This document shows positions 1-64,000 of a stretch of 64,000 nucleotides of DNA, one piece after another. This stretch comes from Siphonodentalium dalli. Its lineage: Eukaryota; Mollusca; Scaphopoda; Gadilida; Siphonodentaliidae. Within the stretch, counting starts at the first letter, position 1. Each line of letters begins with the position of its first letter. The notes under the pieces were generated by a model that saw nothing but the letters and a program-made list of their open reading frames with translations, was not told where the DNA came from and searched no databases. The stretch lies in the NCBI GenBank assembly GCA_032622095.1, contig CP136064.1:3592280-3656279 (forward strand), in the 5' to 3' direction. Position numbers and translations under genes: made by a program.

Positions 1-215
1 AACGGGAGTGTTATATAACCCTTTCATGACTGTCGTCTGTTTAGGTCTGTATGAGTCTCCAAACGGGAGTGTTATATAACCCTTTCATGACTGTCGTCTG
101 TTTAGGTCTGTATGAGTCTCCAAACGGGAGTGTTATATAACCCTTTCATGACTGTCGTCTGTTTAGGTCTGTATGAGTCTCCAAACGGGAGTGTTATATA
201 ACCCTTTCATGACTG
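1..215. repeat. 61-bp minisatellite, about 3.5 copies, cut by window edge
   Basis: A 61-bp unit begins at 1, 62, 123 and 184, with nearly identical copies. Each unit contains ATAACCCTTTCATGACTG, which is the terminal sequence of the MITE starting at 198. The array therefore looks grown from that MITE end plus flanking DNA. It may continue left of the window. Confidence 0.9.
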
Positions 216-522
216 GAGCTGCGCTGGTGCAGCATTAAAGATCATGTGCCAGTGCATTCTCTTATATATATATATACTGTCTCCCATAGGGAGCCTTGCA
301 TATTTAAGAGAATACACATGTAATTACTGTTAGGCCAATGTATCCCTTTTGGGAGACTCGCATATATAAGAGAATGCACTGACTTACAGGGTCAAGGTAA
401 ATATTGTTAGACCAATGTATTCTCTAATATATGAAAGTCTTCCTAGACTCGCATATATAAGAGAATGTATTGGCACAGGGTTTTTGCAAACTTTCAGGAA
501 GCCTCAGTCATGAAAGGGTTAA
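198..522. mobile_element. piggyBac-type MITE, subfamily with CCCTTTCATGACTG tips
   Basis: The tips are inverted (CCCTTTCATGACTG and CAGTCATGAAAGGG), with TTAA at the right junction (519-522) and ATAA at the left (198-201). TTAA targets and CCCTTT tips are the signature of the piggyBac superfamily. The interior holds several hairpin halves around TGCATTCTCTTATATA, the cassette shared with the other TTAA MITEs here. It has no coding capacity, and the left TSD is imperfect, perhaps because the tip was copied into the flanking minisatellite. Confidence 0.75.
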
Positions 523-780
523 AGACATTTTCAGTGATAAATGGACTGAAAACAATCTTCAAAATCTTAAGTGTGGGAGTGTAGTCGCTTTAATGCAATC
601 TACCTCCGTGGTCTTCTTCCTGATAAGATTTTAAATGAGACCCCTCTCAGGTTAAGAATTAATCAGTGAATGATATGTCTGTTTTGTTATGGTAATGTTA
701 TGCACTAACTGCAAATGACGCATATTATCCATTCAAATGCCCATGATATTAAGAATGTTCATAGGCTAGATATGGAGATG
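523..780. other. no gene seen
   Basis: AT-rich sequence between two MITEs. I see no exon, repeat or RNA gene here. Confidence 0.5.
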
Positions 781-782
781 TA

Positions 783-995
783 CAGTAATGCTCTAAATAA
801 TCAACTCCTTAACCACAGCAGAATTATGGGTAACTTTTCAGGATTTAGTCGGAAATATGGCTTGTTGCCATTCATCGACAAGCCCCCAGTGAGAGCTTTC
901 CGATGAATGGCAACAAGCCATATTTCCGACAAAATCCTGAAAAATTACCCATAATTCTGCTGTGGTTATGGAGTCGATTATTTAGGGCATTACTG
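783..995. mobile_element. fold-back MITE, CAGTAATGCCC family, copy 1
   Basis: A nearly perfect palindrome of about 100-bp arms around the centre near 887, with tips CAGTAATGCYCTAAATAATC. TA lies at both junctions (781-782, 996-997). Related copies lie at 22786, 23558 and 30475. The CAGT tip and TA flank would suit a Tc1/mariner-pogo type, but two other copies lack TA flanks, so the superfamily is open. Short reading frames across it are palindrome artefacts. Confidence 0.8.
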
Positions 996-1097
996 TATTC
1001 GCCTGACAACATGCAGCCTTTGCTTGGTTTCATAATTCAATTTATAATGATAATACTCTTTATTATAGCAGGCTCACAGGGGTCTGGGAGAATTTGA

Positions 1098-1157
1098 TTT
1101 TATGATGATGGACTACAACCCACGGCAATAGATCAAACTTGACTTTGTCAAGTTGAG
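1098..1157 (-). mobile_element. solo 5' hairpin end of a satellite-type (Helentron-like) element
   Basis: On the minus strand this reads AGCTCAACTTGACAAAGTC..., a hairpin followed by ATTGCCGTGGG. It matches the 5' end of the element at 3297 (AGCTCAACTTACTTTG, then ATTGCCATGG). No body follows, so it is a truncated end. Confidence 0.45.
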
Positions 1158-1296
1158 CTAATAATTAATCAGGTTTTTTTGCTTAATAATATCGTAATAC
1201 ATGGATGTTTGCGATGAAAACTAAGATCTAAGGAAGGGTTTGATATTTTGAAAAATAATGTTTTTGAAGCCATTTTTCTATGATTTAATAGGCCAA

Positions 1297-1825
1297 TCTA
1301 ATATATATTTGAGGAAAGTTTGTGTGTCTGTGTGGCCGCGATGGACTCAAACGGAACCAACATAGGCCCATCCATTTGTTCATGCGGCGTGAACTTTACC
1401 TTCAAACCGGTGACCTTCAACCCATAACGCGGGCATGTCCGTCTGTCCGTGCGGCGTGAGCTTGACCTTCGAGTGACCTTGAACTCAAATCTCGGGATCC
1501 GCTGAGCCGATTTCCAGCGAATTTGGTGGAAACGGATAGTATGAGGCGCTGAGCAATTTCGTCATGCCCGTGCGGCGTGACCTTGACCTTCGAGTGACCT
1601 TCACTCTCTATCTCAGGATCCGATGGGACGATCGGGATGAAATTTTGTAGGTAGGGATGGTTTGGGTAGTCAAACATTTTCAACGGGTAGCGGCGTGCCT
1701 TGACCTTTCAAATGACCTTGAACCTGTATCTCGGTATCCGCTGTTCGATTTCCACCATTTTTGGGGTGTTGGTGTAAAAAAAAACAACACAACGACTCTC
1801 CCCGTCAGGACGGGTACCCAGCTAG
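1297..1825 (+). mobile_element. non-autonomous Helitron C
   Basis: The 5' end reads TCTAATATATATTTG directly after an A. The 3' end is a hairpin (CCCGTCAGGACGGG), seven bases, then CTAG followed by T. TC...hairpin...CTRR inserted between A and T is diagnostic for canonical Helitrons. The body has repeats of about 120 bp with the phrase GTGCGGCGTGA and a GTCC-like tract. The last 55 bp (1771 on) form the left edge of the 2.7 kb tandem duplication. Confidence 0.8.
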
Positions 1826-1882
1826 TATATATATATATAAAAACAAAAAATTTCCAGACCCCCGTGAGTTCATGGGCCACTA

Positions 1883-1916
<34 letters not shown>
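1826..1916. repeat. (TA)n tract between Helitrons
   Basis: A TA microsatellite occupies most of 1880-1916, separating the CTAG end of Helitron C from the TC start of Helitron A. AT-rich targets fit Helitron insertion between A and T. Confidence 0.8.
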
Positions 1917-1921
<5 letters not shown>

Positions 1922-2330
1922 TATATATTTTGAAGACCTCTGTTTGTCTGTATGTCATTTATACAAATCTACGATTCTCGACCGATCGGGACGAAACTTG
2001 GTACGTGTGTGTAGTTTGACCAGGCGGTCGTCGTTGTCATATTGGCGAGCCCGTGCGGCGCCCGCTTCGCGCATGCGCAGACGAGATCTCGGAAACGGGT
2101 GGAGCTATCGACTTGAAATTTGCTATGTGAATGTATCTTGCCCCGGATACAAATTTTATCGGGTCGCCGAGCCCGTGCGACGCCAGCTTCGCGCATGCGC
2201 AGACCAGATCTCGGAAACGGGTGGAGCTATCGACTTGAAATTTGGTTTTTGAATAGCCCGGACAATGTCGGGCTCTCGACTTGAAATTTGGTTTTTGAAT
2301 AGCCCGGACAACGTCGGGCTCATCGGATAG
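1917..2330 (+). mobile_element. non-autonomous Helitron A, copy 1
   Basis: The 5' end is TCTCTTATATATTTTGAAG. The body has about 120-bp units containing GCGCATGCGCAGAC and GATCTCGGAAACGGGTGG. The 3' hairpin GCCCGGACAACGTCGGGC is followed by TCATCGG and ATAG, a mutated CTAG. A longer relative lies at 38719-40505 on the other strand and keeps CTAG. The 3' end abuts the 5' TC of Helitron B exactly. Confidence 0.8.
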
Positions 2331-2971
2331 TCTACTATATATTTTGAGACTTCCGTATACATGTATGTGTATATCCTTTATAGACTCAAAAACGGCTCGA
2401 CCGATTGAGCTCAAACTTGTTATCTAAGGGTAAAAAGCCACGAGAAGTGCCATCGCACCGCTTCTGAGAACGTCCGAGCACTCCTTGACCCTTCGCACCG
2501 CCACCGTCGTTGGAATTGATGGGTTAATGATTAAGGAGCGTTCGTATCTACGGTGTCGTTGTTAAAGAGCGTTTATATACACCAGTATAAATACGGCTCA
2601 ATCGACCGTCTCGGAAACTGGGCATATCAAGACGAAATTTCGTACTTAGGGCTTCCAAGGGACGGGGGAGATTTTCGTCGGGTCAGTTTGTCCGCCTGAG
2701 GTGACCTTAAAACGGGTGCCTACAAATTACCTTGGGTGATATCTCGGTCATAAGCGGTGACATCGACGTGAAATTTGTTATGTATGGTCAACTCGGGACG
2801 GGGAATATTTTTGTCCGGTTATTTTGTCCACCCAACATGACCTTGAAACGGGTACCCGCAAATGATAGCATGCTGTTGGCGTGCCTGTAAAGGGTTACCT
2901 TGAAAAACAAAAATTAATGGATCGACCAAAGCCATGGGACCAATCCCGCCAGTGGCGGGCTAATCTGCTAG
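2331..2971 (+). mobile_element. non-autonomous Helitron B, copy 1
   Basis: It starts TCTACTATATATTTTGAG and ends with hairpin CCCGCCAGTGGCGGG, eight bases, CTAG, then T. It has no coding capacity. It shares a similar 5' tip with Helitron A but has a different body and 3' hairpin. Confidence 0.85.
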
Positions 2972-3296
2972 TATATATATAAAAAACACTTAGGGTACCC
3001 TTGTGAATCAATTGGCCAATATAAAAAAAAAAAATCCCAGACCCCTATTTTTGGTCCCCTCCTAAATTTTTTTTATTGGGATACATGTAGTTCTGTAGTT
3101 CCGAGGTAAACTTGATTTTCTCATGCCTTAACTTTCAAAGTATATTGTAATGACCAATTAATCATCTATTTCAATCAAATTGGGCAATTTATATCACATT
3201 GTATAGAAATGACCATTTACATTGGAATGGCCTATTGTTCATCTGGAGAGATTCTCATGGAAAATGAGCAGATGACGACCCTCAGTTATCATTATT
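2972..3296. other. spacer, no gene; carries a repeated 75-bp block
   Basis: AT-rich spacer. The segment 3222-3296 (starts CATTTACATTGGAATGG) is repeated at 5930-6004 and again, diverged, at 7371-7452, so it flanks the satellite-type element on both sides. Confidence 0.6.
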
Positions 3297-4525
3297 AGCT
3301 CAACTTACTTTGTAAGTTTGAGCTATTGCCATGGTTTGGCGTCCGTCGTCCGTGTGTCCGTCAACAATTTCCTTTGGCGCGGGCTACAGGTCGTACCTTT
3401 GGTCTGACCTTTATGAAATTTGTCATGAATGTTGACATTGACATGTAGATGGGAACGAGTCATTTTGGGGTCATTTGGCAAAAAAACATGGCCGCTGGTG
3501 GCCATCTTGGATTTCAAAATTCAATCCATTGGCGCGGGCTACAGGTCGTACTGTTCATCTTATCATCATGAAATTTGTCATGGATGTTAATATTGACATG
3601 TAGATGGGAACGAGTCATTTTGGGGTCGTTCGGCCAAAAAACATGGCCGTCAGCAGCCATCTTGGATATTACTCTTTGCATGACTAAATCCTTTGGCGCG
3701 AGCTACAGGTCGTAGTTTTGGTCGGAACTTCATGAAATTTGTCATGGATGTTAACAATGAAATGTAGATGGGAACGAGTGATTTTGGTGTCATTCGTCTA
3801 AAAAACATGGCCGCCAGCAGCCATCTTGGATTTTACTCTTTGCATGACTAAATCCTTTGGCGCGGGCTACAGGTCATACCTTTGATCTGATCTTTATGAA
3901 ATTTGTCATGAATGTTGACATTGACATGTAGATGGGAACGAGTCATTTTGGGGTTATTTGGCCAAAAAACATGGCCGCTGGTGGCCATCTTGGATTTCAA
4001 AATTCAATCCATTGGCGCGGGCTACAGGTTGTACTGTTCGTCTGATCATCATGATATTTGTCATGGATGTTAATATTAACATGTAGATGGGAACGAGTGA
4101 TTTTGGGGTCGTTCGGCCAAAAAACATGTCCACCAGCAGCCATATTGGATTTGACTCTTTAAATCCTTTGGTGCGGGCTACAGGTTGTAGCTTTGGTCGG
4201 AACTTCATGAAATTTGTCATGGATGTTAACAATGATATGTACATGTAGATGGGAAACGAGTCATTTTGGGGTCGTTCAGCCGAAAAACATGGCCGCCAGC
4301 AGTCATCTTGGATTTTACTCTTTGCATGACTAAATCCTTGGGCACAGGCTTCAGGTCGTACCTTTGATCAGATCATTATGAGATTTGTAAAGGCTGTAGA
4401 TGGGAACAGGTCATTGTGTGGTAATTCGGAAAAAAACATGGCCATTTTAGAATTTACTCTTTGCATCACTAAATCCTTTGGCACACCATAATCATCACAT
4501 TCCTGATCCGATCATTATGAAACCT
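3297..4525 (+). mobile_element. satellite-type (Helentron-like) element, AGCTCAA family, 3' part lost
   Basis: The 5' terminal hairpin is AGCTCAACTTACTTTGTAAG..GAGCT. It is followed by a GTCC-like tract (GTCCGTCGTCCGTGTGTCCG) and then about seven units of roughly 160 bp, each with GGCGCGGGCTACAGGTCGTA and CATGGCCGC. The copy is cut at 4525 by the duplication junction. The complete version is at 6005-7374. Confidence 0.75.
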
Positions 4526-4636
4526 GGTGTAAAAAAAACAACACAACGACTCTCCCCGTCAGGACGGGTACCCAGCTAGTATATATATATATAAAAACAA
4601 AAAAATTCCAGACCCCCGTGAGTTCATGGGCCACTA

Positions 4637-4670
<34 letters not shown>

Positions 4671-4675
<5 letters not shown>

Positions 4676-5038
4676 TATATATTTTGAAGACCTCTGTTTG
4701 TCTGTATGTCATTTATACAAATCTACGATTCTCGACCGATCGGGACGAAACTTGGTACGTGTGTGTAGTTTGACCAGGCGGTCGTCGTTGTCATATTGGC
4801 GAGCCCGTGCGGCGCCCGCTTCGCGCATGCGCAGACGAGATCTCGGAAACGGGTGGAGCTATCGACTTGAAATTTGCTATGTGAATGTATCTTGCCCCGG
4901 ATACAAATTTTATCGGGTCGCCGAGCCCGTGCGACGCCAGCTTCGCGCATGCGCAGACCAGATCTCGGAAACGGGTGGAGCTATCGACTTGAAATTTGGT
5001 TTTTGAATAGCCCGGACAACGTCGGGCTCATCGGATAG
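4671..5038 (+). mobile_element. non-autonomous Helitron A, copy 2
   Basis: Duplicate of 1917-2330 within the second block, one 46-bp unit shorter. Same TC start, same hairpin and same mutated ATAG end abutting Helitron B. Confidence 0.8.
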
Positions 5039-5679
5039 TCTACTATATATTTTGAGACTTCCGTATACATGTATGTGTATATCCTTTATAGACTCAAAAA
5101 CGGCTCGACCGATTGAGCTCAAACTTGTTATCTAAGGGTAAAAAGCCACGAGAAGTGCCATCGCACCGCTTCTGAGAACGTCCGAGCACTCCTTGACCCT
5201 TCGCACCGCCACCGTCGTTGGAATTGATGGGTTAATGATTAAGGAGCGTTCGTATCTACGGTGTCGTTGTTAAAGAGCGTTTATATACACCAGTATAAAT
5301 ACGGCTCAATCGACCGTCTCGGAAACTGGGCATATCAAGACGAAATTTCGTACTTAGGGCTTCCAAGGGACGGGGGAGATTTTCGTCGGGTCAGTTTGTC
5401 CGCCTGAGGTGACCTTAAAACGGGTGCCTACAAATTACCTTGGGTGATATCTCGGTCATAAGCGGTGACATCGACGTGAAATTTGTTATGTATGGTCAAC
5501 TCGGGACGGGGAATATTTTTGTCCGGTTATTTTGTCCACCCAACATGACCTTGAAACGGGTACCCGCAAATGATAGCATGCTGTTGGCGTGCCTGTAAAG
5601 GGTTACCTTGAAAAACAAAAATTAATGGATCGACCAAAGCCATGGGACCAATCCCGCCAGTGGCGGGCTAATCTGCTAG
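5039..5679 (+). mobile_element. non-autonomous Helitron B, copy 2
   Basis: Duplicate of 2331-2971, with the same TCTACTATA start and CTAG end. Confidence 0.85.
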
Positions 5680-6004
5680 TATATATATAAAAAACACTTA
5701 GGGTACCCTTGTGAATCAATTGGCCAATATAAAAAAAAAAATTCCCAGACCCCTATTTTTGGTCCCCTCCTAAATTTTTTTTATTGGGATACATGTAGTT
5801 CTGTAGTTCCGAGGTAAACTTGATTTTCTCATGCCTTAACTTTCAAAGTATATTGTAATGACCAATTAATCATCTATTTCAATCAAATTGGGCAATTTAT
5901 ATCACATTGTATAGAAATGACCATTTACATTGGAATGGCCTATTGTTCATCTGGAGAGATTCTCATGGAAAATGAGCAGATGACGACCCTCAGTTATCAT
6001 TATT

Positions 6005-7374
6005 AGCTCAACTTACTTTGTAAGTTTGAGCTATTGCCATGGTTTGGCGTCCGTCGTCCGTGTGTCCGTCAACAATTTCCTTTGGCGCGGGCTACAGGTC
6101 GTACCTTTGGTCTGACCTTTATGAAATTTGTCATGAATGTTGACATTGACATGTAGATGGGAACGAGTCATTTTGGGGTCATTTGGCAAAAAAACATGGC
6201 CGCTGGTGGCCATCTTGGATTTCAAAATTCAATCCATTGGCGCGGGCTACAGGTCGTACTGTTCATCTTATCATCATGAAATTTGTCATGGATGTTAATA
6301 TTGACATGTAGATGGGAACGAGTCATTTTGGGGTCGTTCGGCCAAAAAACATGGCCGTCAGCAGCCATCTTGGATATTACTCTTTGCATGACTAAATCCT
6401 TTGGCGCGAGCTACAGGTCGTAGTTTTGGTCGGAACTTCATGAAATTTGTCATGGATGTTAACAATGAAATGTAGATGGGAACGAGTGATTTTGGTGTCA
6501 TTCGTCTAAAAAACATGGCCGCCAGCAGCCATCTTGGATTTTACTCTTTGCATGACTAAATCCTTTGGCGCGGGCTACAGGTCATACCTTTGATCTGATC
6601 TTTATGAAATTTGTCATGAATGTTGACATTGACATGTAGATGGGAACGAGTCATTTTGGGGTTATTTGGCCAAAAAACATGGCCGCTGGTGGCCATCTTG
6701 GATTTCAAAATTCAATCCATTGGCGCGGGCTACAGGTTGTACTGTTCGTCTGATCATCATGATATTTGTCATGGATGTTAATATTAACATGTAGATGGGA
6801 ACGAGTGATTTTGGGGTCGTTCGGCCAAAAAACATGTCCACCAGCAGCCATATTGGATTTGACTCTTTAAATCCTTTGGTGCGGGCTACAGGTTGTAGCT
6901 TTGGTCGGAACTTCATGAAATTTGTCATGGATGTTAACAATGATATGTACATGTAGATGGGAAACGAGTCATTTTGGGGTCGTTCAGCCGAAAAACATGG
7001 CCGCCAGCAGTCATCTTGTATTTTACTCTTTGCATGACTAAATCCTTGGGCACAGGCTTCAGGTCGTACCTTTGATCAGATCATTATGAGATTTGTAAAG
7101 GCTGTAGATGGGAACAGGTCATTGTGTGGTAATTCGGAAAAAAACATGGCCATTTTAGAATTTACTCTTTGCATCACTAAATCCTTTGGCACACCATAAT
7201 CATCACATTCCTGATCCGATCATTATGAAACCTGTCATGAATGTTGATATTGACATGTACATCTAGTCTTACTTAGACGTTTCAATTAGCACCTTTCCTA
7301 TTCCTCCATTTACTGTCAACCATTAAATTATTCCCCTACCTAAGTTGAGCTACAGTGTCATTGACACTTTCATT
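6005..7374 (+). mobile_element. satellite-type (Helentron-like) element, AGCTCAA family, complete
   Basis: 5' hairpin, GTCC-like tract and 160-bp units as at 3297. The 3' end reads AAGTTGAGCTACAGTGTCATTGAC..., a hairpin AGTGTC-ATT-GACACT followed by TTCATT. Part of the 5' motif (AGTTGAGCT) recurs just inside the 3' hairpin, as in Helentrons with subterminal inverted repeats. It is flanked on both sides by copies of a 75-bp block (5930-6004, 7371-7452). It encodes no protein; the long frames on the minus strand are read through the 160-bp units. Confidence 0.75.
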
Positions 7375-7433
7375 TACATTGGAATGGCATATTGTTCATC
7401 TGGAGAGATGCTCATGGAAAATGAGCAGAAGAC

Positions 7434-7495
7434 GACCCCCAGTTACCATTATTTGATGAGATTTTGATATTATAATATTTTTAGATGGTACGAGA
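7434..7495 (+). repeat. copy of the intron-exon border of gene 1
   Basis: Reads CCCCAGTTACC..TTTGATGAG..TTTTTAGATGG and resembles 9281-9332, the real acceptor of the exon at 9321. A third copy of the acceptor stretch ends at 9271. The TTAA insertion at 7496 follows directly. These are potential cryptic acceptors. Confidence 0.6.
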
Positions 7496-9227
7496 TTAAC
7501 CCTTTACCCAACAAACCGGCCAAAACCGGCCAAATAAAGCTTCAACAGCCTAAAATATCTTCGGTCTGTCTCAATAGAACCATACAAATATGGATATCAT
7601 TGGAACCGGTTCATTGACCACATTGTGATGGTTACAGTTATACCCTGTGCCAATGCATTCTCTTATATATGCGAGTCGACCATAGGTCGCCTCGCATATA
7701 TAAGAGAATGCATTGGCCTAAAAAAAATCTTTTTTTAACACTTTTTACCATTTTTATGTTTACCCATACCATGTATGGTAAACATAGTGTCGTTGTCCGG
7801 ATTGACCACTCGTCGTTCGTCCGTCCGTCCGTCTGTCCGTCCGTCTGTCCGTCCGTAGACACTTCACGTGTAATGCGATAACTCAAACATTTTCTATCCA
7901 ATCAGAAGCAAATTTTGTATATGGGTATATCAGCCCAAAATACAGATCGAGTTCGAATTTGGGTTTGATCCGAGTTTTTGTTACAGAGTTATGGCCCTTT
8001 TTCTACTTAGAATTCACACATTCTGCCATAACTCAAACATTTTTTATCTGATTGGAACCAAATTTGGTATGTGAGTTTCACAGCTCAAAATACAGATCTA
8101 GTTCGAATATGGGTTTGATCCGATTTATTTTAAAGGAGTTATGACCCTTTTTTGAGAAAAAACTATTGATTTAAAAAAAAAAATATTTTTAACTTTTATA
8201 ATAATAATAAAAAAAATGTCATTGACATTGTCATTTGTTTTCATTTAGATATTGATGATTATGATACAAGTTGATAAAAAGATTTCCAATGTGTCCCTTT
8301 AATTTTTTAAAATAATTAAAAACAATTATAACCATTATAACTCTGCCAAGGGTACCCCGAATCACCACACCAAATTTGATTAAATCGGTCCAAAATCTTG
8401 TGTTATGTACTGGTAAATCTGTTTGGAGCAACATTAAATCCAATTCACCAATTGCATTTGGACTACTTAGCTATTGATAAAGCTATATTATTTTCTGATG
8501 TCTCTTATGTCAATGTGCAAATAATCTGATAAAGAAGCCTGTAGTATCTAATTTAAAATAAAGATTCAACAATAAACATCACATGATATTAACAGTAGAC
8601 TTGGACATCTGTGCTGCATAGTTATATCTTCAGATGGTCTGATATCATTATAATTGTTATTAGTTTAATAGAGGTCAGTGTTCAACATAAACAATTCCTG
8701 TGATTTTTTGACAGCTGTGCTATATAATTGATATTAATGGGTCAGTGGTGAGGTTGCTTATCTGTATACTAGGACACATTATTATTGTAAACTTAAATTG
8801 GACTCTCTTAACCCAAGTATTCCATGTCCAGGGCACACCTACACATTTAACCCACGGACTTGCTGGCTGTGGCGGTTTAGCATTACAGATCCTGTACCAG
8901 TGCATTCTCTTATATAAATGCCAGTGACCCATAAATTCCAATAATTTGTGTTATGTACATTTGTCTATAATAGTACATAACAGTGTACTCTATAATTCAA
9001 CACCGAAACTCTCATTTATCCGATCATATTAAATTTTTATCGCCAAGGGATGGGTTAACATCTGCCGATCGTGATCGGCCTCTCGTTTCTTACATTCTTT
9101 AACAATTTTATAATTTTTAATGTGTTAAGCCAATACATTCTCTTATATATGCGAGGCGACCTATGGTCGACTCGCATATATAAGAGAATGCATTGGCACA
9201 GGGCCGTTCTGTTGGGTAAAGGGTTAA
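7496..9227. mobile_element. piggyBac-type MITE (CCCTTTACCCAACA tips), interrupted
   Basis: TTAA duplications lie at 7496-7499 and 9224-9227, with tips CCCTTTACCCAACA and TGTTGGGTAAAGGG (one variant base). Both arms end in long hairpins (7648-7715 and 9125-9200) with the GCATTCTCTTATATATGCGA core. The 390-bp relative at 24452 lacks the 1332-bp insert present here at 7756-9087. Confidence 0.9.
7756..9087 (+). mobile_element. satellite-type (Helentron-like) element nested in MITE, ATGTTTACC family
   Basis: The 5' hairpin is ATGTTTACCCATACCATG..GGTAAACAT. Next comes TCCGTCCGTCCGTCTGTCC, then about 120-bp units containing GAGTTATGGCCCTTTTT and CAAATTTGGTATGTGAGTTT. The 3' hairpin GCCGATCGTGATCGGC is followed by CTCTCGTT. 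Against the uninterrupted MITE at 24452 the insert is bounded exactly, inside a T run, with no target duplication. A second copy is at 38753-39907. It encodes no protein. Confidence 0.85.
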
Positions 9228-9320
9228 CTTCACTATAAATTGATCATTTTTTATATTTAAATATTTTTAGATGGTACCCCAGTTTATCTTCATTATTTGA
9301 TGAGGTTTTGATATTTTTAG

Positions 9321-9485
9321 ATGGGATGAGAGGTCTCCAGCTGTTAGGGCACGACCAGAAGCAGAGCACATCATCGCGAAACAGACAACAGACCATCTGA
9401 GTGAAATTATGAACATGACTGACTCACCTTCATCACCAACTCATCAGTCGAAGAATCTAAGACACTTACAACAAACCCCAACTCC
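9321..9485 (+). CDS. penultimate coding exon of an unrecognised gene (gene 1)
   Basis: A 165-bp open exon lies between a good acceptor (TATTTTTAG, ends 9320) and a consensus donor (GTGAGTAT, 9486). It starts with one base and ends with two bases of split codons. The peptide begins WDERSPAVRARPEAEHIIAK and ends in a Ser/Pro/Thr-rich stretch (SPSSP, QQTPTP). It joins in phase to 22529. The segment RARPEAEHII..EIM resembles RTRPEGMEIY..SIM of the last exon, so it is a repeated motif. I do not recognise the family. It looks hydrophilic and low in complexity, with no membrane segment, perhaps a cytoskeletal or ciliary type, but that is a guess. Upstream exons lie outside the window or were missed. 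Confidence 0.7.
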
Positions 9486-9528
9486 GTGAGTATATAAATT
9501 GTTTATAAGAAACCCTGACTCCATGAGA
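9475..9528 (+). repeat. minisatellite containing the exon donor, left part
   Basis: Units of about 38 bp (CCCCAACTCCGTGAGTATAT...TTTATAAGAAA). The first unit holds the true donor CC|GTGAGT. Later units read GCATGAGT or CCATGAGA, so they lack the GT. The array was split by the element at 9536 and continues at 11219-11309. Confidence 0.75.
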
Positions 9529-9535
9529 ATATAAA

Positions 9536-11218
9536 CATGGTTTCCGTTACTACGGCTCAGCGTCCGTGTAACGGCCTCATTCCCCTTGCTGATGATATGT
9601 TTGAGACATACATGCACCTAAAGTCAATAGCAATCTATCGTAAAAAAAAAGTCCGACTGCAACTGGAGTTCGAGGGTTAAACAGAATACTAGTGAAAAGC
9701 CGGATGTAACCCTTTGAAATAAAAGCGCCTAAGACTGCAATGCAATGTTTGGGGTGCGGTCAAATAGAGACGTTAATTGTAATTGTATACAGCGTAATAC
9801 ACATATGAAAATGTCGCGTCGACATCAAAGAATGCCGGACTGCTGAGTATGGATATTTTGTGCACGGGATTTCTGTAGATGAAACTACTCTTGCTCGGAG
9901 ATCCCGTGCAAAATATATCCCCTAATATGGAGATAAAGTCAAAGTACCGCCAATAATAGTTTCATTAACCCGCATGGGGCCCCAAGCAACGACGCACATG
10001 TTCACATTTCCCACCAAAAATCAATTATACACGGGGGCTAAAACTCTGTTCATAGGAGTGGTCCTAACTATAGTTGTTGGACTAATGCAGACTATTGAAC
10101 AAGCTACGCGTTCCGAGTTTGAATGATTTCGCTACAATTCATATTACGCCGCTATAAATATCTTCTGCAGTATGACGTCACAGCGCACAAATAGTTTTTA
10201 TGATTGACAGAATATATCCTTTCGGTTTCATTTTCACGGAAGCTACCTGTTGGATTATTTTTGGAAATACTTAATTCAATGCTAGGTATTATTGGTCAAT
10301 GCATAGACGCTTTTTAGTCGAGTTTTTTTCCAAAACTCGACTTATAGTTTGATGAGGGACGGGCGGCGGGCGGGCGGGCGACGTTTTTTGGTGTGTGAGT
10401 ACATATCCATGCACGTAAGCTGCAGACAAAAAAATCGGGTTTGTCCGCACATTTATTACAGAGTTATGGCCCTTTGCCATTTTTCACTGATTTTAGGCTC
10501 GTTAGCGCAACAACTTCAACAAACGTTATCTGATTCGATTGAAATTTGGGATATAGGTGTCTCCCAAGAATATCTCGGACGAGTTCGAAAACCGGTCTGG
10601 TCCGATAAAATTTCATAGAGTTATGGCCCTTAATTAGTCATTTTTCACGAATTTTCAGCTCGTTAGCGCGATAACTTCAACAAACGTTATCCGATTTGAT
10701 TGAAATTTGGTATATAGGTGTCTCCCAAGAATATCTCGGATGAGTTCGAAAACCAGCCTGGTCCGATAAAATTTGATATAGTTATGGCCCTTAATTAGTC
10801 ATTTTTCGATTTTACCTATTAATTAGTCTACCGATACTGATGCACACCAATTGGCGGTAGCCACCGGCGGTAAGCCACCGAAAACGAGACACAGCATCTC
10901 TGATGCCACCTCTTGTTAGTATTTAAATATAGCTGTCGGAATCTTATAAATTTGTAAACACTGTAACTCGTAGCTTTTTCATTTATTTAGTCTTCAATCT
11001 GACGGTGGTCTCACGTGCGTAATTTCATGATCAATGCTCTGGATACCATCAACAGAATTAATGCACCCACACAGAAATTATCAACTTGCGTAATATATGT
11101 AGCTTTGGGTTGCTTTGTGACTCGTGAGTATCTCAGGTGCAAGGAAATGACAACTTTTCAGTGACAAATACCAAAATTACAGTACGGACTCATTTATTTT
11201 CCCCTGGCGGAAACCCTG
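9536..11218. mobile_element. DNA transposon with 7-bp TSD (CAGGGTTTCCG family), copy 1
   Basis: The ends are CATGGTTTCCG and CGGAAACCCTG, flanked by a perfect 7-bp duplication ATATAAA (9529-9535 and 11219-11225). A second copy in the opposite orientation at 18352-19793 also has a 7-bp duplication. It has no transposase. A 7-bp TSD would suit P or Dada elements, while the CAGGG tip suits hAT (usually 8 bp), so I leave the superfamily open. It carries a nested satellite-type element (10316-10917). Confidence 0.8.
10316..10917 (+). mobile_element. satellite-type (Helentron-like) element, AGTCGAG family
   Basis: The 5' hairpin AGTCGAGTTTTTTTCCAAAA..CTCGACT is followed by a GGGCGGGCGGGCG tract. 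Two roughly 160-bp units follow, with GAGTTATGGCCCTTAATTAG and CTCGTTAGCGC. The 3' hairpin GCATC-TCT-GATGC precedes CACCTCTTGTT. The plan matches the element at 7756 although the sequence differs. It is nested in the 7-bp-TSD element; the copy at 18352 lacks it and marks the empty site. Confidence 0.8.
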
Positions 11219-11309
11219 ATATAAATCACTTATAAAACACCCCGACTGCATGAGTATATAAATAATTTATAAGAAACACCCCGACTGCATGAGTATATAA
11301 ATTTCCTCA
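11219..11309 (+). repeat. donor-derived minisatellite, right part
   Basis: Continuation of the 38-bp array begun at 9475, with CCCCGACTGCATGAGTATAT twice. The donor GT is replaced by AT in these copies. Confidence 0.75.
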
Positions 11310-11614
11310 CTGTACAATCGTCCGGGCATGTATTTGGACACATCGACATGTATTCTCATTGCTACAGCATTTAAATTGACAGTATAACCAGGTATATAAT
11401 CACGGAATTGTATATTTTGGCTTTATAATATGGTCTATAGAAATTATGATACAATTGCAATTCCAGAGAACGCTATTGATACATTCTGTTGTAGCACACC
11501 AATAGTTAGAAACATCCACAAATTGAAAAGTATTCATATCCCATTTCATAGGAGTATTACGCAGATTATTGTACAGTGTGAATCTCATCAGTTTAAGCTG
11601 TGCGTTAGCTTTTT
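11310..11614. other. intron sequence, no feature seen
   Basis: Moderately AT-rich part of the gene 1 intron. I find no repeat end, exon or RNA here. Confidence 0.5.
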
Positions 11615-11813
11615 TATACCTCCTGCAACGAGTTGCGGGGGTATACTGTATACTTGTCCGTCCGCCTGTCCGTCCGGCTGTCTGTCCGTGTTTACTAATG
11701 ACTACTTATGTGGCTAAGATTGTGTAAAATGGATATTTATGTGCATAACTTCCGTTGCGTGGCTAGCCACGTAACAGCTTTCAGATGGACGTTCAAAAAT
11801 GATCTATTTGGCC
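11615..11813 (+). mobile_element. 5' end of a satellite-type (Helentron-like) element, TATACC family
   Basis: Hairpin TATACCTCCTGCAACGAG..GGGGGTATA (11615-11645), then GTCCGTCCGCCTGTCCGTCC. The pogo-type element at 11816 interrupts it, and sequence resumes at 15953. The 3' end may be the one at 18234, but a second 5'-like hairpin near 16205 means two elements are possible. Confidence 0.6.
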
Positions 11814-12550
11814 TACCGTACCGGCCGGTGTATAAGGCGCATCTTTTTACCCCAATTTGCCCTATTAAAATCCTCCTGCGACTTATAGATCGGTAAGTCA
11901 ATGAGGGGCATATTTTCAGCCGAATTTTGAGGATTCAACTGCGATCACAGGTAAATAACGGGACAAAATGCCGACGCAAACTAACTGCAACGCGATAAAA
12001 TAATACAATTCGGTATACAAAAAATAAATAAATACCCCATCCTCATATGTACTTTGTCTTTATTATATTCCCTGTCCGACATTTAAAACATATATATCGT
12101 ATTATATGTATTAATATCTAAGAATTCAACTGTAAACAGCAGCAAATTCACAAACAGTGGGCGTCCTTGACCTGACTGTGTAACACGTGCATGAGTGACC
12201 CACATTCAATGACTGCGGTATGATCTCTTTGATGTCTGCAAACTTCTAGCAGATGACGTCACATCGGAATGTTTATTTAGAGCCCTGGAATGAGCATAGT
12301 TAAAGCCCCAAAGACTCTAAATGCATGTCTGGACAGCGTGTTCTCATATTTTAATGAGGCTTATGTGCGAACTCATGTTTATATTACATAAACATTATTT
12401 TATGCTGTACCGAGTACGCATAACATTTAATCCCCACGTTGAGTAGTTGACACTTAATACTGAAGAGTGCATTGCATCACTATTAGCCCAAAGCGTTTTT
12501 ATTCATGCTTCGCGTCAATTAGGCGACAACTAAATTAACGAGGCCATTAT

Positions 12551-13060
12551 CGAAGAAGGACAAATGTTGCGGTTATTCCAGGAGGCATGACATCCATACT
12601 ACAGCCGTTGGATGTATGTTTAAATAAGCCATTCAAGAATGCAATCAGGAATAAATGGACTGAGTGGATGTGCGATGAAAAAGACAAAGTATTCACTAAA
12701 GCAGGAAACCTTAACCGACCTGACTTACCGTTAGTGGCAAAATGGGTGAAGCAGTCATGGGACGAATTAGACACTGAACTTATTGTGAAATCTTTCAAAA
12801 AGTGTTGTATTTCGAATGCTATGGATGGTTCCGAGGATGACGAACTGTATAGTGAATATGTGTTGGAGAAGGATGCGAAAGTGAGCGAGAATGTTGAGAT
12901 AGAGTGTGGTGATGTTAACGGTGTGAGTGATGATGATGATGATGATGATGATGTTTATGATGATCCGAAAGGTTTTTGTGATGTTTTTGACGATAATTTG
13001 TCGCACGCTGAGTGGTGGAAATTGTATATGGAGGCAGACAGTGAAGACGATGATGAGTGA
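12551..13060 (+). pseudogene. Tigger/pogo transposase, C-terminal remnant
   Basis: The frame reads RRTNVAVIPGGMTSILQPLD followed by VCLNKPFK, the conserved end of the DDE domain of pogo/Tigger transposases, where IPGG-T-LQPLDV-NKPFK is a hallmark. Downstream come W-VKQSWDELDTELIVKSFKKC and a dipeptide ISNAMDGSEDDELY typical of the family's tail. A run of aspartates (GAT repeat near 12930) and an acidic end finish at the stop at 13058-13060. The DNA-binding half and the first two catalytic acidic residues are missing, so it is a fragment. The opposite-strand frame is its shadow. Confidence 0.85.
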
Positions 13061-13470
13061 TAGTGATATTGTGAAAGTGAAGTCAAATGTTTCTGTTTTA
13101 TTTATATTTAGTTATACACATGTTATACAAGTTGAAATGATGATGAATAAATGTTAATTAATACATTGATTTTACTCTCAACCACCCAGAGTTAGTCCAA
13201 GCGTCATTCAAGTCAAAATAATAAGTTTTATAATCCATGTTCCCACACACTCCTAATGAAAATGAACCAATGTTATCTCCCCTGCTTGGGAATTCCCCCA
13301 AATCAGATTGGGAATACCAGAAGTATTCGTGGAATGTTCGTTCATTTTTACGTCTGTGATAAATTCTATTTAAAAAAAATGCTTCCTCTGCTCTAAATAA
13401 CTCTAAATCCAGGTCAATCTGTCATTTTGATGTTCCCTTACAAGTCACTGGAATACAGCACTGCCTAAAT
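13061..13470. other. 3' flank of transposase remnant, no gene
   Basis: Noncoding part of the Tigger-type element. Confidence 0.4.
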
Positions 13471-15832
13471 TAAGCGACCTGTTTTAACGAGGTGTACATG
13501 CGTTAATACCGTGGTGCAATACCGCGACATACCGCCGATTCGCGGTTGCACTACCGCGGTACCACCGTAGTGTTCACGGTACCACCACACTACCAGCGGT
13601 AACGAATTATTGTAGCGCGGTGGCACGCGGTAATGCACCGCACAAACGCGGTGACATTACCGCTAAGCGGTAGCATTTTTTTTAACGATGTTAATGACGG
13701 AATTCGATGGCTGACCGCCAATCTTCCAAAATAGGACGGCCGTTCTCACGATCTCCGTCCATGATTGTGTACCGTGAAGTGTCTTATTAAAATATTGAAA
13801 TGCCCATTATAACGGGCTTCCAGATTAAGTAAAGGTAAGTATAAGTTACTTTGAGAAAGTAATTTTTCAATTAATGTGAATATTAAAATATTACTATAAC
13901 ATTTCTAGTCTCGTTTTATTGCCAAAAATTCCCATAAATGACACTATTTGTAATCAGTGTTGGTTATCGGGAAGGGAACAAATGATTTCGTCCATTTTAG
14001 ACAGCTCGATAAATCCCGTATCTACAGTTTATATCAATGTTCAGATGTACGTGATCCCTAAATTGAATGATAACGACACTATTTAAATAGTCCCCAGAAT
14101 AAATATCGTTATTAACTTTATTGACATTCATTAACTGCAAATCACAAACACCATTTGTTCCTATAACGGGAATTATTGTCTTAGCAATAAAAGACACAAA
14201 GTGGAACTCCCGTATATCCAGGAAAAAAACACATTCTGCGCAAAAGCACGTGTCACTGATTACGTCATACTGCAGCTGGCAGACTTTGTTAATATAGGGC
14301 ACGGGGCACTTAAATTAAGATGTCGTCATGTTTTTTTATAACTGGCCTCAATGGGTGAAATAAATATTTGTGTTTTGTTGATTATTTTTGTTGATTATTT
14401 GTGCTATTAGTAAAACTAAACACGTGACGCGCGAATGGCTGTTTTGGACACTTGTATTTCCATTACTTCAATGCGTCCGTTTGGCTTACATAATGCTCGC
14501 AGAAGGTAGTTCAGATATTTATCGATCTATTTTGGTATTGCGAATACTATTATGTGCAAACCGCCACGTGACTTTAAACAGACAAGTCTCATTCGATCTT
14601 TAAAATGTTGTGCAAGTAATAGCTGTTTATAAATATTTGTCGCTAAAAGTGAGACAAACGCTCTTTATTGCTACCGTATCGGGAATAAACTAACAAGGAC
14701 TAAAACACACCGAATTCGATCACTTGAAATAATTATGTTACAATGTTAACCTCTGTATATAACCAAACAAACATATTTAGAGGTCAACTTTCCAACACCA
14801 TGCATGTTTTCTTCCGAATAACGATTAGATAGGAATACCGGTATGTGATATAATTTATACTGCGACCCACCGAGAACTACAAGTGCACGCCCTCGCCAAA
14901 AGTTGAAATTTCACATGAAACGATGCCGCCCGACACGCACTCGTGAGCTCAATGAATGTTCACGTAAATGTTTGTAAATTGCTTTACTATTTCACGCATG
15001 CGTACAATCATACGTCTTGGCGACAATATACTATTTACGCGCCGATTATGTTTGGCATATGAACAAAACTATAGATTTGAACGAATATGAATATTTCTGA
15101 AATGATCGCCGCCCTGGCCTCCAAGACTAAAATCGGACTCAGTGTTACTAATGCACTGTCCCCGCTGGGTTCGACCAAATTCAGATAAATGGAGGATTTA
15201 ATTTTCCCATTTTATAAGAAGTTGAGATTTCGGAAACACAAACAAAACAACAAATTCCGCATGAGTGGAAACCGATATAGGAATCGGGTGCGTAAATCAT
15301 TTGACGATATGTAAGATAGATGCTAACAACAAAACTTACTCCACGGTGTTTTGCGTAATCCAGTCGCCGTAAGCAACTATAGCTGAGTTCAAAAACCGCT
15401 GATGTGATGTACGTGTACATTTGTAATATGTTACATGTAAACCCGACATGTTCATACATGTATGTAATCCGATTGCATTATTATTAATTTATATTCATTA
15501 CGTACATGTGTATACATAATTACGTGCAGCTTACAGGTATTCATTCAATACAAAAGTTATTCATAATCATTTACCTACCGTGTGACGCCTTGTTTCAGTC
15601 GTGTTCTCTCCGCGGTGGAGGGCCGTTAGCGGTAATTTGAACGCGGTTACGAAATAAATAACGCGGTGTATGGCGGTAACGAACACCAATAACGCGGTAA
15701 CCAACGGTAAAAATACCGTACCAGTACCGCGGGTCAACCGCCCCCCGTCGCGGTACAGAATGATAACCGCGGTAGTTTGGTGGTATCACCGCGGTAAGTA
15801 CCGGCCCATAACCTCGTTAAACAAGTCGCTTA
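13471..15832. mobile_element. TIR element with GCGGTA-rich subterminal arms
   Basis: The outer sequences TAAGCGACCTGTTTTAACGA and its inverted match (TCGTTAAACAAGTCGCTTA) bound two arms of about 200 bp (13500-13680, 15600-15800). Both arms are crammed with ACCGC / GCGGT words in varying spacing, while the 1.9 kb between has none. Dense subterminal motifs near TIRs recall CACTA/EnSpm or hAT transposase-binding regions. No transposase is visible. It is possible that the outer motifs belong to the Tigger element and only the arms belong to the insert. Confidence 0.55.
13690..15590. other. interior of nested element, no gene recognised
   Basis: 1.9 kb without convincing coding sequence. Reading frames of 60-100 codons on both strands show no family motif. 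Confidence 0.45.
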
Positions 15833-16432
15833 CTGAGAGCATAGCTGTAGGTGCGACGTATACAACAGAAAGAGCCAAAAGGCAACCTTTTAAGCTTCAA
15901 AATTCAATGCGACTTATCCAACGATGCGATTTATCCACCGGCCGGTACGGTAATCAGCTTATTTAATTTTGTAGTCACTCAAAATTTGGAAACTAAAAGT
16001 CCATAGATTTAGACATCCATGACCTGCCAATAGGAGATGTCGGACACTGACGGACATTTATGTGGCTAGCCACCCAATCACGGACCTGTCAGTTTCTCCT
16101 ATTCCACTGTCCCAGTTGCTGTGTGCAAGTTTTTGAGTTTTAATCAGCTTCTTCTGCTATAATTCCAACATGTTATGAATCCATAATCTGGAGTTTTATC
16201 ACTATCTACTACTTGATAGCCACATAAAATTTTATGGCTACTTGAGAAGCCACATAAAAACTAAAGCCACATTACCATTTCTAGCCACATACATGTAGGT
16301 CGGAGCCACATATCTACCCATTTGTTCGTCTAGCCGTCCGTCTGTCCATCCGCCCATGGACACAAATTTGTCTGGAGTTTTTCTCAGTCGTTTTATGATC
16401 CTTTTCCGTGAAACTTGGCACAGACATCAACC

Positions 16433-17491
16433 CAGGCCTTAGCTCACAAGGCGACTCGGGCGAGATTGTCGCCTTACTGTCACTGACTTCGCCCTATCGT
16501 CGCTCTAAGGCGAAATCGAAGTCGCCTTCAATTTTAGGGGGATTTGTTTTGTTTTTTTCTTAATTTTTTTTCTAGTTTTTTTCCCAGACATGTCCGTATA
16601 TAGATGAATTGTGGCGGCCATCCCAAAAAGAAACAGACGATTCAGAGACAAAGACCCAAGTGTTTAAAATAAAAAATAAAATATGACCTATTGTTTTGTG
16701 TTGTTATTCAGTCGCCTTTGTTCGCTTTGCGGTAATGAATGTTAATCACGAATGTTTTGACACGCTGAAAACATGATATGTTCGCATCTGTGTTGTTACT
16801 GACCATCGTGATTGTCACAAATAAATGTTTTAATTAACTTAAAAGACCGCCGTCCCGCTTTTCAGATATAAAAACAATTACGCAATTATCAGAGTATGTT
16901 CGGAAGTTCTTTTCGGTAACGCGTCAAACTTTTTGAAAAGACCGCGTCCCACTTTTTGAAGAGACCGCTTCCGTAGCCGTAAATAAATGTCAAGTTTATT
17001 GCTTTAATCGGATTATACCAGTGATGTTGGCATTAATTAAGGGAGGCCATTAATTAATAAAAGCTTTAGCAACTCCTTTGTTAGTTAGTCCTTATTGTTT
17101 ATTTTAGCGGACACCCACATTACAGCCGTGACCAAATTAAACTTAAAAAGTTACATGCATCATCTGATCTAGTCCGCAAATCTGACGTTAATTATCAGAG
17201 CACGGCTGAATATTTGATTAGTTGAGTCCACCAACTACATCTGATCATGATTCAGACTGTCAAATGTATAATAACAATTAATTACGCTAATTTCAGATAA
17301 AGTCAAAATTTTTAGTTTTATTTCTTATTTCTTATTTTAACTTTTTAAATTTTTTATTGATGTTATAAAATAAAGCGATATTTGAAAATTGTCAATTTTT
17401 GGTAGTCTCCCCACTTCTCCCTGAAGTCTCCCTAAATGTCCTGGAGGGAGACTTCAAGTCTCCCTGTTCTGAACCCCTAGGCTGAGGCCTG
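16433..17491. mobile_element. non-autonomous hAT element, TSD CATCAACC
   Basis: The tips are CAGGCCTTAGC and its inverted CAGGCCTCAGC, flanked by a perfect 8-bp duplication CATCAACC (16425-16432, 17492-17499). An 8-bp TSD with a CAG tip is the hAT signature. Both subterminal regions have GGCGA/TCGCC words. There is no transposase. Confidence 0.9.
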
Positions 17492-17999
17492 CATCAACCA
17501 CCATGCGAAACTGTGATTTTAAGACTTTTATGAAAATTTTCGCAACATGTATAATTTTGTCCGAGCTTTTATTCCTACATTTTTAGGTCAATGTTTTTTA
17601 ATCTTGGCACTGATATTTAGTACCATGGGAACCTGTGCACCTGCGATTATGACGTCTGTCCGACTTTTTTTTTGTGTGGAGTTATTCCCCTTTTTCGACT
17701 TAGAAATTTGTTTGCAACATGCATAATTTTGTCCGAGCTTTTATTCCTACATTTTTAGGTCAATTTCTTTTAATCTTGGCACTGATATTTAGTACCATGG
17801 GAACCTGTGCACCTGCGATTATGATGTCTGTCAGACTTTTTTTGTGTGGAGTTATTCCCGTTTTTTACTTTATTCCTACATTTTTCGTTCAATTGGTTTA
17901 AGATTAGGGTTAGGGTTATGCACCTGCAATGGGAACTGTTATTTTATAATTTTAACTAAATATTTACTGACATGTGAAACATCTTAGTATTTTAAAAAC

Positions 18000-18020
18000 G
18001 GGGGGGGGGGGGGGGGGGGG
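18000..18020 (+). repeat. poly-G tract, 21 bases
   Basis: Uninterrupted run of G inside the 3' unit of the satellite-type element. Confidence 0.95.
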
Positions 18021-18263
18021 TATCCTTAGTCACACCTCTAGTTTGTATTCGGATGATAACTTTACTACAGGTAAGTCTGAATTGAATGGAATGAAATTTG
18101 GTTTGTGAGTTTACAAACCCAAAATACAGGTCAAGTTCAAATTTGGGTTACACCCAGCAATTTTCCTCAGATTTATGGCCCTAAGTTGGAATTACTATGG
18201 GCGTATTTTGCTACACCCAAGCGATGCTCTTGTTTAATAAGAGGGGGTAGCTTATGTTGAATC

Positions 18264-18351
18264 CTATCATACAGTAGTGTTAAACACACAGATGGCCTAT
18301 AATACAGTAGTGTTAAACACACAGATGGCCTATAATACAGTAGTGTTAAAC
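18264..18351 (+). repeat. 33-bp minisatellite, left part
   Basis: Units CAGTAGTGTTAAACACACAG followed by ATGGCCTATAATA. The array is split by the transposon at 18352 and resumes at 19794. Confidence 0.95.
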
Positions 18352-19793
18352 CAGGGTTTCCGCGAGGGGAAAATTAATGAGTCCGTATTGGGGAAACACA
18401 TAACGCGACGGGACGACCATGGTTCGTCCCGTCGGGCGAAAATTTTGTTATTTGACACTGAAAAGTAGCAATTTCCTTGCACATAAGAGTCTCACAAAGC
18501 AACCAAAGCTACGTATATATTACGCAAGTCAATCATTTCCGTGGGTGCATTAATTCTGTTGATGGTATCCAGATAATCAATCAACTAATTACGCACATAA
18601 GACTGCCGTCTGATTGAAGATTATATATAAATGAACAAGCTACTAGTTATTGTTTACAAATTTATACAATAAGATTCCGATGAATCTAAACACTACAAAA
18701 CATCTATGCATTGACCAATAATAGATAGCAAGGAGAATTGAATAAAGTATTTCCTAGAATTGCAAGCAGCTTCTGTGAAAATGAAACTGACATGATATAC
18801 GCTGTCAATCGTAAAACTATTTGTGCGCTGTGACGTCATACTGTAGGAGCTATTTATAGCGGCAAAATACGAATGGTAGCGACACAGGTATTTGGCACCA
18901 AAAAAATTTAATTAAAAGAGATTTTTATTAAATTTAAAAACAAAAATTGTGCCTAATACCTGTGGGTAGGGACATCTTTCACTCGGAACGCGTAGCTTGT
19001 TCACTAGTCTCTATATATTAGTCCATAAACTGACGACTGCAATTGCTTATTATGCGCATAGTCAACAAAATCCCAACGTGATTTATTTCACAGTAAAACG
19101 GAACCTGTCCCGAAATCAGTCTTTATAGTGGGAATTCATAGTGACAAGTTAACAACACCATTCATTTGAACCATATTACATACATGGGTGATAAAGACAA
19201 ACACATACGTACCCCCTCCCCAATATGGAGATAATGTCAAAGGACGGTAAATAATAGTTGCGTTGTCCCCAAGCACAATCAACGACGCACGTGTTCACAT
19301 CTCCCGCCAAATTATATTTTATAACACGTTGGCTAAAACTCCGTTCTATACCTCATGGACTCTGCAGGGGGACCCATTTATTATGTACCACCGTACGATA
19401 GCACGGGATCTCGGAGAGGAGCAGTTTCATTCATGAAAATCCCGTGCATAAAAATGTCCCGACTAAGAAATTCGGCGTTCTTTGATCAAATTATGTAATC
19501 CTACGATATCACGGGATTTTCGAGCATGAGTAGTTTCATCCCGTACACAAAAATATGCATATTCAGCAGTCCGACATTTTTTGATGTTACCGCGACATGC
19601 ATTACGCTGTATCTAACGTCGCTATTTGACCCGCTTTTTCACCAGTATTCTATTTAACACCCGAACTCCCGTTGTAACCGGATTTGTTTACGACATTGCG
19701 ACTGACATTTGGTATATGTATGAACCAAACAGATAATATGCGAGGGGAATGAGGCCGTCCTACGGACGCTGAGCCGTACTAACGGAAACCCTG
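18352..19793. mobile_element. DNA transposon with 7-bp TSD (CAGGGTTTCCG family), copy 2
   Basis: Perfect tips CAGGGTTTCCG / CGGAAACCCTG, and a 7-bp duplication GTTAAAC (18345-18351, 19794-19800) created inside a minisatellite unit. In reverse orientation it matches 9536-11218 for most of its length, without the insert at 10316. A small inverted-repeat insertion (CACAGGTATTTGGCAC...) sits at about 18884-18962. It has no transposase. Confidence 0.85.
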
Positions 19794-20342
19794 GTTAAAC
19801 ACACAGATGGCCTATAATACAGTAGTGTTAAACACACAGATGGCCTATAATACAGTAGTGTTAAACACACAGATGGCCTATAATACAGTAGTGTTAAACA
19901 CACAGATGGCCTATAATACAGTAGTGTTAAACACACAGATGGCCTATAATACAGTAGTGTTAAACACACAGATGGTCTATAATACAGTAGTGTTAAACAC
20001 ACAGATGGCCTATAATACAGTAGTGTTAAACACACAGATGGTCTATAATACAGTAGTGTTAAACACACAGATGGCCTATAATACAGTAGTGTTAAACACA
20101 CAGATGGCCTATAATACAGTAGTGATAAACACACAGATGGCCTATAATACAGTAGTGTTAAACACACAGATGGTCTATAATACAGTAGTGTTAAACACAC
20201 AGATGGCCTATAATACAGTAGTGTTAAACACACAGATGGCCTATAATGCAGTAGTGTTAAACACACAGATGGTCTATAATACAGTAGTGTTAAACACACA
20301 GATGGCCTATAATACAGTAGTGTTAAACACACAGATGGCCTT
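19794..20342 (+). repeat. 33-bp minisatellite, right part, about 16 copies
   Basis: The 33-bp unit repeats with single-base variants (GGTCTAT for GGCCTAT, and a few others). Because 33 is divisible by three, both strands stay open for about 190 codons. The products are pure 11-residue repeats, so I do not call a gene. Confidence 0.95.
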
Positions 20343-20551
20343 GGTTGTAGGTTATCATTTAGAATTAAGAGTTATCACTTCATGAAAATTTCCTCAAGAA
20401 TATACTAATAGTATACTATAATGATAGTACGAATAGAATATTTTCCACAAAATACGGTTGTGCGAGCCAATCGGTTGTTTATATACAGCACATAAAGAGT
20501 GTGATAAGCTAAACATTGAACACCATGGTCATTTATTTTTTGGGAGTTTGA
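20343..20551. other. intron sequence, nothing recognised
   Basis: AT-rich spacer between the minisatellite and a fold-back MITE. Confidence 0.4.
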
Positions 20552-20780
20552 CAAGCCTTGAAATAGTGTGTCTGTCATTTGCAGAATGAGGTCTAGCATA
20601 GCATAGCGGGCTAGCATCACCAAATTCACCCTCTGGGACCTCATTCTGCTTACACCTCAGCAGAATGAGGTTCCCAGAGGGTGAATTTGGTGATGCTAGC
20701 CCGCTATGCGGGGTAGCATCACTAAATTCACCCTCTGGGGACCTCATTCTGCAAATTACAGACACACTATTTCAAGGCTT
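20552..20780. mobile_element. fold-back MITE, GAATGAGGTCCCC family, copy 1
   Basis: The tips are CAAGCCTTGAAATAGTGTGT and the inverted ...CTATTTCAAGGCTT. The arms contain GCAGAATGAGGT and GGGTGAATTTGGTGATGCTA, with two nested palindromes. It belongs to a family with many copies in this window, at 25184, 28793, 31881, 32288, 44820 and 53700. Confidence 0.8.
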
Positions 20781-21500
20781 TGAGTTTGATTCACTGTGAC
20801 CAATTCAACACCAAAATATTGAATGGCGAGCACTCTAACATTATGTTGTAAACAACATGGTACAGTTTTAACCAAAGTTTAATAGCTATATTTAGTGTGA
20901 TCTCCCCGGTGTTGAGTGTTTTGCTTATCGCACACTCTTTACGTACTGTACTGTAACATAACAAGGCTTTTGTTTACTAACACTGCATACGATCTTGACA
21001 ATAAGGCCAAAAAAGAAGGGTTTTGATTATCAGGCATAGCCAAATAAAAAAAAGGCCTGATTTAGACCATTTTATTCCGACTTTGGATTCTCACCATAAA
21101 CCGGTATTAACACGAAAATAGGAAACTGTCACATGGAAATTAGTTATGTTTAAAATTTTGAATGGTGTTATACAGTGTGGGTATTCAACAAAAGACCATA
21201 GGTAACGATATAAACTATCAGGTATATTGTCACCACAGGCTGTCAAAACTCACAAATTTATTGGTCAATTGTGTTGAAATATTTCCCTAAAAGCCAGGGG
21301 GGAGTTGGAAACAATTTGCAGGCACGTATGATGATTTTTGACTTTCGACCCTTGTTGGGAGCCACCCACCCCCGCGTCCAATTTTTTTTCCATTTTCGGC
21401 AGTTTTTTCCGATCATTTATGGACACCCCACCCCCTTTTAACACTAAAACAGAGATTTGCGGGGGGAAATTCACTGTAAACAGTTGTATATGAATTCTGT
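20781..21500. other. intron sequence, no gene
   Basis: I see no exon or recognised repeat apart from C- and G-rich runs near 21300-21450. Confidence 0.45.
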
Positions 21501-21509
21501 GCATACTAT

Positions 21510-21690
21510 TAGTCATGGATGTTAACATTGACATGTAAATAGGAACAAGTCATTTTGGGGTCATTCGGTCAAAAAAAAAAATGCCAGCAGCCATCTTGGA
21601 TTTCAAAATTCAATCCATTAGAATGGGCTACAGGCTATACTGTTTGTCTGATCATCATGAAATTTGTAATTTAGGTTCATATTGATATAT
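21510..21690 (+). mobile_element. fragment of AGCTCAA-family satellite body
   Basis: Matches one unit of the body at 3340-4500 (GACATGTAAATAGGAACAAG, CAGCAGCCATCTTGGATTTC, GGGCTACAGGC), diverged and without ends. Confidence 0.65.
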
Positions 21691-21827
21691 AGATGTGTTT
21701 TAAGCCAAACTCATTGCAAAAACAGTCAAAAAGACTTGCAGGAAAAATATTTTTGAGTTGCGGAAAAAATTGTTTGTTGGTCCTATCGACCACCCACCCA
21801 CCCCGGCATACGTGCCCGGAAAAAACT

Positions 21828-21843
21828 CCCCCCCCCCCCCCCC
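21828..21843 (+). repeat. poly-C tract, 16 bases
   Basis: Uninterrupted C run in intron sequence. Confidence 0.9.
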
Positions 21844-22528
21844 TGTAAAAGCAAGAAGTTGGATATTGAATAAATCGTCCAACAACCTGACCTTGGCCAC
21901 CTTTGCACAGTAACTCTGCAAGATAGAGTTTTTCCCCTTGCTATTGTGATAGAAGATTACGAAAACCGGAGCAGTTTGAAAAGTGGTTTACATGTATATT
22001 TGACCATGTTTATGATTGTTATTTGAAGTTTTATTGTCTATCATCCATTGCAGTACATATACAGTCTTTAATCAATCAGCGGAATAAGTGAATCAAGACT
22101 TTCTCGAGTCTGGAAGATCACTTCATCTTTTCGTTTCAACTCTATTTTTATATGAATGGGATATGTAGTTCCGCATTCTGATATTAAAATCATATCAAGA
22201 TATATAATCATATATATCATGTACGGGTAGTACAATGTCATAATTTGTCATTCTTTATATCAGATTAAATTAGTTTATATCCACTATAAAGTTCTCCCTA
22301 CATTTTCTGGACCTGGGAAGGTATCATAACCCATGCCCACATAGATTACCTGAGAATCAAATATAATTTTTTGTTTGGCATAACATGCTATTTATGTGAT
22401 ATTTATGATTGGAAAAAGAACAAAATATGTCTTTGTTTTTGTTCGTTTTAATGGAATTGACTATTTTTAACAAATACCCATCGCGAAGACCATCCATATC
22501 TTAAATACTTTAATTAATACAATTCCAG
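21844..22528. other. 3' end of the large intron of gene 1
   Basis: Mostly unique AT-rich sequence leading to the acceptor AATTCCAG at 22521-22528. Confidence 0.5.
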
Positions 22529-22688
22529 GCGTCCACCAAGCGGATCAATGAGGACTCGACCAGAGGGAATGGAGATTTACCAAAAACAACGTAATACTGA
22601 CATGGCATCAATCATGCGAGGCGAGGTCAAGGAGCAAGTGAAACAAAGTCGCAGTAATCCTCAAATGCAGAGATCTGAACTGTGGTGA
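22529..22688 (+). CDS. last coding exon of gene 1
   Basis: It follows an acceptor (AATTCCAG) and reads in the frame fixed by the previous exon: codon CC|G, then RPPSGSMRTRPEGMEIYQKQ and so on to the end RSELW and TGA at 22686-22688. The motif RTRPEGMEIYQKQRNTDMAS followed by IM repeats the RARPEAEHII...IM motif of exon 9321-9485. This supports both the splice and the reality of the gene. The residue mix is basic and polar, and the family is not recognised. A possible poly(A) signal ATTAAA lies at 22712. Confidence 0.75.
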
Positions 22689-22711
22689 ACACTTGATTCT
22701 CTGAGGTCCTA

Positions 22712-22717
22712 ATTAAA
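22712..22717 (+). promoter_or_regulatory. candidate poly(A) signal of gene 1
   Basis: ATTAAA, a common variant signal, 24 bases after the stop codon. Suggestive only. Confidence 0.35.
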
Positions 22718-22785
22718 AGTATATGTGTTTCTGGTAATGCCAAAAAAATATATAAATGTTTCCCTATTGACCAATTTTAGGTCCC

Positions 22786-22998
22786 CAGTAATGCCCTAAG
22801 TAGTCGACTCTTTAACTACAGCAGAATAATGGGTAACTTTTCAGGATTTAGTCGGAAATGTGGCTTGTTGCCATTCATCGGAAAGCTCTCCCCGAGAGCT
22901 TTCCGATGAATGGCAACAAGCCATATTTTCGACTAAATCCTGAAAATTTACCCATAATTCTGCTGTAGTTAATGAGTTGATTACTTAGGGCATTACTG
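22786..22998. mobile_element. fold-back MITE, CAGTAATGCCC family, copy 2
   Basis: Palindrome with tips CAGTAATGCCCTAAGTAGTC. The flanks read GTCCC on both sides, a possible 5-bp duplication, rather than TA. It lies about 100 bp after the stop of gene 1, possibly in its 3' UTR. Confidence 0.8.
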
Positions 22999-23557
22999 GT
23001 CCCTACCCTAAAGATTTTTCAATAATTATCAAAATTATTTTTATTTATTTTTAAATTAAAAAACAAAACACTTTTCAATTTCACAATCAAAGTACATCTA
23101 TTCAGTTTATTACAGTTTATGCAAAAACAATCAAAATTAATTTCAGCTCAATCTTGCAGATAAAATATTTGTCAAAATAAAAATAGAAATTTTCAGCCTA
23201 TCTTCTGTAAATTTTTCTGACTTAAAGCGCTCCAAAATACAACTTATAATATGCGTTTTTTTATTTTCGCAGTATCGAACTAGGTTGATAAATACTTGAA
23301 CTTCTGTTCTACGCACATCATATGTCCCAGAAAGACACACTGACGTCATTAAAAATATAACTTTGTCCACGTTGTTTGGATCCCAAACAAAAACAGTGAT
23401 TTGCATTGCGTGTTAGTCTATTCCTCATACGGTAGAATTAAAGAGCGTTTGTTTCACATCAATGCGTAAAATTGAAAATAGCTGGAAATTGGCTGTGACC
23501 ATAGAAGTATTTATCAGAGCCAGGATATCAATATAATTTTGTGTATTTGTCAACCTG
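22999..23557. other. no gene seen
   Basis: AT-rich spacer between two copies of the same fold-back MITE. Confidence 0.45.
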
Positions 23558-23770
23558 CAGTAATGCCCTAATTAATCGACTGCTTAACCACAGCAGAATT
23601 ATGGGTAACTTTTCAGGATTTAGTCGAAAATATGGCTTGTTGCCATTCATCGGAAAGCTCTCCCCAAGTGCTTTCCGATGAATGGCAACAAGCCATATTT
23701 CCGACTAAATCCTGAAAAGTTACCCATAATTCTGCTGTGGTTAAGCAGTCGATTAATTAGGGCATTACTG
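23558..23770. mobile_element. fold-back MITE, CAGTAATGCCC family, copy 3
   Basis: Palindrome with arms of about 100 bp, tips CAGTAATGCCCTAATTAATC and CATTACTG. The flanking bases do not form a clear target duplication. Confidence 0.8.
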
Positions 23771-24189
23771 TATCTTATACCCCCTTCCAAATTACATACA
23801 CCAAAATTGAAAACTCGAATGAGCCAGGTCCGTTTATAACCTCAACTGGACAAATATTCTGTGGCCCAACGTGTAAAAATAAATTTGGCAGACAGGTGGA
23901 TCAATATGAATGCTATGAACTCAACTCGCACGGTTTGAGATTGGGACGGGGGGAGTGGTTATCGGAAACACACATCTTTTATTTTGACCTGACTTCAGAT
24001 CTTTTTAAACACAGACTGGGGAGTCTGTCGAGTCTCTATAAATAGCGTTATAACAAGAAATTTTTCATTCGATATTATCGTTATTGTGTTAGATTTGTTC
24101 AACATTGTACATTCCGCAGTGGCATGGGGTATTTGATTTTACTGTGTGTATTAACGTATACTGCAGGGGTGACAATCTCCCAGTCTCAT

Positions 24190-24905
24190 TGAAATATAGA
24201 CTAATGAACGAGCTACGCATTATCGAGTCTGAAACATTTTAACACTCTTCCCATTACCACTGCTATAAATAGCTTTCCCTGGCAATCACCGCAGTAAAAA
24301 TATATTTGTTGAGTTCGGTTTCGTTTTCGCGAATAATAAATACTGTGCTAGCTGTTGAAATTCTTGGAAATACCCAATTCCATTCTCATTCTCATTGCTA
24401 CACACGAAGCCATTGTTCAATTGTGGACTCTTCAAAGATGCTTTTTATTGTTTAACCCTTTACCCAACAAACCGGCCAAATAAAGCTTCAACAGCCTAAA
24501 ATATCTTCGGTCTGTCTCAATAGAACCATACAAATATGGATATCATTGGAATCGGCTCCTTGACCACATTGTGATAGTTACAGTTATGCCCTGTGCCAAT
24601 GCATTCTCTTATATATGCGAGTCGACCATAGGTCGCCTCGCATATATAAGAGAATGCATTGGCCTAAAAAAAATATTTTTTTAACACTTTTTACCATTTT
24701 TTCTTACATTCTTTAACAATTTTATAATTTTTAATGTGTTAAGCCAATGCATTCTCTTATATATGCGAGGCGACCTATGGTCGACTCGCATATATAAGAG
24801 AATGCATTGGCACAGGGCCGTTCTGTTGGGTAAAGGGTTAATTAGTTGTCGTAATCTCTGTATTTGTAAACTCTATGTGAAATTAGCATTGTGACAGAAA
24901 AATTA
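24190..24905. mobile_element. diverged remnant of the 7-bp-TSD family, interrupted
   Basis: Patches align with 10070-10310 (GAACAAGCTACGCG versus GAACGAGCTACGCA; CGCTATAAATA; CGGTTTCATTTTC). The piggyBac MITE at 24452-24841 splits it. Terminal repeats are not preserved, so its limits are approximate. Confidence 0.45.
24452..24841. mobile_element. piggyBac-type MITE (CCCTTTACCCAACA tips), intact form
   Basis: TTAA at both ends, tips CCCTTTACCCAACA and TGTTGGGTAAAGGG (one variant base). Two long hairpins (left and right) are built on GCATTCTCTTATATATGCGA. It is the uninterrupted reference for the copy at 7496. Confidence 0.9.
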
Positions 24906-25183
24906 TTATGATTTGTTTGTTTAGCTATTACTCAATGAATTCCGACAAAATTCTGAATGGCTTTATTGCTTTACTGTGGAATGTTGTGATTGGCTAACAT
25001 CATGTGCACGAGCCCCCTCCCCCGGCCTTACTGAAGGGTGTATACAGTACTGTGGAATGTTGTGATTGGCTAACATAATGCTTCTTGGAATCCCCTGCTA
25101 TTTGTTTCAGACTGTAGAACGCGCAGCTTGTTCAATAGTCGGTATCTATATCAGACTTGGAATCTCCCAGCAGTTTATACACG

Positions 25184-25605
25184 AAGCCTGCAAATAGCGT
25201 GTCTGTCATTTGCAGAATGAGGTCCCCAGAGGGTGAATTTAGTGATGCTATCCCGCATAGCTGGCTAGCATCACTAAATTCACACTCTGGGGACCTCATT
25301 CTGCTTAGGCCTCATCTTCTGGAAAGTATCTATAGTATCAAATTAACATTGTTTTTAGTTACATTTCCCTTCTAGGAAGTTTCTATATCCCCTAATTTAC
25401 AGAAGATAAAATTCATAATTGAGGTGCCCAATGGGCGAACATCACCAACTTCATCTGGGGAACTTCATAGCAGTTGAGGGCCTTAGCAGAATGAGGTCCC
25501 CAGAGGTGAATTTAGTGATGCTAGCCCGCTATGCGGGATAGCGTCACTAAATTCACCCTCTGAGGACCTCATTCTGCAAATGACAGGCACGCTATTTGCA
25601 GGCTT
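25184..25605. mobile_element. fold-back MITE, GAATGAGGTCCCC family, with TSD
   Basis: Tips AAGCCTGCAAATAGCGTGT and the inverted GCTATTTGCAGGCTT, flanked by TTATACACG (25175-25183 and 25607-25615), so a TSD of about 8-9 bp. It contains two palindromic cores, each with GCAGAATGAGGTCC and TAGTGATGCTA. The TSD length fits hAT or Mutator-like elements. Confidence 0.8.
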
Positions 25606-25662
25606 GTTATACACGAAGCAACATAGTTCCCAAACCAAAGTGTCTTTTATTCAATATCCTAT

Positions 25663-25742
25663 TGATGAATCGTAAGATAAATTAATTATGATGAATCGTA
25701 AGATAAATATCCTATTGATGAATCGTAAGATTAATTAATTAT
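25663..25742. repeat. short direct repeats GATGAATCGTAAGAT
   Basis: Three copies of TGATGAATCGTAAGATAAAT-like units spaced about 25-35 bp. Confidence 0.7.
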
Positions 25743-25943
25743 GACCTCCCTGTTGATTTCTAAGATTTTCTATGTGTCGTAGCCTACCTTTAATACAGAT
25801 CTCGGAAACCCATTTGACAATCCATTGTTTGATATTGTACAAGTTCTAAGAATTTTAACCGAGTTATCAAAATTTTGACGTGTCTCACACAGCAGAAATA
25901 ATTTGCCAAAAGACTCCCAGTTACAACGAATATTCTGCTTTAG

Positions 25944-26308
25944 TCGACACCAATTTTTAAGTCTGGTTTACGAACATGTGGGGAGAAAAAAAGTAGATGC
26001 AGGAGGGAAAAAAATAAAAATAAAAAATTTGTCCCCCCAATTTATATCAAGTAAATCGTGGAATTTTACATAAATTTTACAAAAATTGTGAAAAAAAATT
26101 TTTGAATACAATTCTGAACCAAACAAGACATTTCTTGTCATGATATACATGAAAATATGGATCTGTAAATGATCATAAGCAGAACCGGATGCGACAGCAC
26201 ATGAAAATCAGTACGCGTGTAAAATTCTTTGGGAGAAAAAAGTTTTTTTTTTTTTTTCATGAAAAGTTGTAGGAGGTGTTCATAAACCAGACTTAAAAAT
26301 TGGTGTCT
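25944..26308. mobile_element. 365-bp TIR element, GACACCAATTTTTAAG tips
   Basis: Terminal inverted repeats of about 30 bp: GACACCAATTTTTAAGTCTG and its inverse at 26280-26308. The interior is A/T-rich with no coding sequence. I see no clear target duplication. Confidence 0.7.
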
Positions 26309-26611
26309 CCTTATCCAGAAATGCTTATAATGTAAATATAAATTATTTGTAACGTCAGAAGGTGATAAGCACCGTAACTATCTCAAATATATTATAACGT
26401 CAATGATTACTATTTGACGTTAACATTTCAGTTTAAAATTTCTTCAAAAATTATTTTAATGTTCCGCTTCATAAAAAGTTATATGCTTACCACATCAGGT
26501 TGCTTTCTTCAGATTTGTAGATCTATTGTTCTGCCTTGCATGAAAAAAGTTGAAATTGTGAATGTTACAGTTGTTAACTATCCTTGTCATAGCAACTTCA
26601 TTAAATGTTTC

Positions 26612-26690
26612 TCGATTCAGATGTATGTGTCATTATGGGATGCATGATTCTCCATTCAGATGTATGTGTCATTATGGGATGCATGAAATA
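26612..26690. repeat. 41-bp direct duplication
   Basis: ATTCAGATGTATGTGTCATT plus ATGGGATGCATGA occurs twice in tandem. Confidence 0.8.
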
Positions 26691-26807
26691 CTTGTTCAGA
26701 ACAAACTCCATATTCAGCTCTGTATATTCAAATGTCGTTTGTATTGCCGAGGTTCAAAGAAATTCATTGCCTTTCACATACTATTTGCTTTCGTTATCAG
26801 GTGGGAT

Positions 26808-27405
26808 CAGGGTTGCCAAAGTACCGACAGTACCACAACTTTCAGTACCAGTTCCATACTGATGTTCAGTACCTCAAACCGGGTCGGTATCGGTACTCAT
26901 TGAGTGGACATTTATTTATACTGCAAATAACTTTGGTTTCGTGGGGTTCCATCATCAATTATATGTTAAGATCGAGGTTTAGTCAAACAATGAAAATAAA
27001 GTTGTTGTCTGTGGTGGTTTTCGGCAAGTGGCAAAGGGATGATTTTTTAAAAGACGGAATACAGAGTGGAACGAACGTAGACATGTATGTTTGACTACTG
27101 GGCCGGTTTAAGAAATACAGTTATCACAAGCGCCCACACAATGCATCCATTCTGTCAATTTCATGACAAGTTGTCATAGAGCGGCATACTGTGCCTTTGA
27201 TGTTTGAATGTGCTGACGATATCATGTTAACCCATCGCAGTTGTGTTTGGCGTTATGTTGAGCTGCTTAATTAACCCTTTATATTCGTATATTAATAGCA
27301 ATCAACAATCAGTACCGAGAACTGTCAGTACTCGACATCAGAACCGGTACCGATTTAATTCCTGATTACCGCCGGTTCCGGTACCAGTATCTATTGGCAA
27401 CCCTG
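26808..27405. mobile_element. non-autonomous hAT element, TSD GGTGGGAT
   Basis: Tips CAGGGTTGCCAA / TTGGCAACCCTG, with a perfect 8-bp duplication GGTGGGAT (26800-26807, 27406-27413). Both subterminal regions repeat GGTACC/AGTACC words (for example AGTACCGACAGTACC), as expected for hAT transposase-binding sites. No transposase. Confidence 0.9.
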
Positions 27406-27413
27406 GGTGGGAT

Positions 27414-28792
27414 TGGATTTTTATGAGAGGAATCATATTCAAGTTACCTACGTCATAATTAGCTCAAAAATGGTAGCAAGATGTCTCACATTGATGTTAT
27501 AGTATTCATTGTTTTCATCACGTATAAAAATAATCAGCCAAAAAATATAGCGAATGATCTATAATTTTGACTAGCTCAAAGTGAATCCCGTCCCCATATA
27601 AATATAACTGTTGAGAAAATATAAATGTTCAAGTGACTTTGGTCATCATTTTTCAAGGCTTGAAATTAGAAAAAACAAATCTATTTGATGTCTGTTTTTT
27701 TTCAGTATCTGAGATCACTAATTGGAATAGCTCATTAATTTAATAACTGTCTGATATCTTTGGAAGATATAGAAAAAAAACGATGTTGATATTTCCAGGT
27801 GTAATATTTTGCCACCATTATCGAGCAAATTATGACATAGGATCACGGGCCTGTTATTGACAATAAAAATATTTATCACATAATTAGCACCTAAATCCGG
27901 CCTCATAATTTTTAGCAAGACACATGTGTATTATTGCGCAGTGACGCAAGAGCTTAGCGCAATGATATCGATGTCAATGCTGGAACTTTATTACTATGTT
28001 AATTAGAATATAATTATGATATTCAATTTGTATTGGGTTATTTAGTATTGATTGTACGATACACATGGGTGATAAGGGCGGTTGGACAATTTTGTCAACA
28101 TGAAAAAGACACATTTAATATAGAACAATATTGTTTCTTGAAGGTGCCTTTACTTCCTCCTATTTTTTTTTTTTTTAACCCCAGCCGTTTTTGCGATCGT
28201 TTTTTCCATGCTAAAATGTGATTATATGATAAAAGGATCTCAAATTCGTTTCAATTCTATATAAAATTTATTAACCTCGTCCACTAAATTTGATTTGAGC
28301 CTCACTAAAGCTCGATTCGAATCAAATTTCGTACACTCGGATATTAAATTTTGGATATAATTGCGACTCATTGGAGATCCCCTAATTAATTGTTAATAAC
28401 GGCCAAGCTCTTCATGTGTTGCCTCATTTTACAATCTGTTGTTTTGTGATATTCTAATTTTCAATCATATATTTTTATCTTTGGTGATGCATACGGTATC
28501 TTAAATTATAGGTTTATGTGTTATTCGTAGCCTTTTATTGCCCGAGCAATTTTGGTGTTTTTCTGCAACAAGGAACTGAATAGGGTAGAAATCTTTCTTG
28601 ATTGTTAATAAAACAACAAATTGTGGCCCTTTAATCAAAAGCTGTTTTATTTTTAACGAGTGAAATAGCCACACTCTTTGAAAAGCCAACACCAAAATTT
28701 CAAATTAGACTCGTCTAGAATTCACGGTCAAATCCAATTTCTAGTAACAATGGGGCATTCTCAAGGTGACGTACACGCAGGGATATATATTT
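27414..28792. other. no gene recognised
   Basis: About 1.4 kb of AT-rich sequence. A short hairpin lies near 28285-28330 (AAATTTGATTTGAGC / GCTCGATTCGAATCAAATTT). Nothing else can be supported. Confidence 0.45.
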
Positions 28793-28937
28793 AGTCTGAC
28801 ATTTGCCTAAGCAGAATGAGCCCCCCCCTAGAGGGTGTATTTGGTGATGCTAACCCACCATGCAGGTTAGCATCACTAAACTCACCCTCTGGGGACCTCA
28901 TCCTGCAAATGTCAGACACACTATATCCAGGCTTGTG
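28793..28937. mobile_element. fold-back MITE, GAATGAGGTCCCC family, small copy
   Basis: GCAGAATGAGCCCC...TTTGGTGATGCTAAC and the inverse GTTAGCATCACTAAACTCAC, with tail CACTATATCCAGGCTTG at the right. The left tip is degraded. Confidence 0.7.
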
Positions 28938-29027
28938 GCCAATGGTTGAACAAATATTTGACAATAAGAAATAAAATTTGAATGGGAGTTCTACGCGACA
29001 CGAACCTGAGAAACTATCATCTGCTTT

Positions 29028-29428
29028 TTAACCCTTTACCCAACAAAACGGCCCTGTGCCAATGCATTCTCTTATATATGCGAGTCGACCATAGGTCGCC
29101 TCGCATATATAAGAGAATGCATTGGCTTAACACTTATTAAAAATGATAAAATTGTCAAAGAATGTAGAAAAATATTATAAAAATTGTTAAAAAATGTAAG
29201 AAAAAATTATAAATTTTTTTTACATGCGAGGCGACCTATGGTCGACTTGCATATATAAGAGAATGCATTGGCACAGGGCATAACTGTAACTATCACAATG
29301 TGGTCAATGAGCCGGTTCCAATGATATCCATATTTGTATGGTTCTATTGAGACGGACCCAAGATAATTTAGGCTGTTGCAGCTTCATTTGGGCTATTTTT
29401 CTGGACGTTTTGATGGGTAAAGGGTTAA
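29028..29428. mobile_element. piggyBac-type MITE (CCCTTTACCCAACA tips)
   Basis: TTAA at 29028-29031 and 29425-29428, with CCCTTTACCCAACA and its near inverse. Two GCATTCTCTTATATATGCGA hairpins, the second partly eroded. Confidence 0.88.
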
Positions 29429-29631
29429 AGAAGAGATTGGACGTGAGAAATCATTCAGATACTTTCAAACGATGAGCGTTGAGCAGGTTGTTGTTTTTTT
29501 CCTATTTTCCTATTTTAGAAGCTTACTATTATGATTTTATGACATTGAAAACATTTATTATTTTTTTATTGTTTTTAAACTTACATTTGATATGTTGAAC
29601 ATGATTTGTTTGTTTTATCTGTATTTGTTTT

Positions 29632-29708
29632 GTTTTTTGTTTTACCATGGTCTCTAACTTGATTAGGATGTTTTTTGTTTTACCATGGTCTCTAACTTGA
29701 TTAGGATG
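29632..29708. repeat. 38-bp tandem duplication
   Basis: TTTTACCATGGTCTCTAACT followed by TGATTAGGATG occurs twice, 38 bp apart. Confidence 0.85.
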
Positions 29709-30474
29709 TGATAAATTTTAAACAAATCATCAGTTCATCCATGTTATATTAAAATTGTTTTTAGGGACTCAAAATGTTTCAATATATCCCTGCTGCAAAT
29801 GACAAGCACCAGTCTATACTCACAATTGTTATAGTCATGTATACAGAGGCTTGTCAATAAAAAAAAAAATTTCCTATTATTTTTCTGCCCCGTATTCGCA
29901 GAGAGCTGATTTTAGACAATTGTTGTTCTTGGTATAGAAAAGCTTATTAGAGTAAAAACAAAATTTTTATGTTTTGAGATAAATGTGGGAAAACTGGTTT
30001 TAGATATTTTTGAGGAGAACACTTGGATTAATCTCAGAGGTCATCTTTCTGTACCCGTCATTGATTAGACCCACATGCCAGTGACAGGCAAACATTTTGA
30101 GTCCTTCCCATGTTATTTTACTTCATCAGTTTGACACACTATATGAGTGCAAATATCAACTCTGGTCAAATGGTCCTGCTAATTTTTTTAAATGCTTGTA
30201 GGTCCTGCTGAATTGCTGTGATGCTAGGAGTTAAAGCAATGCTGTATTAGAAAAAGTACCATCATATTTTCTAAAGTTTTAATTTTTTAGGTGTTTGGCT
30301 AATCCGGGCGATTTGAGCAAAAACCTGTTTCTGTGAAACATTCAAGAACATATATATTTAAATATAATTTCATAATGGTGGCGCTGGTGTTTGCAAAACA
30401 ACAGGAATAGAAATATTAATTATGTCTGGCTTGCTACAACCGACGCACCCATTTAAAAAATATTTCACAATATA
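29709..30474. other. no gene recognised
   Basis: AT-rich sequence with no supportable feature. Confidence 0.45.
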
Positions 30475-30651
30475 CAGTAATGCCCTAAATAATCGACTCC
30501 TTAACCACTGCAGAATTATGAGTAACTTTTTAGGATTTAGTCGAGAGCTTTTTCTCCGATGAATGGCAACAAGCCATATTTCCGACTAAATCCTTAAAAG
30601 TTACCCATAATTCTGCTGTGGTTAAGGAGTCGATTATTTAGGGCATTACTG
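30475..30651. mobile_element. fold-back MITE, CAGTAATGCCC family, copy 4 (shorter loop)
   Basis: Tips CAGTAATGCCCTAAATAATC / ...GGGCATTACTG, with TA on both sides (30473-30474, 30652-30653). The central part is shortened relative to the other copies. Confidence 0.8.
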
Positions 30652-30653
30652 TA

Positions 30654-31178
30654 CATTTCCTCGTTTTATTCAGATCAGCCAAACACTCCGAAAATGTGAA
30701 ATTAAAATAAATTAATGGTACTATTAAAGTGATGTGAAACACTCCGGTAGGGTGATCAAATAGATTTGGAGAATAATCTTGCTCAAAGTAGTTATTTTAC
30801 AAATAGTATATCCAAATTGGAAACACACATCGTCATTCTTATATGTTAATCGATTGCAGTGATTCTCGAAGGTGAAATCGTTTTCGTTAGTTTATCGCAG
30901 ATAGTTGCGTCCCGAATCGAGAAGTAAATATTTACAATTGAGAGTAGTTCAGACGATGATTTATATGAAGTGATACGGTCGATTTGCTTGAAATTTTCGG
31001 CTATGTTACTAAAATGCTATATTCCTCAAGTTGACATAGCGCCTGAATGCTAACTTATCAGTTTCACATACCCTAACAAGTCCATAATATGTCTTTAATT
31101 AACAGCATTGCTTTTCCCCAACCACCATAATACAATTCAGCAGGACCCACCAGCATCATAGAAAATTAGCATGATCTC
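30654..31178. other. no gene recognised
   Basis: AT-rich spacer without supportable features. A stretch near 30860-30990 (ATCGCAGATAGTTGCGTCCC) has an inverted, diverged counterpart near 50180-50270, so it belongs to some dispersed repeat. Confidence 0.4.
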
Positions 31179-31558
31179 TTAACCCTTTACCCAACAGAAG
31201 GGCCCTGTGCCAATGCATTCTCTTATATATGCGAGTCGACCATAGGTCGCCTCGCATATATAAGAGAATGCATTGGCTTAACACATTAAAAATTATAAAA
31301 TTGTTAAAGAATGTATGAAAAAATGGTAAAAAGTGTTAAAAAATAGGCCAATGCATTCTCTTATATATGCGAGGCGACCTATGGTCGACTCGCATATATA
31401 AGAGAATGCATTGGCACAGGGCATAACTGTAACTATCACAATGTGGTCAAGGAGCCGGTTCCAATGATATCCATATTTGTATGGTTCTATTGAGACAGAC
31501 CGAAGATATTTTAGGCTGTTGAAGCTTGTTTTGGCCGGTTTGTTGGGTAAAGGGTTAA
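31179..31558. mobile_element. piggyBac-type MITE (CCCTTTACCCAACA tips)
   Basis: TTAA at 31179-31182 and 31555-31558, both tips present and both hairpins intact. It is in inverted orientation relative to 24452, as judged by the ACCATACAAATATGG block lying at the right. Confidence 0.9.
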
Positions 31559-31880
31559 GTTGACCAGGGATGAACATGGCAGCTAATTACTGCTCATCAT
31601 TTACACTGTATTTACAGTCATTCTGTCATGTCACGCTTTAACTTCATGTCACTTCATGTATGAATATTATCTTACTTTGTAGAACTATAGCTGGTATATT
31701 AACAAAAAATATTAAAACACCCTTAACGGTGCCTTAGAAGCGATATATCTACATGTACATTAACATAGATTATAGACTATAAAGCATTTATCAGATACAC
31801 AGTCTGTATATACTATATACAGTATGTTATGTATCATGCAATCATCGAGAGCATGGGTATTATATTATAATATGCGCAGT

Positions 31881-32278
31881 CTGAGTTTAGGGTGCCTGTC
31901 ATTGCAGAATGAGGTCCCCAGAGAGTGAATTTAGTGATGCTAAATAGAATCTATGTGAAGAAGTTTCTATAGAAATTTGATAATAAAGAAACTTTCCTGA
32001 GAAGATGAGGCCTAAGCACAATGAGGTCCCCAGAGGGTGAATTTAGTAATGCTAACTGTCAACTTATAAAGTAGGTCACGGGTTTGTTCCTATAAGGCAT
32101 CAAGAAATTTCCTTATATGTGTAATGTATAATTTATTAATTTATGCACATTGTAATTACGGTTTAGTAAATAAACTAAACTTTCTCAGAATATGTTTGAG
32201 TGTGCGGGATAGTATCACAAAAATTCACCCTCTGGGGACGTCATTCTGCAAATGACAGGCACACTAAACTCAGGCTTG
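31881..32278. mobile_element. GAATGAGGTCCCC family, long variant
   Basis: Tips CTGAGTTTAGGGTGCCTGTC and the inverse GACAGGCACACTAAACTCAG. The interior includes a unique 150-bp segment (CACGGGTTTGTTCCTATAAG ... AATTACGGTTTAGTAAATAA), also present in the copy at 46380-46510. Confidence 0.75.
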
Positions 32279-32287
32279 AGTCAGTAT

Positions 32288-32438
32288 CAAGCCTTGAAAT
32301 AGGGTGTCTGTCATTTGCAGAATGACGTCCCCAGAGGGTGAATTTAGTGATGCTAGACCGCTTTGTGTGATAGCATCACTAAATTCACCCTCTGGGGAAC
32401 TCATTCTGCAAATGACAGGCACATTAAACTCAGACTTG
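32288..32438. mobile_element. GAATGAGGTCCCC family, compact palindrome
   Basis: Almost perfect fold-back: CAAGCCTTGAAATAGGGTGT, GCAGAATGACGTCC, TAGTGATGCTA and their inverses. It starts 10 bp after the previous copy. Confidence 0.8.
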
Positions 32439-33784
32439 AGTGTGTATATAGAGTATGTAGCATGCAAATCACAGAGAGCATGGGTATAAATCTGTGTGTG
32501 TTTATTGAGGCTTCTGTCATGTTTCGCTCATTTATCTTGTGATATTAGACACCTTCTGCATCATGAACTACCACTGATAAGAATTACGAATAACTAAATA
32601 GTTGTGGAGGTCCTAAAATCTTTGACTACGAGTTCATTTGTGAGAAAATCGTGCTGTTCAAACTTCTTTCAACTCCCACATTAGGACAAGAGAAATGATC
32701 CCAAACTAATTACTATATGATACATTTTGTTGAAAACCCTAAACCTTAAAGTAACTATGGATATGAAAAATCAACAACTGATTGAAAGAACACAAATAGT
32801 AGTGATGTAGTACCCTATAAGTAGTGATGTAGTACCCCATTCATAATTCTTATTAGTAGTTGTTAATTATGGGAAAGGTGTCTATTTATGTTTGTTATAC
32901 CTACACATGTAATTCTGAGTTAATTGTATACTTTGGGAAATGTACGTTTAACAGTGGGGGTTACATTTAATTATTACGAGTCAGGAACACCAGTTTTTTG
33001 TCTCGAGGAAGTGAATTGTTCTATGAATTTAGAAGTTTGTGGCTGTTTTTTTTAACATTTATGCTACATTTTGATTGAAAATTTATCTTTTTATAATTTA
33101 TAATGCGAAATAGTTTTAACACCAGATGTTTCTCATGTGTTTGTTTGGGACAAGTCGTGCCAAGGTGCCTTTAAATGAGTTTCCTAGATATTTTGTTGTG
33201 GAAAGTGGTGACAGAATGAGATAGACCATCTTAATGAACATGTATTAAAATGAGGCATTTGAAACCCATAGAGAGCCCCACATAGACTGGAGCAGACGAC
33301 ACTCTGTAGTGCCTGCTTTCATCTGGAAGAGGCTCCCTGTGGGTTAAACATTAAACTTTATCAGTGAGGTTTGAGATGTATGTCTGGTTTTAACTTTTAT
33401 AAAGGGCAAAAAACAAATCGCAGAGAAAAAATAGGAAGACATTGCGGTGTGCTGTTCATTCCTTGTTATGTTAATAATTTCATTTTAATTAAATACATTT
33501 TAACATTGCAACCATTGAGTTCATAAATCAAAACAATTTTTTTAATCCAATACATTACGCTTTAATTCTTATGGCATATCAAAATTTTTATCATCAAATG
33601 CATCTTTGCTTTTTATACATCTGATGTGTATTTTTTTCAAATCATTTAAACCCAAGATCTGCTTAGCTTATGGTTGTCAATTTATTATGTTCATGTTACA
33701 TAAAGTTACATAAAGTTGTAGGTTCTGTTCATGCTGTATATGAACGTCAATGGCATTTTATAATAAAGCTCATGTTACAGCCTC
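32439..33784. other. no gene recognised
   Basis: 1.3 kb of AT-rich sequence. A diverged inverted pair (GAAACCCATAGAGAGCCCC and GGCTCCCTGTGGGTT) lies at about 33258-33346. No exon evidence. Confidence 0.45.
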
Positions 33785-34324
33785 TCATGTTGATACTCAA
33801 TTCCCATCATAGCAACCACCAGATACTCAATCCCCACCATAGCAACCACCAGATACTCAATCCCCATCATAGCAACCACCAGATACTCAATCCCCACCAT
33901 AGCAACCACCAGATACTCAATCCCCATCATAGCAACCACCAGATACTCAATCCCCACCATAGCAACCACCAGATACGCAATCCCCATCATAGCAACCACC
34001 AGATACGCAATCCCCATCATAGCAACCACCAGATACTCAATCCCCATCATAGCAACCACCAGATACTCAATCCCCATCATAGCAACCACCAGATACTCAA
34101 TCCCCATCATAGCAACCACCAGATACTCAATCCCCATCATAGTAACCACCAGATACTCAATCCCCATCATAGCAACCACCAGATACTCAATCCCCATCAT
34201 AGCAACCACCAGATACTCAATCCCCATCATAGCAACCACCAGATACTCAATCCCCATCATAGCAACCACCAGATACTCAATCCCCATCATAGCAACCACC
34301 AGATACTCAATCCCCATCATAGCC
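33785..34324 (+). repeat. 30-bp minisatellite, about 18 copies
   Basis: Unit AGATACTCAATCCCCATCAT followed by AGCAACCACC, with few variants. One further partial unit lies beyond the MITE at 34785-34810. Open frames on both strands are by-products of the 30-bp period. Confidence 0.95.
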
Positions 34325-34328
34325 TGTT

Positions 34329-34782
34329 TTAACCCTTTCAGTGCCAAGTCTGATTTTTGTATCAACCCGTATACCCTGTGCCAATGCATTCTCTTATATA
34401 TGCGAGTCGACCAAAGGTTGCCTCGCATATATTAGAGAATGCATTGGCCTAACAATTTTTCATCATTTGTTACAATTTTTTACAATTTTAATCATTTCTT
34501 TTATTATTTAACAGACTTATTTTGTAGGTTTAGTGCCAGGGAATATTACGTTTTTCATGGGCATCAGAATTATTACTATGAATACATGGTGATAGTTTTG
34601 AGTTATAACTTGCCCCTAAGGTTTTATCCAGTTTGTTTTTAAATTCGCTGTAGCATGCTTAAGCATACCCAAAACAAATTGAACCCAAAAAAATCTAAAA
34701 TAAAATAATTATTTTTTAGGGCCGATTTTACAGACCGTAAATTAGGGCCGATGAGATCGGCCTGTGGCACTGAAAGGGTTAA
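34329..34782. mobile_element. piggyBac-type MITE, CCCTTTCAGTGCCA subfamily
   Basis: TTAA at both ends (34329-34332, 34779-34782), tips CCCTTTCAGTGCCA and TGGCACTGAAAGGG. The left arm carries the same TGCATTCTCTTATATATGCG hairpin as the other subfamilies. It was inserted into the end of the 30-bp array. Confidence 0.88.
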
Positions 34783-34961
34783 TAGATACTCAATCCCCAT
34801 CATAGCCTGTTTTCACAGCTGGTAAATTTTCAGGAAATTCTTTACAGAATGATCACAGATGTTTTGCTGAATAGTGATCATGGGGAAATTTTCTCCAAAA
34901 ATATTGTGTTGACACCTGAGAGTAATTAAGTTGAGGGGCGGAGGAAACTGGAATCAGCTTG

Positions 34962-35240
34962 TCCATCTGTCTGTTCATCTGTCTGTTCATCTGTCTGTTC
35001 ATCTGTCTGTCCATCTGTCTGTTCATCTGTCTGTTCATCTGTCTGTTCATCTGTCTGTTCATCTGTCTGTTCATCTGTCTGTCCATCTGTCTGTCCATCT
35101 GTCTGTTCATCTGTCTGTCCATCTGTCTGTTCATCTGTCTGTCCATCTGTCTGTCCATCTGTCTGTTCATCTGTCTGTCCATCTGTCTGTCCATCTGTCT
35201 GTTCATCTGTCTGTTCATCTGTCTGTCCATCTGTCGGTTC
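34962..35240. repeat. 12-bp minisatellite, about 23 copies
   Basis: Unit GTCTGTTCATCT with GTCTGTCCATCT variants. All three plus frames and one minus frame stay open, as expected. Confidence 0.95.
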
Positions 35241-35243
35241 ATG

Positions 35244-35899
35244 TACGCAACTATCAGTTGTATTCCTTCATTTTTCAGTCAATTTCAAACTTGGCAGATA
35301 TTTATTACCATGCACAAATAGCGGATGAAGATGGATAACTCTAAAATCAAGTGACCTTTTTGTGTCAGATATTTGACAAACTGGCAAAATTTTATGGTAC
35401 AAAATGTTGACAAGGCAATTTTATACTATAGTTGACTGTGGTTAACATTATTTTTGGGCAATTAGTTGATTCTGATAACTGAAGCGGCATTTCAAAAAAA
35501 TTGTTGGAATCTGAAATTTGTTTATAGGATTGAAGTTTAAAGGCTAAATTTGGGGAAAATATCAGTTGTATAAGTTAATTACATAGTGGTAGAGCGTATT
35601 ACAAACCACTGTGATGGGAAGGATAGGCAAGAATTCTTCTTCCCTTATTTTTTTAATGCACCTACAATCTAAGGGCACAATGCACCTACTATCTAAGGGC
35701 AGTTACTCTACTGTAAATGGATCTGACCAGCCTGGTTTTCAAATTTGCAAAGTAATCCTTGTTGGAAGAACCAAACTTCAAAATTGGAATTGGCATCTCC
35801 AAATGTATTGGCTTGAAGTGCACTATTTGATGGCAGAAGTCCTAAAAGACAGGAGAGGCTAGTCAATTAAATTTGATTCTATGACAGACTGGAGATAAT
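35244..35899. other. no gene recognised
   Basis: Short frames only. A stretch near 35330-35355 (GATGGATAACTCTAAAATCA) also occurs in the fold-back at 54060, so some dispersed repeat is present. Confidence 0.4.
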
Positions 35900-36322
35900 A
35901 CATATTTTTCTGTCCGCCAACAGCTTTTAAAACGCCCATTTGATAAAAAACGGTCGTATTATGTAAATGGATGTCCGCCCATCTGCTTTTGGTTGCCGGA
36001 TGATAACTTTAGATTGAATCAAGTGAACTGAACCAAATTTGGTATGTTAGTTTACCACACCAAAATAAAGTTCAAGTTCGAATATGAGTTTCGTACGCAT
36101 GATTTTGACAAGAGTTATGCCCCTTTTTCGACTTAGCTTTTACCTGATTTGTGGTTTCCGGACGATAACTTTTGATTGAATCAAGTGAACTGAACCAAAT
36201 TTGGTATACAGATCAAGTTCAAATATTATTTCGTCTTAAGTCAAAGGTGTCAAACAAATGAATTAAACCTTGCCCAACTCTACTCCAGAAACGGGCGTAT
36301 TATGCCATGCCCTGCTCTTGTT
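35900..36322 (+). mobile_element. satellite-type (Helentron-like) element, 3' part
   Basis: Two body units with CCGGATGATAACTTTAGATT and GAACTGAACCAAATTTGGTA, then the 3' end GGGCGTATTATGCCATGCCC followed by TGCTCTTGTT. This end matches the one at 18234. A GTCCGCC-like start near 35913 may be a degraded 5' part. Confidence 0.6.
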
Positions 36323-36844
36323 AAAAGTTTTTTTTTTTCACTACAGACATTAGTGTCCAATGGCTGTGATTGCACATCTTTGAGTCATTCAAGAATTCCA
36401 CGAACAATGTCCGAAGATACAAATTACATACAAGATTACATTCAGTCCTATCCAGTATCATGTGTTTTATAAAACAAGCAAAATACACAGCATAAACCAA
36501 ACCTCGATCATATGACCAAGACGCATGCATGGATTGATCATTCACTGCAGTCGATCTTTTTATATCAAAATAATTATGTTCAGTCATTCATTCGCATGGT
36601 GTAACTTGAATGGAAGTTTGTTGGTTGAAATTACATCATGTGACATCACACACAGGGCTCTGGCATGTTCATATTTTATGAAGTTGTGAATGCAACTTTT
36701 AACAAAATACAAGAATATCCTTCAAAATGGGCACTGAATGCTGTTTTAATTTGTTGCTTTCCATGGAGTATGGACACAAGTTGGTCTGATATTTTTATGT
36801 GCGTTTCAAGTTCCACACAAATTTTCAAGACCAAAACAAAAATA
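36323..36844. other. no gene recognised
   Basis: Unique-looking sequence with short frames lacking family motifs. Confidence 0.4.
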
Positions 36845-37000
36845 AAAGGTCGGCCGACCAGTGTCCCCCGACAACCCAAAACAAACAAGACCATTCCAAA
36901 ACAAAATAAAAGGTCGGCCGACCAGAGTGTCCCCCGACAACGTGACCATTCCAAAACAAAATAAAAGGTCGGCCGACCACAGTGTCCCCCGACAACGTGG
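36845..37000. repeat. 58-bp tandem repeat with GGTCGGCCGACC palindrome
   Basis: About 2.7 units: AAAGGTCGGCCGACCA, GTGTCCCCCGACAAC, then GACCATTCCAAAACAAAATA. Each unit has a perfect 12-bp palindrome. Confidence 0.85.
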
Positions 37001-37709
37001 CAAGTCGATGCCGCTTTGTTAAAGAAATTTAAAAAAATGTTGAAATGTTCAAAGTCGAAAGGGTTAATAATTCCGTAAAAAAAATCTATAGCAGGATGAC
37101 TCTGAAGTTTCAAATATCTACGATCAAAACTGTAGGAGGAGTTGATTACACCGTGAAGTAACCCTCATACAGAAAATTATAAAAAAATGTTTTTCCAAAG
37201 TAGAAAGGCCCATAACTCTGGGAACAAGACAGTCAATGACTATGGGGTCGTTCACCAGACTGCAAAGACTGGGACTCGGGAGACCACAACAGTCAGAACT
37301 TTTCATAATCACTTTAAAAGAAGTAGATCTAAACAGAATATGTGGCCAGAGAGGCTTCATGTATGTAGATCGGTGAATATCCACCTTGAAATTACCAACT
37401 GTACACTACTGATCACCTCCCTCCTCCAGCTCAACAAGTCCCCTCCCGACTGGGCTCCAGACTCCCAAGTCTTAGGTTGGAATTTCACAACAGACGTCTC
37501 AAACTTTCTCAATTGTTGGAAATTTCCAATCTCACAAGCGCCTTTTTTATAAAACCATTTAGACATGTTTGAAGCACAATTATCCATGGACCCAAAACAT
37601 CATACATGTATGTCAGATTAATCAGTCAGCTAATTCCAAGGTAGATGTTTTAATGAATTTGGTATTTCAATTATTTTATTAGATACAAAAGTGTTAACTC
37701 CCCATAGCC
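37001..37709. other. no gene recognised
   Basis: Includes AGGCCCATAACTCTGGGAAC, a phrase typical of satellite-type bodies, at about 37205. The longest frame has no family motif. Confidence 0.4.
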
Positions 37710-38420
37710 CCGTCATTTCTTAACAGGTTGACCTCATGTTAACAAATCGGAATCTCAGTCACTAAAGGATCCTCCATACTATATGTAAGCTAAATAGTCC
37801 AACCTCTCTTGAGAAGACATTTTAAGAATTACTATAGAGATATACAGTTATGTCCCTGGTCCCACCCCATTTAACCTGGTGACCCCATCTGAATAAATTG
37901 GAATCCCAGACACCAAAGAACCCTTCATACTAAATATCAGTAAAATAGACCTGATGGTCCTTGTGAAGGAAGCATATTAAGAGGGAAACTGTCCTTCGCT
38001 TGGTCCCTATTTGACCAGGTCATCCCATTAAAATAAAGCTGAATTGCAGTCAAACAAGAACATTCCATGCTAAATAAGCCAACTAGTTCTTTGCTCTTGC
38101 AAACATATTTTAAGAATTACTATGTGGTGAAATAGTTATGTCTCTGCCCTTATTCGACTTTGTGATCCCATTTTCACAAATCTGTCACCCAAGGTAATTT
38201 CATACCAAATATAAGCAAAATAGGACATTTGATTCTTGCATAGAAGACATATCATGAATTACTATGGAGAGAAAGAGTAATATAGCTGGCCTTGCACCTA
38301 CTTGACCTGGTGACCCTGATTGAACAAATCTGAATCACACATCACCAAAGGAGCCTCAATATTAATTATGAGCTAAATAGAGCTGGTGGTTCTTTCAAAG
38401 AACACTTTTCAAGTTTGCCA
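37710..38420. repeat. 145-bp tandem units, satellite-type element body
   Basis: About five diverged units, each with a GACC(T/A)GGTGACCCCAT-like phrase (near 37727, 37875, 38012, 38157, 38301) and GAATTACTATGGAGA. The same phrase occurs at 40580 (GACCCAGTGACCTCATCTGA) in an element with a clear 5' hairpin, so this is probably a body fragment of that family. Confidence 0.65.
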
Positions 38421-38718
38421 AATGAACTGGTGGATGTGGGAGTGTTAAATGTCCTGTTGAAAGATTTGAAGAATATATATGCTTGTTGTAATTGTGAATT
38501 AATGACCTCTAGCAAATCTGTAGGGAATGTTTATAAAAATGTCAGATTTCACTTGACATGTGTAGGCATACCCTGCATACAGTTAGAGCCAAAGTAAATG
38601 CTTCTTATTAATGATTCGGTCAAGAATTTTAGTAAATATTATTTTTGGGACCAGGGTGGCAGAAGCAGTGAACTTGAGTAAAGGGCCAGGGGGCACAATA
38701 TATAATTATATATATATA
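38421..38718. other. no gene recognised
   Basis: Spacer ending in a TA-rich Helitron target. Confidence 0.4.
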
Positions 38719-40505
38719 CTAGCCGATGAGCCCGACGTTGTCCGGGCTATTCAACGAGAGGCCGATCACGATCGGCAGATGTTTAACCCATCCCTTGGCG
38801 ATAGTAAATTGTTAAGATCAGAATCATAATCTTTTAATGTTGAATTATAGAGTATACTGTTATGATCTAAAGTAGTATATGACAAATGTACATAATAACC
38901 AGTAATAACACAAATTATTGGAATGTATGAGTCAATATAGAAGGGTTAATATAACATCTAAACTCTAGAGCCTGTCACCACTATCATATTGTGAGCAGTT
39001 CTATTCATGTTGTTGCAAATTGCCATGTGAGATATCAAAATAATATAATTATTTATTTAATGGAAAAGGTTAAAAGACATGGAATGGGTAAAAGGGGTTA
39101 AATCACCTATCTCGGCCCTGTTTGATCCAATGTAGTCCCATCATCCAAGGACTTAGAGAGCTCCATTGGTCTAGTTAAATAAATTCACCTGGCTAAGTTG
39201 TGGTTAAAAAGATAGCTAAATCAATTTATCCAATAATTCACTGTGTCTCTTATACAGACCTAACATATGAGGGCTATAAATAACTCTCAAAGCAATAAAC
39301 TATATTGTCTTTTATCTTGCTCACAGAGAAGCAGGTATTCATTAATTGTAAGTTACTTGGGTTATAATCTGGATAATTCTTAGTTTAAAAAGGGCCATAT
39401 CTCTGGTATAACAAATTGGATTCAAACTCGTTCTGTATTTTGAGTTGAGAAACTCATACCAAATTTGGTTCCTATCAGATGAAAAATGGTTGATTTTTCG
39501 AAGTACATGTATGTGTGAATCATATGTCAAAGGACCATAACACCATTAAAAAAAATCAGATCAAACCCATATTCGAAATCAATCTGTATGTTGGTCTGAG
39601 AAACTCATACACCAAATTTGGTTCCAATCAGATAAAAAATGTTTGAGTTATGGCAGAATGCGTGAATTCTAAGTCAAAAAAGGGCCATAACTCTGTCAAA
39701 AAAAGTCGGATCAAACCCATATTCGAACTCGATCTGTATTTTGGGCTGAAAACCCCATATACAAAATTTGGTTTTGATCAGGTAAAAAATGTTTGAGTTA
39801 TCGCATTACACGTAAAGTGTCTACGGACGGACAGACGGACGGACGCACGACGAGTGGTCAATCCGGACAACGACACTATGTTTACCATACATGGTATGGG
39901 TAAACATAAAAACCAAATTTCAAGTCGATAGCTCTACCCAGCCCGACGTTGTCCGGGCTATTCAAAAACCAAATTTCAAGTCGATAGCTCTACCCGTGTC
40001 CGAGATCTGGTCTGCGCACGCGCGAAGCTGGCGTCGCACGGGCTCGGCGACCCGATAAAATTTGTATCCGGGGCAAGATACATTCACATAGCAAATTTCA
40101 AGTCGATAGCTCCACCCGTTTCCGAGATCTCGTCTGCGCATGCGCGAAGCTTGCGTCGCACGGGCTCGGCGACCCGATAAAATTCGTATCCGGGGCAAGA
40201 TACATTCACATAGCAAATTTCAAGTCGATAGCTCCACCCGTTTCCGAGATCTGGTCTGCGCATGCACGAAGCTGGCGTCGCACGGGCTCGGCGACCCGAT
40301 AAAATTCGTATCCGGGGCAAGATACATTCACATACCAAATTTCAAGTCGATAGCTCCATCCGCACGGGCTCGCCAATACGACAACGTCCACCGCCTGGTC
40401 AAACTACACACACGTACCAAGTTTTGTCCCGATCGGTCGAGAATCGTAGATTTGTATAAATGACATACAGACAGACAAACAGAGGTCTTCAAAATATATA
40501 TGAGA
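38719..40505 (-). mobile_element. non-autonomous Helitron A relative, with nested insert
   Basis: Read on the minus strand it starts TCTCATATATATTTTGAAG after an A and ends GCCCGGACAACGTCGGGC, TCATCGG, CTAG, then T. Several 120-bp units (GATCTCGGAAACGGGTGG) lie at 39940-40350. The insert at 38753-39907 splits the last unit about 30 bp from the 3' end. Confidence 0.85.
38753..39907 (-). mobile_element. satellite-type (Helentron-like) element, ATGTTTACC family, copy 2
   Basis: Inverted relative of 7756-9087: the 5' hairpin (minus strand) ends at 39907 and the tail CTCTCGTT is at 38753-38760. The neighbouring intact Helitron unit (GGTTTTTGAATAGCC) shows the empty site, again next to a T run and without duplication. 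The body has GAGTTATGGC and AATTTGGTTCCAATCAGAT phrases. Confidence 0.85.
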
Positions 40506-40509
40506 TATA

Positions 40510-40743
40510 ATTGACCATGGAAGTTAAAATAAAAAAACAAACATTTAAAATATTTTTCCCTGGCCCCACCCACATTTGACCCAGTGACCTCATCTGAATG
40601 CGAGTCACCTAGGGAAAATCCACACCAAATATGAACCCATTCGGTTCCAGAGTAGAAGAGGTTTAAAGAATTGTTGACGGATGGATGGACGGACGAGTGA
40701 TGACTATAGATAGCTCCACCGGAGACTTCGTCTCAGGTGAGCT
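40510..40743 (-). mobile_element. satellite-type (Helentron-like) element, AGCTCACC family, 5' part
   Basis: On the minus strand: hairpin AGCTCACCTGAGACGAAG..GGTGGAGCT, then CGTCCGTCCATCCATCCGTC, then one body unit of the type seen at 37710-38420. No 3' hairpin was found before the Helitron edge. Confidence 0.6.
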
Positions 40744-40748
40744 AAAAA

Positions 40749-41248
40749 TCATTGGATGAAACTCAAATTCGAACTTGATCTGTATTTTGATATGAACTAC
40801 TCACAAAAAAACAGAATTTCCCATTAAACAATCCAAACTTGAGTTATCATCCGGAAACCAAAGAAAAAACAAGAAAAGTTGACTTTTCTAAGTCGAAAAG
40901 CCCATAACTCTGAAAAAAAATCATCGGATCAAACTCAAATTCGAACTCAACCTGTATCTTGATATGACTGATCCACAACAGTATTTGTATATAGAGGATC
41001 CAAACTTGAGATATCATCTGGAAACCGAAAAAATGAGAAATTTTCTAAGTAAAAAAAAAGTTGAAAAAGGGGAAATAACTCCATAAAAGAACATCGGATC
41101 GAATCCAGAATTGCAGAGCACCTGTGTTCTTGGTTGAGACACCTACATACCAGGTTTCAATAAAATCGGATGATCATTACTGGAGTTATAACTCCATACG
41201 CACGGATAGTTACAATAGTCCCCCAAAAATAAATTTTTCGGGGGACAA
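40749..41248 (-). mobile_element. satellite-type (Helentron-like) element, GTCCCCCG family
   Basis: On the minus strand: 5' hairpin GTCCCCCGAAAAATTT..TTGGGGGAC (41218-41246), then ATCCGTGCG, then about three units with GAGTTATGGGCTTTTCGAC-like phrases. The 3' end is not resolved. Confidence 0.6.
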
Positions 41249-41339
41249 TCAACATCCATTTCTTCAATGTGAGGTTTCAAAAGAAGAAATAATTTGATAA
41301 GAATAATAGCTGGGCTGTTGCCGATGCATACCCTCTGTG

Positions 41340-42490
41340 GGCAAACCTATAACCTATGGTTGAGATACTTGGGCAGATGGACCCAGAAATCAACATTTTC
41401 AGATAAACAAAGATGAAAAACTCTTAGAACGGAAATCGTGAATAAAACAATTGAACGCCCATTGAATGTCCTCGGTGGTAAACATCTATATATTAAAAAA
41501 AAAAAAGTTCCCCCCCCCTAATATATTCGGTAATATTTTATGAGATATTGGGTGGATTTTGATGAAACTTTTCATAAATGATTTGTGGTACCAAAAACAT
41601 CAAGTGTGCTAATTACTGTGCTGTGAGATATGGCTGAGTGAGCACAAATTGAATGGAAGAGGGGCACTTTTCAAAAGTTGCAAAAACACAGGTAGAGTGA
41701 TCAGACATTCAGTTGTGACTTGGTCCCCATTTCTCACACAGGCTTGGAACATCCTTATTTGTTGGTACCTCAATGGCCTACATATTGGGAAACACGGTTT
41801 ACTGAAAAATGACTTCAATAACTCTGTTGCCAAAGGAAAGTGGTTAGACTGAATGGCCTGGGCATGCAGCAGGAATATTGTGTCCCGAGGATGACATGCA
41901 TGTTATCATGGACTCAGTGTCACTTTTTGACCACATTTACAGGCTACAGCCAGTAACAACTTGTGTGAACAATGGGGTGACTGTCCACTCTACATCAGTG
42001 TTTTGCAGCTTTTGATTCAATTCATGCTCAGCCGGCCATAACATAACTCACAGGACGGTGCCTCACACAGGTTGTATATCAGATACCACTAAACATTTGC
42101 GTAAAGTTTCATCAAAATCCATCCAATATCTCCCAAAATATTACCGAATATATTAGGAGGGGGGAACAAACATTTCCAGATAAACAAAGATGAATAGCTC
42201 TAGAACAGAAAACCCAAACAAAACAAGTGAATGTGCTCATAGTGGTGAACATCCATACCAAATTTCATTGAGATCCATCAATCGACAAAAAACCTACATT
42301 ACCAGATCAACAACTCTTAACAGAAAACCTGCACAAAACGATTGTGAACTCCCCTCCAATGAATGTCCTCATAGTGGTGAACATCCACCAAATTTCATTG
42401 TGATCCACTATGGTGGCCAACATATACAAATGTATGCAGACACGAAGATGGACAGCTTTAAAATATCAGATGCATGTAATGTGGTATAGC
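41340..42490. mobile_element. satellite-type body (125-bp units), interrupted
   Basis: Units with CAGATAAACAAAGATGAA, GAATGTCCTC(A/G)(T/G)(A/G)GTGG and CCAAATTTCATTG(A/T)GATCCA. No terminal hairpin was recognised. It is split by the long-TIR element at 41507-42167. Confidence 0.5.
41507..42167. mobile_element. long-TIR DNA element, 65-bp terminal inverted repeats
   Basis: The left end GTTCCCCCCCCCTAATATAT and the inverted right end match for about 65 bp (GAGATATTGGGTGGATTTTG). The 530-bp interior has no recognisable transposase. Nothing identifies the superfamily. Confidence 0.75.
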
Positions 42491-42712
42491 CACCATTTTC
42501 CCTCGGTCATGGGAAATAAAGCTTTTTATACCACGATCGCCTATCTTACTATATAAATAAAGCCATCTGTTTAAATTTTACATTTAATCAACACCTGTTG
42601 ATTAAACCGTGCCTACTGTTGATTTAAACTTTGCAGAGTGGATTAAACTTTCTCCATACAATTTGAACGGAAAAGTGCTTATCCATTGTAGAGATCGTGG
42701 CATAAACAAAAT

Positions 42713-42864
42713 ATACGCATAGTGTTTCTGAATAACTAATTTAATCCACTTGTGGGATTGGCGATTTACACCACTCGCTGAAGCTCGGGGTGTAAATCGC
42801 CAATCCCACTCGTGGATTAAATTTATTATTCAGAAACACTATGCGTATATTCTATATTTAAATA
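42713..42864. repeat. near-perfect palindrome, 75-bp arms
   Basis: The arms contain ATACGCATAGTGTTTCTGAA and TGGGATTGGCGATTTACACC, with a loop near 42785. Sequence to the left (GTGGATTAAACTTTCTCC) is related, so it may be one end of a larger fold-back element starting near 42500. Confidence 0.8.
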
Positions 42865-42871
42865 CAAGAAA

Positions 42872-43567
42872 CTAGCTGATGTGCCCGACTTCATCCGGGC
42901 TATTTAGGGATGTCTTTGTTCGATCCGTCCAGAAACATGCCTGTATGAGCAAGGTCAAGGAAACTGTCTCATATGAAATTGGACCTACCCATATTCTTTG
43001 ATATTGAAACTATCAATATTAATCAGCTGTTGGCATTTGAAACTGTCTTTCTAAGATGGCCACTGGCGGCCATGTTTTTAAATAAAATTTGGAAAAAATT
43101 GATGGCTCCCACAAGATCTGTATGCAGTTTGGTGACTATCGGACGGTCTGTAGGATGTGCCATGGGATTTAATCATGCAAAGAGTAAAATTTGAGATGGC
43201 TGCTAGCGGCCATGTTTTTCATCGAAAATTGTTCCAATTTGATAGCTCCCATCTAGAGGTGATCCTAAACAAGCCTGTAAATTTTCAAAATAATACTCCA
43301 ATAAATGTGGGCTGCAGAGTGTGCCAATGGATTAAAATTTAAATAAAAAGATGGCAAATATGAAGATCCATATGAAGTTTGGTGATGGATCAGATAAGGG
43401 AGGTGGCCTGTTGGGTGTGCTGGAGAATTTAGTCATACAAAGAGTAATATCCAAGATGGCCACTGGCAGCCATGATTTTTCATGAAATTCTGAAATGTGC
43501 GGATCATGTGTGCCAACCCATAGTGATGTGTTTTCAGCTAAAATTTGACTTGAGAAGTTGAGCTAAA
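42872..43567 (-). mobile_element. Helitron-like element with mixed features
   Basis: The left edge is a canonical Helitron 3' end on the minus strand: GCCCGGATGAAGTCGGGC, ACATCAG, CTAG, T. The right edge reads AGCTCAACTTCTCAAGTC on the minus strand, like the AGCTCAA-family 5' hairpin. The body has GATGGCCACTGGCGGCCATG units of that family. It is either a chimera of the two classes or two truncated elements side by side. Confidence 0.55.
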
Positions 43568-43570
43568 AAC

Positions 43571-44102
43571 ACACCACCACTCAATTCTTAAATTGCACAT
43601 CTTCATGAATCACTTCGTCTGTTTCAATGTCCATAGAACATCATGAAAAAAGCCAAAAAGCAAAACATGCCCAGATTAGGTTACCTTTCCTGTGTGAAAT
43701 TTTTAATCGCAAATTTGCTTCGCAATCACAAGATGCATTATGTTGCCATGGCCTAATATTCCATGCACCTAATCAACTGTGCCACCAGGGACGCCTCACC
43801 AACCAGTTTAACATGGCATAATCAGTCTTCTGAAAATCTACAACTCTTCTTTCAGTGTTGAAAAATAGATTTTTGCAATGTAATAATCATACAAGTTTCA
43901 ATTATTGATTTTCCCTGGACTTGCGACAGATTATGTTCAGTAATACAACATATAATTTAGCACCTAGAGAAGATATGTATATTATCTGTATATTTTTTTC
44001 GAACTAGGCTAATATCGCCCTTAATCCGAGTAAGATGGATTTACAACATCTCCAATCCAAATAATATGGATTTACAACATGCTGAAAATCTACTTCACTG
44101 CT
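43571..44102. other. no gene recognised
   Basis: AT-rich spacer without supportable features. Confidence 0.4.
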
Positions 44103-44417
44103 TTAACCCTTTACCCAACAAAACGGCCAAAAATGCCCAAATAAAGCTTCAACAGCCTAAAATATCTTCGGTCTGTCTCAATAACACCATACAAATATGG
44201 ATATCATTGGAACCGGTTCATTGACCACATTGTGATGGTTATGCCCTGTGCCAATGCATTCTCTTATATATATTTTTCTACATTTTTTAACAATTTTATC
44301 ATTTTTAATATGTGTTAAGCCAATGCATTCTCTTATATATGCGAGGCGACCTATGGTCGACTCGCATATATAAGAGAATGCATTGGCACAGGGCCGTTCT
44401 GTTGGGTAAAGGGTTAA
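44103..44417. mobile_element. piggyBac-type MITE (CCCTTTACCCAACA tips), short left hairpin
   Basis: TTAA at 44103-44106 and 44414-44417. The left hairpin has lost one side (TCTTATATATATTTTTC); the right is intact. Confidence 0.88.
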
Positions 44418-44542
44418 AAGAATGTGTAGATTCCCATTTTTGCGATGTCACTCATATGAAAGAGTTGTCAGTTACTAAGAGGCGGTCCTATTATTAAATA
44501 GGATATTACTTGGTCGGTTTGATATTATTGGCCTGATATAAA

Positions 44543-44712
44543 TCAGCCCACGGTAACCTCTTATCAGCCTACTGTAACATATCAGCCTACGGTAACATCA
44601 CATCAGCCCACGGTAACCTCACATCAGCCTGCGGTAAGCTCATATCAGCCGACGGTAACCTCATATCAGCCGACGGTAACCTCATATCAGCCCACGGTAA
44701 CCTCATATCAGC
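44543..44712. repeat. 21-bp minisatellite, about 8 copies
   Basis: Unit ATATCAGCCYACGGTAACCTC with variants. Confidence 0.85.
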
Positions 44713-44849
44713 ATTCAACCTTCAGCTTATTTGATTGCCGAGTGTGAGAATTTCAAATTTCCACCCAGCAATTTATTGAATATCGGCCAGTTTCTCAGAA
44801 ATACAGATACAAGGTCACCAAGCCTGGATATATTGTGTCTGACATGTGC

Positions 44850-45790
44850 AGAATCAGGTCCCCAGAGGCAGAATCAGGTCCCCAGAGGCTGAATCAGGTC
44901 CCCAGAGGCAGGATCAGGTCCCCAGAGGCTGAATCAGGTCCCCAGAGGCAGGATCAGGTCCCCAGAGGCAGGATCAGGTCCCCAGAGGCAGGATCAGGTC
45001 CCCAGAGGCAGAATCAGGTCCCCAGAGGCAGAATCAGGTCCCCAGAGGCAGGATCAGGTCCCCAGAGGCTGAATCAGGTCCCCAGAGGCAGGATCAGGTC
45101 CCCAGAGGCTGAATCAGGTCCCCAGAGGCAGGATCAGGTCCCCAGAGGCAGAATCAGGTCCCCAGAGGCAGAATCAGGTCCCCAGAGGCAGAATCAGGTC
45201 CCCAGAGGCAGGATCAGGTCCCCAGAGGCTGAATCAGGTCCCCAGAGGCAGGATCAGGTCCCCAGAGGCAGAATCAGGTCCCCAGAGGCAGGATCAGGTC
45301 CCCAGAGGCAGAATCAGGTCCCCAGAGGCAGGATCAGGTCCCCAGAGGCTGAATCAGGTCCCCAGAGGCAGGATCAGGTCCCCAGAGGCAGAATCAGGTC
45401 CCCAGAGGCAGAATCAGGTCCCCAGAGGCTGAATCAGGTCCCCAGAGGCAGGATCAGGTCCCCAGAGGCAGAATCAGGTCCCCAGAGGCAGGATCAGGTC
45501 CCCAGAGGCTGAATCAGGTCCCCAGAGGCTGAATCAGGTCCCCAGAGGCTGAATCAGGTCCCCAGAGGCAGAATCAGGTCCCCAGAGGCTGAATCAGGTC
45601 CCCAGAGGCAGAATCAGGTCCCCAGAGGCTGAATCAGGTCCCCAGAGGCAGAATCAGGTCCCCAGAGGCTGAATCAGGTCCCCAGAGGCTGAATCAGGTC
45701 CCCAGAGGCAGAATCAGGTCCCCAGAGGCAGAATCAGGTCCCCAGAGGCTGAATCAGGTCCCCAGAGGCAGAATCAGGTCCCCAGAGGCT
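44850..45790 (+). repeat. 20-bp minisatellite, about 47 copies, grown from a MITE arm
   Basis: The unit GAATCAGGTCCCCAGAGGCA repeats with two alternating variants (GCA GAA/GGA and GCT GAA). It equals the arm motif GAATGAGGTCCCCAGAGGGT of the host MITE with small changes. The single 225-codon frame is an artefact of the three-unit period. Confidence 0.95.
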
Positions 45791-45952
45791 GAATTTAGTT
45801 CACTGCAGGCCAGTGTCGCCAAATTCATCTGCTTATGCCTCAACTGCTATGGGAGACCCTAGGATCAGATGGAAGTTGCCCAGTTGAAGTTGGTGATGTT
45901 CACACATTAATCACCCTAGATTATGATATAGATACCTCCCAGAAGATGAGGC

Positions 45953-46319
45953 TTAACCCTTTACCCAACAACCGGCCAAAAACGCCTTCAATAAAGCTTC
46001 AACAGCCTAAAATATCTTCGGTCTGTCTCAATAACACCATACAAATATGGATATCATTGGAACCGGTTCATTGACCACATTGTGATGGTCACAGTTATGC
46101 CCTGTGCCAATGCATTCTCTTATATATGCGAGTCGACCATAGGTCGCCTCGCATATATAAGAGAATGCATTGGCCTAAAAAAAAAAAATTCTACATTCTT
46201 TGACAATTTTATCATTTTTAATACGTGTTAAGCCAATGCATTCTCTTATATATGCGAGGCGACCCGCATATTTAAGAGAATGCATTGGCACAGGGCCGTT
46301 CTGTTGGGTAAAGGGTTAA
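45953..46319. mobile_element. piggyBac-type MITE (CCCTTTACCCAACA tips)
   Basis: TTAA at both ends (45953-45956, 46316-46319). Left hairpin complete, right hairpin shortened (GACCCGCATATTTAAG). Nested in the GAATGAGG-family element. Confidence 0.88.
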
Positions 46320-46621
46320 GCAGAATGAGATGGGGAGGCCGATGACATATCAAATCAGCTAACTGCTGGCTCATAGTGTTGGTCACGGGTTTGTTCCTAT
46401 GAGGCGTCAATAAATTTCATTGCATGTGTAATGTATAATTTATTAATTTATGCACATTGTAATTACGGTTTAGTAAATAAACTAAACTTTCTCAGAATAT
46501 CGTTGAGTGTACAGGATAGTATCACAAAAATTCACCCTCTGGGGACCTCATTCTGCAAATTTCAGACACACTTTATCCAGTCCTGAAGGACACCAACATA
46601 TTTTGGTTTTTATATATTTTT

Positions 46622-46627
46622 TTTATT
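46622..46627 (-). promoter_or_regulatory. candidate poly(A) signal of rpl35a
   Basis: On the minus strand AATAAA lies 10 bases after the stop codon. This suits the very short 3' UTRs usual for ribosomal protein genes. Confidence 0.5.
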
Positions 46628-46637
46628 ATTAGAAGAA

Positions 46638-46661
46638 TCATACTCTGGATGGGTACAGCAT
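46638..46661 (-). CDS. rpl35a: ribosomal protein eL33 (RPL35A), exon with C-terminus
   Basis: Minus strand, after the acceptor TCTCTTTCAG the reading is MLYPSRV and TGA. It ends the protein exactly as the family does (MLYPSRI in vertebrates, from memory). The exon is in phase 0 with 49314-49461, separated by a 2.65 kb intron filled with repeats. Too short to be found by frame length; identified by the conserved tail. Confidence 0.9.
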   Translation of the reverse strand: MLYPSRV

Positions 46662-46734
46662 CTGAAAGAGAAATTAAAAACATCTTTTAAGAGGAAGCAA
46701 TGGTTTCATGAGGAAAATAAAATCAATCACTAGT

Positions 46735-46990
46735 TATTACTGTTAACATCTTTCAATACTGAAGAATGGTTTCACGAAGAAAATCATCCTCAAATTTAAA
46801 TTACAAGTGTCATTGATCATTAATTGCTAACATCTTTCAATACTGAATGAAGCATAGTTTCACGAAGAAAATCATTCCAAAATTCAAATCATAATGTCAT
46901 TGATCACTAATCGTTAACATCTTTTAATACTGACGCATAGTTTCAAGAAGAAAATCATTCCCAAATTCAAATGAAAAGTGTCATTGATCA
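46735..46990. repeat. 85-bp tandem repeat, three copies
   Basis: Units with GTTAACATCTTTCAATACTG and AGTTTCACGAAGAAAATCAT, diverged, in the last intron of rpl35a. Confidence 0.8.
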
Positions 46991-46997
46991 CGCTAAT

Positions 46998-47125
46998 TGT
47001 TAACATGGTTTTTGGTAATTGTTAACATGGTTTTTGGTAAATGCACTGAATATGATAGCTCGGTAAAACGCAATGGTTTTAGATAAATGCAATGAATATG
47101 ATGGCTTGGTAAAACGCAATGGTTT
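46998..47125. repeat. 55-bp tandem repeat, about two copies
   Basis: ATGCA(C/A)TGAATATGAT(A/G)GCT followed by GGTAAAACGCAATGGTTT, preceded by a short double GTTAACATGGTTTTTGGTAA. Confidence 0.75.
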
Positions 47126-47466
47126 CTCCCTTACAAATGGGGATGTAATGATCGATCTCGGGGCTTAAAATTATTTACCATAATTATCAAGAGAACTAAA
47201 TATAGAAGAACAGGAAATGTGATATTATGCAAGAATCAAAAAGAGAATCATGATTCACACTCTCGTCAGAATTTATCCTCTATAACCTATAAGAATTTGC
47301 TGGGGCTTACACCAATTTTCCTTCTACTAGGATTTTTTTTTAATTACAAACAAAGATAAATAACTTGACTCAATACTTTGACTAGGAATTTGGGGACAAT
47401 TGGGCTTCTCGATTTTGGACGTCCATACCTGTAACATGTATCAAAACAGCCCTGGAAATTTCCCTT

Positions 47467-47478
47467 GGGGGGGGGGGG
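47467..47478 (+). repeat. poly-G tract, 12 bases
   Basis: Homopolymer run in the last intron of rpl35a. Confidence 0.9.
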
Positions 47479-47768
47479 ATAATAAATTTAACATGCATGA
47501 AGATTTATATAAAAGTACCATCACACCGTAGAATATAAGTTTCCATTCAATCTACTGTCGCTGTGGAATACAGAAAGTGAATTTTAGTCTAAATCCAGTT
47601 TATTTTCGCAGTCCTCGAAATTAGCCAAAGAAATTATTAGCAATGCCGTAAGAAACACTGTGACAACATTTGGAATCTAACATGCCACACTATTAAATTT
47701 ACCGCAGAACATTTTGCTTTATTTCGAGGGCTGTTTTAGTGTTGACATTGCATCACAATGAACTATTA

Positions 47769-48900
47769 CAGGGTATCTGCCCATTTCTGGTGAATGAATT
47801 CAAGGAGTTTCAAGGAGGTTCCAGTAGTCAATTCAAGGATTTTCAAGGACTGCCCCGACAATTTTCAAGGAGTTTCCAGGAACCAACTGTTGAACATTTA
47901 ATACATGTGATACCACGTTTTCCACCATAATTTTAGCATTTTTAGCTTTTTAGGCCTTTATGGGTAATTGCATTACCATAATTTAAATTAATGGGAACAT
48001 TTAACTAATACATGTAGTGTGATGACAGTCGACACCAGTTGAATATCACTGCCCCTATGCTATTCCATAAATAAACTAAAAAGGAGCAGTATTAATGTTT
48101 TCCATCACAGCTTTTTATTCCATGTTACGCTAGCTGTGTTTCCTGAGTTCAATAGACAATAACTGATAGAGCTGATCTGGACCATGTTTGCGACGTCAAA
48201 TATTTTCTTGCATAACTGACATCTAGCGTTATATGTGTTGTTCTCAACCGCCTCCACCCATTTGAATTTGGCGCCCCATTGCGTCTGGTATTTGCATTTA
48301 CCACCGGGCATGTTATTTAAAATACTCGTAAACAGGAAATGAAGGTCATCGGAAGCGAATGTAATTTTTTTGTTTCGGTTTCGTTTTTGTTAATTTGTAC
48401 GTTTTTATGTAAAACACGGGTTTCTAATGTCGAATGTCTATATAATATACAAATTACCTCAATCCGATACAACAAAAATACACTAATTACGCTACCTGGG
48501 TTTGAAAAGCTCGGAACTATTTTTTATCGTGTTCAATTTTATGATACTTCATAGGGGGGTCACATAATTGAAATAGACTCGCGAGTATTGGTGTTTTGCG
48601 GGAAATGGAGTTACATCCCATGCTTCATTGGGGGGGTCACACAATTACAATTGACTCGAGATAATTGCCGCCAGCGGAAATTCAAAATGGGGTTACTTCC
48701 CATATACCAACAACGCGTTCGGAACTAAACTATCTATATTTATTGACTCCCGATGAATCGATATACCTGGGTTTAAGGGCTACATAGAATTCCAGGGTTT
48801 TCAAGGAGTGGGCATTCAATTCAAGGGTTTCAAGGGCCCTGGAAAATTGATTTTCCAAATCAAGGAGTTTCAAGGAATTCAAGGAGACGCGGATACCCTG
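47769..48900 (-). mobile_element. hAT-type element with transposase start remnant
   Basis: Tips CAGGGTATCTGC and GCGGATACCCTG. Both subterminal zones repeat TCAAGGA (47795-47880 and 48793-48890), like transposase-binding arrays. A zinc-finger reading frame lies on the minus strand (48311-48105). No clean 8-bp duplication is visible (AACTATTA versus TATTAAGT); a later TTAA insertion lies 2 bp from the right end. Confidence 0.75.
48105..48311 (-). pseudogene. BED-like zinc-finger N-terminus of a hAT-type transposase
   Basis: The frame starts MPGGKCKYQTQWGAKFKWVE and continues with NARCQLCKKIFDVANMV. The W-x-FKW...C-x2-C-K-x-F-D-ANM pattern is that of the BED-like fingers at the start of many invertebrate hAT-type proteins. 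The following His residues of the finger and the whole catalytic domain are missing, so it is a remnant within a short element. It lies in antisense to nothing and in the same direction as rpl35a, inside its last intron. Confidence 0.65.
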
Positions 48901-48902
48901 TA

Positions 48903-49284
48903 TTAACCCTTTCAGTGCCAGGGGACGATCCCATCGGCCCTAATTTACGGTCTGTAAAATCGGCCCTTAAGCATACTATAGCGAATTTAAAAACAAACTG
49001 GATAAACCTTAGTGGCATGTTATAACTCAAAACTATCACCAAGTATTCATAGTAATAATTTTGATGCCCATGAAAACTATGATTCCCTGGCACTAAACCT
49101 ACAAAATAAGTCTGTTAAAGAATATAAGAATTTTTTTTTTTAATTGTAATTTGTTTTTTAAAATAATAACAAATGATGAAAAATTGTTAGGCCAATGCAT
49201 TCTCTTATATATGCGAGGCGACCTATCATTGGCACAGGGTATATGGGTTGATACAAAAATCGGACCTGGCACTGAAAGGGTTAA
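48903..49284. mobile_element. piggyBac-type MITE, CCCTTTCAGTGCCA subfamily
   Basis: TTAA at 48903-48906 and 49281-49284, tips CCCTTTCAGTGCCAGG / CCTGGCACTGAAAGGG. It is a relative of 34329-34782 in inverted orientation, with the hairpin half collapsed. It ends only 29 bp from the donor edge of the rpl35a exon at 49314. Confidence 0.88.
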
Positions 49285-49313
49285 GTTTATCTGGTTAAAT
49301 AATCATCACTTAC

Positions 49314-49461
49314 CACCCGAACTCTTCGACCCATTGCAATAGCAGGTAGATTCCTTACAAACTTAGCACGGACTGCTCCCGAGTTTCCATGTGGTCTGAT
49401 AACTTTGCCCCATATTACTCGAATGCGACTGGCTTTGTCGTGATTTGGGCATGCTGTCTTA
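49314..49461 (-). CDS. rpl35a: ribosomal protein eL33 (RPL35A), exon 3 of the coding part
   Basis: Minus strand, after the acceptor TTGTTACAG one base completes an Asn codon. The reading continues [20 protein letters not shown], then [20 protein letters not shown] and IAMGRRVRV, followed by the donor GTAAGT. RVIWGKV, HGNSG and VRAKF are the signature of eL33. A short insertion-like stretch ([11 protein letters not shown]) replaces the vertebrate NTVTPGGKPN region. eL33 is a 60S subunit protein acting in the cytosolic ribosome. Confidence 0.95.
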
Positions 49462-49782
49462 CTGTAACAAAATGGTAGTGAATTAAGTTTTAAATTTCTT
49501 AACTTATTTCAGATTTCAAATGTAATCATTCACATTGAAAATTTCTTGATATCCAAGAAAAAACAGGTTTAATATGCCATGTGTTATTCTATGTGCTGAT
49601 CGATGTTTGTTGCTATTCATTGTGCAGTGAAAAATATAATGGATATCTTAAGAAAATGCCATATCTGATCCTGTCAGGGAATCCTGAGGAACAAAACAAT
49701 CTATCCAATACAGCAAATGCTGGGTGCAGAGAACTAATATCCGACTCCACTTTCCAGGTGCATTGGCAAATTTGTGTCACCA

Positions 49783-49950
49783 GCCACTGGTCATCCTGCC
49801 ACGTAATATAGTCCATTGTGTCACCAGCCTGTTGTCACCCTTCTTAGTAATATAGTCCATTGTGTCACCAGCCTGTTGTCACCCTTCTTAGTAATATAGT
49901 CCATTGTGTCACCAGCCTGTTGTCACCCTTCTTAGTAAGATAGTCCATTC
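49783..49950. repeat. 44-bp tandem repeat, about 3.5 copies
   Basis: Unit AGTCCATTGTGTCACCAGCC followed by TGTTGTCACCCTTCTTAGTA, in intron 2 of rpl35a. Confidence 0.9.
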
Positions 49951-50749
49951 AGGCTCATCGTTATTTTGTGAATTTCTTTTTCCAATAGAAGTATTTGTTG
50001 CGGTTCATAATTTGCTCACTGAACATCCCGAAACATAATGCAAATGTAACATTTAAAGACATATTATGGACTAATTCAGGTGCAAGAAACTGATAAGGTT
50101 TGCTATTCGAATGGTGGGCATGTAGCATTCTACTAGCATCACCGAAAATCTCAAAGAAATTGACCATACCAGTCCATAGATATCATCGTCTGAACTACTC
50201 TTAATTATAAATATTTACATCTCGATTCGGGATGCGACAATCGGCGATAAACTAACGCAAATTATTTCATCATCTAAGTCATTCCATTCGATTAATATAT
50301 AATAATGACTGTGTGTACTGTAAATTAGGATTAATATTCGTAAAAATAACTAATTTGAGCAAGATTATTCTCCATTTCTATTTGATCACCAAACCAGAGT
50401 TTTTCATATCACTTTAAATGTTATGTCACAATTGCAATGACTATTCCAAGGCCAGGGAACGTATTTAGACAAGAACAGCCATAGCTGGAAATTGAATTGC
50501 CCGAGCGTCACGTGGAACACATTGGATTATTGCCCCTTCACCACAGTACCATACCACATGCTAAACCTACCATTCTCAATGTTAATTGAGGCCAAATTGC
50601 CGAAAATATCTTCCTCTATATAGTATTCACAGTACAGATGTACCTTTCTGTAGTCCGATTTGAACAGCGATTTCATTTATCCATTAAATATTCCAGTATA
50701 ATAAAGTATAATCAGCCAAAATATGTTGCTGAACTTTCTAATAAGGTGG
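49951..50749. other. intron 2 of rpl35a, no gene
   Basis: AT-rich intron. The stretch 50180-50290 has an inverted diverged match near 30850-30960. I found no snoRNA-like C/D box arrangement by eye. Confidence 0.4.
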
Positions 50750-51120
50750 TTCGCGTCACGGACATGGAATAAAAGCTCAGACAAAATTATGCATGTTGTG
50801 AAACATTTCTAAGTCGAAAAAGGCGAATAACTCCACTAAAAAAGTTGGATTGAGATCATAATCACCCACTGGACAAGATTGCATACTAGTAAATATCTGT
50901 GCCATGTTTTAAAACAATTGACTAGAAAATTTAGGAATGCAAGCTCGGACAAAATTAAGCATCATACATAAAATTTCTAAGTTAAAAAAAAGGGTGATAA
51001 CTCCATTAAGAAAAGTCATAATCGCAGGTTCCCATAGCACTAAATATTTGTGCCAAGTTTTAAAAAATTTTGACCAAAAAATGAAGAATTACAAGCTTGG
51101 ACAAAGTTGTGTCTGAATAA
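50750..51120 (-). mobile_element. satellite-type element body fragment
   Basis: About two units with AAGCTCGGACAAAATTAAGC, TTTCTAAGT(C/T)(G/A)AAAAAGG and ATAACTCCA(C/T)TAA. These phrases are the inverse of those at 17530-17880 (TAATTTTGTCCGAGC, GGAGTTATTCCC). No terminal hairpins. Confidence 0.55.
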
Positions 51121-51593
51121 CATACACAAACTTAAATGATGCAATTGATTGTAGTTTTTGCTGGTTTTGCACAATCATTCTCGTAAAACACAGTTAACAG
51201 GCTTGAGTAATTGTCAATATTACCTCACTCAAACAATAGCCACCATGTCATACATACCAATTGTCATTAAGCTAGGATATTGATGGGTGAGAAAAATATG
51301 AAATGGACACCTAAAGTATACACATCGACTTATCACACACACCTTCAAACCGCAGTGAGGTGACTGTCTTGTGTAACTGCAATTAGCTACATTCATGGTA
51401 ATTAAATCCACAACAAAGATGACGTGCATGAGGCCAAAACCACTGTCTTCTATGTATGCTGTCTATGTATGCTGTCTATGTATGCCAGCCATTTAATTTA
51501 CAATTTGAAAAGTTATTTTAGCCATTTCTATTTATTTTCCGCATTTGGCTAAATAGGCTAACGGCAGCACGAACACTGGCCATAACTTTGTTG

Positions 51594-51620
51594 CGGGGGA
51601 GGGGTGGGGTGGGGAGGGGT
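51594..51620 (+). other. G-quadruplex-capable tract beside rpl35a donor
   Basis: GGGGGAGGGGTGGGGTGGGG then AGGGG, five G-runs with one-base loops on the plus strand, the template strand for rpl35a. It lies 14 bp from the donor edge of the exon at 51635. The transcript itself would be C-rich here. Confidence 0.8.
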
Positions 51621-51634
51621 ATATAATGACTCAC

Positions 51635-51787
51635 TTCTTTGCCTTGTAAACATAGACACATTTCTTCCCCAAATAGAAGTTTGTTTCGAGTTTTGAAGTC
51701 ACACCATCTATTTTGAGCAGAGCTGTATTCTCATGCTGATTCCTCAGACCCCTCTTGTAGCCAGTGAATACGGCTTTACAGTAAAGT
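51635..51787 (-). CDS. rpl35a: ribosomal protein eL33 (RPL35A), exon 2 of the coding part
   Basis: Minus strand, after the acceptor TCTCTTTTCCAG the first base completes an Arg codon. The reading is [40 protein letters not shown] and [10 protein letters not shown], then the donor [23 protein letters not shown] and FYLGK-C-YVYKAK are eL33 hallmarks. The length (153 bp) and both phase-2 borders fit the neighbours exactly. Confidence 0.95.
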
Positions 51788-52746
51788 CTGGAAAAGAGAG
51801 TAATTCATTTTATTATATGCTTGCCTATAACATAGCTGAAAAATTACCGAAAACGTAAATCGGCGTATCCATCTCTTCGGAGATACAGTGAAAACTGTAG
51901 GTTTCGATATTTCACTGTAGGTATTGAAACTTACTAAGGCAGTCAAGGCCAATTGAGTGATCACTTCGTGCAAACTGTACAGTAGCCAATCAAAAGCGAC
52001 AAATTTATGACAACCCGTGATCAATCGATAATTCTATGTTTGGTTTAAACAATATTTTATTTGAACTAAACAGAACATAATTACAAACAATAAATACATA
52101 ACATATAATCTTAAAGTGTTCAAAAGAGGATTGGGCAACAAGCTTGGGGGCTTTTGTTAAGTCCTATCCTCATTCTATGTCTGAATACATCCCTCATAAT
52201 TGGATGAAGCAAACTGGGCCAAGGCAAAGGTTGTCGTAGTGGATTGCTGAAGCCAAACAACTTGAATTAAGAGGGATGTTCGAGTCACACCGTGTTAATT
52301 TCAATGGGTCTTTCCTGTTTGTGAACACCAACACGTGCACTCTTTAATTAAATACAGTTAATGATTTAATTAATTAAGATGTAAATGTAGCAACTTTGAG
52401 CCTGAATAAGCTGCATACAATAAAAAGAATACTTACAGTATTTTGTTTGAATACCTGAAACATCATATTCGTGTCGGAAAAATTGATATTTCTTTCCAGA
52501 CACTCATGAGATGATTTTGGGACTAGTGACTGGAGTGTAACCAGGGACAAATCCATTAATTTCTATTGCTTTTGAAGTTAGAGGGTTTGAAAGCTTGTCA
52601 ACTTTGGTAGAAAACATATGCAGGTAAAACGATCTTCCAATTACAATATCTTACATTTCTTGATTATAGACCTATATGGCGAAAGCACATGTAGATAAAT
52701 TGGTGTTCATCATGCATTGAAATTATTTACTGGATTTTTCCCTTAG
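51788..52746. other. intron 1 of the rpl35a coding part, no gene in this part
   Basis: AT-rich intron sequence. A few palindromic stretches occur (for example TTAATTAATTAA near 52365). No exon evidence. Confidence 0.4.
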
Positions 52747-52958
52747 CAGCTACCGGCCCCATTTCCCCGACCCACAGGCGAAACCCTGCATACTGGCCCC
52801 ATTTCCCCGACCCACAGGTGAAACCCTGCATACTGGCCCCATTTCCCCGACCCACAGGTGAAACCCTGCATACTGGCCCCATTTCCCCGACCCACAGGTG
52901 AAACCCTGCATACTGGCCCCATTTCCCCGACCCACAGGTGAAACCCTGCATACTGGTA
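52747..52958. repeat. 40-bp minisatellite, about 5 copies
   Basis: Unit CCCCATTTCCCCGACCCACA followed by GGTGAAACCCTGCATACTGG, nearly identical copies. The two minus-strand frames through it are repeats, not genes. Confidence 0.95.
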
Positions 52959-52973
52959 GAGAGCATAATATCA

Positions 52974-53062
52974 GCAAGCCTGGATATAGTGTGACTTTCA
53001 CAAATTCACCTTCTGGGAACATCATTGTTTTTTTCCCAGTTCCATAGTTGAAGTTGGTGATG
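52974..53062. mobile_element. GAATGAGGTCCCC family fragment
   Basis: CAAGCCTGGATATAGTGTGA, AATTCACCTTCTGGGAAC and GTTGAAGTTGGTGATGTTCA, matching pieces of the copy at 44820-45905. Confidence 0.55.
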
Positions 53063-53699
53063 TTCACCCATTAGTCAGCTCCATTATGTAATTTATCTTG
53101 TGCATATTAGGGGAAATAGAAACTGAACAGAAGAGAAAAAGTAACTAAAAACTAAAAACAATTAAAGGCACGGCACGGTTGGCGTTCGTTGCAGAAATAT
53201 TCATATTTGTTCAAATCGCCATCAACAGAAGGAATATTAAAATATACCGGTATATAGTTTTGTTCATATGCCCAACATAATCAGCGCGTAAATAGTATAT
53301 TGTCGTCAAGACGTATGATACTGTACGTAAACAAGAACCTTCTCGTGTTACAGAAGTTTTGCTTCTGTTTACATAATACAGCGCAATTATATTGGTTAAT
53401 TACACACAAATGATATAAACGCTCTTTATTGTTTCCATATCGGGAAAACAGTAACAAATAACGCTCTTTATGTTTACCATATCCGGATCTAAACAAAATC
53501 CAGGTTCTGTATCATTTTTGCTTTTGTTTACATAACAAAGGAAAAACATTTGACAATAACATACTGTTTATGCCATATTTCTGATTGGTATAAAAATAAA
53601 GTCTGTCTATATTTTACTATTCGTTCTGTTTATGGCGTTTTTTGACGGAGGTGAATATTTTAACAGGATACCCACCAACGCCAACCGTATCTTTAACTT
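53063..53699. other. intron 1 of rpl35a, no gene
   Basis: Contains short repeated phrases AACGCTCTTTAT-GTTTACCATATC (53419 and 53462) and CAGAAG-TTTTGCTT-TGTTTACATAA (53352, 53517). Not assigned. Confidence 0.4.
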
Positions 53700-53845
53700 G
53701 ATACTTCCCAGAAGATAAGGCCTAATCAGAATGAGGTCCCCAGCGGGTTAAATTAGTGATGCTAGCCTGCTGTGATAAAATCACTAAATTCACCCTCTGG
53801 GGGCCTAATTCTCCAAATGCTGGACACTATTTCCAGACCCGAGTA
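53700..53845. mobile_element. GAATGAGGTCCCC family, diverged fold-back
   Basis: ATCAGAATGAGGTCCCCAGC, TTAGTGATGCTAGC and the inverse AATCACTAAATTCACCC, with right tip CACTATTTCCAG. Confidence 0.7.
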
Positions 53846-53873
53846 TCAATATTCTAGACATCAGCGGGGATTT

Positions 53874-54322
53874 AAAGGTACTTAATCTGATTAAGAACCC
53901 CTAAATTACTATTTCTTTGGCTTCGGGGTAAACAATATTTGATATGAGTCGAGGAACTCGCCCATTAAAGCTCAGAGTGATCAGGTATCAATTTTTTAAG
54001 TTTGTTGATTTTTGGAGATGTCGGCCAGAACCTTGTGCTCAGACAAATTGCGGGTGTAAGATGGATAACTCTAAAATCAAGTGGTTATTATTGTTAATTG
54101 TAACCACTTGATTTTCGAGTTATCCATCTTAAACCCGCAATTTGTCTGTTCGAGCACAAGGTTCTGGCCGACATCTCCAAAAATGAACAAACTTCAAAAT
54201 TTGATATCTGATCAATACGAGCTTTGATGGGTGGGTTTCTCGACTCGAATCAAATATTTTTTACACCGAAGCCAAAGAAATAGTAATTTAGGAGCATCTA
54301 ATCGGATTGAGTACCTTTAATT
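53874..54322. mobile_element. long fold-back element, 210-bp arms
   Basis: Tips TTAAAGGTACT(T/C)AATC and the inverse GATTGAGTACCTTTAA. The arms run inverted almost to the centre at about 54095, with CCAGAACCTTGTGCTC and GATGGATAACTC in both. It ends about 15 bp before the first coding exon of rpl35a. Confidence 0.85.
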
Positions 54323-54337
54323 TAAAGCAGAACTCAC

Positions 54338-54390
54338 CTTCCTGACTTCTTTGGTGGATTAGGCTTCTTCTCTGCAGTTTCTTCAGCCAT
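54338..54390 (-). CDS. rpl35a: ribosomal protein eL33 (RPL35A), exon with start codon
   Basis: Minus strand, the reading is MAEETAEKKPNPPKKSG plus AG of a split Arg codon, then the donor GTGAGT. SGRL at the junction lines up with MSGRL of the vertebrate protein, so this product has about 14 extra, Lys/Pro/Glu-rich N-terminal residues. The start is set by the only in-frame ATG. Just upstream, TTTACAG followed by AACAAGAACA suggests an acceptor and a separate 5' UTR exon further right, which I could not locate. Total protein length is 125. Confidence 0.88.
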
Positions 54391-54446
54391 TGTTCTTGTT
54401 CTGTAAATTTAAAGAGAATAATTGTTATTTTTATGGAGTTCATCCT

Positions 54447-54798
54447 AAACAAGTGTCCATTGGCACCGCGGTGTATTTGCTGTTCGGCCGCGGTGTCAGA
54501 GTTTGTAACTGCAGTTGAGCACCGCGGGCCGAACGGCAAGTACACCATCGCCCAACAGCAAGTACACTGACGCCGAAAGGCAACTACACCGCAGCTGAAC
54601 GGTATGTACACTGTGGTTAGATTTCTGGGTTGCATCGTCTTTTTTCAGTTTAATGAACGTACACCGCGAGAACTACACCATGGTCGAACGGCAAGTACAC
54701 CGCGGCCCAACTGTAGTTAGCCGGTGGAGCCGCGGTGTAGTTACATTTCAGCCGCGGTGGCAAAACTAACTTCACCGCGGTTAGGTGGACACTTGTTT
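54447..54798. mobile_element. MITE with CCGCGG-rich interior, AAACAAGTGTCC tips
   Basis: Inverted tips AAACAAGTGTCC / GGACACTTGTTT. The 350-bp interior is nearly all variants of CACCGCGGTGTA and GAACGGCAAGTACACC in both directions. It is far more GC-rich than its surroundings. It lies just upstream of rpl35a's coding start, probably in a 5' intron. Confidence 0.75.
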
Positions 54799-56676
54799 TG
54801 TCAAGCAGGATACCACAAGTCCAAGTTTCCTTCGATGTAAACGTAAAGCAGCTAGTGAAATTGGTAGGGGATAATACTGAATGAAGACTACAGTAAAATC
54901 AGCCTACTAACCCCAAAACAATTCAATTATGTAGTAAAATCAGCAACTCACCCTAACTCTTGAGCATAATAAATTTAATTCCCTGATATGATCCCTTTAA
55001 ATATACCTGCCATTTATTTGGATTTGTCAATTGTAAATTTATATAATAGGTGAAATTTCAAATATGCAACTTTCGATTGTTGCTTTGAGGCCTTTGACCG
55101 AGGCCTTTGACCGGTTCAAAGAACACTCAAGAAATATAAATTATTTTTTGTAGTACATCATTCATCACAACGTTCAGTAGTTCAGTACATATTCCCCATA
55201 TTTGATTCTTAGATATGGACTTTGTTTTTCTTGGACCGTTGCCTGTAAATTTTATTTGTTTAAATCTCAATAAAGTTCACATTTTGTATTTCTAACCTAA
55301 CCCACCATGAAGTATACTCTTAAAATGTTGCATCAATGGGCATGGTTACGTGCGCTCGCGCAACAGTATGGCGATCAGACAGATTCGTAGGTTGGTGTCA
55401 CCCTACTCCGTTTCACTCCATGACGTCACCAAAAACGACGTTAAACCTCGTGGCGTTCGGACATTTTTACTGTGCCGCGTTTTTGCTATGTTTATTTTAT
55501 GTGTTGTTTTCGATTATTTGTTTGTCGCCGATATCGCCATTTGTCGGGATTCCCCGTTTCTATATTTAAAACTGGCATGCTCGTAGTGAGCCTCGATTTC
55601 GATTTTTTCTCCCAGGTCAAAATACGTCAAGAGTTACATGTATGACAAAAATAGATCGACCAACATGTTCTCCATCAGAACTCTACATCAAAGAATCTAT
55701 AGACTCATTCGGGACCTACATAGACTCCTTCATTTGGGTATTTTTACTTATAATTGGGAAGTTGTATCATTTTTGGTTCGTGCGAAGACCTCTTTTTATC
55801 GTGCGGGGAAATAGAGACATTCAAACGCGATTTCATAATTCGACGCAAAAGGCTGAATAGCCTAACCTTCAGCCGAGTTCCGGGTCAAATACGACGAATG
55901 ACGTAACACAAAACAAAACGCATTTGTTGACACAAACACCGTTTGAAGAGTTTATTATTACATAAAATGATCGTTATTGATTAATTATTGATTAATTATT
56001 GATATTTATTGTTGCATATTGGCTGCTATCAATATTTACACAAATAGTATTAATTATTTCTTATAATTGCTCCTTTGGTCAACTTTGACTATCGGAAAAT
56101 GAAAATGAAAATATGCCGCTGAAAAAAATGTAATCGATATTAAAGTCTCATCCTTTCGGCAACATGGAATTGGTTTTAATTACTTAAATGATTAATATAG
56201 TAATTTGCCTTTTATCTGTGATGAAATGAGAAATAGTAATTGTCTTTTTTTGCTAACATTAAATAAAATAAATTAAGTAAAATACAGTGAAATTATTTTT
56301 TAAATTATTGTTTATTACATTTTTGCGCACGTTGGCATCTCTCTGAGTGCATTCTAGTTTCTATTATTACTAATATACATGAACAGAATCCTTTATTTAG
56401 ACTCTATAAAATTTTGGGAAAATTGGGTCCACAAAGCCCTCAACTTGTTCTAAGTCCTATAATTTGCGGGTGGGGCCACACGTTTGTGATTGTTATCCAC
56501 ACTCTGGATGTTTGATGAAACTTAGTTTCCTTTTTTAGGAACCGCCGGCCATCTGTCGTGCATTCCTACTTTTATATTGTTTGTATGTTTGGCTATTCAT
56601 AACACTGAAACTTTTTTATTTAATTTACATGAACAGGAATAATAAATATATATAGATTGACAAATAGATTCCATTT
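54799..56676. other. no coding gene; may contain promoter and 5' exon of rpl35a
   Basis: Mostly AT-rich, with a more GC-balanced stretch at 55320-55620 that includes TGACGTCACC (a CRE-like site). A minus-strand donor-like GGGTGAGTTG lies near 54955. None is sufficient to place the first exon. The 60-80 codon frames here lack recognisable motifs. Confidence 0.35.
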
Positions 56677-57824
56677 TAGGGTTGCCACAACTATGAGTTT
56701 TCATAATCGACAGTTATAACCGACTGTTAGTCGATTAATCGGTAATATATGCGCCCTGTATTACATCCAGGTAAACCAAGTGATAAATGCGAAATTACGA
56801 TGACTTCTTTACATTAATTTTGAAGACAGTTATAAACTGTCGATGTTCCGTGTTTACACTGTTTTATTGCATACTTATTACTAGTATACAACAAGGAATA
56901 ATCATGCCCTCATAGTCTCATTCGTCCCGGTGTAGTTTTTAACAGGCCCTTACTATTAAATACTGCCAAGTGCCCATATTGCCGATGTTTCTGGCAAAGT
57001 TAGAGCAAACTGCATACGAGTACGATGTGACAGTAACTGTGCAAAATTGCACGAAGTAAAGCTTATCTCGATCGCGACTCCCAAGCAGCCGCTACGTATT
57101 TCGGCAGGTCACGTGCTTCACATTAATCGGTGAAATTGCGGCGAAAGGTGTGCACTTACAATGAATTTAACGAGGACATAGGTAGACAGTGGGAGGTATT
57201 TGAGCTTTTGTGGGGGACCCTGGGCCCGGGGTGACGGGGATCCAGTCACAATCACTGCCGTGTATAACCTGGACATTTTCAATAAAGAATTAAACAAATT
57301 AATAGTTTATATTATATACGTAACCCCTTGTCACTTGTCAAAGAACTACCAAACATCGGATTGTTTTCTTGAAGACATTTTTTTTACAATGGCACCAAAC
57401 GAGAATACATGTAATGGTAATTATTTGCAACCTTCCCAGGTCTGCCCACGGCCTAACACGCTGACATATATTCCAACCAATAGCTGATCAGATTCACCCA
57501 CACATCGGCGATGACTCTGAAAAGTCGACATCAAAGACAAACTGAAGGATGCTGCCAGCCAAGCACGTACTGTGTGAACATGTCGCACACATAATTCTTT
57601 GAAGATGACCGCCAAACGTCGGCGGCGACATCAAAGACAGAGGACACTGCAACGGAATTGTGCTGCATACGCGGTTAACAGTTACTTCCAGGCATGATAT
57701 CGATACACAATTTACACAACATACCCACCCCCCCCTCGGGCAATTAGTCGACGAAAGTAAATAACCGTCGACTACCGCACCTGCCAAAGGTTAGTCGATT
57801 AATCGAATAATCGTGGCAAGCCTA
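56677..57824. mobile_element. non-autonomous hAT element, TSD TTCCATTT
   Basis: Tips TAGGGTTGCCAC and the inverse GTGGCAAGCCTA (one mismatch), with a perfect 8-bp duplication TTCCATTT (56669-56676, 57825-57832). Subterminal repeats of TAGTCGATTAATCG occur at both ends. No transposase recognised. Confidence 0.9.
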
Positions 57825-57832
57825 TTCCATTT

Positions 57833-58085
57833 TCCCGTGAAACTTACAAGCAAGCGAGGTGCGAAATATATTTGGCAGGCCTGCTCGCCGTGTGTGGTTG
57901 GGTCAGGCTCAAAGTTTCAAGGTGTTGAAACATGACAGCATTCCTCCAAAGTCCAAACTGCCTTGGCCTGCACATGTTTTTACATTGTGAACATCCGCAT
58001 GTGTTTGCTTGCACATTGCTAGTCGATTGAATACCAAAACCCAGTCATTTGCCCATACACAGTAGTGGGTCACTCGATCAGTGTC
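57833..58085. other. no gene seen
   Basis: Short spacer between a hAT and a MULE-like insertion. Confidence 0.4.
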
Positions 58086-59095
58086 GCTAATGGGGTCGTT
58101 GTCGTAACGTTTTATACATAAATGCACACCTTGTGCATTTATGTACCTAAATGCACACCAGTCTCAGTCGGCGCGAGATTGAAACGTTACCGTATATAAT
58201 TGCTGTCTGCTTCAATTCAAAACTATTTTTCTTCCAAAGTTCTGATAAAGGCATTCTTTTATCACAATTATCGAAACTGCAATAAGATTGGTCATCGGTC
58301 GCATATTTTTCTTACTATTAAACAGCAGCCCTTTTAATTCAGATTGTTTGGCTTCGGCAATCTGCTAAGTAGTGTTGAAACGATTAGTGGTTTTGAGGAA
58401 TCGACTAGTCGCCAGAGGGAATCGACTACTAGTCGACTAGTCGGACCCCTTCCGAAACTTACCGTTTTGTGCTCATATACGTATATAATTTGCCGTTTGT
58501 TTTGAGTACCAGTAACCAACTTTGCATTTTCGAACGCAAAGCAAGACATGATTTAACACAATTTGCCGTGATTATTTGGCTTAATATCACTGAAGGTTAA
58601 TAGGTTATTAATTTGTCCCAGGTATATGTTTTATGACAAACAAATTACCATCCAGTTGATGTATGTATCTGAACGGTGGTGACAACACCTGATCGATCGC
58701 GGAAACGCTACGGATTACGGAGTGGAAGCGAGTGCAACAATCGGAAACCGGTGCATTATTCTATATGTTTTGTGTAAAAATGTTCCTTTAAAATTGATAT
58801 GGTATCATTTGTATGGTCTACCAGGCCGTACCGGTTCTTACATACAATCGAATATCGTTGTTTTCGAACTTGCCCAGTGTGCGTGTCACCGATTGACTTC
58901 ACAAACGGGCGTACATGAAGAAATGGAAGATATTTTGAGAAACGAACTTCATCTCCGACAGTCAAACAAAAGTTACAAAATAAATGTTATAACAGCTGTA
59001 GTGCGTACAAGCCTTTTATGCTCGCAGATGTCATGAACATATATCGGACACGGAATGTGGTAAAGTTCCCTGTATATATAGAGTCCGCATATATT

Positions 59096-60800
59096 AATGA
59101 AAGTGTCAATGACACTGTAGCTCAACTTGGAAAGGGAATAATTTAATGTATTACAGTCAATGGAGCGATTAGGAATGTGGAAAGTTGAATGTCTAATACT
59201 AGTTTATAGACATGAAGAGAAAAGTAAAATCCAAGATGGCTGCTGGCGGCCATGTTTTTGGCCGAATGACCCCAAAATGATTGTATCCCATCTACATGTC
59301 ATCGTTAACATCCATGACAAATTTTATGACGATCAGACTAAAGGTACGACCTGTAGCCTATGCTAAAGGATTTAGTCATACAAAGAGTAAAATCCAAGAT
59401 GGCTGCTGGCGGCCATGTTTTTTGGCCGAATGACACCAAAATGACTCGTTCCCATCTACATGTCATTATTAACATCTATGACAAATTTTATGACGATCAG
59501 ACTAAAGGTACGACCTGTAGCCCATGCTAAAGAATTTAGTCATACAAAGAGTAAAATCCAATATTAACAACCATGACAAATTTCATGATGATCAGACGAA
59601 CAGTACGACCTGTGGCCCATGCTAATGGATTAAATTTTGAAATCCAAGATGGCCACTGGCGGCCATGTTTTTTGTCCGAATGACCCCAAAATGACTCGTT
59701 CCCATTTACATTCCAATTTCAACAGCCATGACACAAATTTTATGATGATCAGACTAAATGTACGACCTGTAGCCCGTGCTAAAGGATTTAGTCATACAAA
59801 GAGTAAAATCAAAGATGGCTGCTGGCGGCCATGTTTTTCTGCCGAATGACCCCAAAATTACTCGTTCCCATTTACATTCCAATTTCAACAGCCATGACAA
59901 ATTTTATGATGATCAGACTAAAGGTACGACCTGTAGCCCGTGCTAAAGGATTTAGTCATACAAAGAGTAAAATCAAAGATGGCTGCTGGCGGCCATGTTT
60001 TTCTGCCGAATGACCCCAAAATGACTCGTTCCCATCTACATATCATTATTAACATTCACGACAAATTTTATGATGATCAGACTAAAGGTACAACCTGTAG
60101 CCCGTGCTAAAGGATTTAGTCATACAAAGAGTAAAATCCAAGATGGCTGCTGGCGACCATGTTTTTTGGCCGAATGACCCCAAAATTACTCGTTCCCATC
60201 TACATGTCATTGTTAACATCCATGACAAATTTTATGATGATCAGACGAACAGTACGACCTGTGGCCCGTGCTAATGGATTAAATTTTGAAATCCAAGAAT
60301 GACCCCAAAATTACTCGTTCCCATCTACATTCCAATTTCAACAGCCATGACAAATTTTATGATGATCAGACTAAAGGTACGGCCTGTAGCCCGTGCTAAA
60401 GGATTTAGTCATACAAAGAGTAAAATCCAAGATGGCTGCTGGCGGCCATGTTTTTTGGCCGAATGACCCCAAAATGACTCGTTCCCATCTACATGTCATT
60501 ATTAACATTCTTGACAAATTTTATGATGATCAGACTAAAAGTACGACCTGTAGCCCGTGCTAAAGAATTTAGTCATACAAAGAGTAAAATCCAAGATGGC
60601 TGCTGGTGGCCATGTTTTTTGATCCGAATGACCCCAAAATTACTCGTTCCCATCTACATGTCAATATTAACATCCATGACAAATTTCATGACGATCAGAC
60701 AAACAGTACGCCCTGTAGCCCGTGCTAATGGATTGAATTTTGAAATGCAAGATGGCCACTGGCGGCCATGTTTTTTTACCGAATGACCCCAAAATTAATC
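59096..60800 (-). mobile_element. satellite-type (Helentron-like) element, AGCTCAA family, nested in hAT
   Basis: On the minus strand its 3' end is AAGTTGAGCTACAGTGTCAT..TTCATT (59096-59130), the same as at 7340-7374. About ten units of roughly 165 bp follow, each with CCAAGATGGC(T/C)(G/A)CTGGCGGC and CATGACAAATTT(T/C)ATGA. The 5' hairpin is not present near 60800, so it is 5' truncated. Confidence 0.8.
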
Positions 60801-61800
60801 ATTCTGTTTGATTTGATCGCGTACATAATTGTCTCTCGTTCATGGTACATTGTAAATATATATACAATATATACAATTTTACTCGCGAGTCCCCGAATAC
60901 ACAATCGATCGTGTCAGTTTCAGAAATAAAACTGCGCAGACCGGCGATGTTAATATAATTATAGTACATTTCAATGCGATGTCGTAAGTTCTATATTTAG
61001 CCCGATTCCAGGAATTTGCGTCATCCAGATTACGTTTCTGGGAACAGCTTTGTCACCGCCCAATTCCGCGAAGGATTTAAGTTTAAGGTGCTAAAATACA
61101 TTGTAATTTTTCACAAAGACAGCCCATAATAAACGACGTGGGATTTCCGAAGTGACTCGCCAGTTTAGTTCGAAATACGCGACGCTATTCGATGCATAGC
61201 ATGGCCGACCGCGGGTTGGCTTTATATTTATATCTATAATACAATATATCTAGAACGTGCGATCGTATACGCTCACCCAAGCGTCAGTTGATGCATGTGG
61301 TGGTTGTAAAAAATATCACACAATTTTACAAATAAACTTTAAAGGTATACTGACATAGTGCTTCAATAAACTATAATATATTGGACTTGTTATTAAACTT
61401 AAAACTTATTAATGTCACCTCGCAACTAACTTGATTGAAGTTGAGTCCTGCACACCTGCAAACACGTTGACCAGTTATCACTCATATCAATTCCGTCACG
61501 CCGAAATAGACAAGGTTGCGATAGGCGCTGATTCTTTGAAGTTGATTATCAAAGCCAGTCGTCTCAACTTCAAAGAATAAGCCGCCGCGGCGCCGACAAA
61601 TACATTGAGTTGAGGTCATTGGGTTTCGCGCTCGTGCATGACCACCAAGTACTGAAAGCAGTTATCGCATCAAAGGGACAACAAAGAAGGCTTTAACAAG
61701 CTAATTGTGAGTGTGTATTTCGATAGCCTGATTGTTTAAATTGTCCAGTAATTCGGCAACGACAGCAACGGCACTGCTTTCGCGATGGCATAATGGTGGT
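60801..61800. other. interior of the hAT element, no gene recognised
   Basis: Contains an inverted pair ATTCTTTGAAGTTGA / TCAACTTCAAAGAAT at about 61530-61580. No family motif in any frame. Confidence 0.4.
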
Positions 61801-62189
61801 GGGTGTGTTCCGACTAGTCGACTAGCCGATTTCGGAATCGACTAATTTTATAATTTTGATTAGTCGACTAATCGTTTCAATACTACTGCTAAGGCAACCC
61901 TTTATTGTTGCCCAGCTTGCTTCAGCAAATGGCTTCGGCATTGCCGATTGCCGTAGCCAATTATGAGGGCTGAAACAGGGACGGAAAGAACTGCATGGTT
62001 GTTTGGTCGATGAACGGAAGAAAATAAACTTACAAAAAATATCAAAACGTGTGCATTTATATAGAATACGGTACACTACGACAATGACCCCTGTCACTAC
62101 GCTAGACTGGTGTGCATTTATGTATACATGCACACGGTGTGCATCTATGTATAAAACATTGCGACAACGACCCCATTAGCATCAGTGTC

Positions 62190-62893
62190 AGCTGTATTCA
62201 CTCACATCTGGACCATTTTGGGGATAATATATGTGCTGATGATGCTCACTTCAATTGAAAGATGTAGGGGGGGGGGGGGTGGGGGGGGGGGGGGGCAGCA
62301 CACAATATATTTGATAAAATCACTGTTTTGATGTACTGAGGCAGGATTTCGACTTATTACACTGGTTCAGTTTGTCAGTTAGAGACTTGGAGTGGCAACC
62401 TGGGCAAGCCTGGATAGAATTTTTTTTTGAGTGTCTGTCATTTACCTGGTATCAATAAATAGCAGCAATTAGTTGTTTTTTAGCCCATTCCAATGCACAA
62501 ATTAGATTCATTGATGCCATAGCAACTTTACAACAAATTTAAAACACGGAAACGTGAAACGAAACGACGCTTAATTATATCACTTACTCAAGTTACTAAA
62601 ACTATTAATGTCGATCAAATTGGAAAATTAGGATTACTATACGTGATCGGGACTTTTGCATACATTGTGTACTGTGCTAAGTCACTGAACTGCCCATTGC
62701 TAATTTCAAATTGGCCGGATCGGATCAGATTAATTGGAAGTTGTCCGATATAGTAGCGCAAATTAGTCCGCAGAAAAAATCCTACGCCGTGCTTCCCCCA
62801 AGGAAACACGAGCACATGTTTCAAAACGCGGCGATTTAAAAACTACCCAGTATGTTTTTTTTCGGAATTTCCTCCGCTAAATCTCCAACTAAC
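62190..62893. other. no gene recognised
   Basis: Includes a G-run (62267-62295) and a fragment of the GAATGAGG family tip (CAAGCCTGGATAGAA...GTGTCTGTCATTT at 62405-62453). Confidence 0.4.
62267..62295 (+). repeat. poly-G tract with one T
   Basis: 13 G, T, 15 G. Confidence 0.95.
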
Positions 62894-63362
62894 GCTGATG
62901 TGGTCATTGTCACAAGGCATTGATCACATTCGTAGCCAGCTTTTTAAATCGATCACAAATGTAGCCAGCTTTTCTATGGTGATCACATTTGTAGCCAGCT
63001 TTTCATATTCATGCGAGCCTCAATGAACAAGATTAGGTTAAGCTCATTGTTCTGAGTTGATGGATGAAAAACAACTTGAATTTTAATTTGATATTAGTTC
63101 ATCAAATAACGTTTCTGATCAATGTCGTTAGAATGCTCGAATTATATTCCAATATAAGTTAATAAACGAAGTCAGTTTTGGAGAATGACGTCGACATTTG
63201 AGTCACGAGCGCGATGACGTCGTATTTCGCGCCATATAAAGCATGCAATTAGAAAAGCTGGCTACGAATGTGATCGCCGGTGAAAAGCTGGCTACATTTG
63301 TGATCGATTTAAAAAGCTGGCTACGAATGTGACCGGAGCCTTGTGACAATGACCCCATTGGC
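62894..63362. mobile_element. MULE-like MITE, TSD CCAACTAAC
   Basis: The ends are GCTGATGTGGTCATTGTCAC and the inverse of GCCAATGGGGTCATTGTCAC, similar for over 80 bp including GTAGCCAGCTTTTTAAATCG. The 9-bp duplication CCAACTAAC is perfect (62885-62893, 63363-63371). The tips share the GCYAATGGGGTCRTTGTC pattern with the element at 58086. Confidence 0.9.
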
Positions 63363-63371
63363 CCAACTAAC

Positions 63372-64000
63372 ACCCTTAACTTGTGGAATATATTACACTT
63401 GTGCTGATTTAACTTGTGACATCTCCGTGTATCTTACGTCAAACGAGAAAAACACGACGAAGTGTATTTCTTGGTTGGAGTTTCCCCCCAGTGGCAGCCA
63501 TTTTTTCTGGGTTTTTCACGTTCGAAAAATAGAAAGTCGTAAATAGTGCGGACGTGAAGGCAGCGATAATTCGCAGTTTGCGATCAATCATCAATCGCGG
63601 ACAATTTAGGTTAGAGGTTGCATTAAAATTACATTTATAGGTCCTGTATACGGAACGGATCAGTAACATGTTTTCGGTAAAACGCGTTGTATTGGTAGGG
63701 GGATTTGATATTTAGTGCCCAGTACTGGTAATTGAATTGTCTTTGCCGCGGATAATACATCTACTTGTTGATTTCCCCTTAATTATATATTTTTTGTGAA
63801 GATAATGGGCGCCGGACAAACTGACTGACGATAATAAGGCGGCGCCGGTCATCAGTGTATTTGGCTCGGTCAATGACCGTGTCCGACCTCTTATATCCAG
63901 GCTTGAACCTGGGAAGGTTGCGTACTACAAGATAACTCGTAGTGGCACTCAACGACGAGAGAATCACCAAATCGATTCTCGTAATGATTCTCGAAAAACT
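63372..64000. other. no supportable gene
   Basis: More GC-balanced than most of the window. A minus-strand ATG near 63503 (MAATGGKLQPRNTLRR) has a fair start context but stops after about 20 codons without a convincing donor, so I do not call it. Confidence 0.35.

Follow-up and report, generated by a model that had tools for sequence, protein, structure and literature searches.

The 64-kb window analysed here, a single stretch of the Siphonodentalium dalli contig CP136064.1 (GCA_032622095.1) to which all of our results refer, contains HINEs, that is, non-coding, non-autonomous transposons of the Helitron2/Helentron class. Their architecture is already published (Bao & Jurka 2013; Thomas 2014; Vojvoda Zeljko 2020) and elements of this kind are known in molluscs and insects; less expected is the presence of the same inner repeats between different ends, and of a short common sequence in both classes of rolling-circle transposons. 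We consider it highly probable (roughly 85%) that these HINEs are copied by an external rolling-circle Rep/helicase, that their ends are paired, that arrays of units were moved between end pairs, and that the core of these units is kept as a cis signal.

Element boundaries and insertion sites

The assignment to the Helitron2/Helentron class, already proposed in a preliminary description of this DNA, is supported by empty sites without target-site duplication (TSD), insertions after T-runs, a 5' hairpin and, in several families, a matched 3' subterminal repeat (subTIR). All the positions given in that description mark element ends, one of them after a shift of 2 nt (41248 to 41246). Two elements are shown to be complete by their empty sites. 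The first, of ATGTTTACC type (ATG1; 7756..9087, +), has a 5' hairpin, a GTCY tract, two tandem units (7878..8149, +) and a 3' end made up of the subTIR GGGTTAACAT, the hairpin GCCGATCGTGATCGGC and the tail CTCTCGTT. Its joined flanks match uninterrupted copies of the host repeat at 24.6 kb (24452..24841, +; one mismatch in the displayed stretch) and at 31.3 kb (-); against two more diverged copies (46.1 and 29.1 kb), the right side aligns and the left does so poorly. A second ATGTTTACC element (ATG2; 38753..39907, -) is nested in a canonical Helitron, with an empty site in which GGTTTTT directly adjoins GAATAGCC, located near 2.3 kb and again in the segmental duplicate of that region at 5.0 kb; it has the same ends as ATG1, and neither copy has a TSD. 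The other complete element, of AGTCGAG type (10316..10917, +), consists of a 5' hairpin, a GC-rich tract, 161-bp units (TRF) and the tail CTCTTGTT. Its one empty site, at 18.7 kb (18441..18882, -), is diverged (about 80% identity) and calls for no TSD.

The AGCTCACC element (37223..40743, -), whose 5' hairpin starts at 40743, is inserted in the array of a GTCCCCC element and is itself interrupted by the Helitron that hosts ATG2. The GTCCCCC array continues past its tail TCTTGTT, and unit 2 of the array aligns as an empty site where unit 1 does not; as for the AGTCGAG element, the empty site agrees with the proposed ends at lower resolution. The surrounding GTCCCCC element (36831..41246, -) has its 5' hairpin at 41246 and units down to 40743; its 3' region (36831-36999) holds TCGGGGGAC and the palindrome GGTCGGCCGACC in tandem 55-bp copies, and its 3' end was placed by means of the inverted copy of the 5' end, without an empty site. 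A probable TATACC element (TAT18; 11615..18234, +) starts with a 5' hairpin; reading by eye places a TIR/pogo-like insert inside it, at about 11823-15955, and its two ends are paired tentatively. A further member of this family (TAT36; 34930..36322, +) has a 5' end that appears decayed by eye, a (TGTTCATCTGTC)n tract and related units, and its last 70 nt match those at the 18234 end (z 7.1); both elements finish with CTCTTGTT tails, whose last bases are 18234 and 36322. The AGCTCAA element at 6005..7374 (+) extends from a 5' hairpin through a GTCC tract, 164-bp units and the subTIR TAAGTTGAGCT to a 3' hairpin and the tail TTTCATT. A truncated copy (3297..4524, +) lies within a tandem segmental duplication (1770-4526 versus 4525-7234, 98.2% identity), and another copy (59096..60804, -) retains the 3' end and units, its 5' AGCTCAACTT start not being found.

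Overall, two clean and two approximate empty sites are without TSD. The exception is the AGCTCAA element at 6005-7374, which stands between 79-bp direct repeats (5926-6004 and 7375-7453) and contradicts a strict no-TSD rule; apart from it, none of the features regarded in the preliminary description as contrary to its reading (other true ends, TSDs, TIR-type ends) was found. TT precedes the 5' end in all nine cases checked (background 0.103), and TTTTT in six of them (background 0.006). The empty sites are informative about which of the T residues are part of the element, and the TT at the 3' end could be a 2-bp duplication rather than element sequence. The HINEs show neither the 5' TC, 3' hairpin with CTRR (CTAGT) and A^T target of canonical Helitrons, nor the terminal inverted repeats and fixed-length TSD of TIR transposons and MITEs.

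For the single replication machinery of the preliminary description, which is therefore presumptive, no autonomous partner was seen in the window, and no Rep/helicase was recognised by eye in its 19 stop-to-stop frames 130 aa or longer; a Pfam search with five of these gave a single match, to DDE_1. Phrases from the units had no match in a viral contig collection and none in a genome contig collection. Two degenerate core patterns gave one match each in the contig collections (L001 and L002), which we dropped as chance; both loci, judged by eye on 901 of 4848 and 501 of 8000 bases, respectively, are ordinary gene-like DNA. L001 contains one small tandem repeat.

Probably paired ends with different sequences

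Among nine rows of 5' 40-mers, ATG1 and ATG2 being identical over this length, seven form hairpins whose stability no more than 3 of 300 dinucleotide shuffles equal; two AGCTCAA copies, at 1159(-) (13/300) and 43564(-) (176/300), failed. A 3' hairpin common to the families is a weaker proposition: in five of eight rows no more than 19 of 300 shuffles were equally stable, and TAT18, TAT36 and AGCTCACC fold no better than shuffles.

When the 5' hairpin of each of six families was compared with its own 3' subterminal repeat, the observed total was reached in 3 of 720 permutations, and the own duplex was the best of its row in five of the six. The GTCCCCC match is circular, its 3' end having been located by it; without this family the figure is 3 of 120, and without AGCTCACC as well, 1 of 24. 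The match is strong in the ATG and AGCTCAA families (and in GTCCCCC, located by it), weak in AGTCGAG, which ties with another family, and in AGCTCACC, whose best match is the end of another family, and absent in TATACC, whose end pair (11615/18234) fails the test.

The preliminary description spoke of many unrelated sequences under one plan, which is right for most ends and wrong for the bodies, four end types of which enclose one unit lineage (see below). Among 15 pairs of 5' ends, weak similarity, equalled by no more than 2 of 100 shuffles, is seen in three, and the tail TCTYGTT is common to four end types. The GTCC-like tract attributed to all families is real and not universal: six GTCY-rich tracts, two of which are copies of one duplication, lie in the window, where 50 shuffles gave 0.38 on average and never more than 2, and there is a GGCGGGC-rich tract in AGTCGAG and none in GTCCCCC.

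One unit lineage between four end types

Tandem core units are present as described, with periods of 150, 161 and 164 bp. Homology joins the ATGTTTACC, AGTCGAG, TATACC and GTCCCCC bodies into a single unit lineage with 60-72% identity. All ten pairs among ATG1, AGTCGAG, TAT18, TAT36 and GTCCCCC beat all of 100 shuffles (z 7.6-36.6), and the AGCTCAA body is unrelated to these five over its length (five pairs, z -1.2 to 0.5). A unit profile grown from the two ATG1 units found, at its fourth pass, 14 matches with E<=4.3e-4 (12 of them at <=3.3e-16) across the four end types, every one of the 14 in element sense. Mosaic arrays within GTCCCCC were considered and rejected, the unit tree being too weak (six of nine inner branches open).

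Finding a single body lineage inside four end types leads us to favour an exchange of bodies, on better evidence than was available for the "free exchange of hairpins and bodies" first suggested. That suggestion fares less well for the hairpins, given the tendency of a 5' end to match the 3' subterminal repeat of its own family, TATACC excepted.

A core motif in both rolling-circle classes

Four canonical Helitrons share the window with the HINEs: A (1292..1826, +), whose 5' boundary is presumptive; B (1917..2335, +), with a 5' TC; C (2336..2972, +), also with a 5' TC; and D (38718..40505, -), which runs from 5' TC to CTAGT and hosts ATG2. A, C and D terminate in a hairpin plus CTAGT; the 3' end of B is GATAGT, that of copy D CTAGT. 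Core motifs occur in sense in A and D, at 1981, 2103 and 2225 in B, and at 2400 in C.

This core, near CGATYnnnATGAAATTTGGTATG, was modelled as a 34-nt PWM trained on units of the body-sharing HINEs only (top-scoring site TCTGATTGGAACCAAATTTGGTATGTGAGTTTCA, 8047..8080, +), and recurs in each of the five remaining sets of rolling-circle elements, among them the canonical Helitrons. At the chosen threshold, the untrained sets contain 37 sense sites and no antisense site, and none of 500 permuted PWMs reached five sets; at a score of at least 6, one antisense match appears in the other elements and one in the training elements. Helitrons A, B and C are alike outside the core too, and since three Helitron sets are thus related, there are fewer independent groups than five sets. 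Four unit windows reach at least three element sets, all covering the core. Motif discovery without the HINE model gave the core in all three members for triples that beat all 60 shuffles (seven of nine); of the other two, one failed and the alignment of the second lay elsewhere in ATG. Also on the negative side, one AGCTCAA unit had p 0.97.

Helitron units match HINE units only around the core, and we rejected a full-length homology as not significant (best Helitron matches at E about 0.1). A structured single-strand origin is likewise disfavoured, as the surroundings of the core, at 11 sites, fold no more stably than their mononucleotide shuffles (z -1.6 to 1.1). We infer that the core is a strand-specific cis signal. 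Literature text searches gave nothing related by title for CTCTTGTT with Helitron, no report for AAATTTGGTAT with Helitron, and nothing related by title among the matches listed for GAAATTTGGT with repeat. Similar motifs in other invertebrate Helitrons, and repeats similar to the AGCTCACC type in bivalves, presumably exist.

Proposed mechanism and alternative explanations

A Rep/helicase encoded elsewhere in the genome would copy the HINEs. As in the Helitron2 model of the literature, the 3' copy may pair with the 5' end and open the 5' hairpin, which would mark the end of the round. Were self-complementarity and the tail all that matters, the end sequences could drift, or both could be replaced together, and one plan with many end sequences would result. 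Tandem-unit arrays would have been moved between end pairs, given that one unit lineage lies inside four end types, and the internal units of all rolling-circle sets would share a common ancestry with the core retained as a cis signal.

The alternative that survives best, possible if still unlikely, is that the units are an independent satellite DNA (BIV160/Cg170-like) repeatedly captured by different end pairs, the core being a feature of the satellite rather than a transposon signal. HINE-carried satellites and two conserved motifs in BIV160/Cg170 are described in the parts of the literature available to us. However, the core also occurs in the canonical Helitrons, with the match confined to its surroundings, and the fixed orientation of units in every element would need an extra explanation.

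We also hold it rather unlikely that a single ancestral HINE simply had ends that diverged faster than its bodies, which would make module exchange unnecessary. The architecture, tail and unit orientation common to the families are consistent with such descent, as are the weakly similar TATACC and GTCCCCC 5' ends (z 3.7, 1 of 100 shuffles), and ends may co-evolve with Rep specificity. But this is the only similar pair within the body-sharing group, where other ends are without residual similarity (other 5' z -1.1 to 1.6, cross-family 3' z -0.8 to 1.3) around bodies that are 60-72% identical, and in oyster group 1, as far as the source sections available describe it, ends and repeats diverge together.

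Paired ends and exchanged arrays, our preferred reading, can be extended to the idea that Helitron1 and Helitron2/Helentron elements alike need one conserved internal core, read on a single strand, at which copying of the displaced single strand might, for instance, start or be assembled, with arrays as amplified interchangeable carriers and ends as matched recognition cassettes. We regard this extension as doubtful, the more so because three of the Helitron sets are related.

Still more doubtful is the view that the core is a nucleosome-positioning or transcription (e.g. Pol III-like) signal of any repeat, unrelated to rolling-circle transposition. Units are roughly nucleosome-sized and some contain GTTCGAA, but core spacing varies by family (about 117-222 bp), Rfam and tRNA searches gave no match, and windows over GTTCGAA reach at most one of five element sets in sense. 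Finally, TIR transposons (MITEs) with palindromic ends are very improbable: the palindromic 5' ends resemble TIRs and pearl elements have been described as MITEs in the source portions available, but the 5' end recurs inverted at a subterminal rather than a terminal position, and four cases lack a TSD.

Through HINEs, satellite-like repeats are dispersed in the genomes of molluscs and insects. Bodies common to different ends, together with a strand-biased core in canonical Helitrons, raise the testable question of whether eukaryotic rolling-circle transposition uses an internal cis signal.

Comparison with known systems

The Helitron2 elements of Bao & Jurka (2013, PMC3627910), in the sections available, share an ATIR-containing 5' hairpin, insertion after TTTT and, as far as the 3' hairpin holds here, a 3' ATIR upstream of it, and differ in the 7-19 bp TSDs of their one-ended copies, whereas here four cases have no TSD and one has a 79-bp direct repeat. 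In the accessible part of Thomas (2014, PMC4067079), HINE/DINE-1 elements likewise have palindromic subTIRs, a 3' palindrome, a TT target and unmodified empty sites, with a microsatellite and central repeats in some copies; these are mite, mosquito and fly families, and an internal motif crossing the two classes is not described in that part. The bivalve pearl elements CvA/CvE/CvG, DTC84 and MgE, likened here by description only, combine a microsatellite or palindrome with short arrays of about 160-bp repeats, and later authors, in the excerpts available, place them in the HINE class.

A further account, available to us in part, is that of Cg_HINE in Crassostrea gigas (Vojvoda Zeljko 2020, PMC7492417), with a 5' subTIR and inverted repeat, a GTCY microsatellite, fixed-orientation tandem repeats, a 3' subTIR and palindrome, a T-rich target and no TSD. 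Its three groups comprise elements in which everything is similar, those with similar flanks and unrelated repeats, and those in which nothing is similar, the group 3 families being unrelated in sequence as are most ends here. Each repeat cluster is stated there to go with one flank pair, and related repeats in different flanks, which in Siphonodentalium dalli are 60-72% identical, are absent from its groups as given in that part, although its clustering may miss distant similarity.

Element ends and insertion sites

Our evidence consists of the repeat copies within the one 64-kb window (GC content 38.6%) and of published papers. Comparison of the window with itself showed that several elements are nested in other repeats and, since uninterrupted copies of those repeats are also present in the window, these were used as empty sites. 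For the first ATGTTTACC-type element (ATG1, 7756-9087, forward strand), the joined flanks read ACCATTTTT followed at the junction by TCTTAC, in agreement with uninterrupted copies at 24.6 kb and 31.3 kb (-), with one mismatch to the 24.6-kb copy over the displayed stretch; against two more diverged copies the right side aligns and the left side does so poorly. The second (ATG2, 39907-38753, reverse strand) has the empty site GGTTTTT followed by GAATAGCC, which agrees with a canonical Helitron repeat located at 2.3 kb and with the segmental duplicate of that repeat at 5.0 kb. These two empty sites yield identical element ends, ATGTTTACC...CTCTCGTT, and bear out the absence of target-site duplication that the preliminary description had proposed to check, although the terminal TT could alternatively be a 2-bp TT duplication. 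The exception is the AGCTCAA element at 6005-7374, where 79-bp direct repeats adjoin both ends (5926-6004 and 7375-7453, about 94% identical, both boundaries at ATT^T), representing either a long target duplication or an older tandem repeat already in place. The element at 10316-10917 is consistent with a single empty site, a diverged one at 18.7 kb (-), and that at 40743-37223 (-) with unit 2 of the interrupted GTCCCCC array, unit 1 not being alignable there. A TT or longer T-run directly precedes the 5' end at all nine ends checked (background 0.103), and TTTTT does so at six of them (background 0.006). The elements are HINEs (non-autonomous Helitron2/Helentron transposons) as defined in PMC4067079, PMC7492417 and PMC3627910; PMC5139131 and PMC11136912 were also drawn upon.

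The ATG1 host repeat includes an AT-rich palindromic component (GCCAATGCATTCTCTTATATATGCGAG...), found at 7643-7721, 9125-9204, 24588-24818, 29051-29279, 31202-31422, 44315-44394 and 46099-46296. A four-level nest occupies 41246-36831 (-), in which a GTCCCCC HINE contains a AGCTCACC HINE, itself containing canonical Helitron D (38718-40505, reverse strand) with ATG2 inside. A tandem segmental duplication (1770-4526 and 4525-7234, 98.2% identity) has its breakpoint within the AGCTCAA HINE. At 42876-43564 (-), an AGCTCAA-like 5' end and body lead into a Helitron-like hairpin plus CTAGT, possibly a chimera of the two classes or a capture. Nearly palindromic repeats, the longest of about 215 bp (783-995, 22786-22998, 23558-23772 and 30472-30660), match one another on both strands and form a foldback/MITE-like family. 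Between the two TATACC ends, a 173-aa frame (12539-13060) with a DDE_1 match (E 3.8e-9) is, as predicted from its sequence, a pogo/Tigger-like transposase remnant.

Terminal hairpins and 3' ends

For seven of nine 5' hairpin entries, at most 3 of 300 shuffles were equally stable, the ATG1 and ATG2 entries sharing an identical sequence. At the 3' side, five of eight entries are equalled by no more than 19 of 300; the TATACC ends at 18234 and 36322 and the AGCTCACC end fold no better than shuffles. Bao and Jurka (PMC3627910) proposed that pairing between the 5' and 3' ends is a switch ending replication. In six families, the first 14 nt were reverse-complemented and scored against the final 80 nt, as a measure of the subterminal inverted copy of the 5' end (subTIR). 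The matched pairs total 47, a sum that 3 of 720 permutations attain, observed pairing included, and that exceeds the maximum of 41 among 2000 shuffles. Individual scores are 10 for ATGTTTACC, 6 for AGTCGAG, 11 for AGCTCAA, 6 for AGCTCACC and 10 for GTCCCCC, with AGTCGAG level with another family's end and AGCTCACC matching the AGCTCAA end best; the TATACC pair fails, scoring 4. Because the GTCCCCC 3' end had been placed using its inverted copy, making its inclusion circular, the test was rerun without it (3 of 120 permutations), and again without AGCTCACC as well (1 of 24). Predicted duplex energy prefers the family's own 3' end in five of six families. The tails are CTCTCGTT in ATGTTTACC-type elements, CTCTTGTT in AGTCGAG and both TATACC ends, TCTTGTT in AGCTCACC and TTTCATT in AGCTCAA. 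The GTCCCCC 3' end, subTIR and palindrome together, is tandemly repeated at 36831-36999 (55-bp period, 2-3 copies).

A core motif in rolling-circle elements

A 34-nt PWM of the core motif, near CGATYnnnATGAAATTTGGTATG, was built solely from HINE units belonging to the ATGTTTACC, AGTCGAG, TATACC and GTCCCCC families. At scores of at least 8 it gave 13 training matches, 35 sense and no antisense matches in other rolling-circle elements (10,024 of the window's 128,000 strand-bases), and 8 outside both groups; lowering the cut-off to 6 gave 38 sense matches and 1 antisense match in the other rolling-circle elements, 15 and 1 in training elements, and 12 outside. Three of the eight lie in an AGCTCAA fragment (21647, +) and in repeats outside annotated elements (42278 and 50860, both -). 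The stretch 42080-42640 (-), picked out by the motif, begins with a palindrome, contains repeats that carry the motif and is perhaps a further HINE.

With the threshold set at eight outside matches and the AGCTCAA fragment counted in, the core occurs in sense in all five untrained sets (Helitrons A, B/D and C; AGCTCAA; AGCTCACC), with 37 sense matches, many of them tandem or duplicated copies, and no antisense ones; among 500 column-permuted PWMs none reached five sets and one reached four. Shuffle tests gave p 0.005 in all four Helitron segments, 0.010, 0.035 and 0.97 in AGCTCAA units (the last in the 59-kb copy, whose other units score with the PWM), 0.010 and 0.08 in AGCTCACC segments, and 0.557 and 0.055 in two segments within the TATACC element (U17 and T16k); none of 11 antisense or 10 control tests fell below 0.05. 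When the best 24-mer shared by three elements was sought independently of the HINE model, eight of nine triples beat all 60 shuffles, the core lying in all three members in seven triples; in the triple of Helitron C, AGCTCAA and ATGTTTACC the last aligned away from the core, and that of Helitron A, AGCTCAA and AGTCGAG was equalled by 5 of 60 shuffles. In two triples, reversal of the third member gave a score no more than one match away from that observed. When the PWM was slid along the unit in 15 windows, at least three sets scored in sense at offsets 6, 12, 18 and 30, all spanning the core, two sets at offsets 24 and 36, which overlap it as well, and none or one at the remaining nine; antisense counts were 0-2.

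Not all of the five untrained sets are independent of each other. Helitrons A (1292-1826), B (1917-2335) and C (2336-2972, +) remain alike with the core masked, 5' ends included (0 of 100 shuffles in each of three pairs), which brings the realistic number of groups, the training HINEs apart, closer to three. Common descent or satellite capture could also account for the core. BIV160/Cg170 satellites are described as carrying two conserved motifs, of which the core may be one. We consider a functional, strand-specific signal unlikely, at roughly one chance in six.

Unit bodies within different end types

A unit profile seeded with two ATG1 units found, on the fourth pass, 14 stretches at E of 4.3e-4 or less (12 at 3.3e-16 or less), all in element orientation and confined to elements of the ATGTTTACC, AGTCGAG, TATACC and GTCCCCC types. 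Local alignments of bodies among those four types beat all 100 shuffles in each of ten pairs, at 60-72% identity; the AGCTCAA body aligned with none of them over its length. Comparison of 3' ends in 21 pairs singles out the two TATACC ends as similar (z 7.1); each of the remaining 20 pairs is equalled in 7 or more of 100 shuffles. The 5' ends make 15 pairs, three of them weakly similar (TATACC/GTCCCCC, z 3.7; TATACC/AGCTCACC, z 3.3; AGCTCACC/AGCTCAA, z 2.7) and 12 no more alike than shuffles. The preliminary view of a common plan in unrelated sequences thus holds for most end pairs but not for the bodies of four types, and one unit lineage lies inside four end types. From this we infer that unit bodies were exchanged between end pairs; the main rival is that ends diverged faster than bodies. 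In the oyster HINE study, as far as the available text extends (PMC7492417), three groups are described and every repeat cluster is paired with one flank pair; related repeats in different flanks, as found here, are not among the three groups, although clustering may miss identities of 60-72%.
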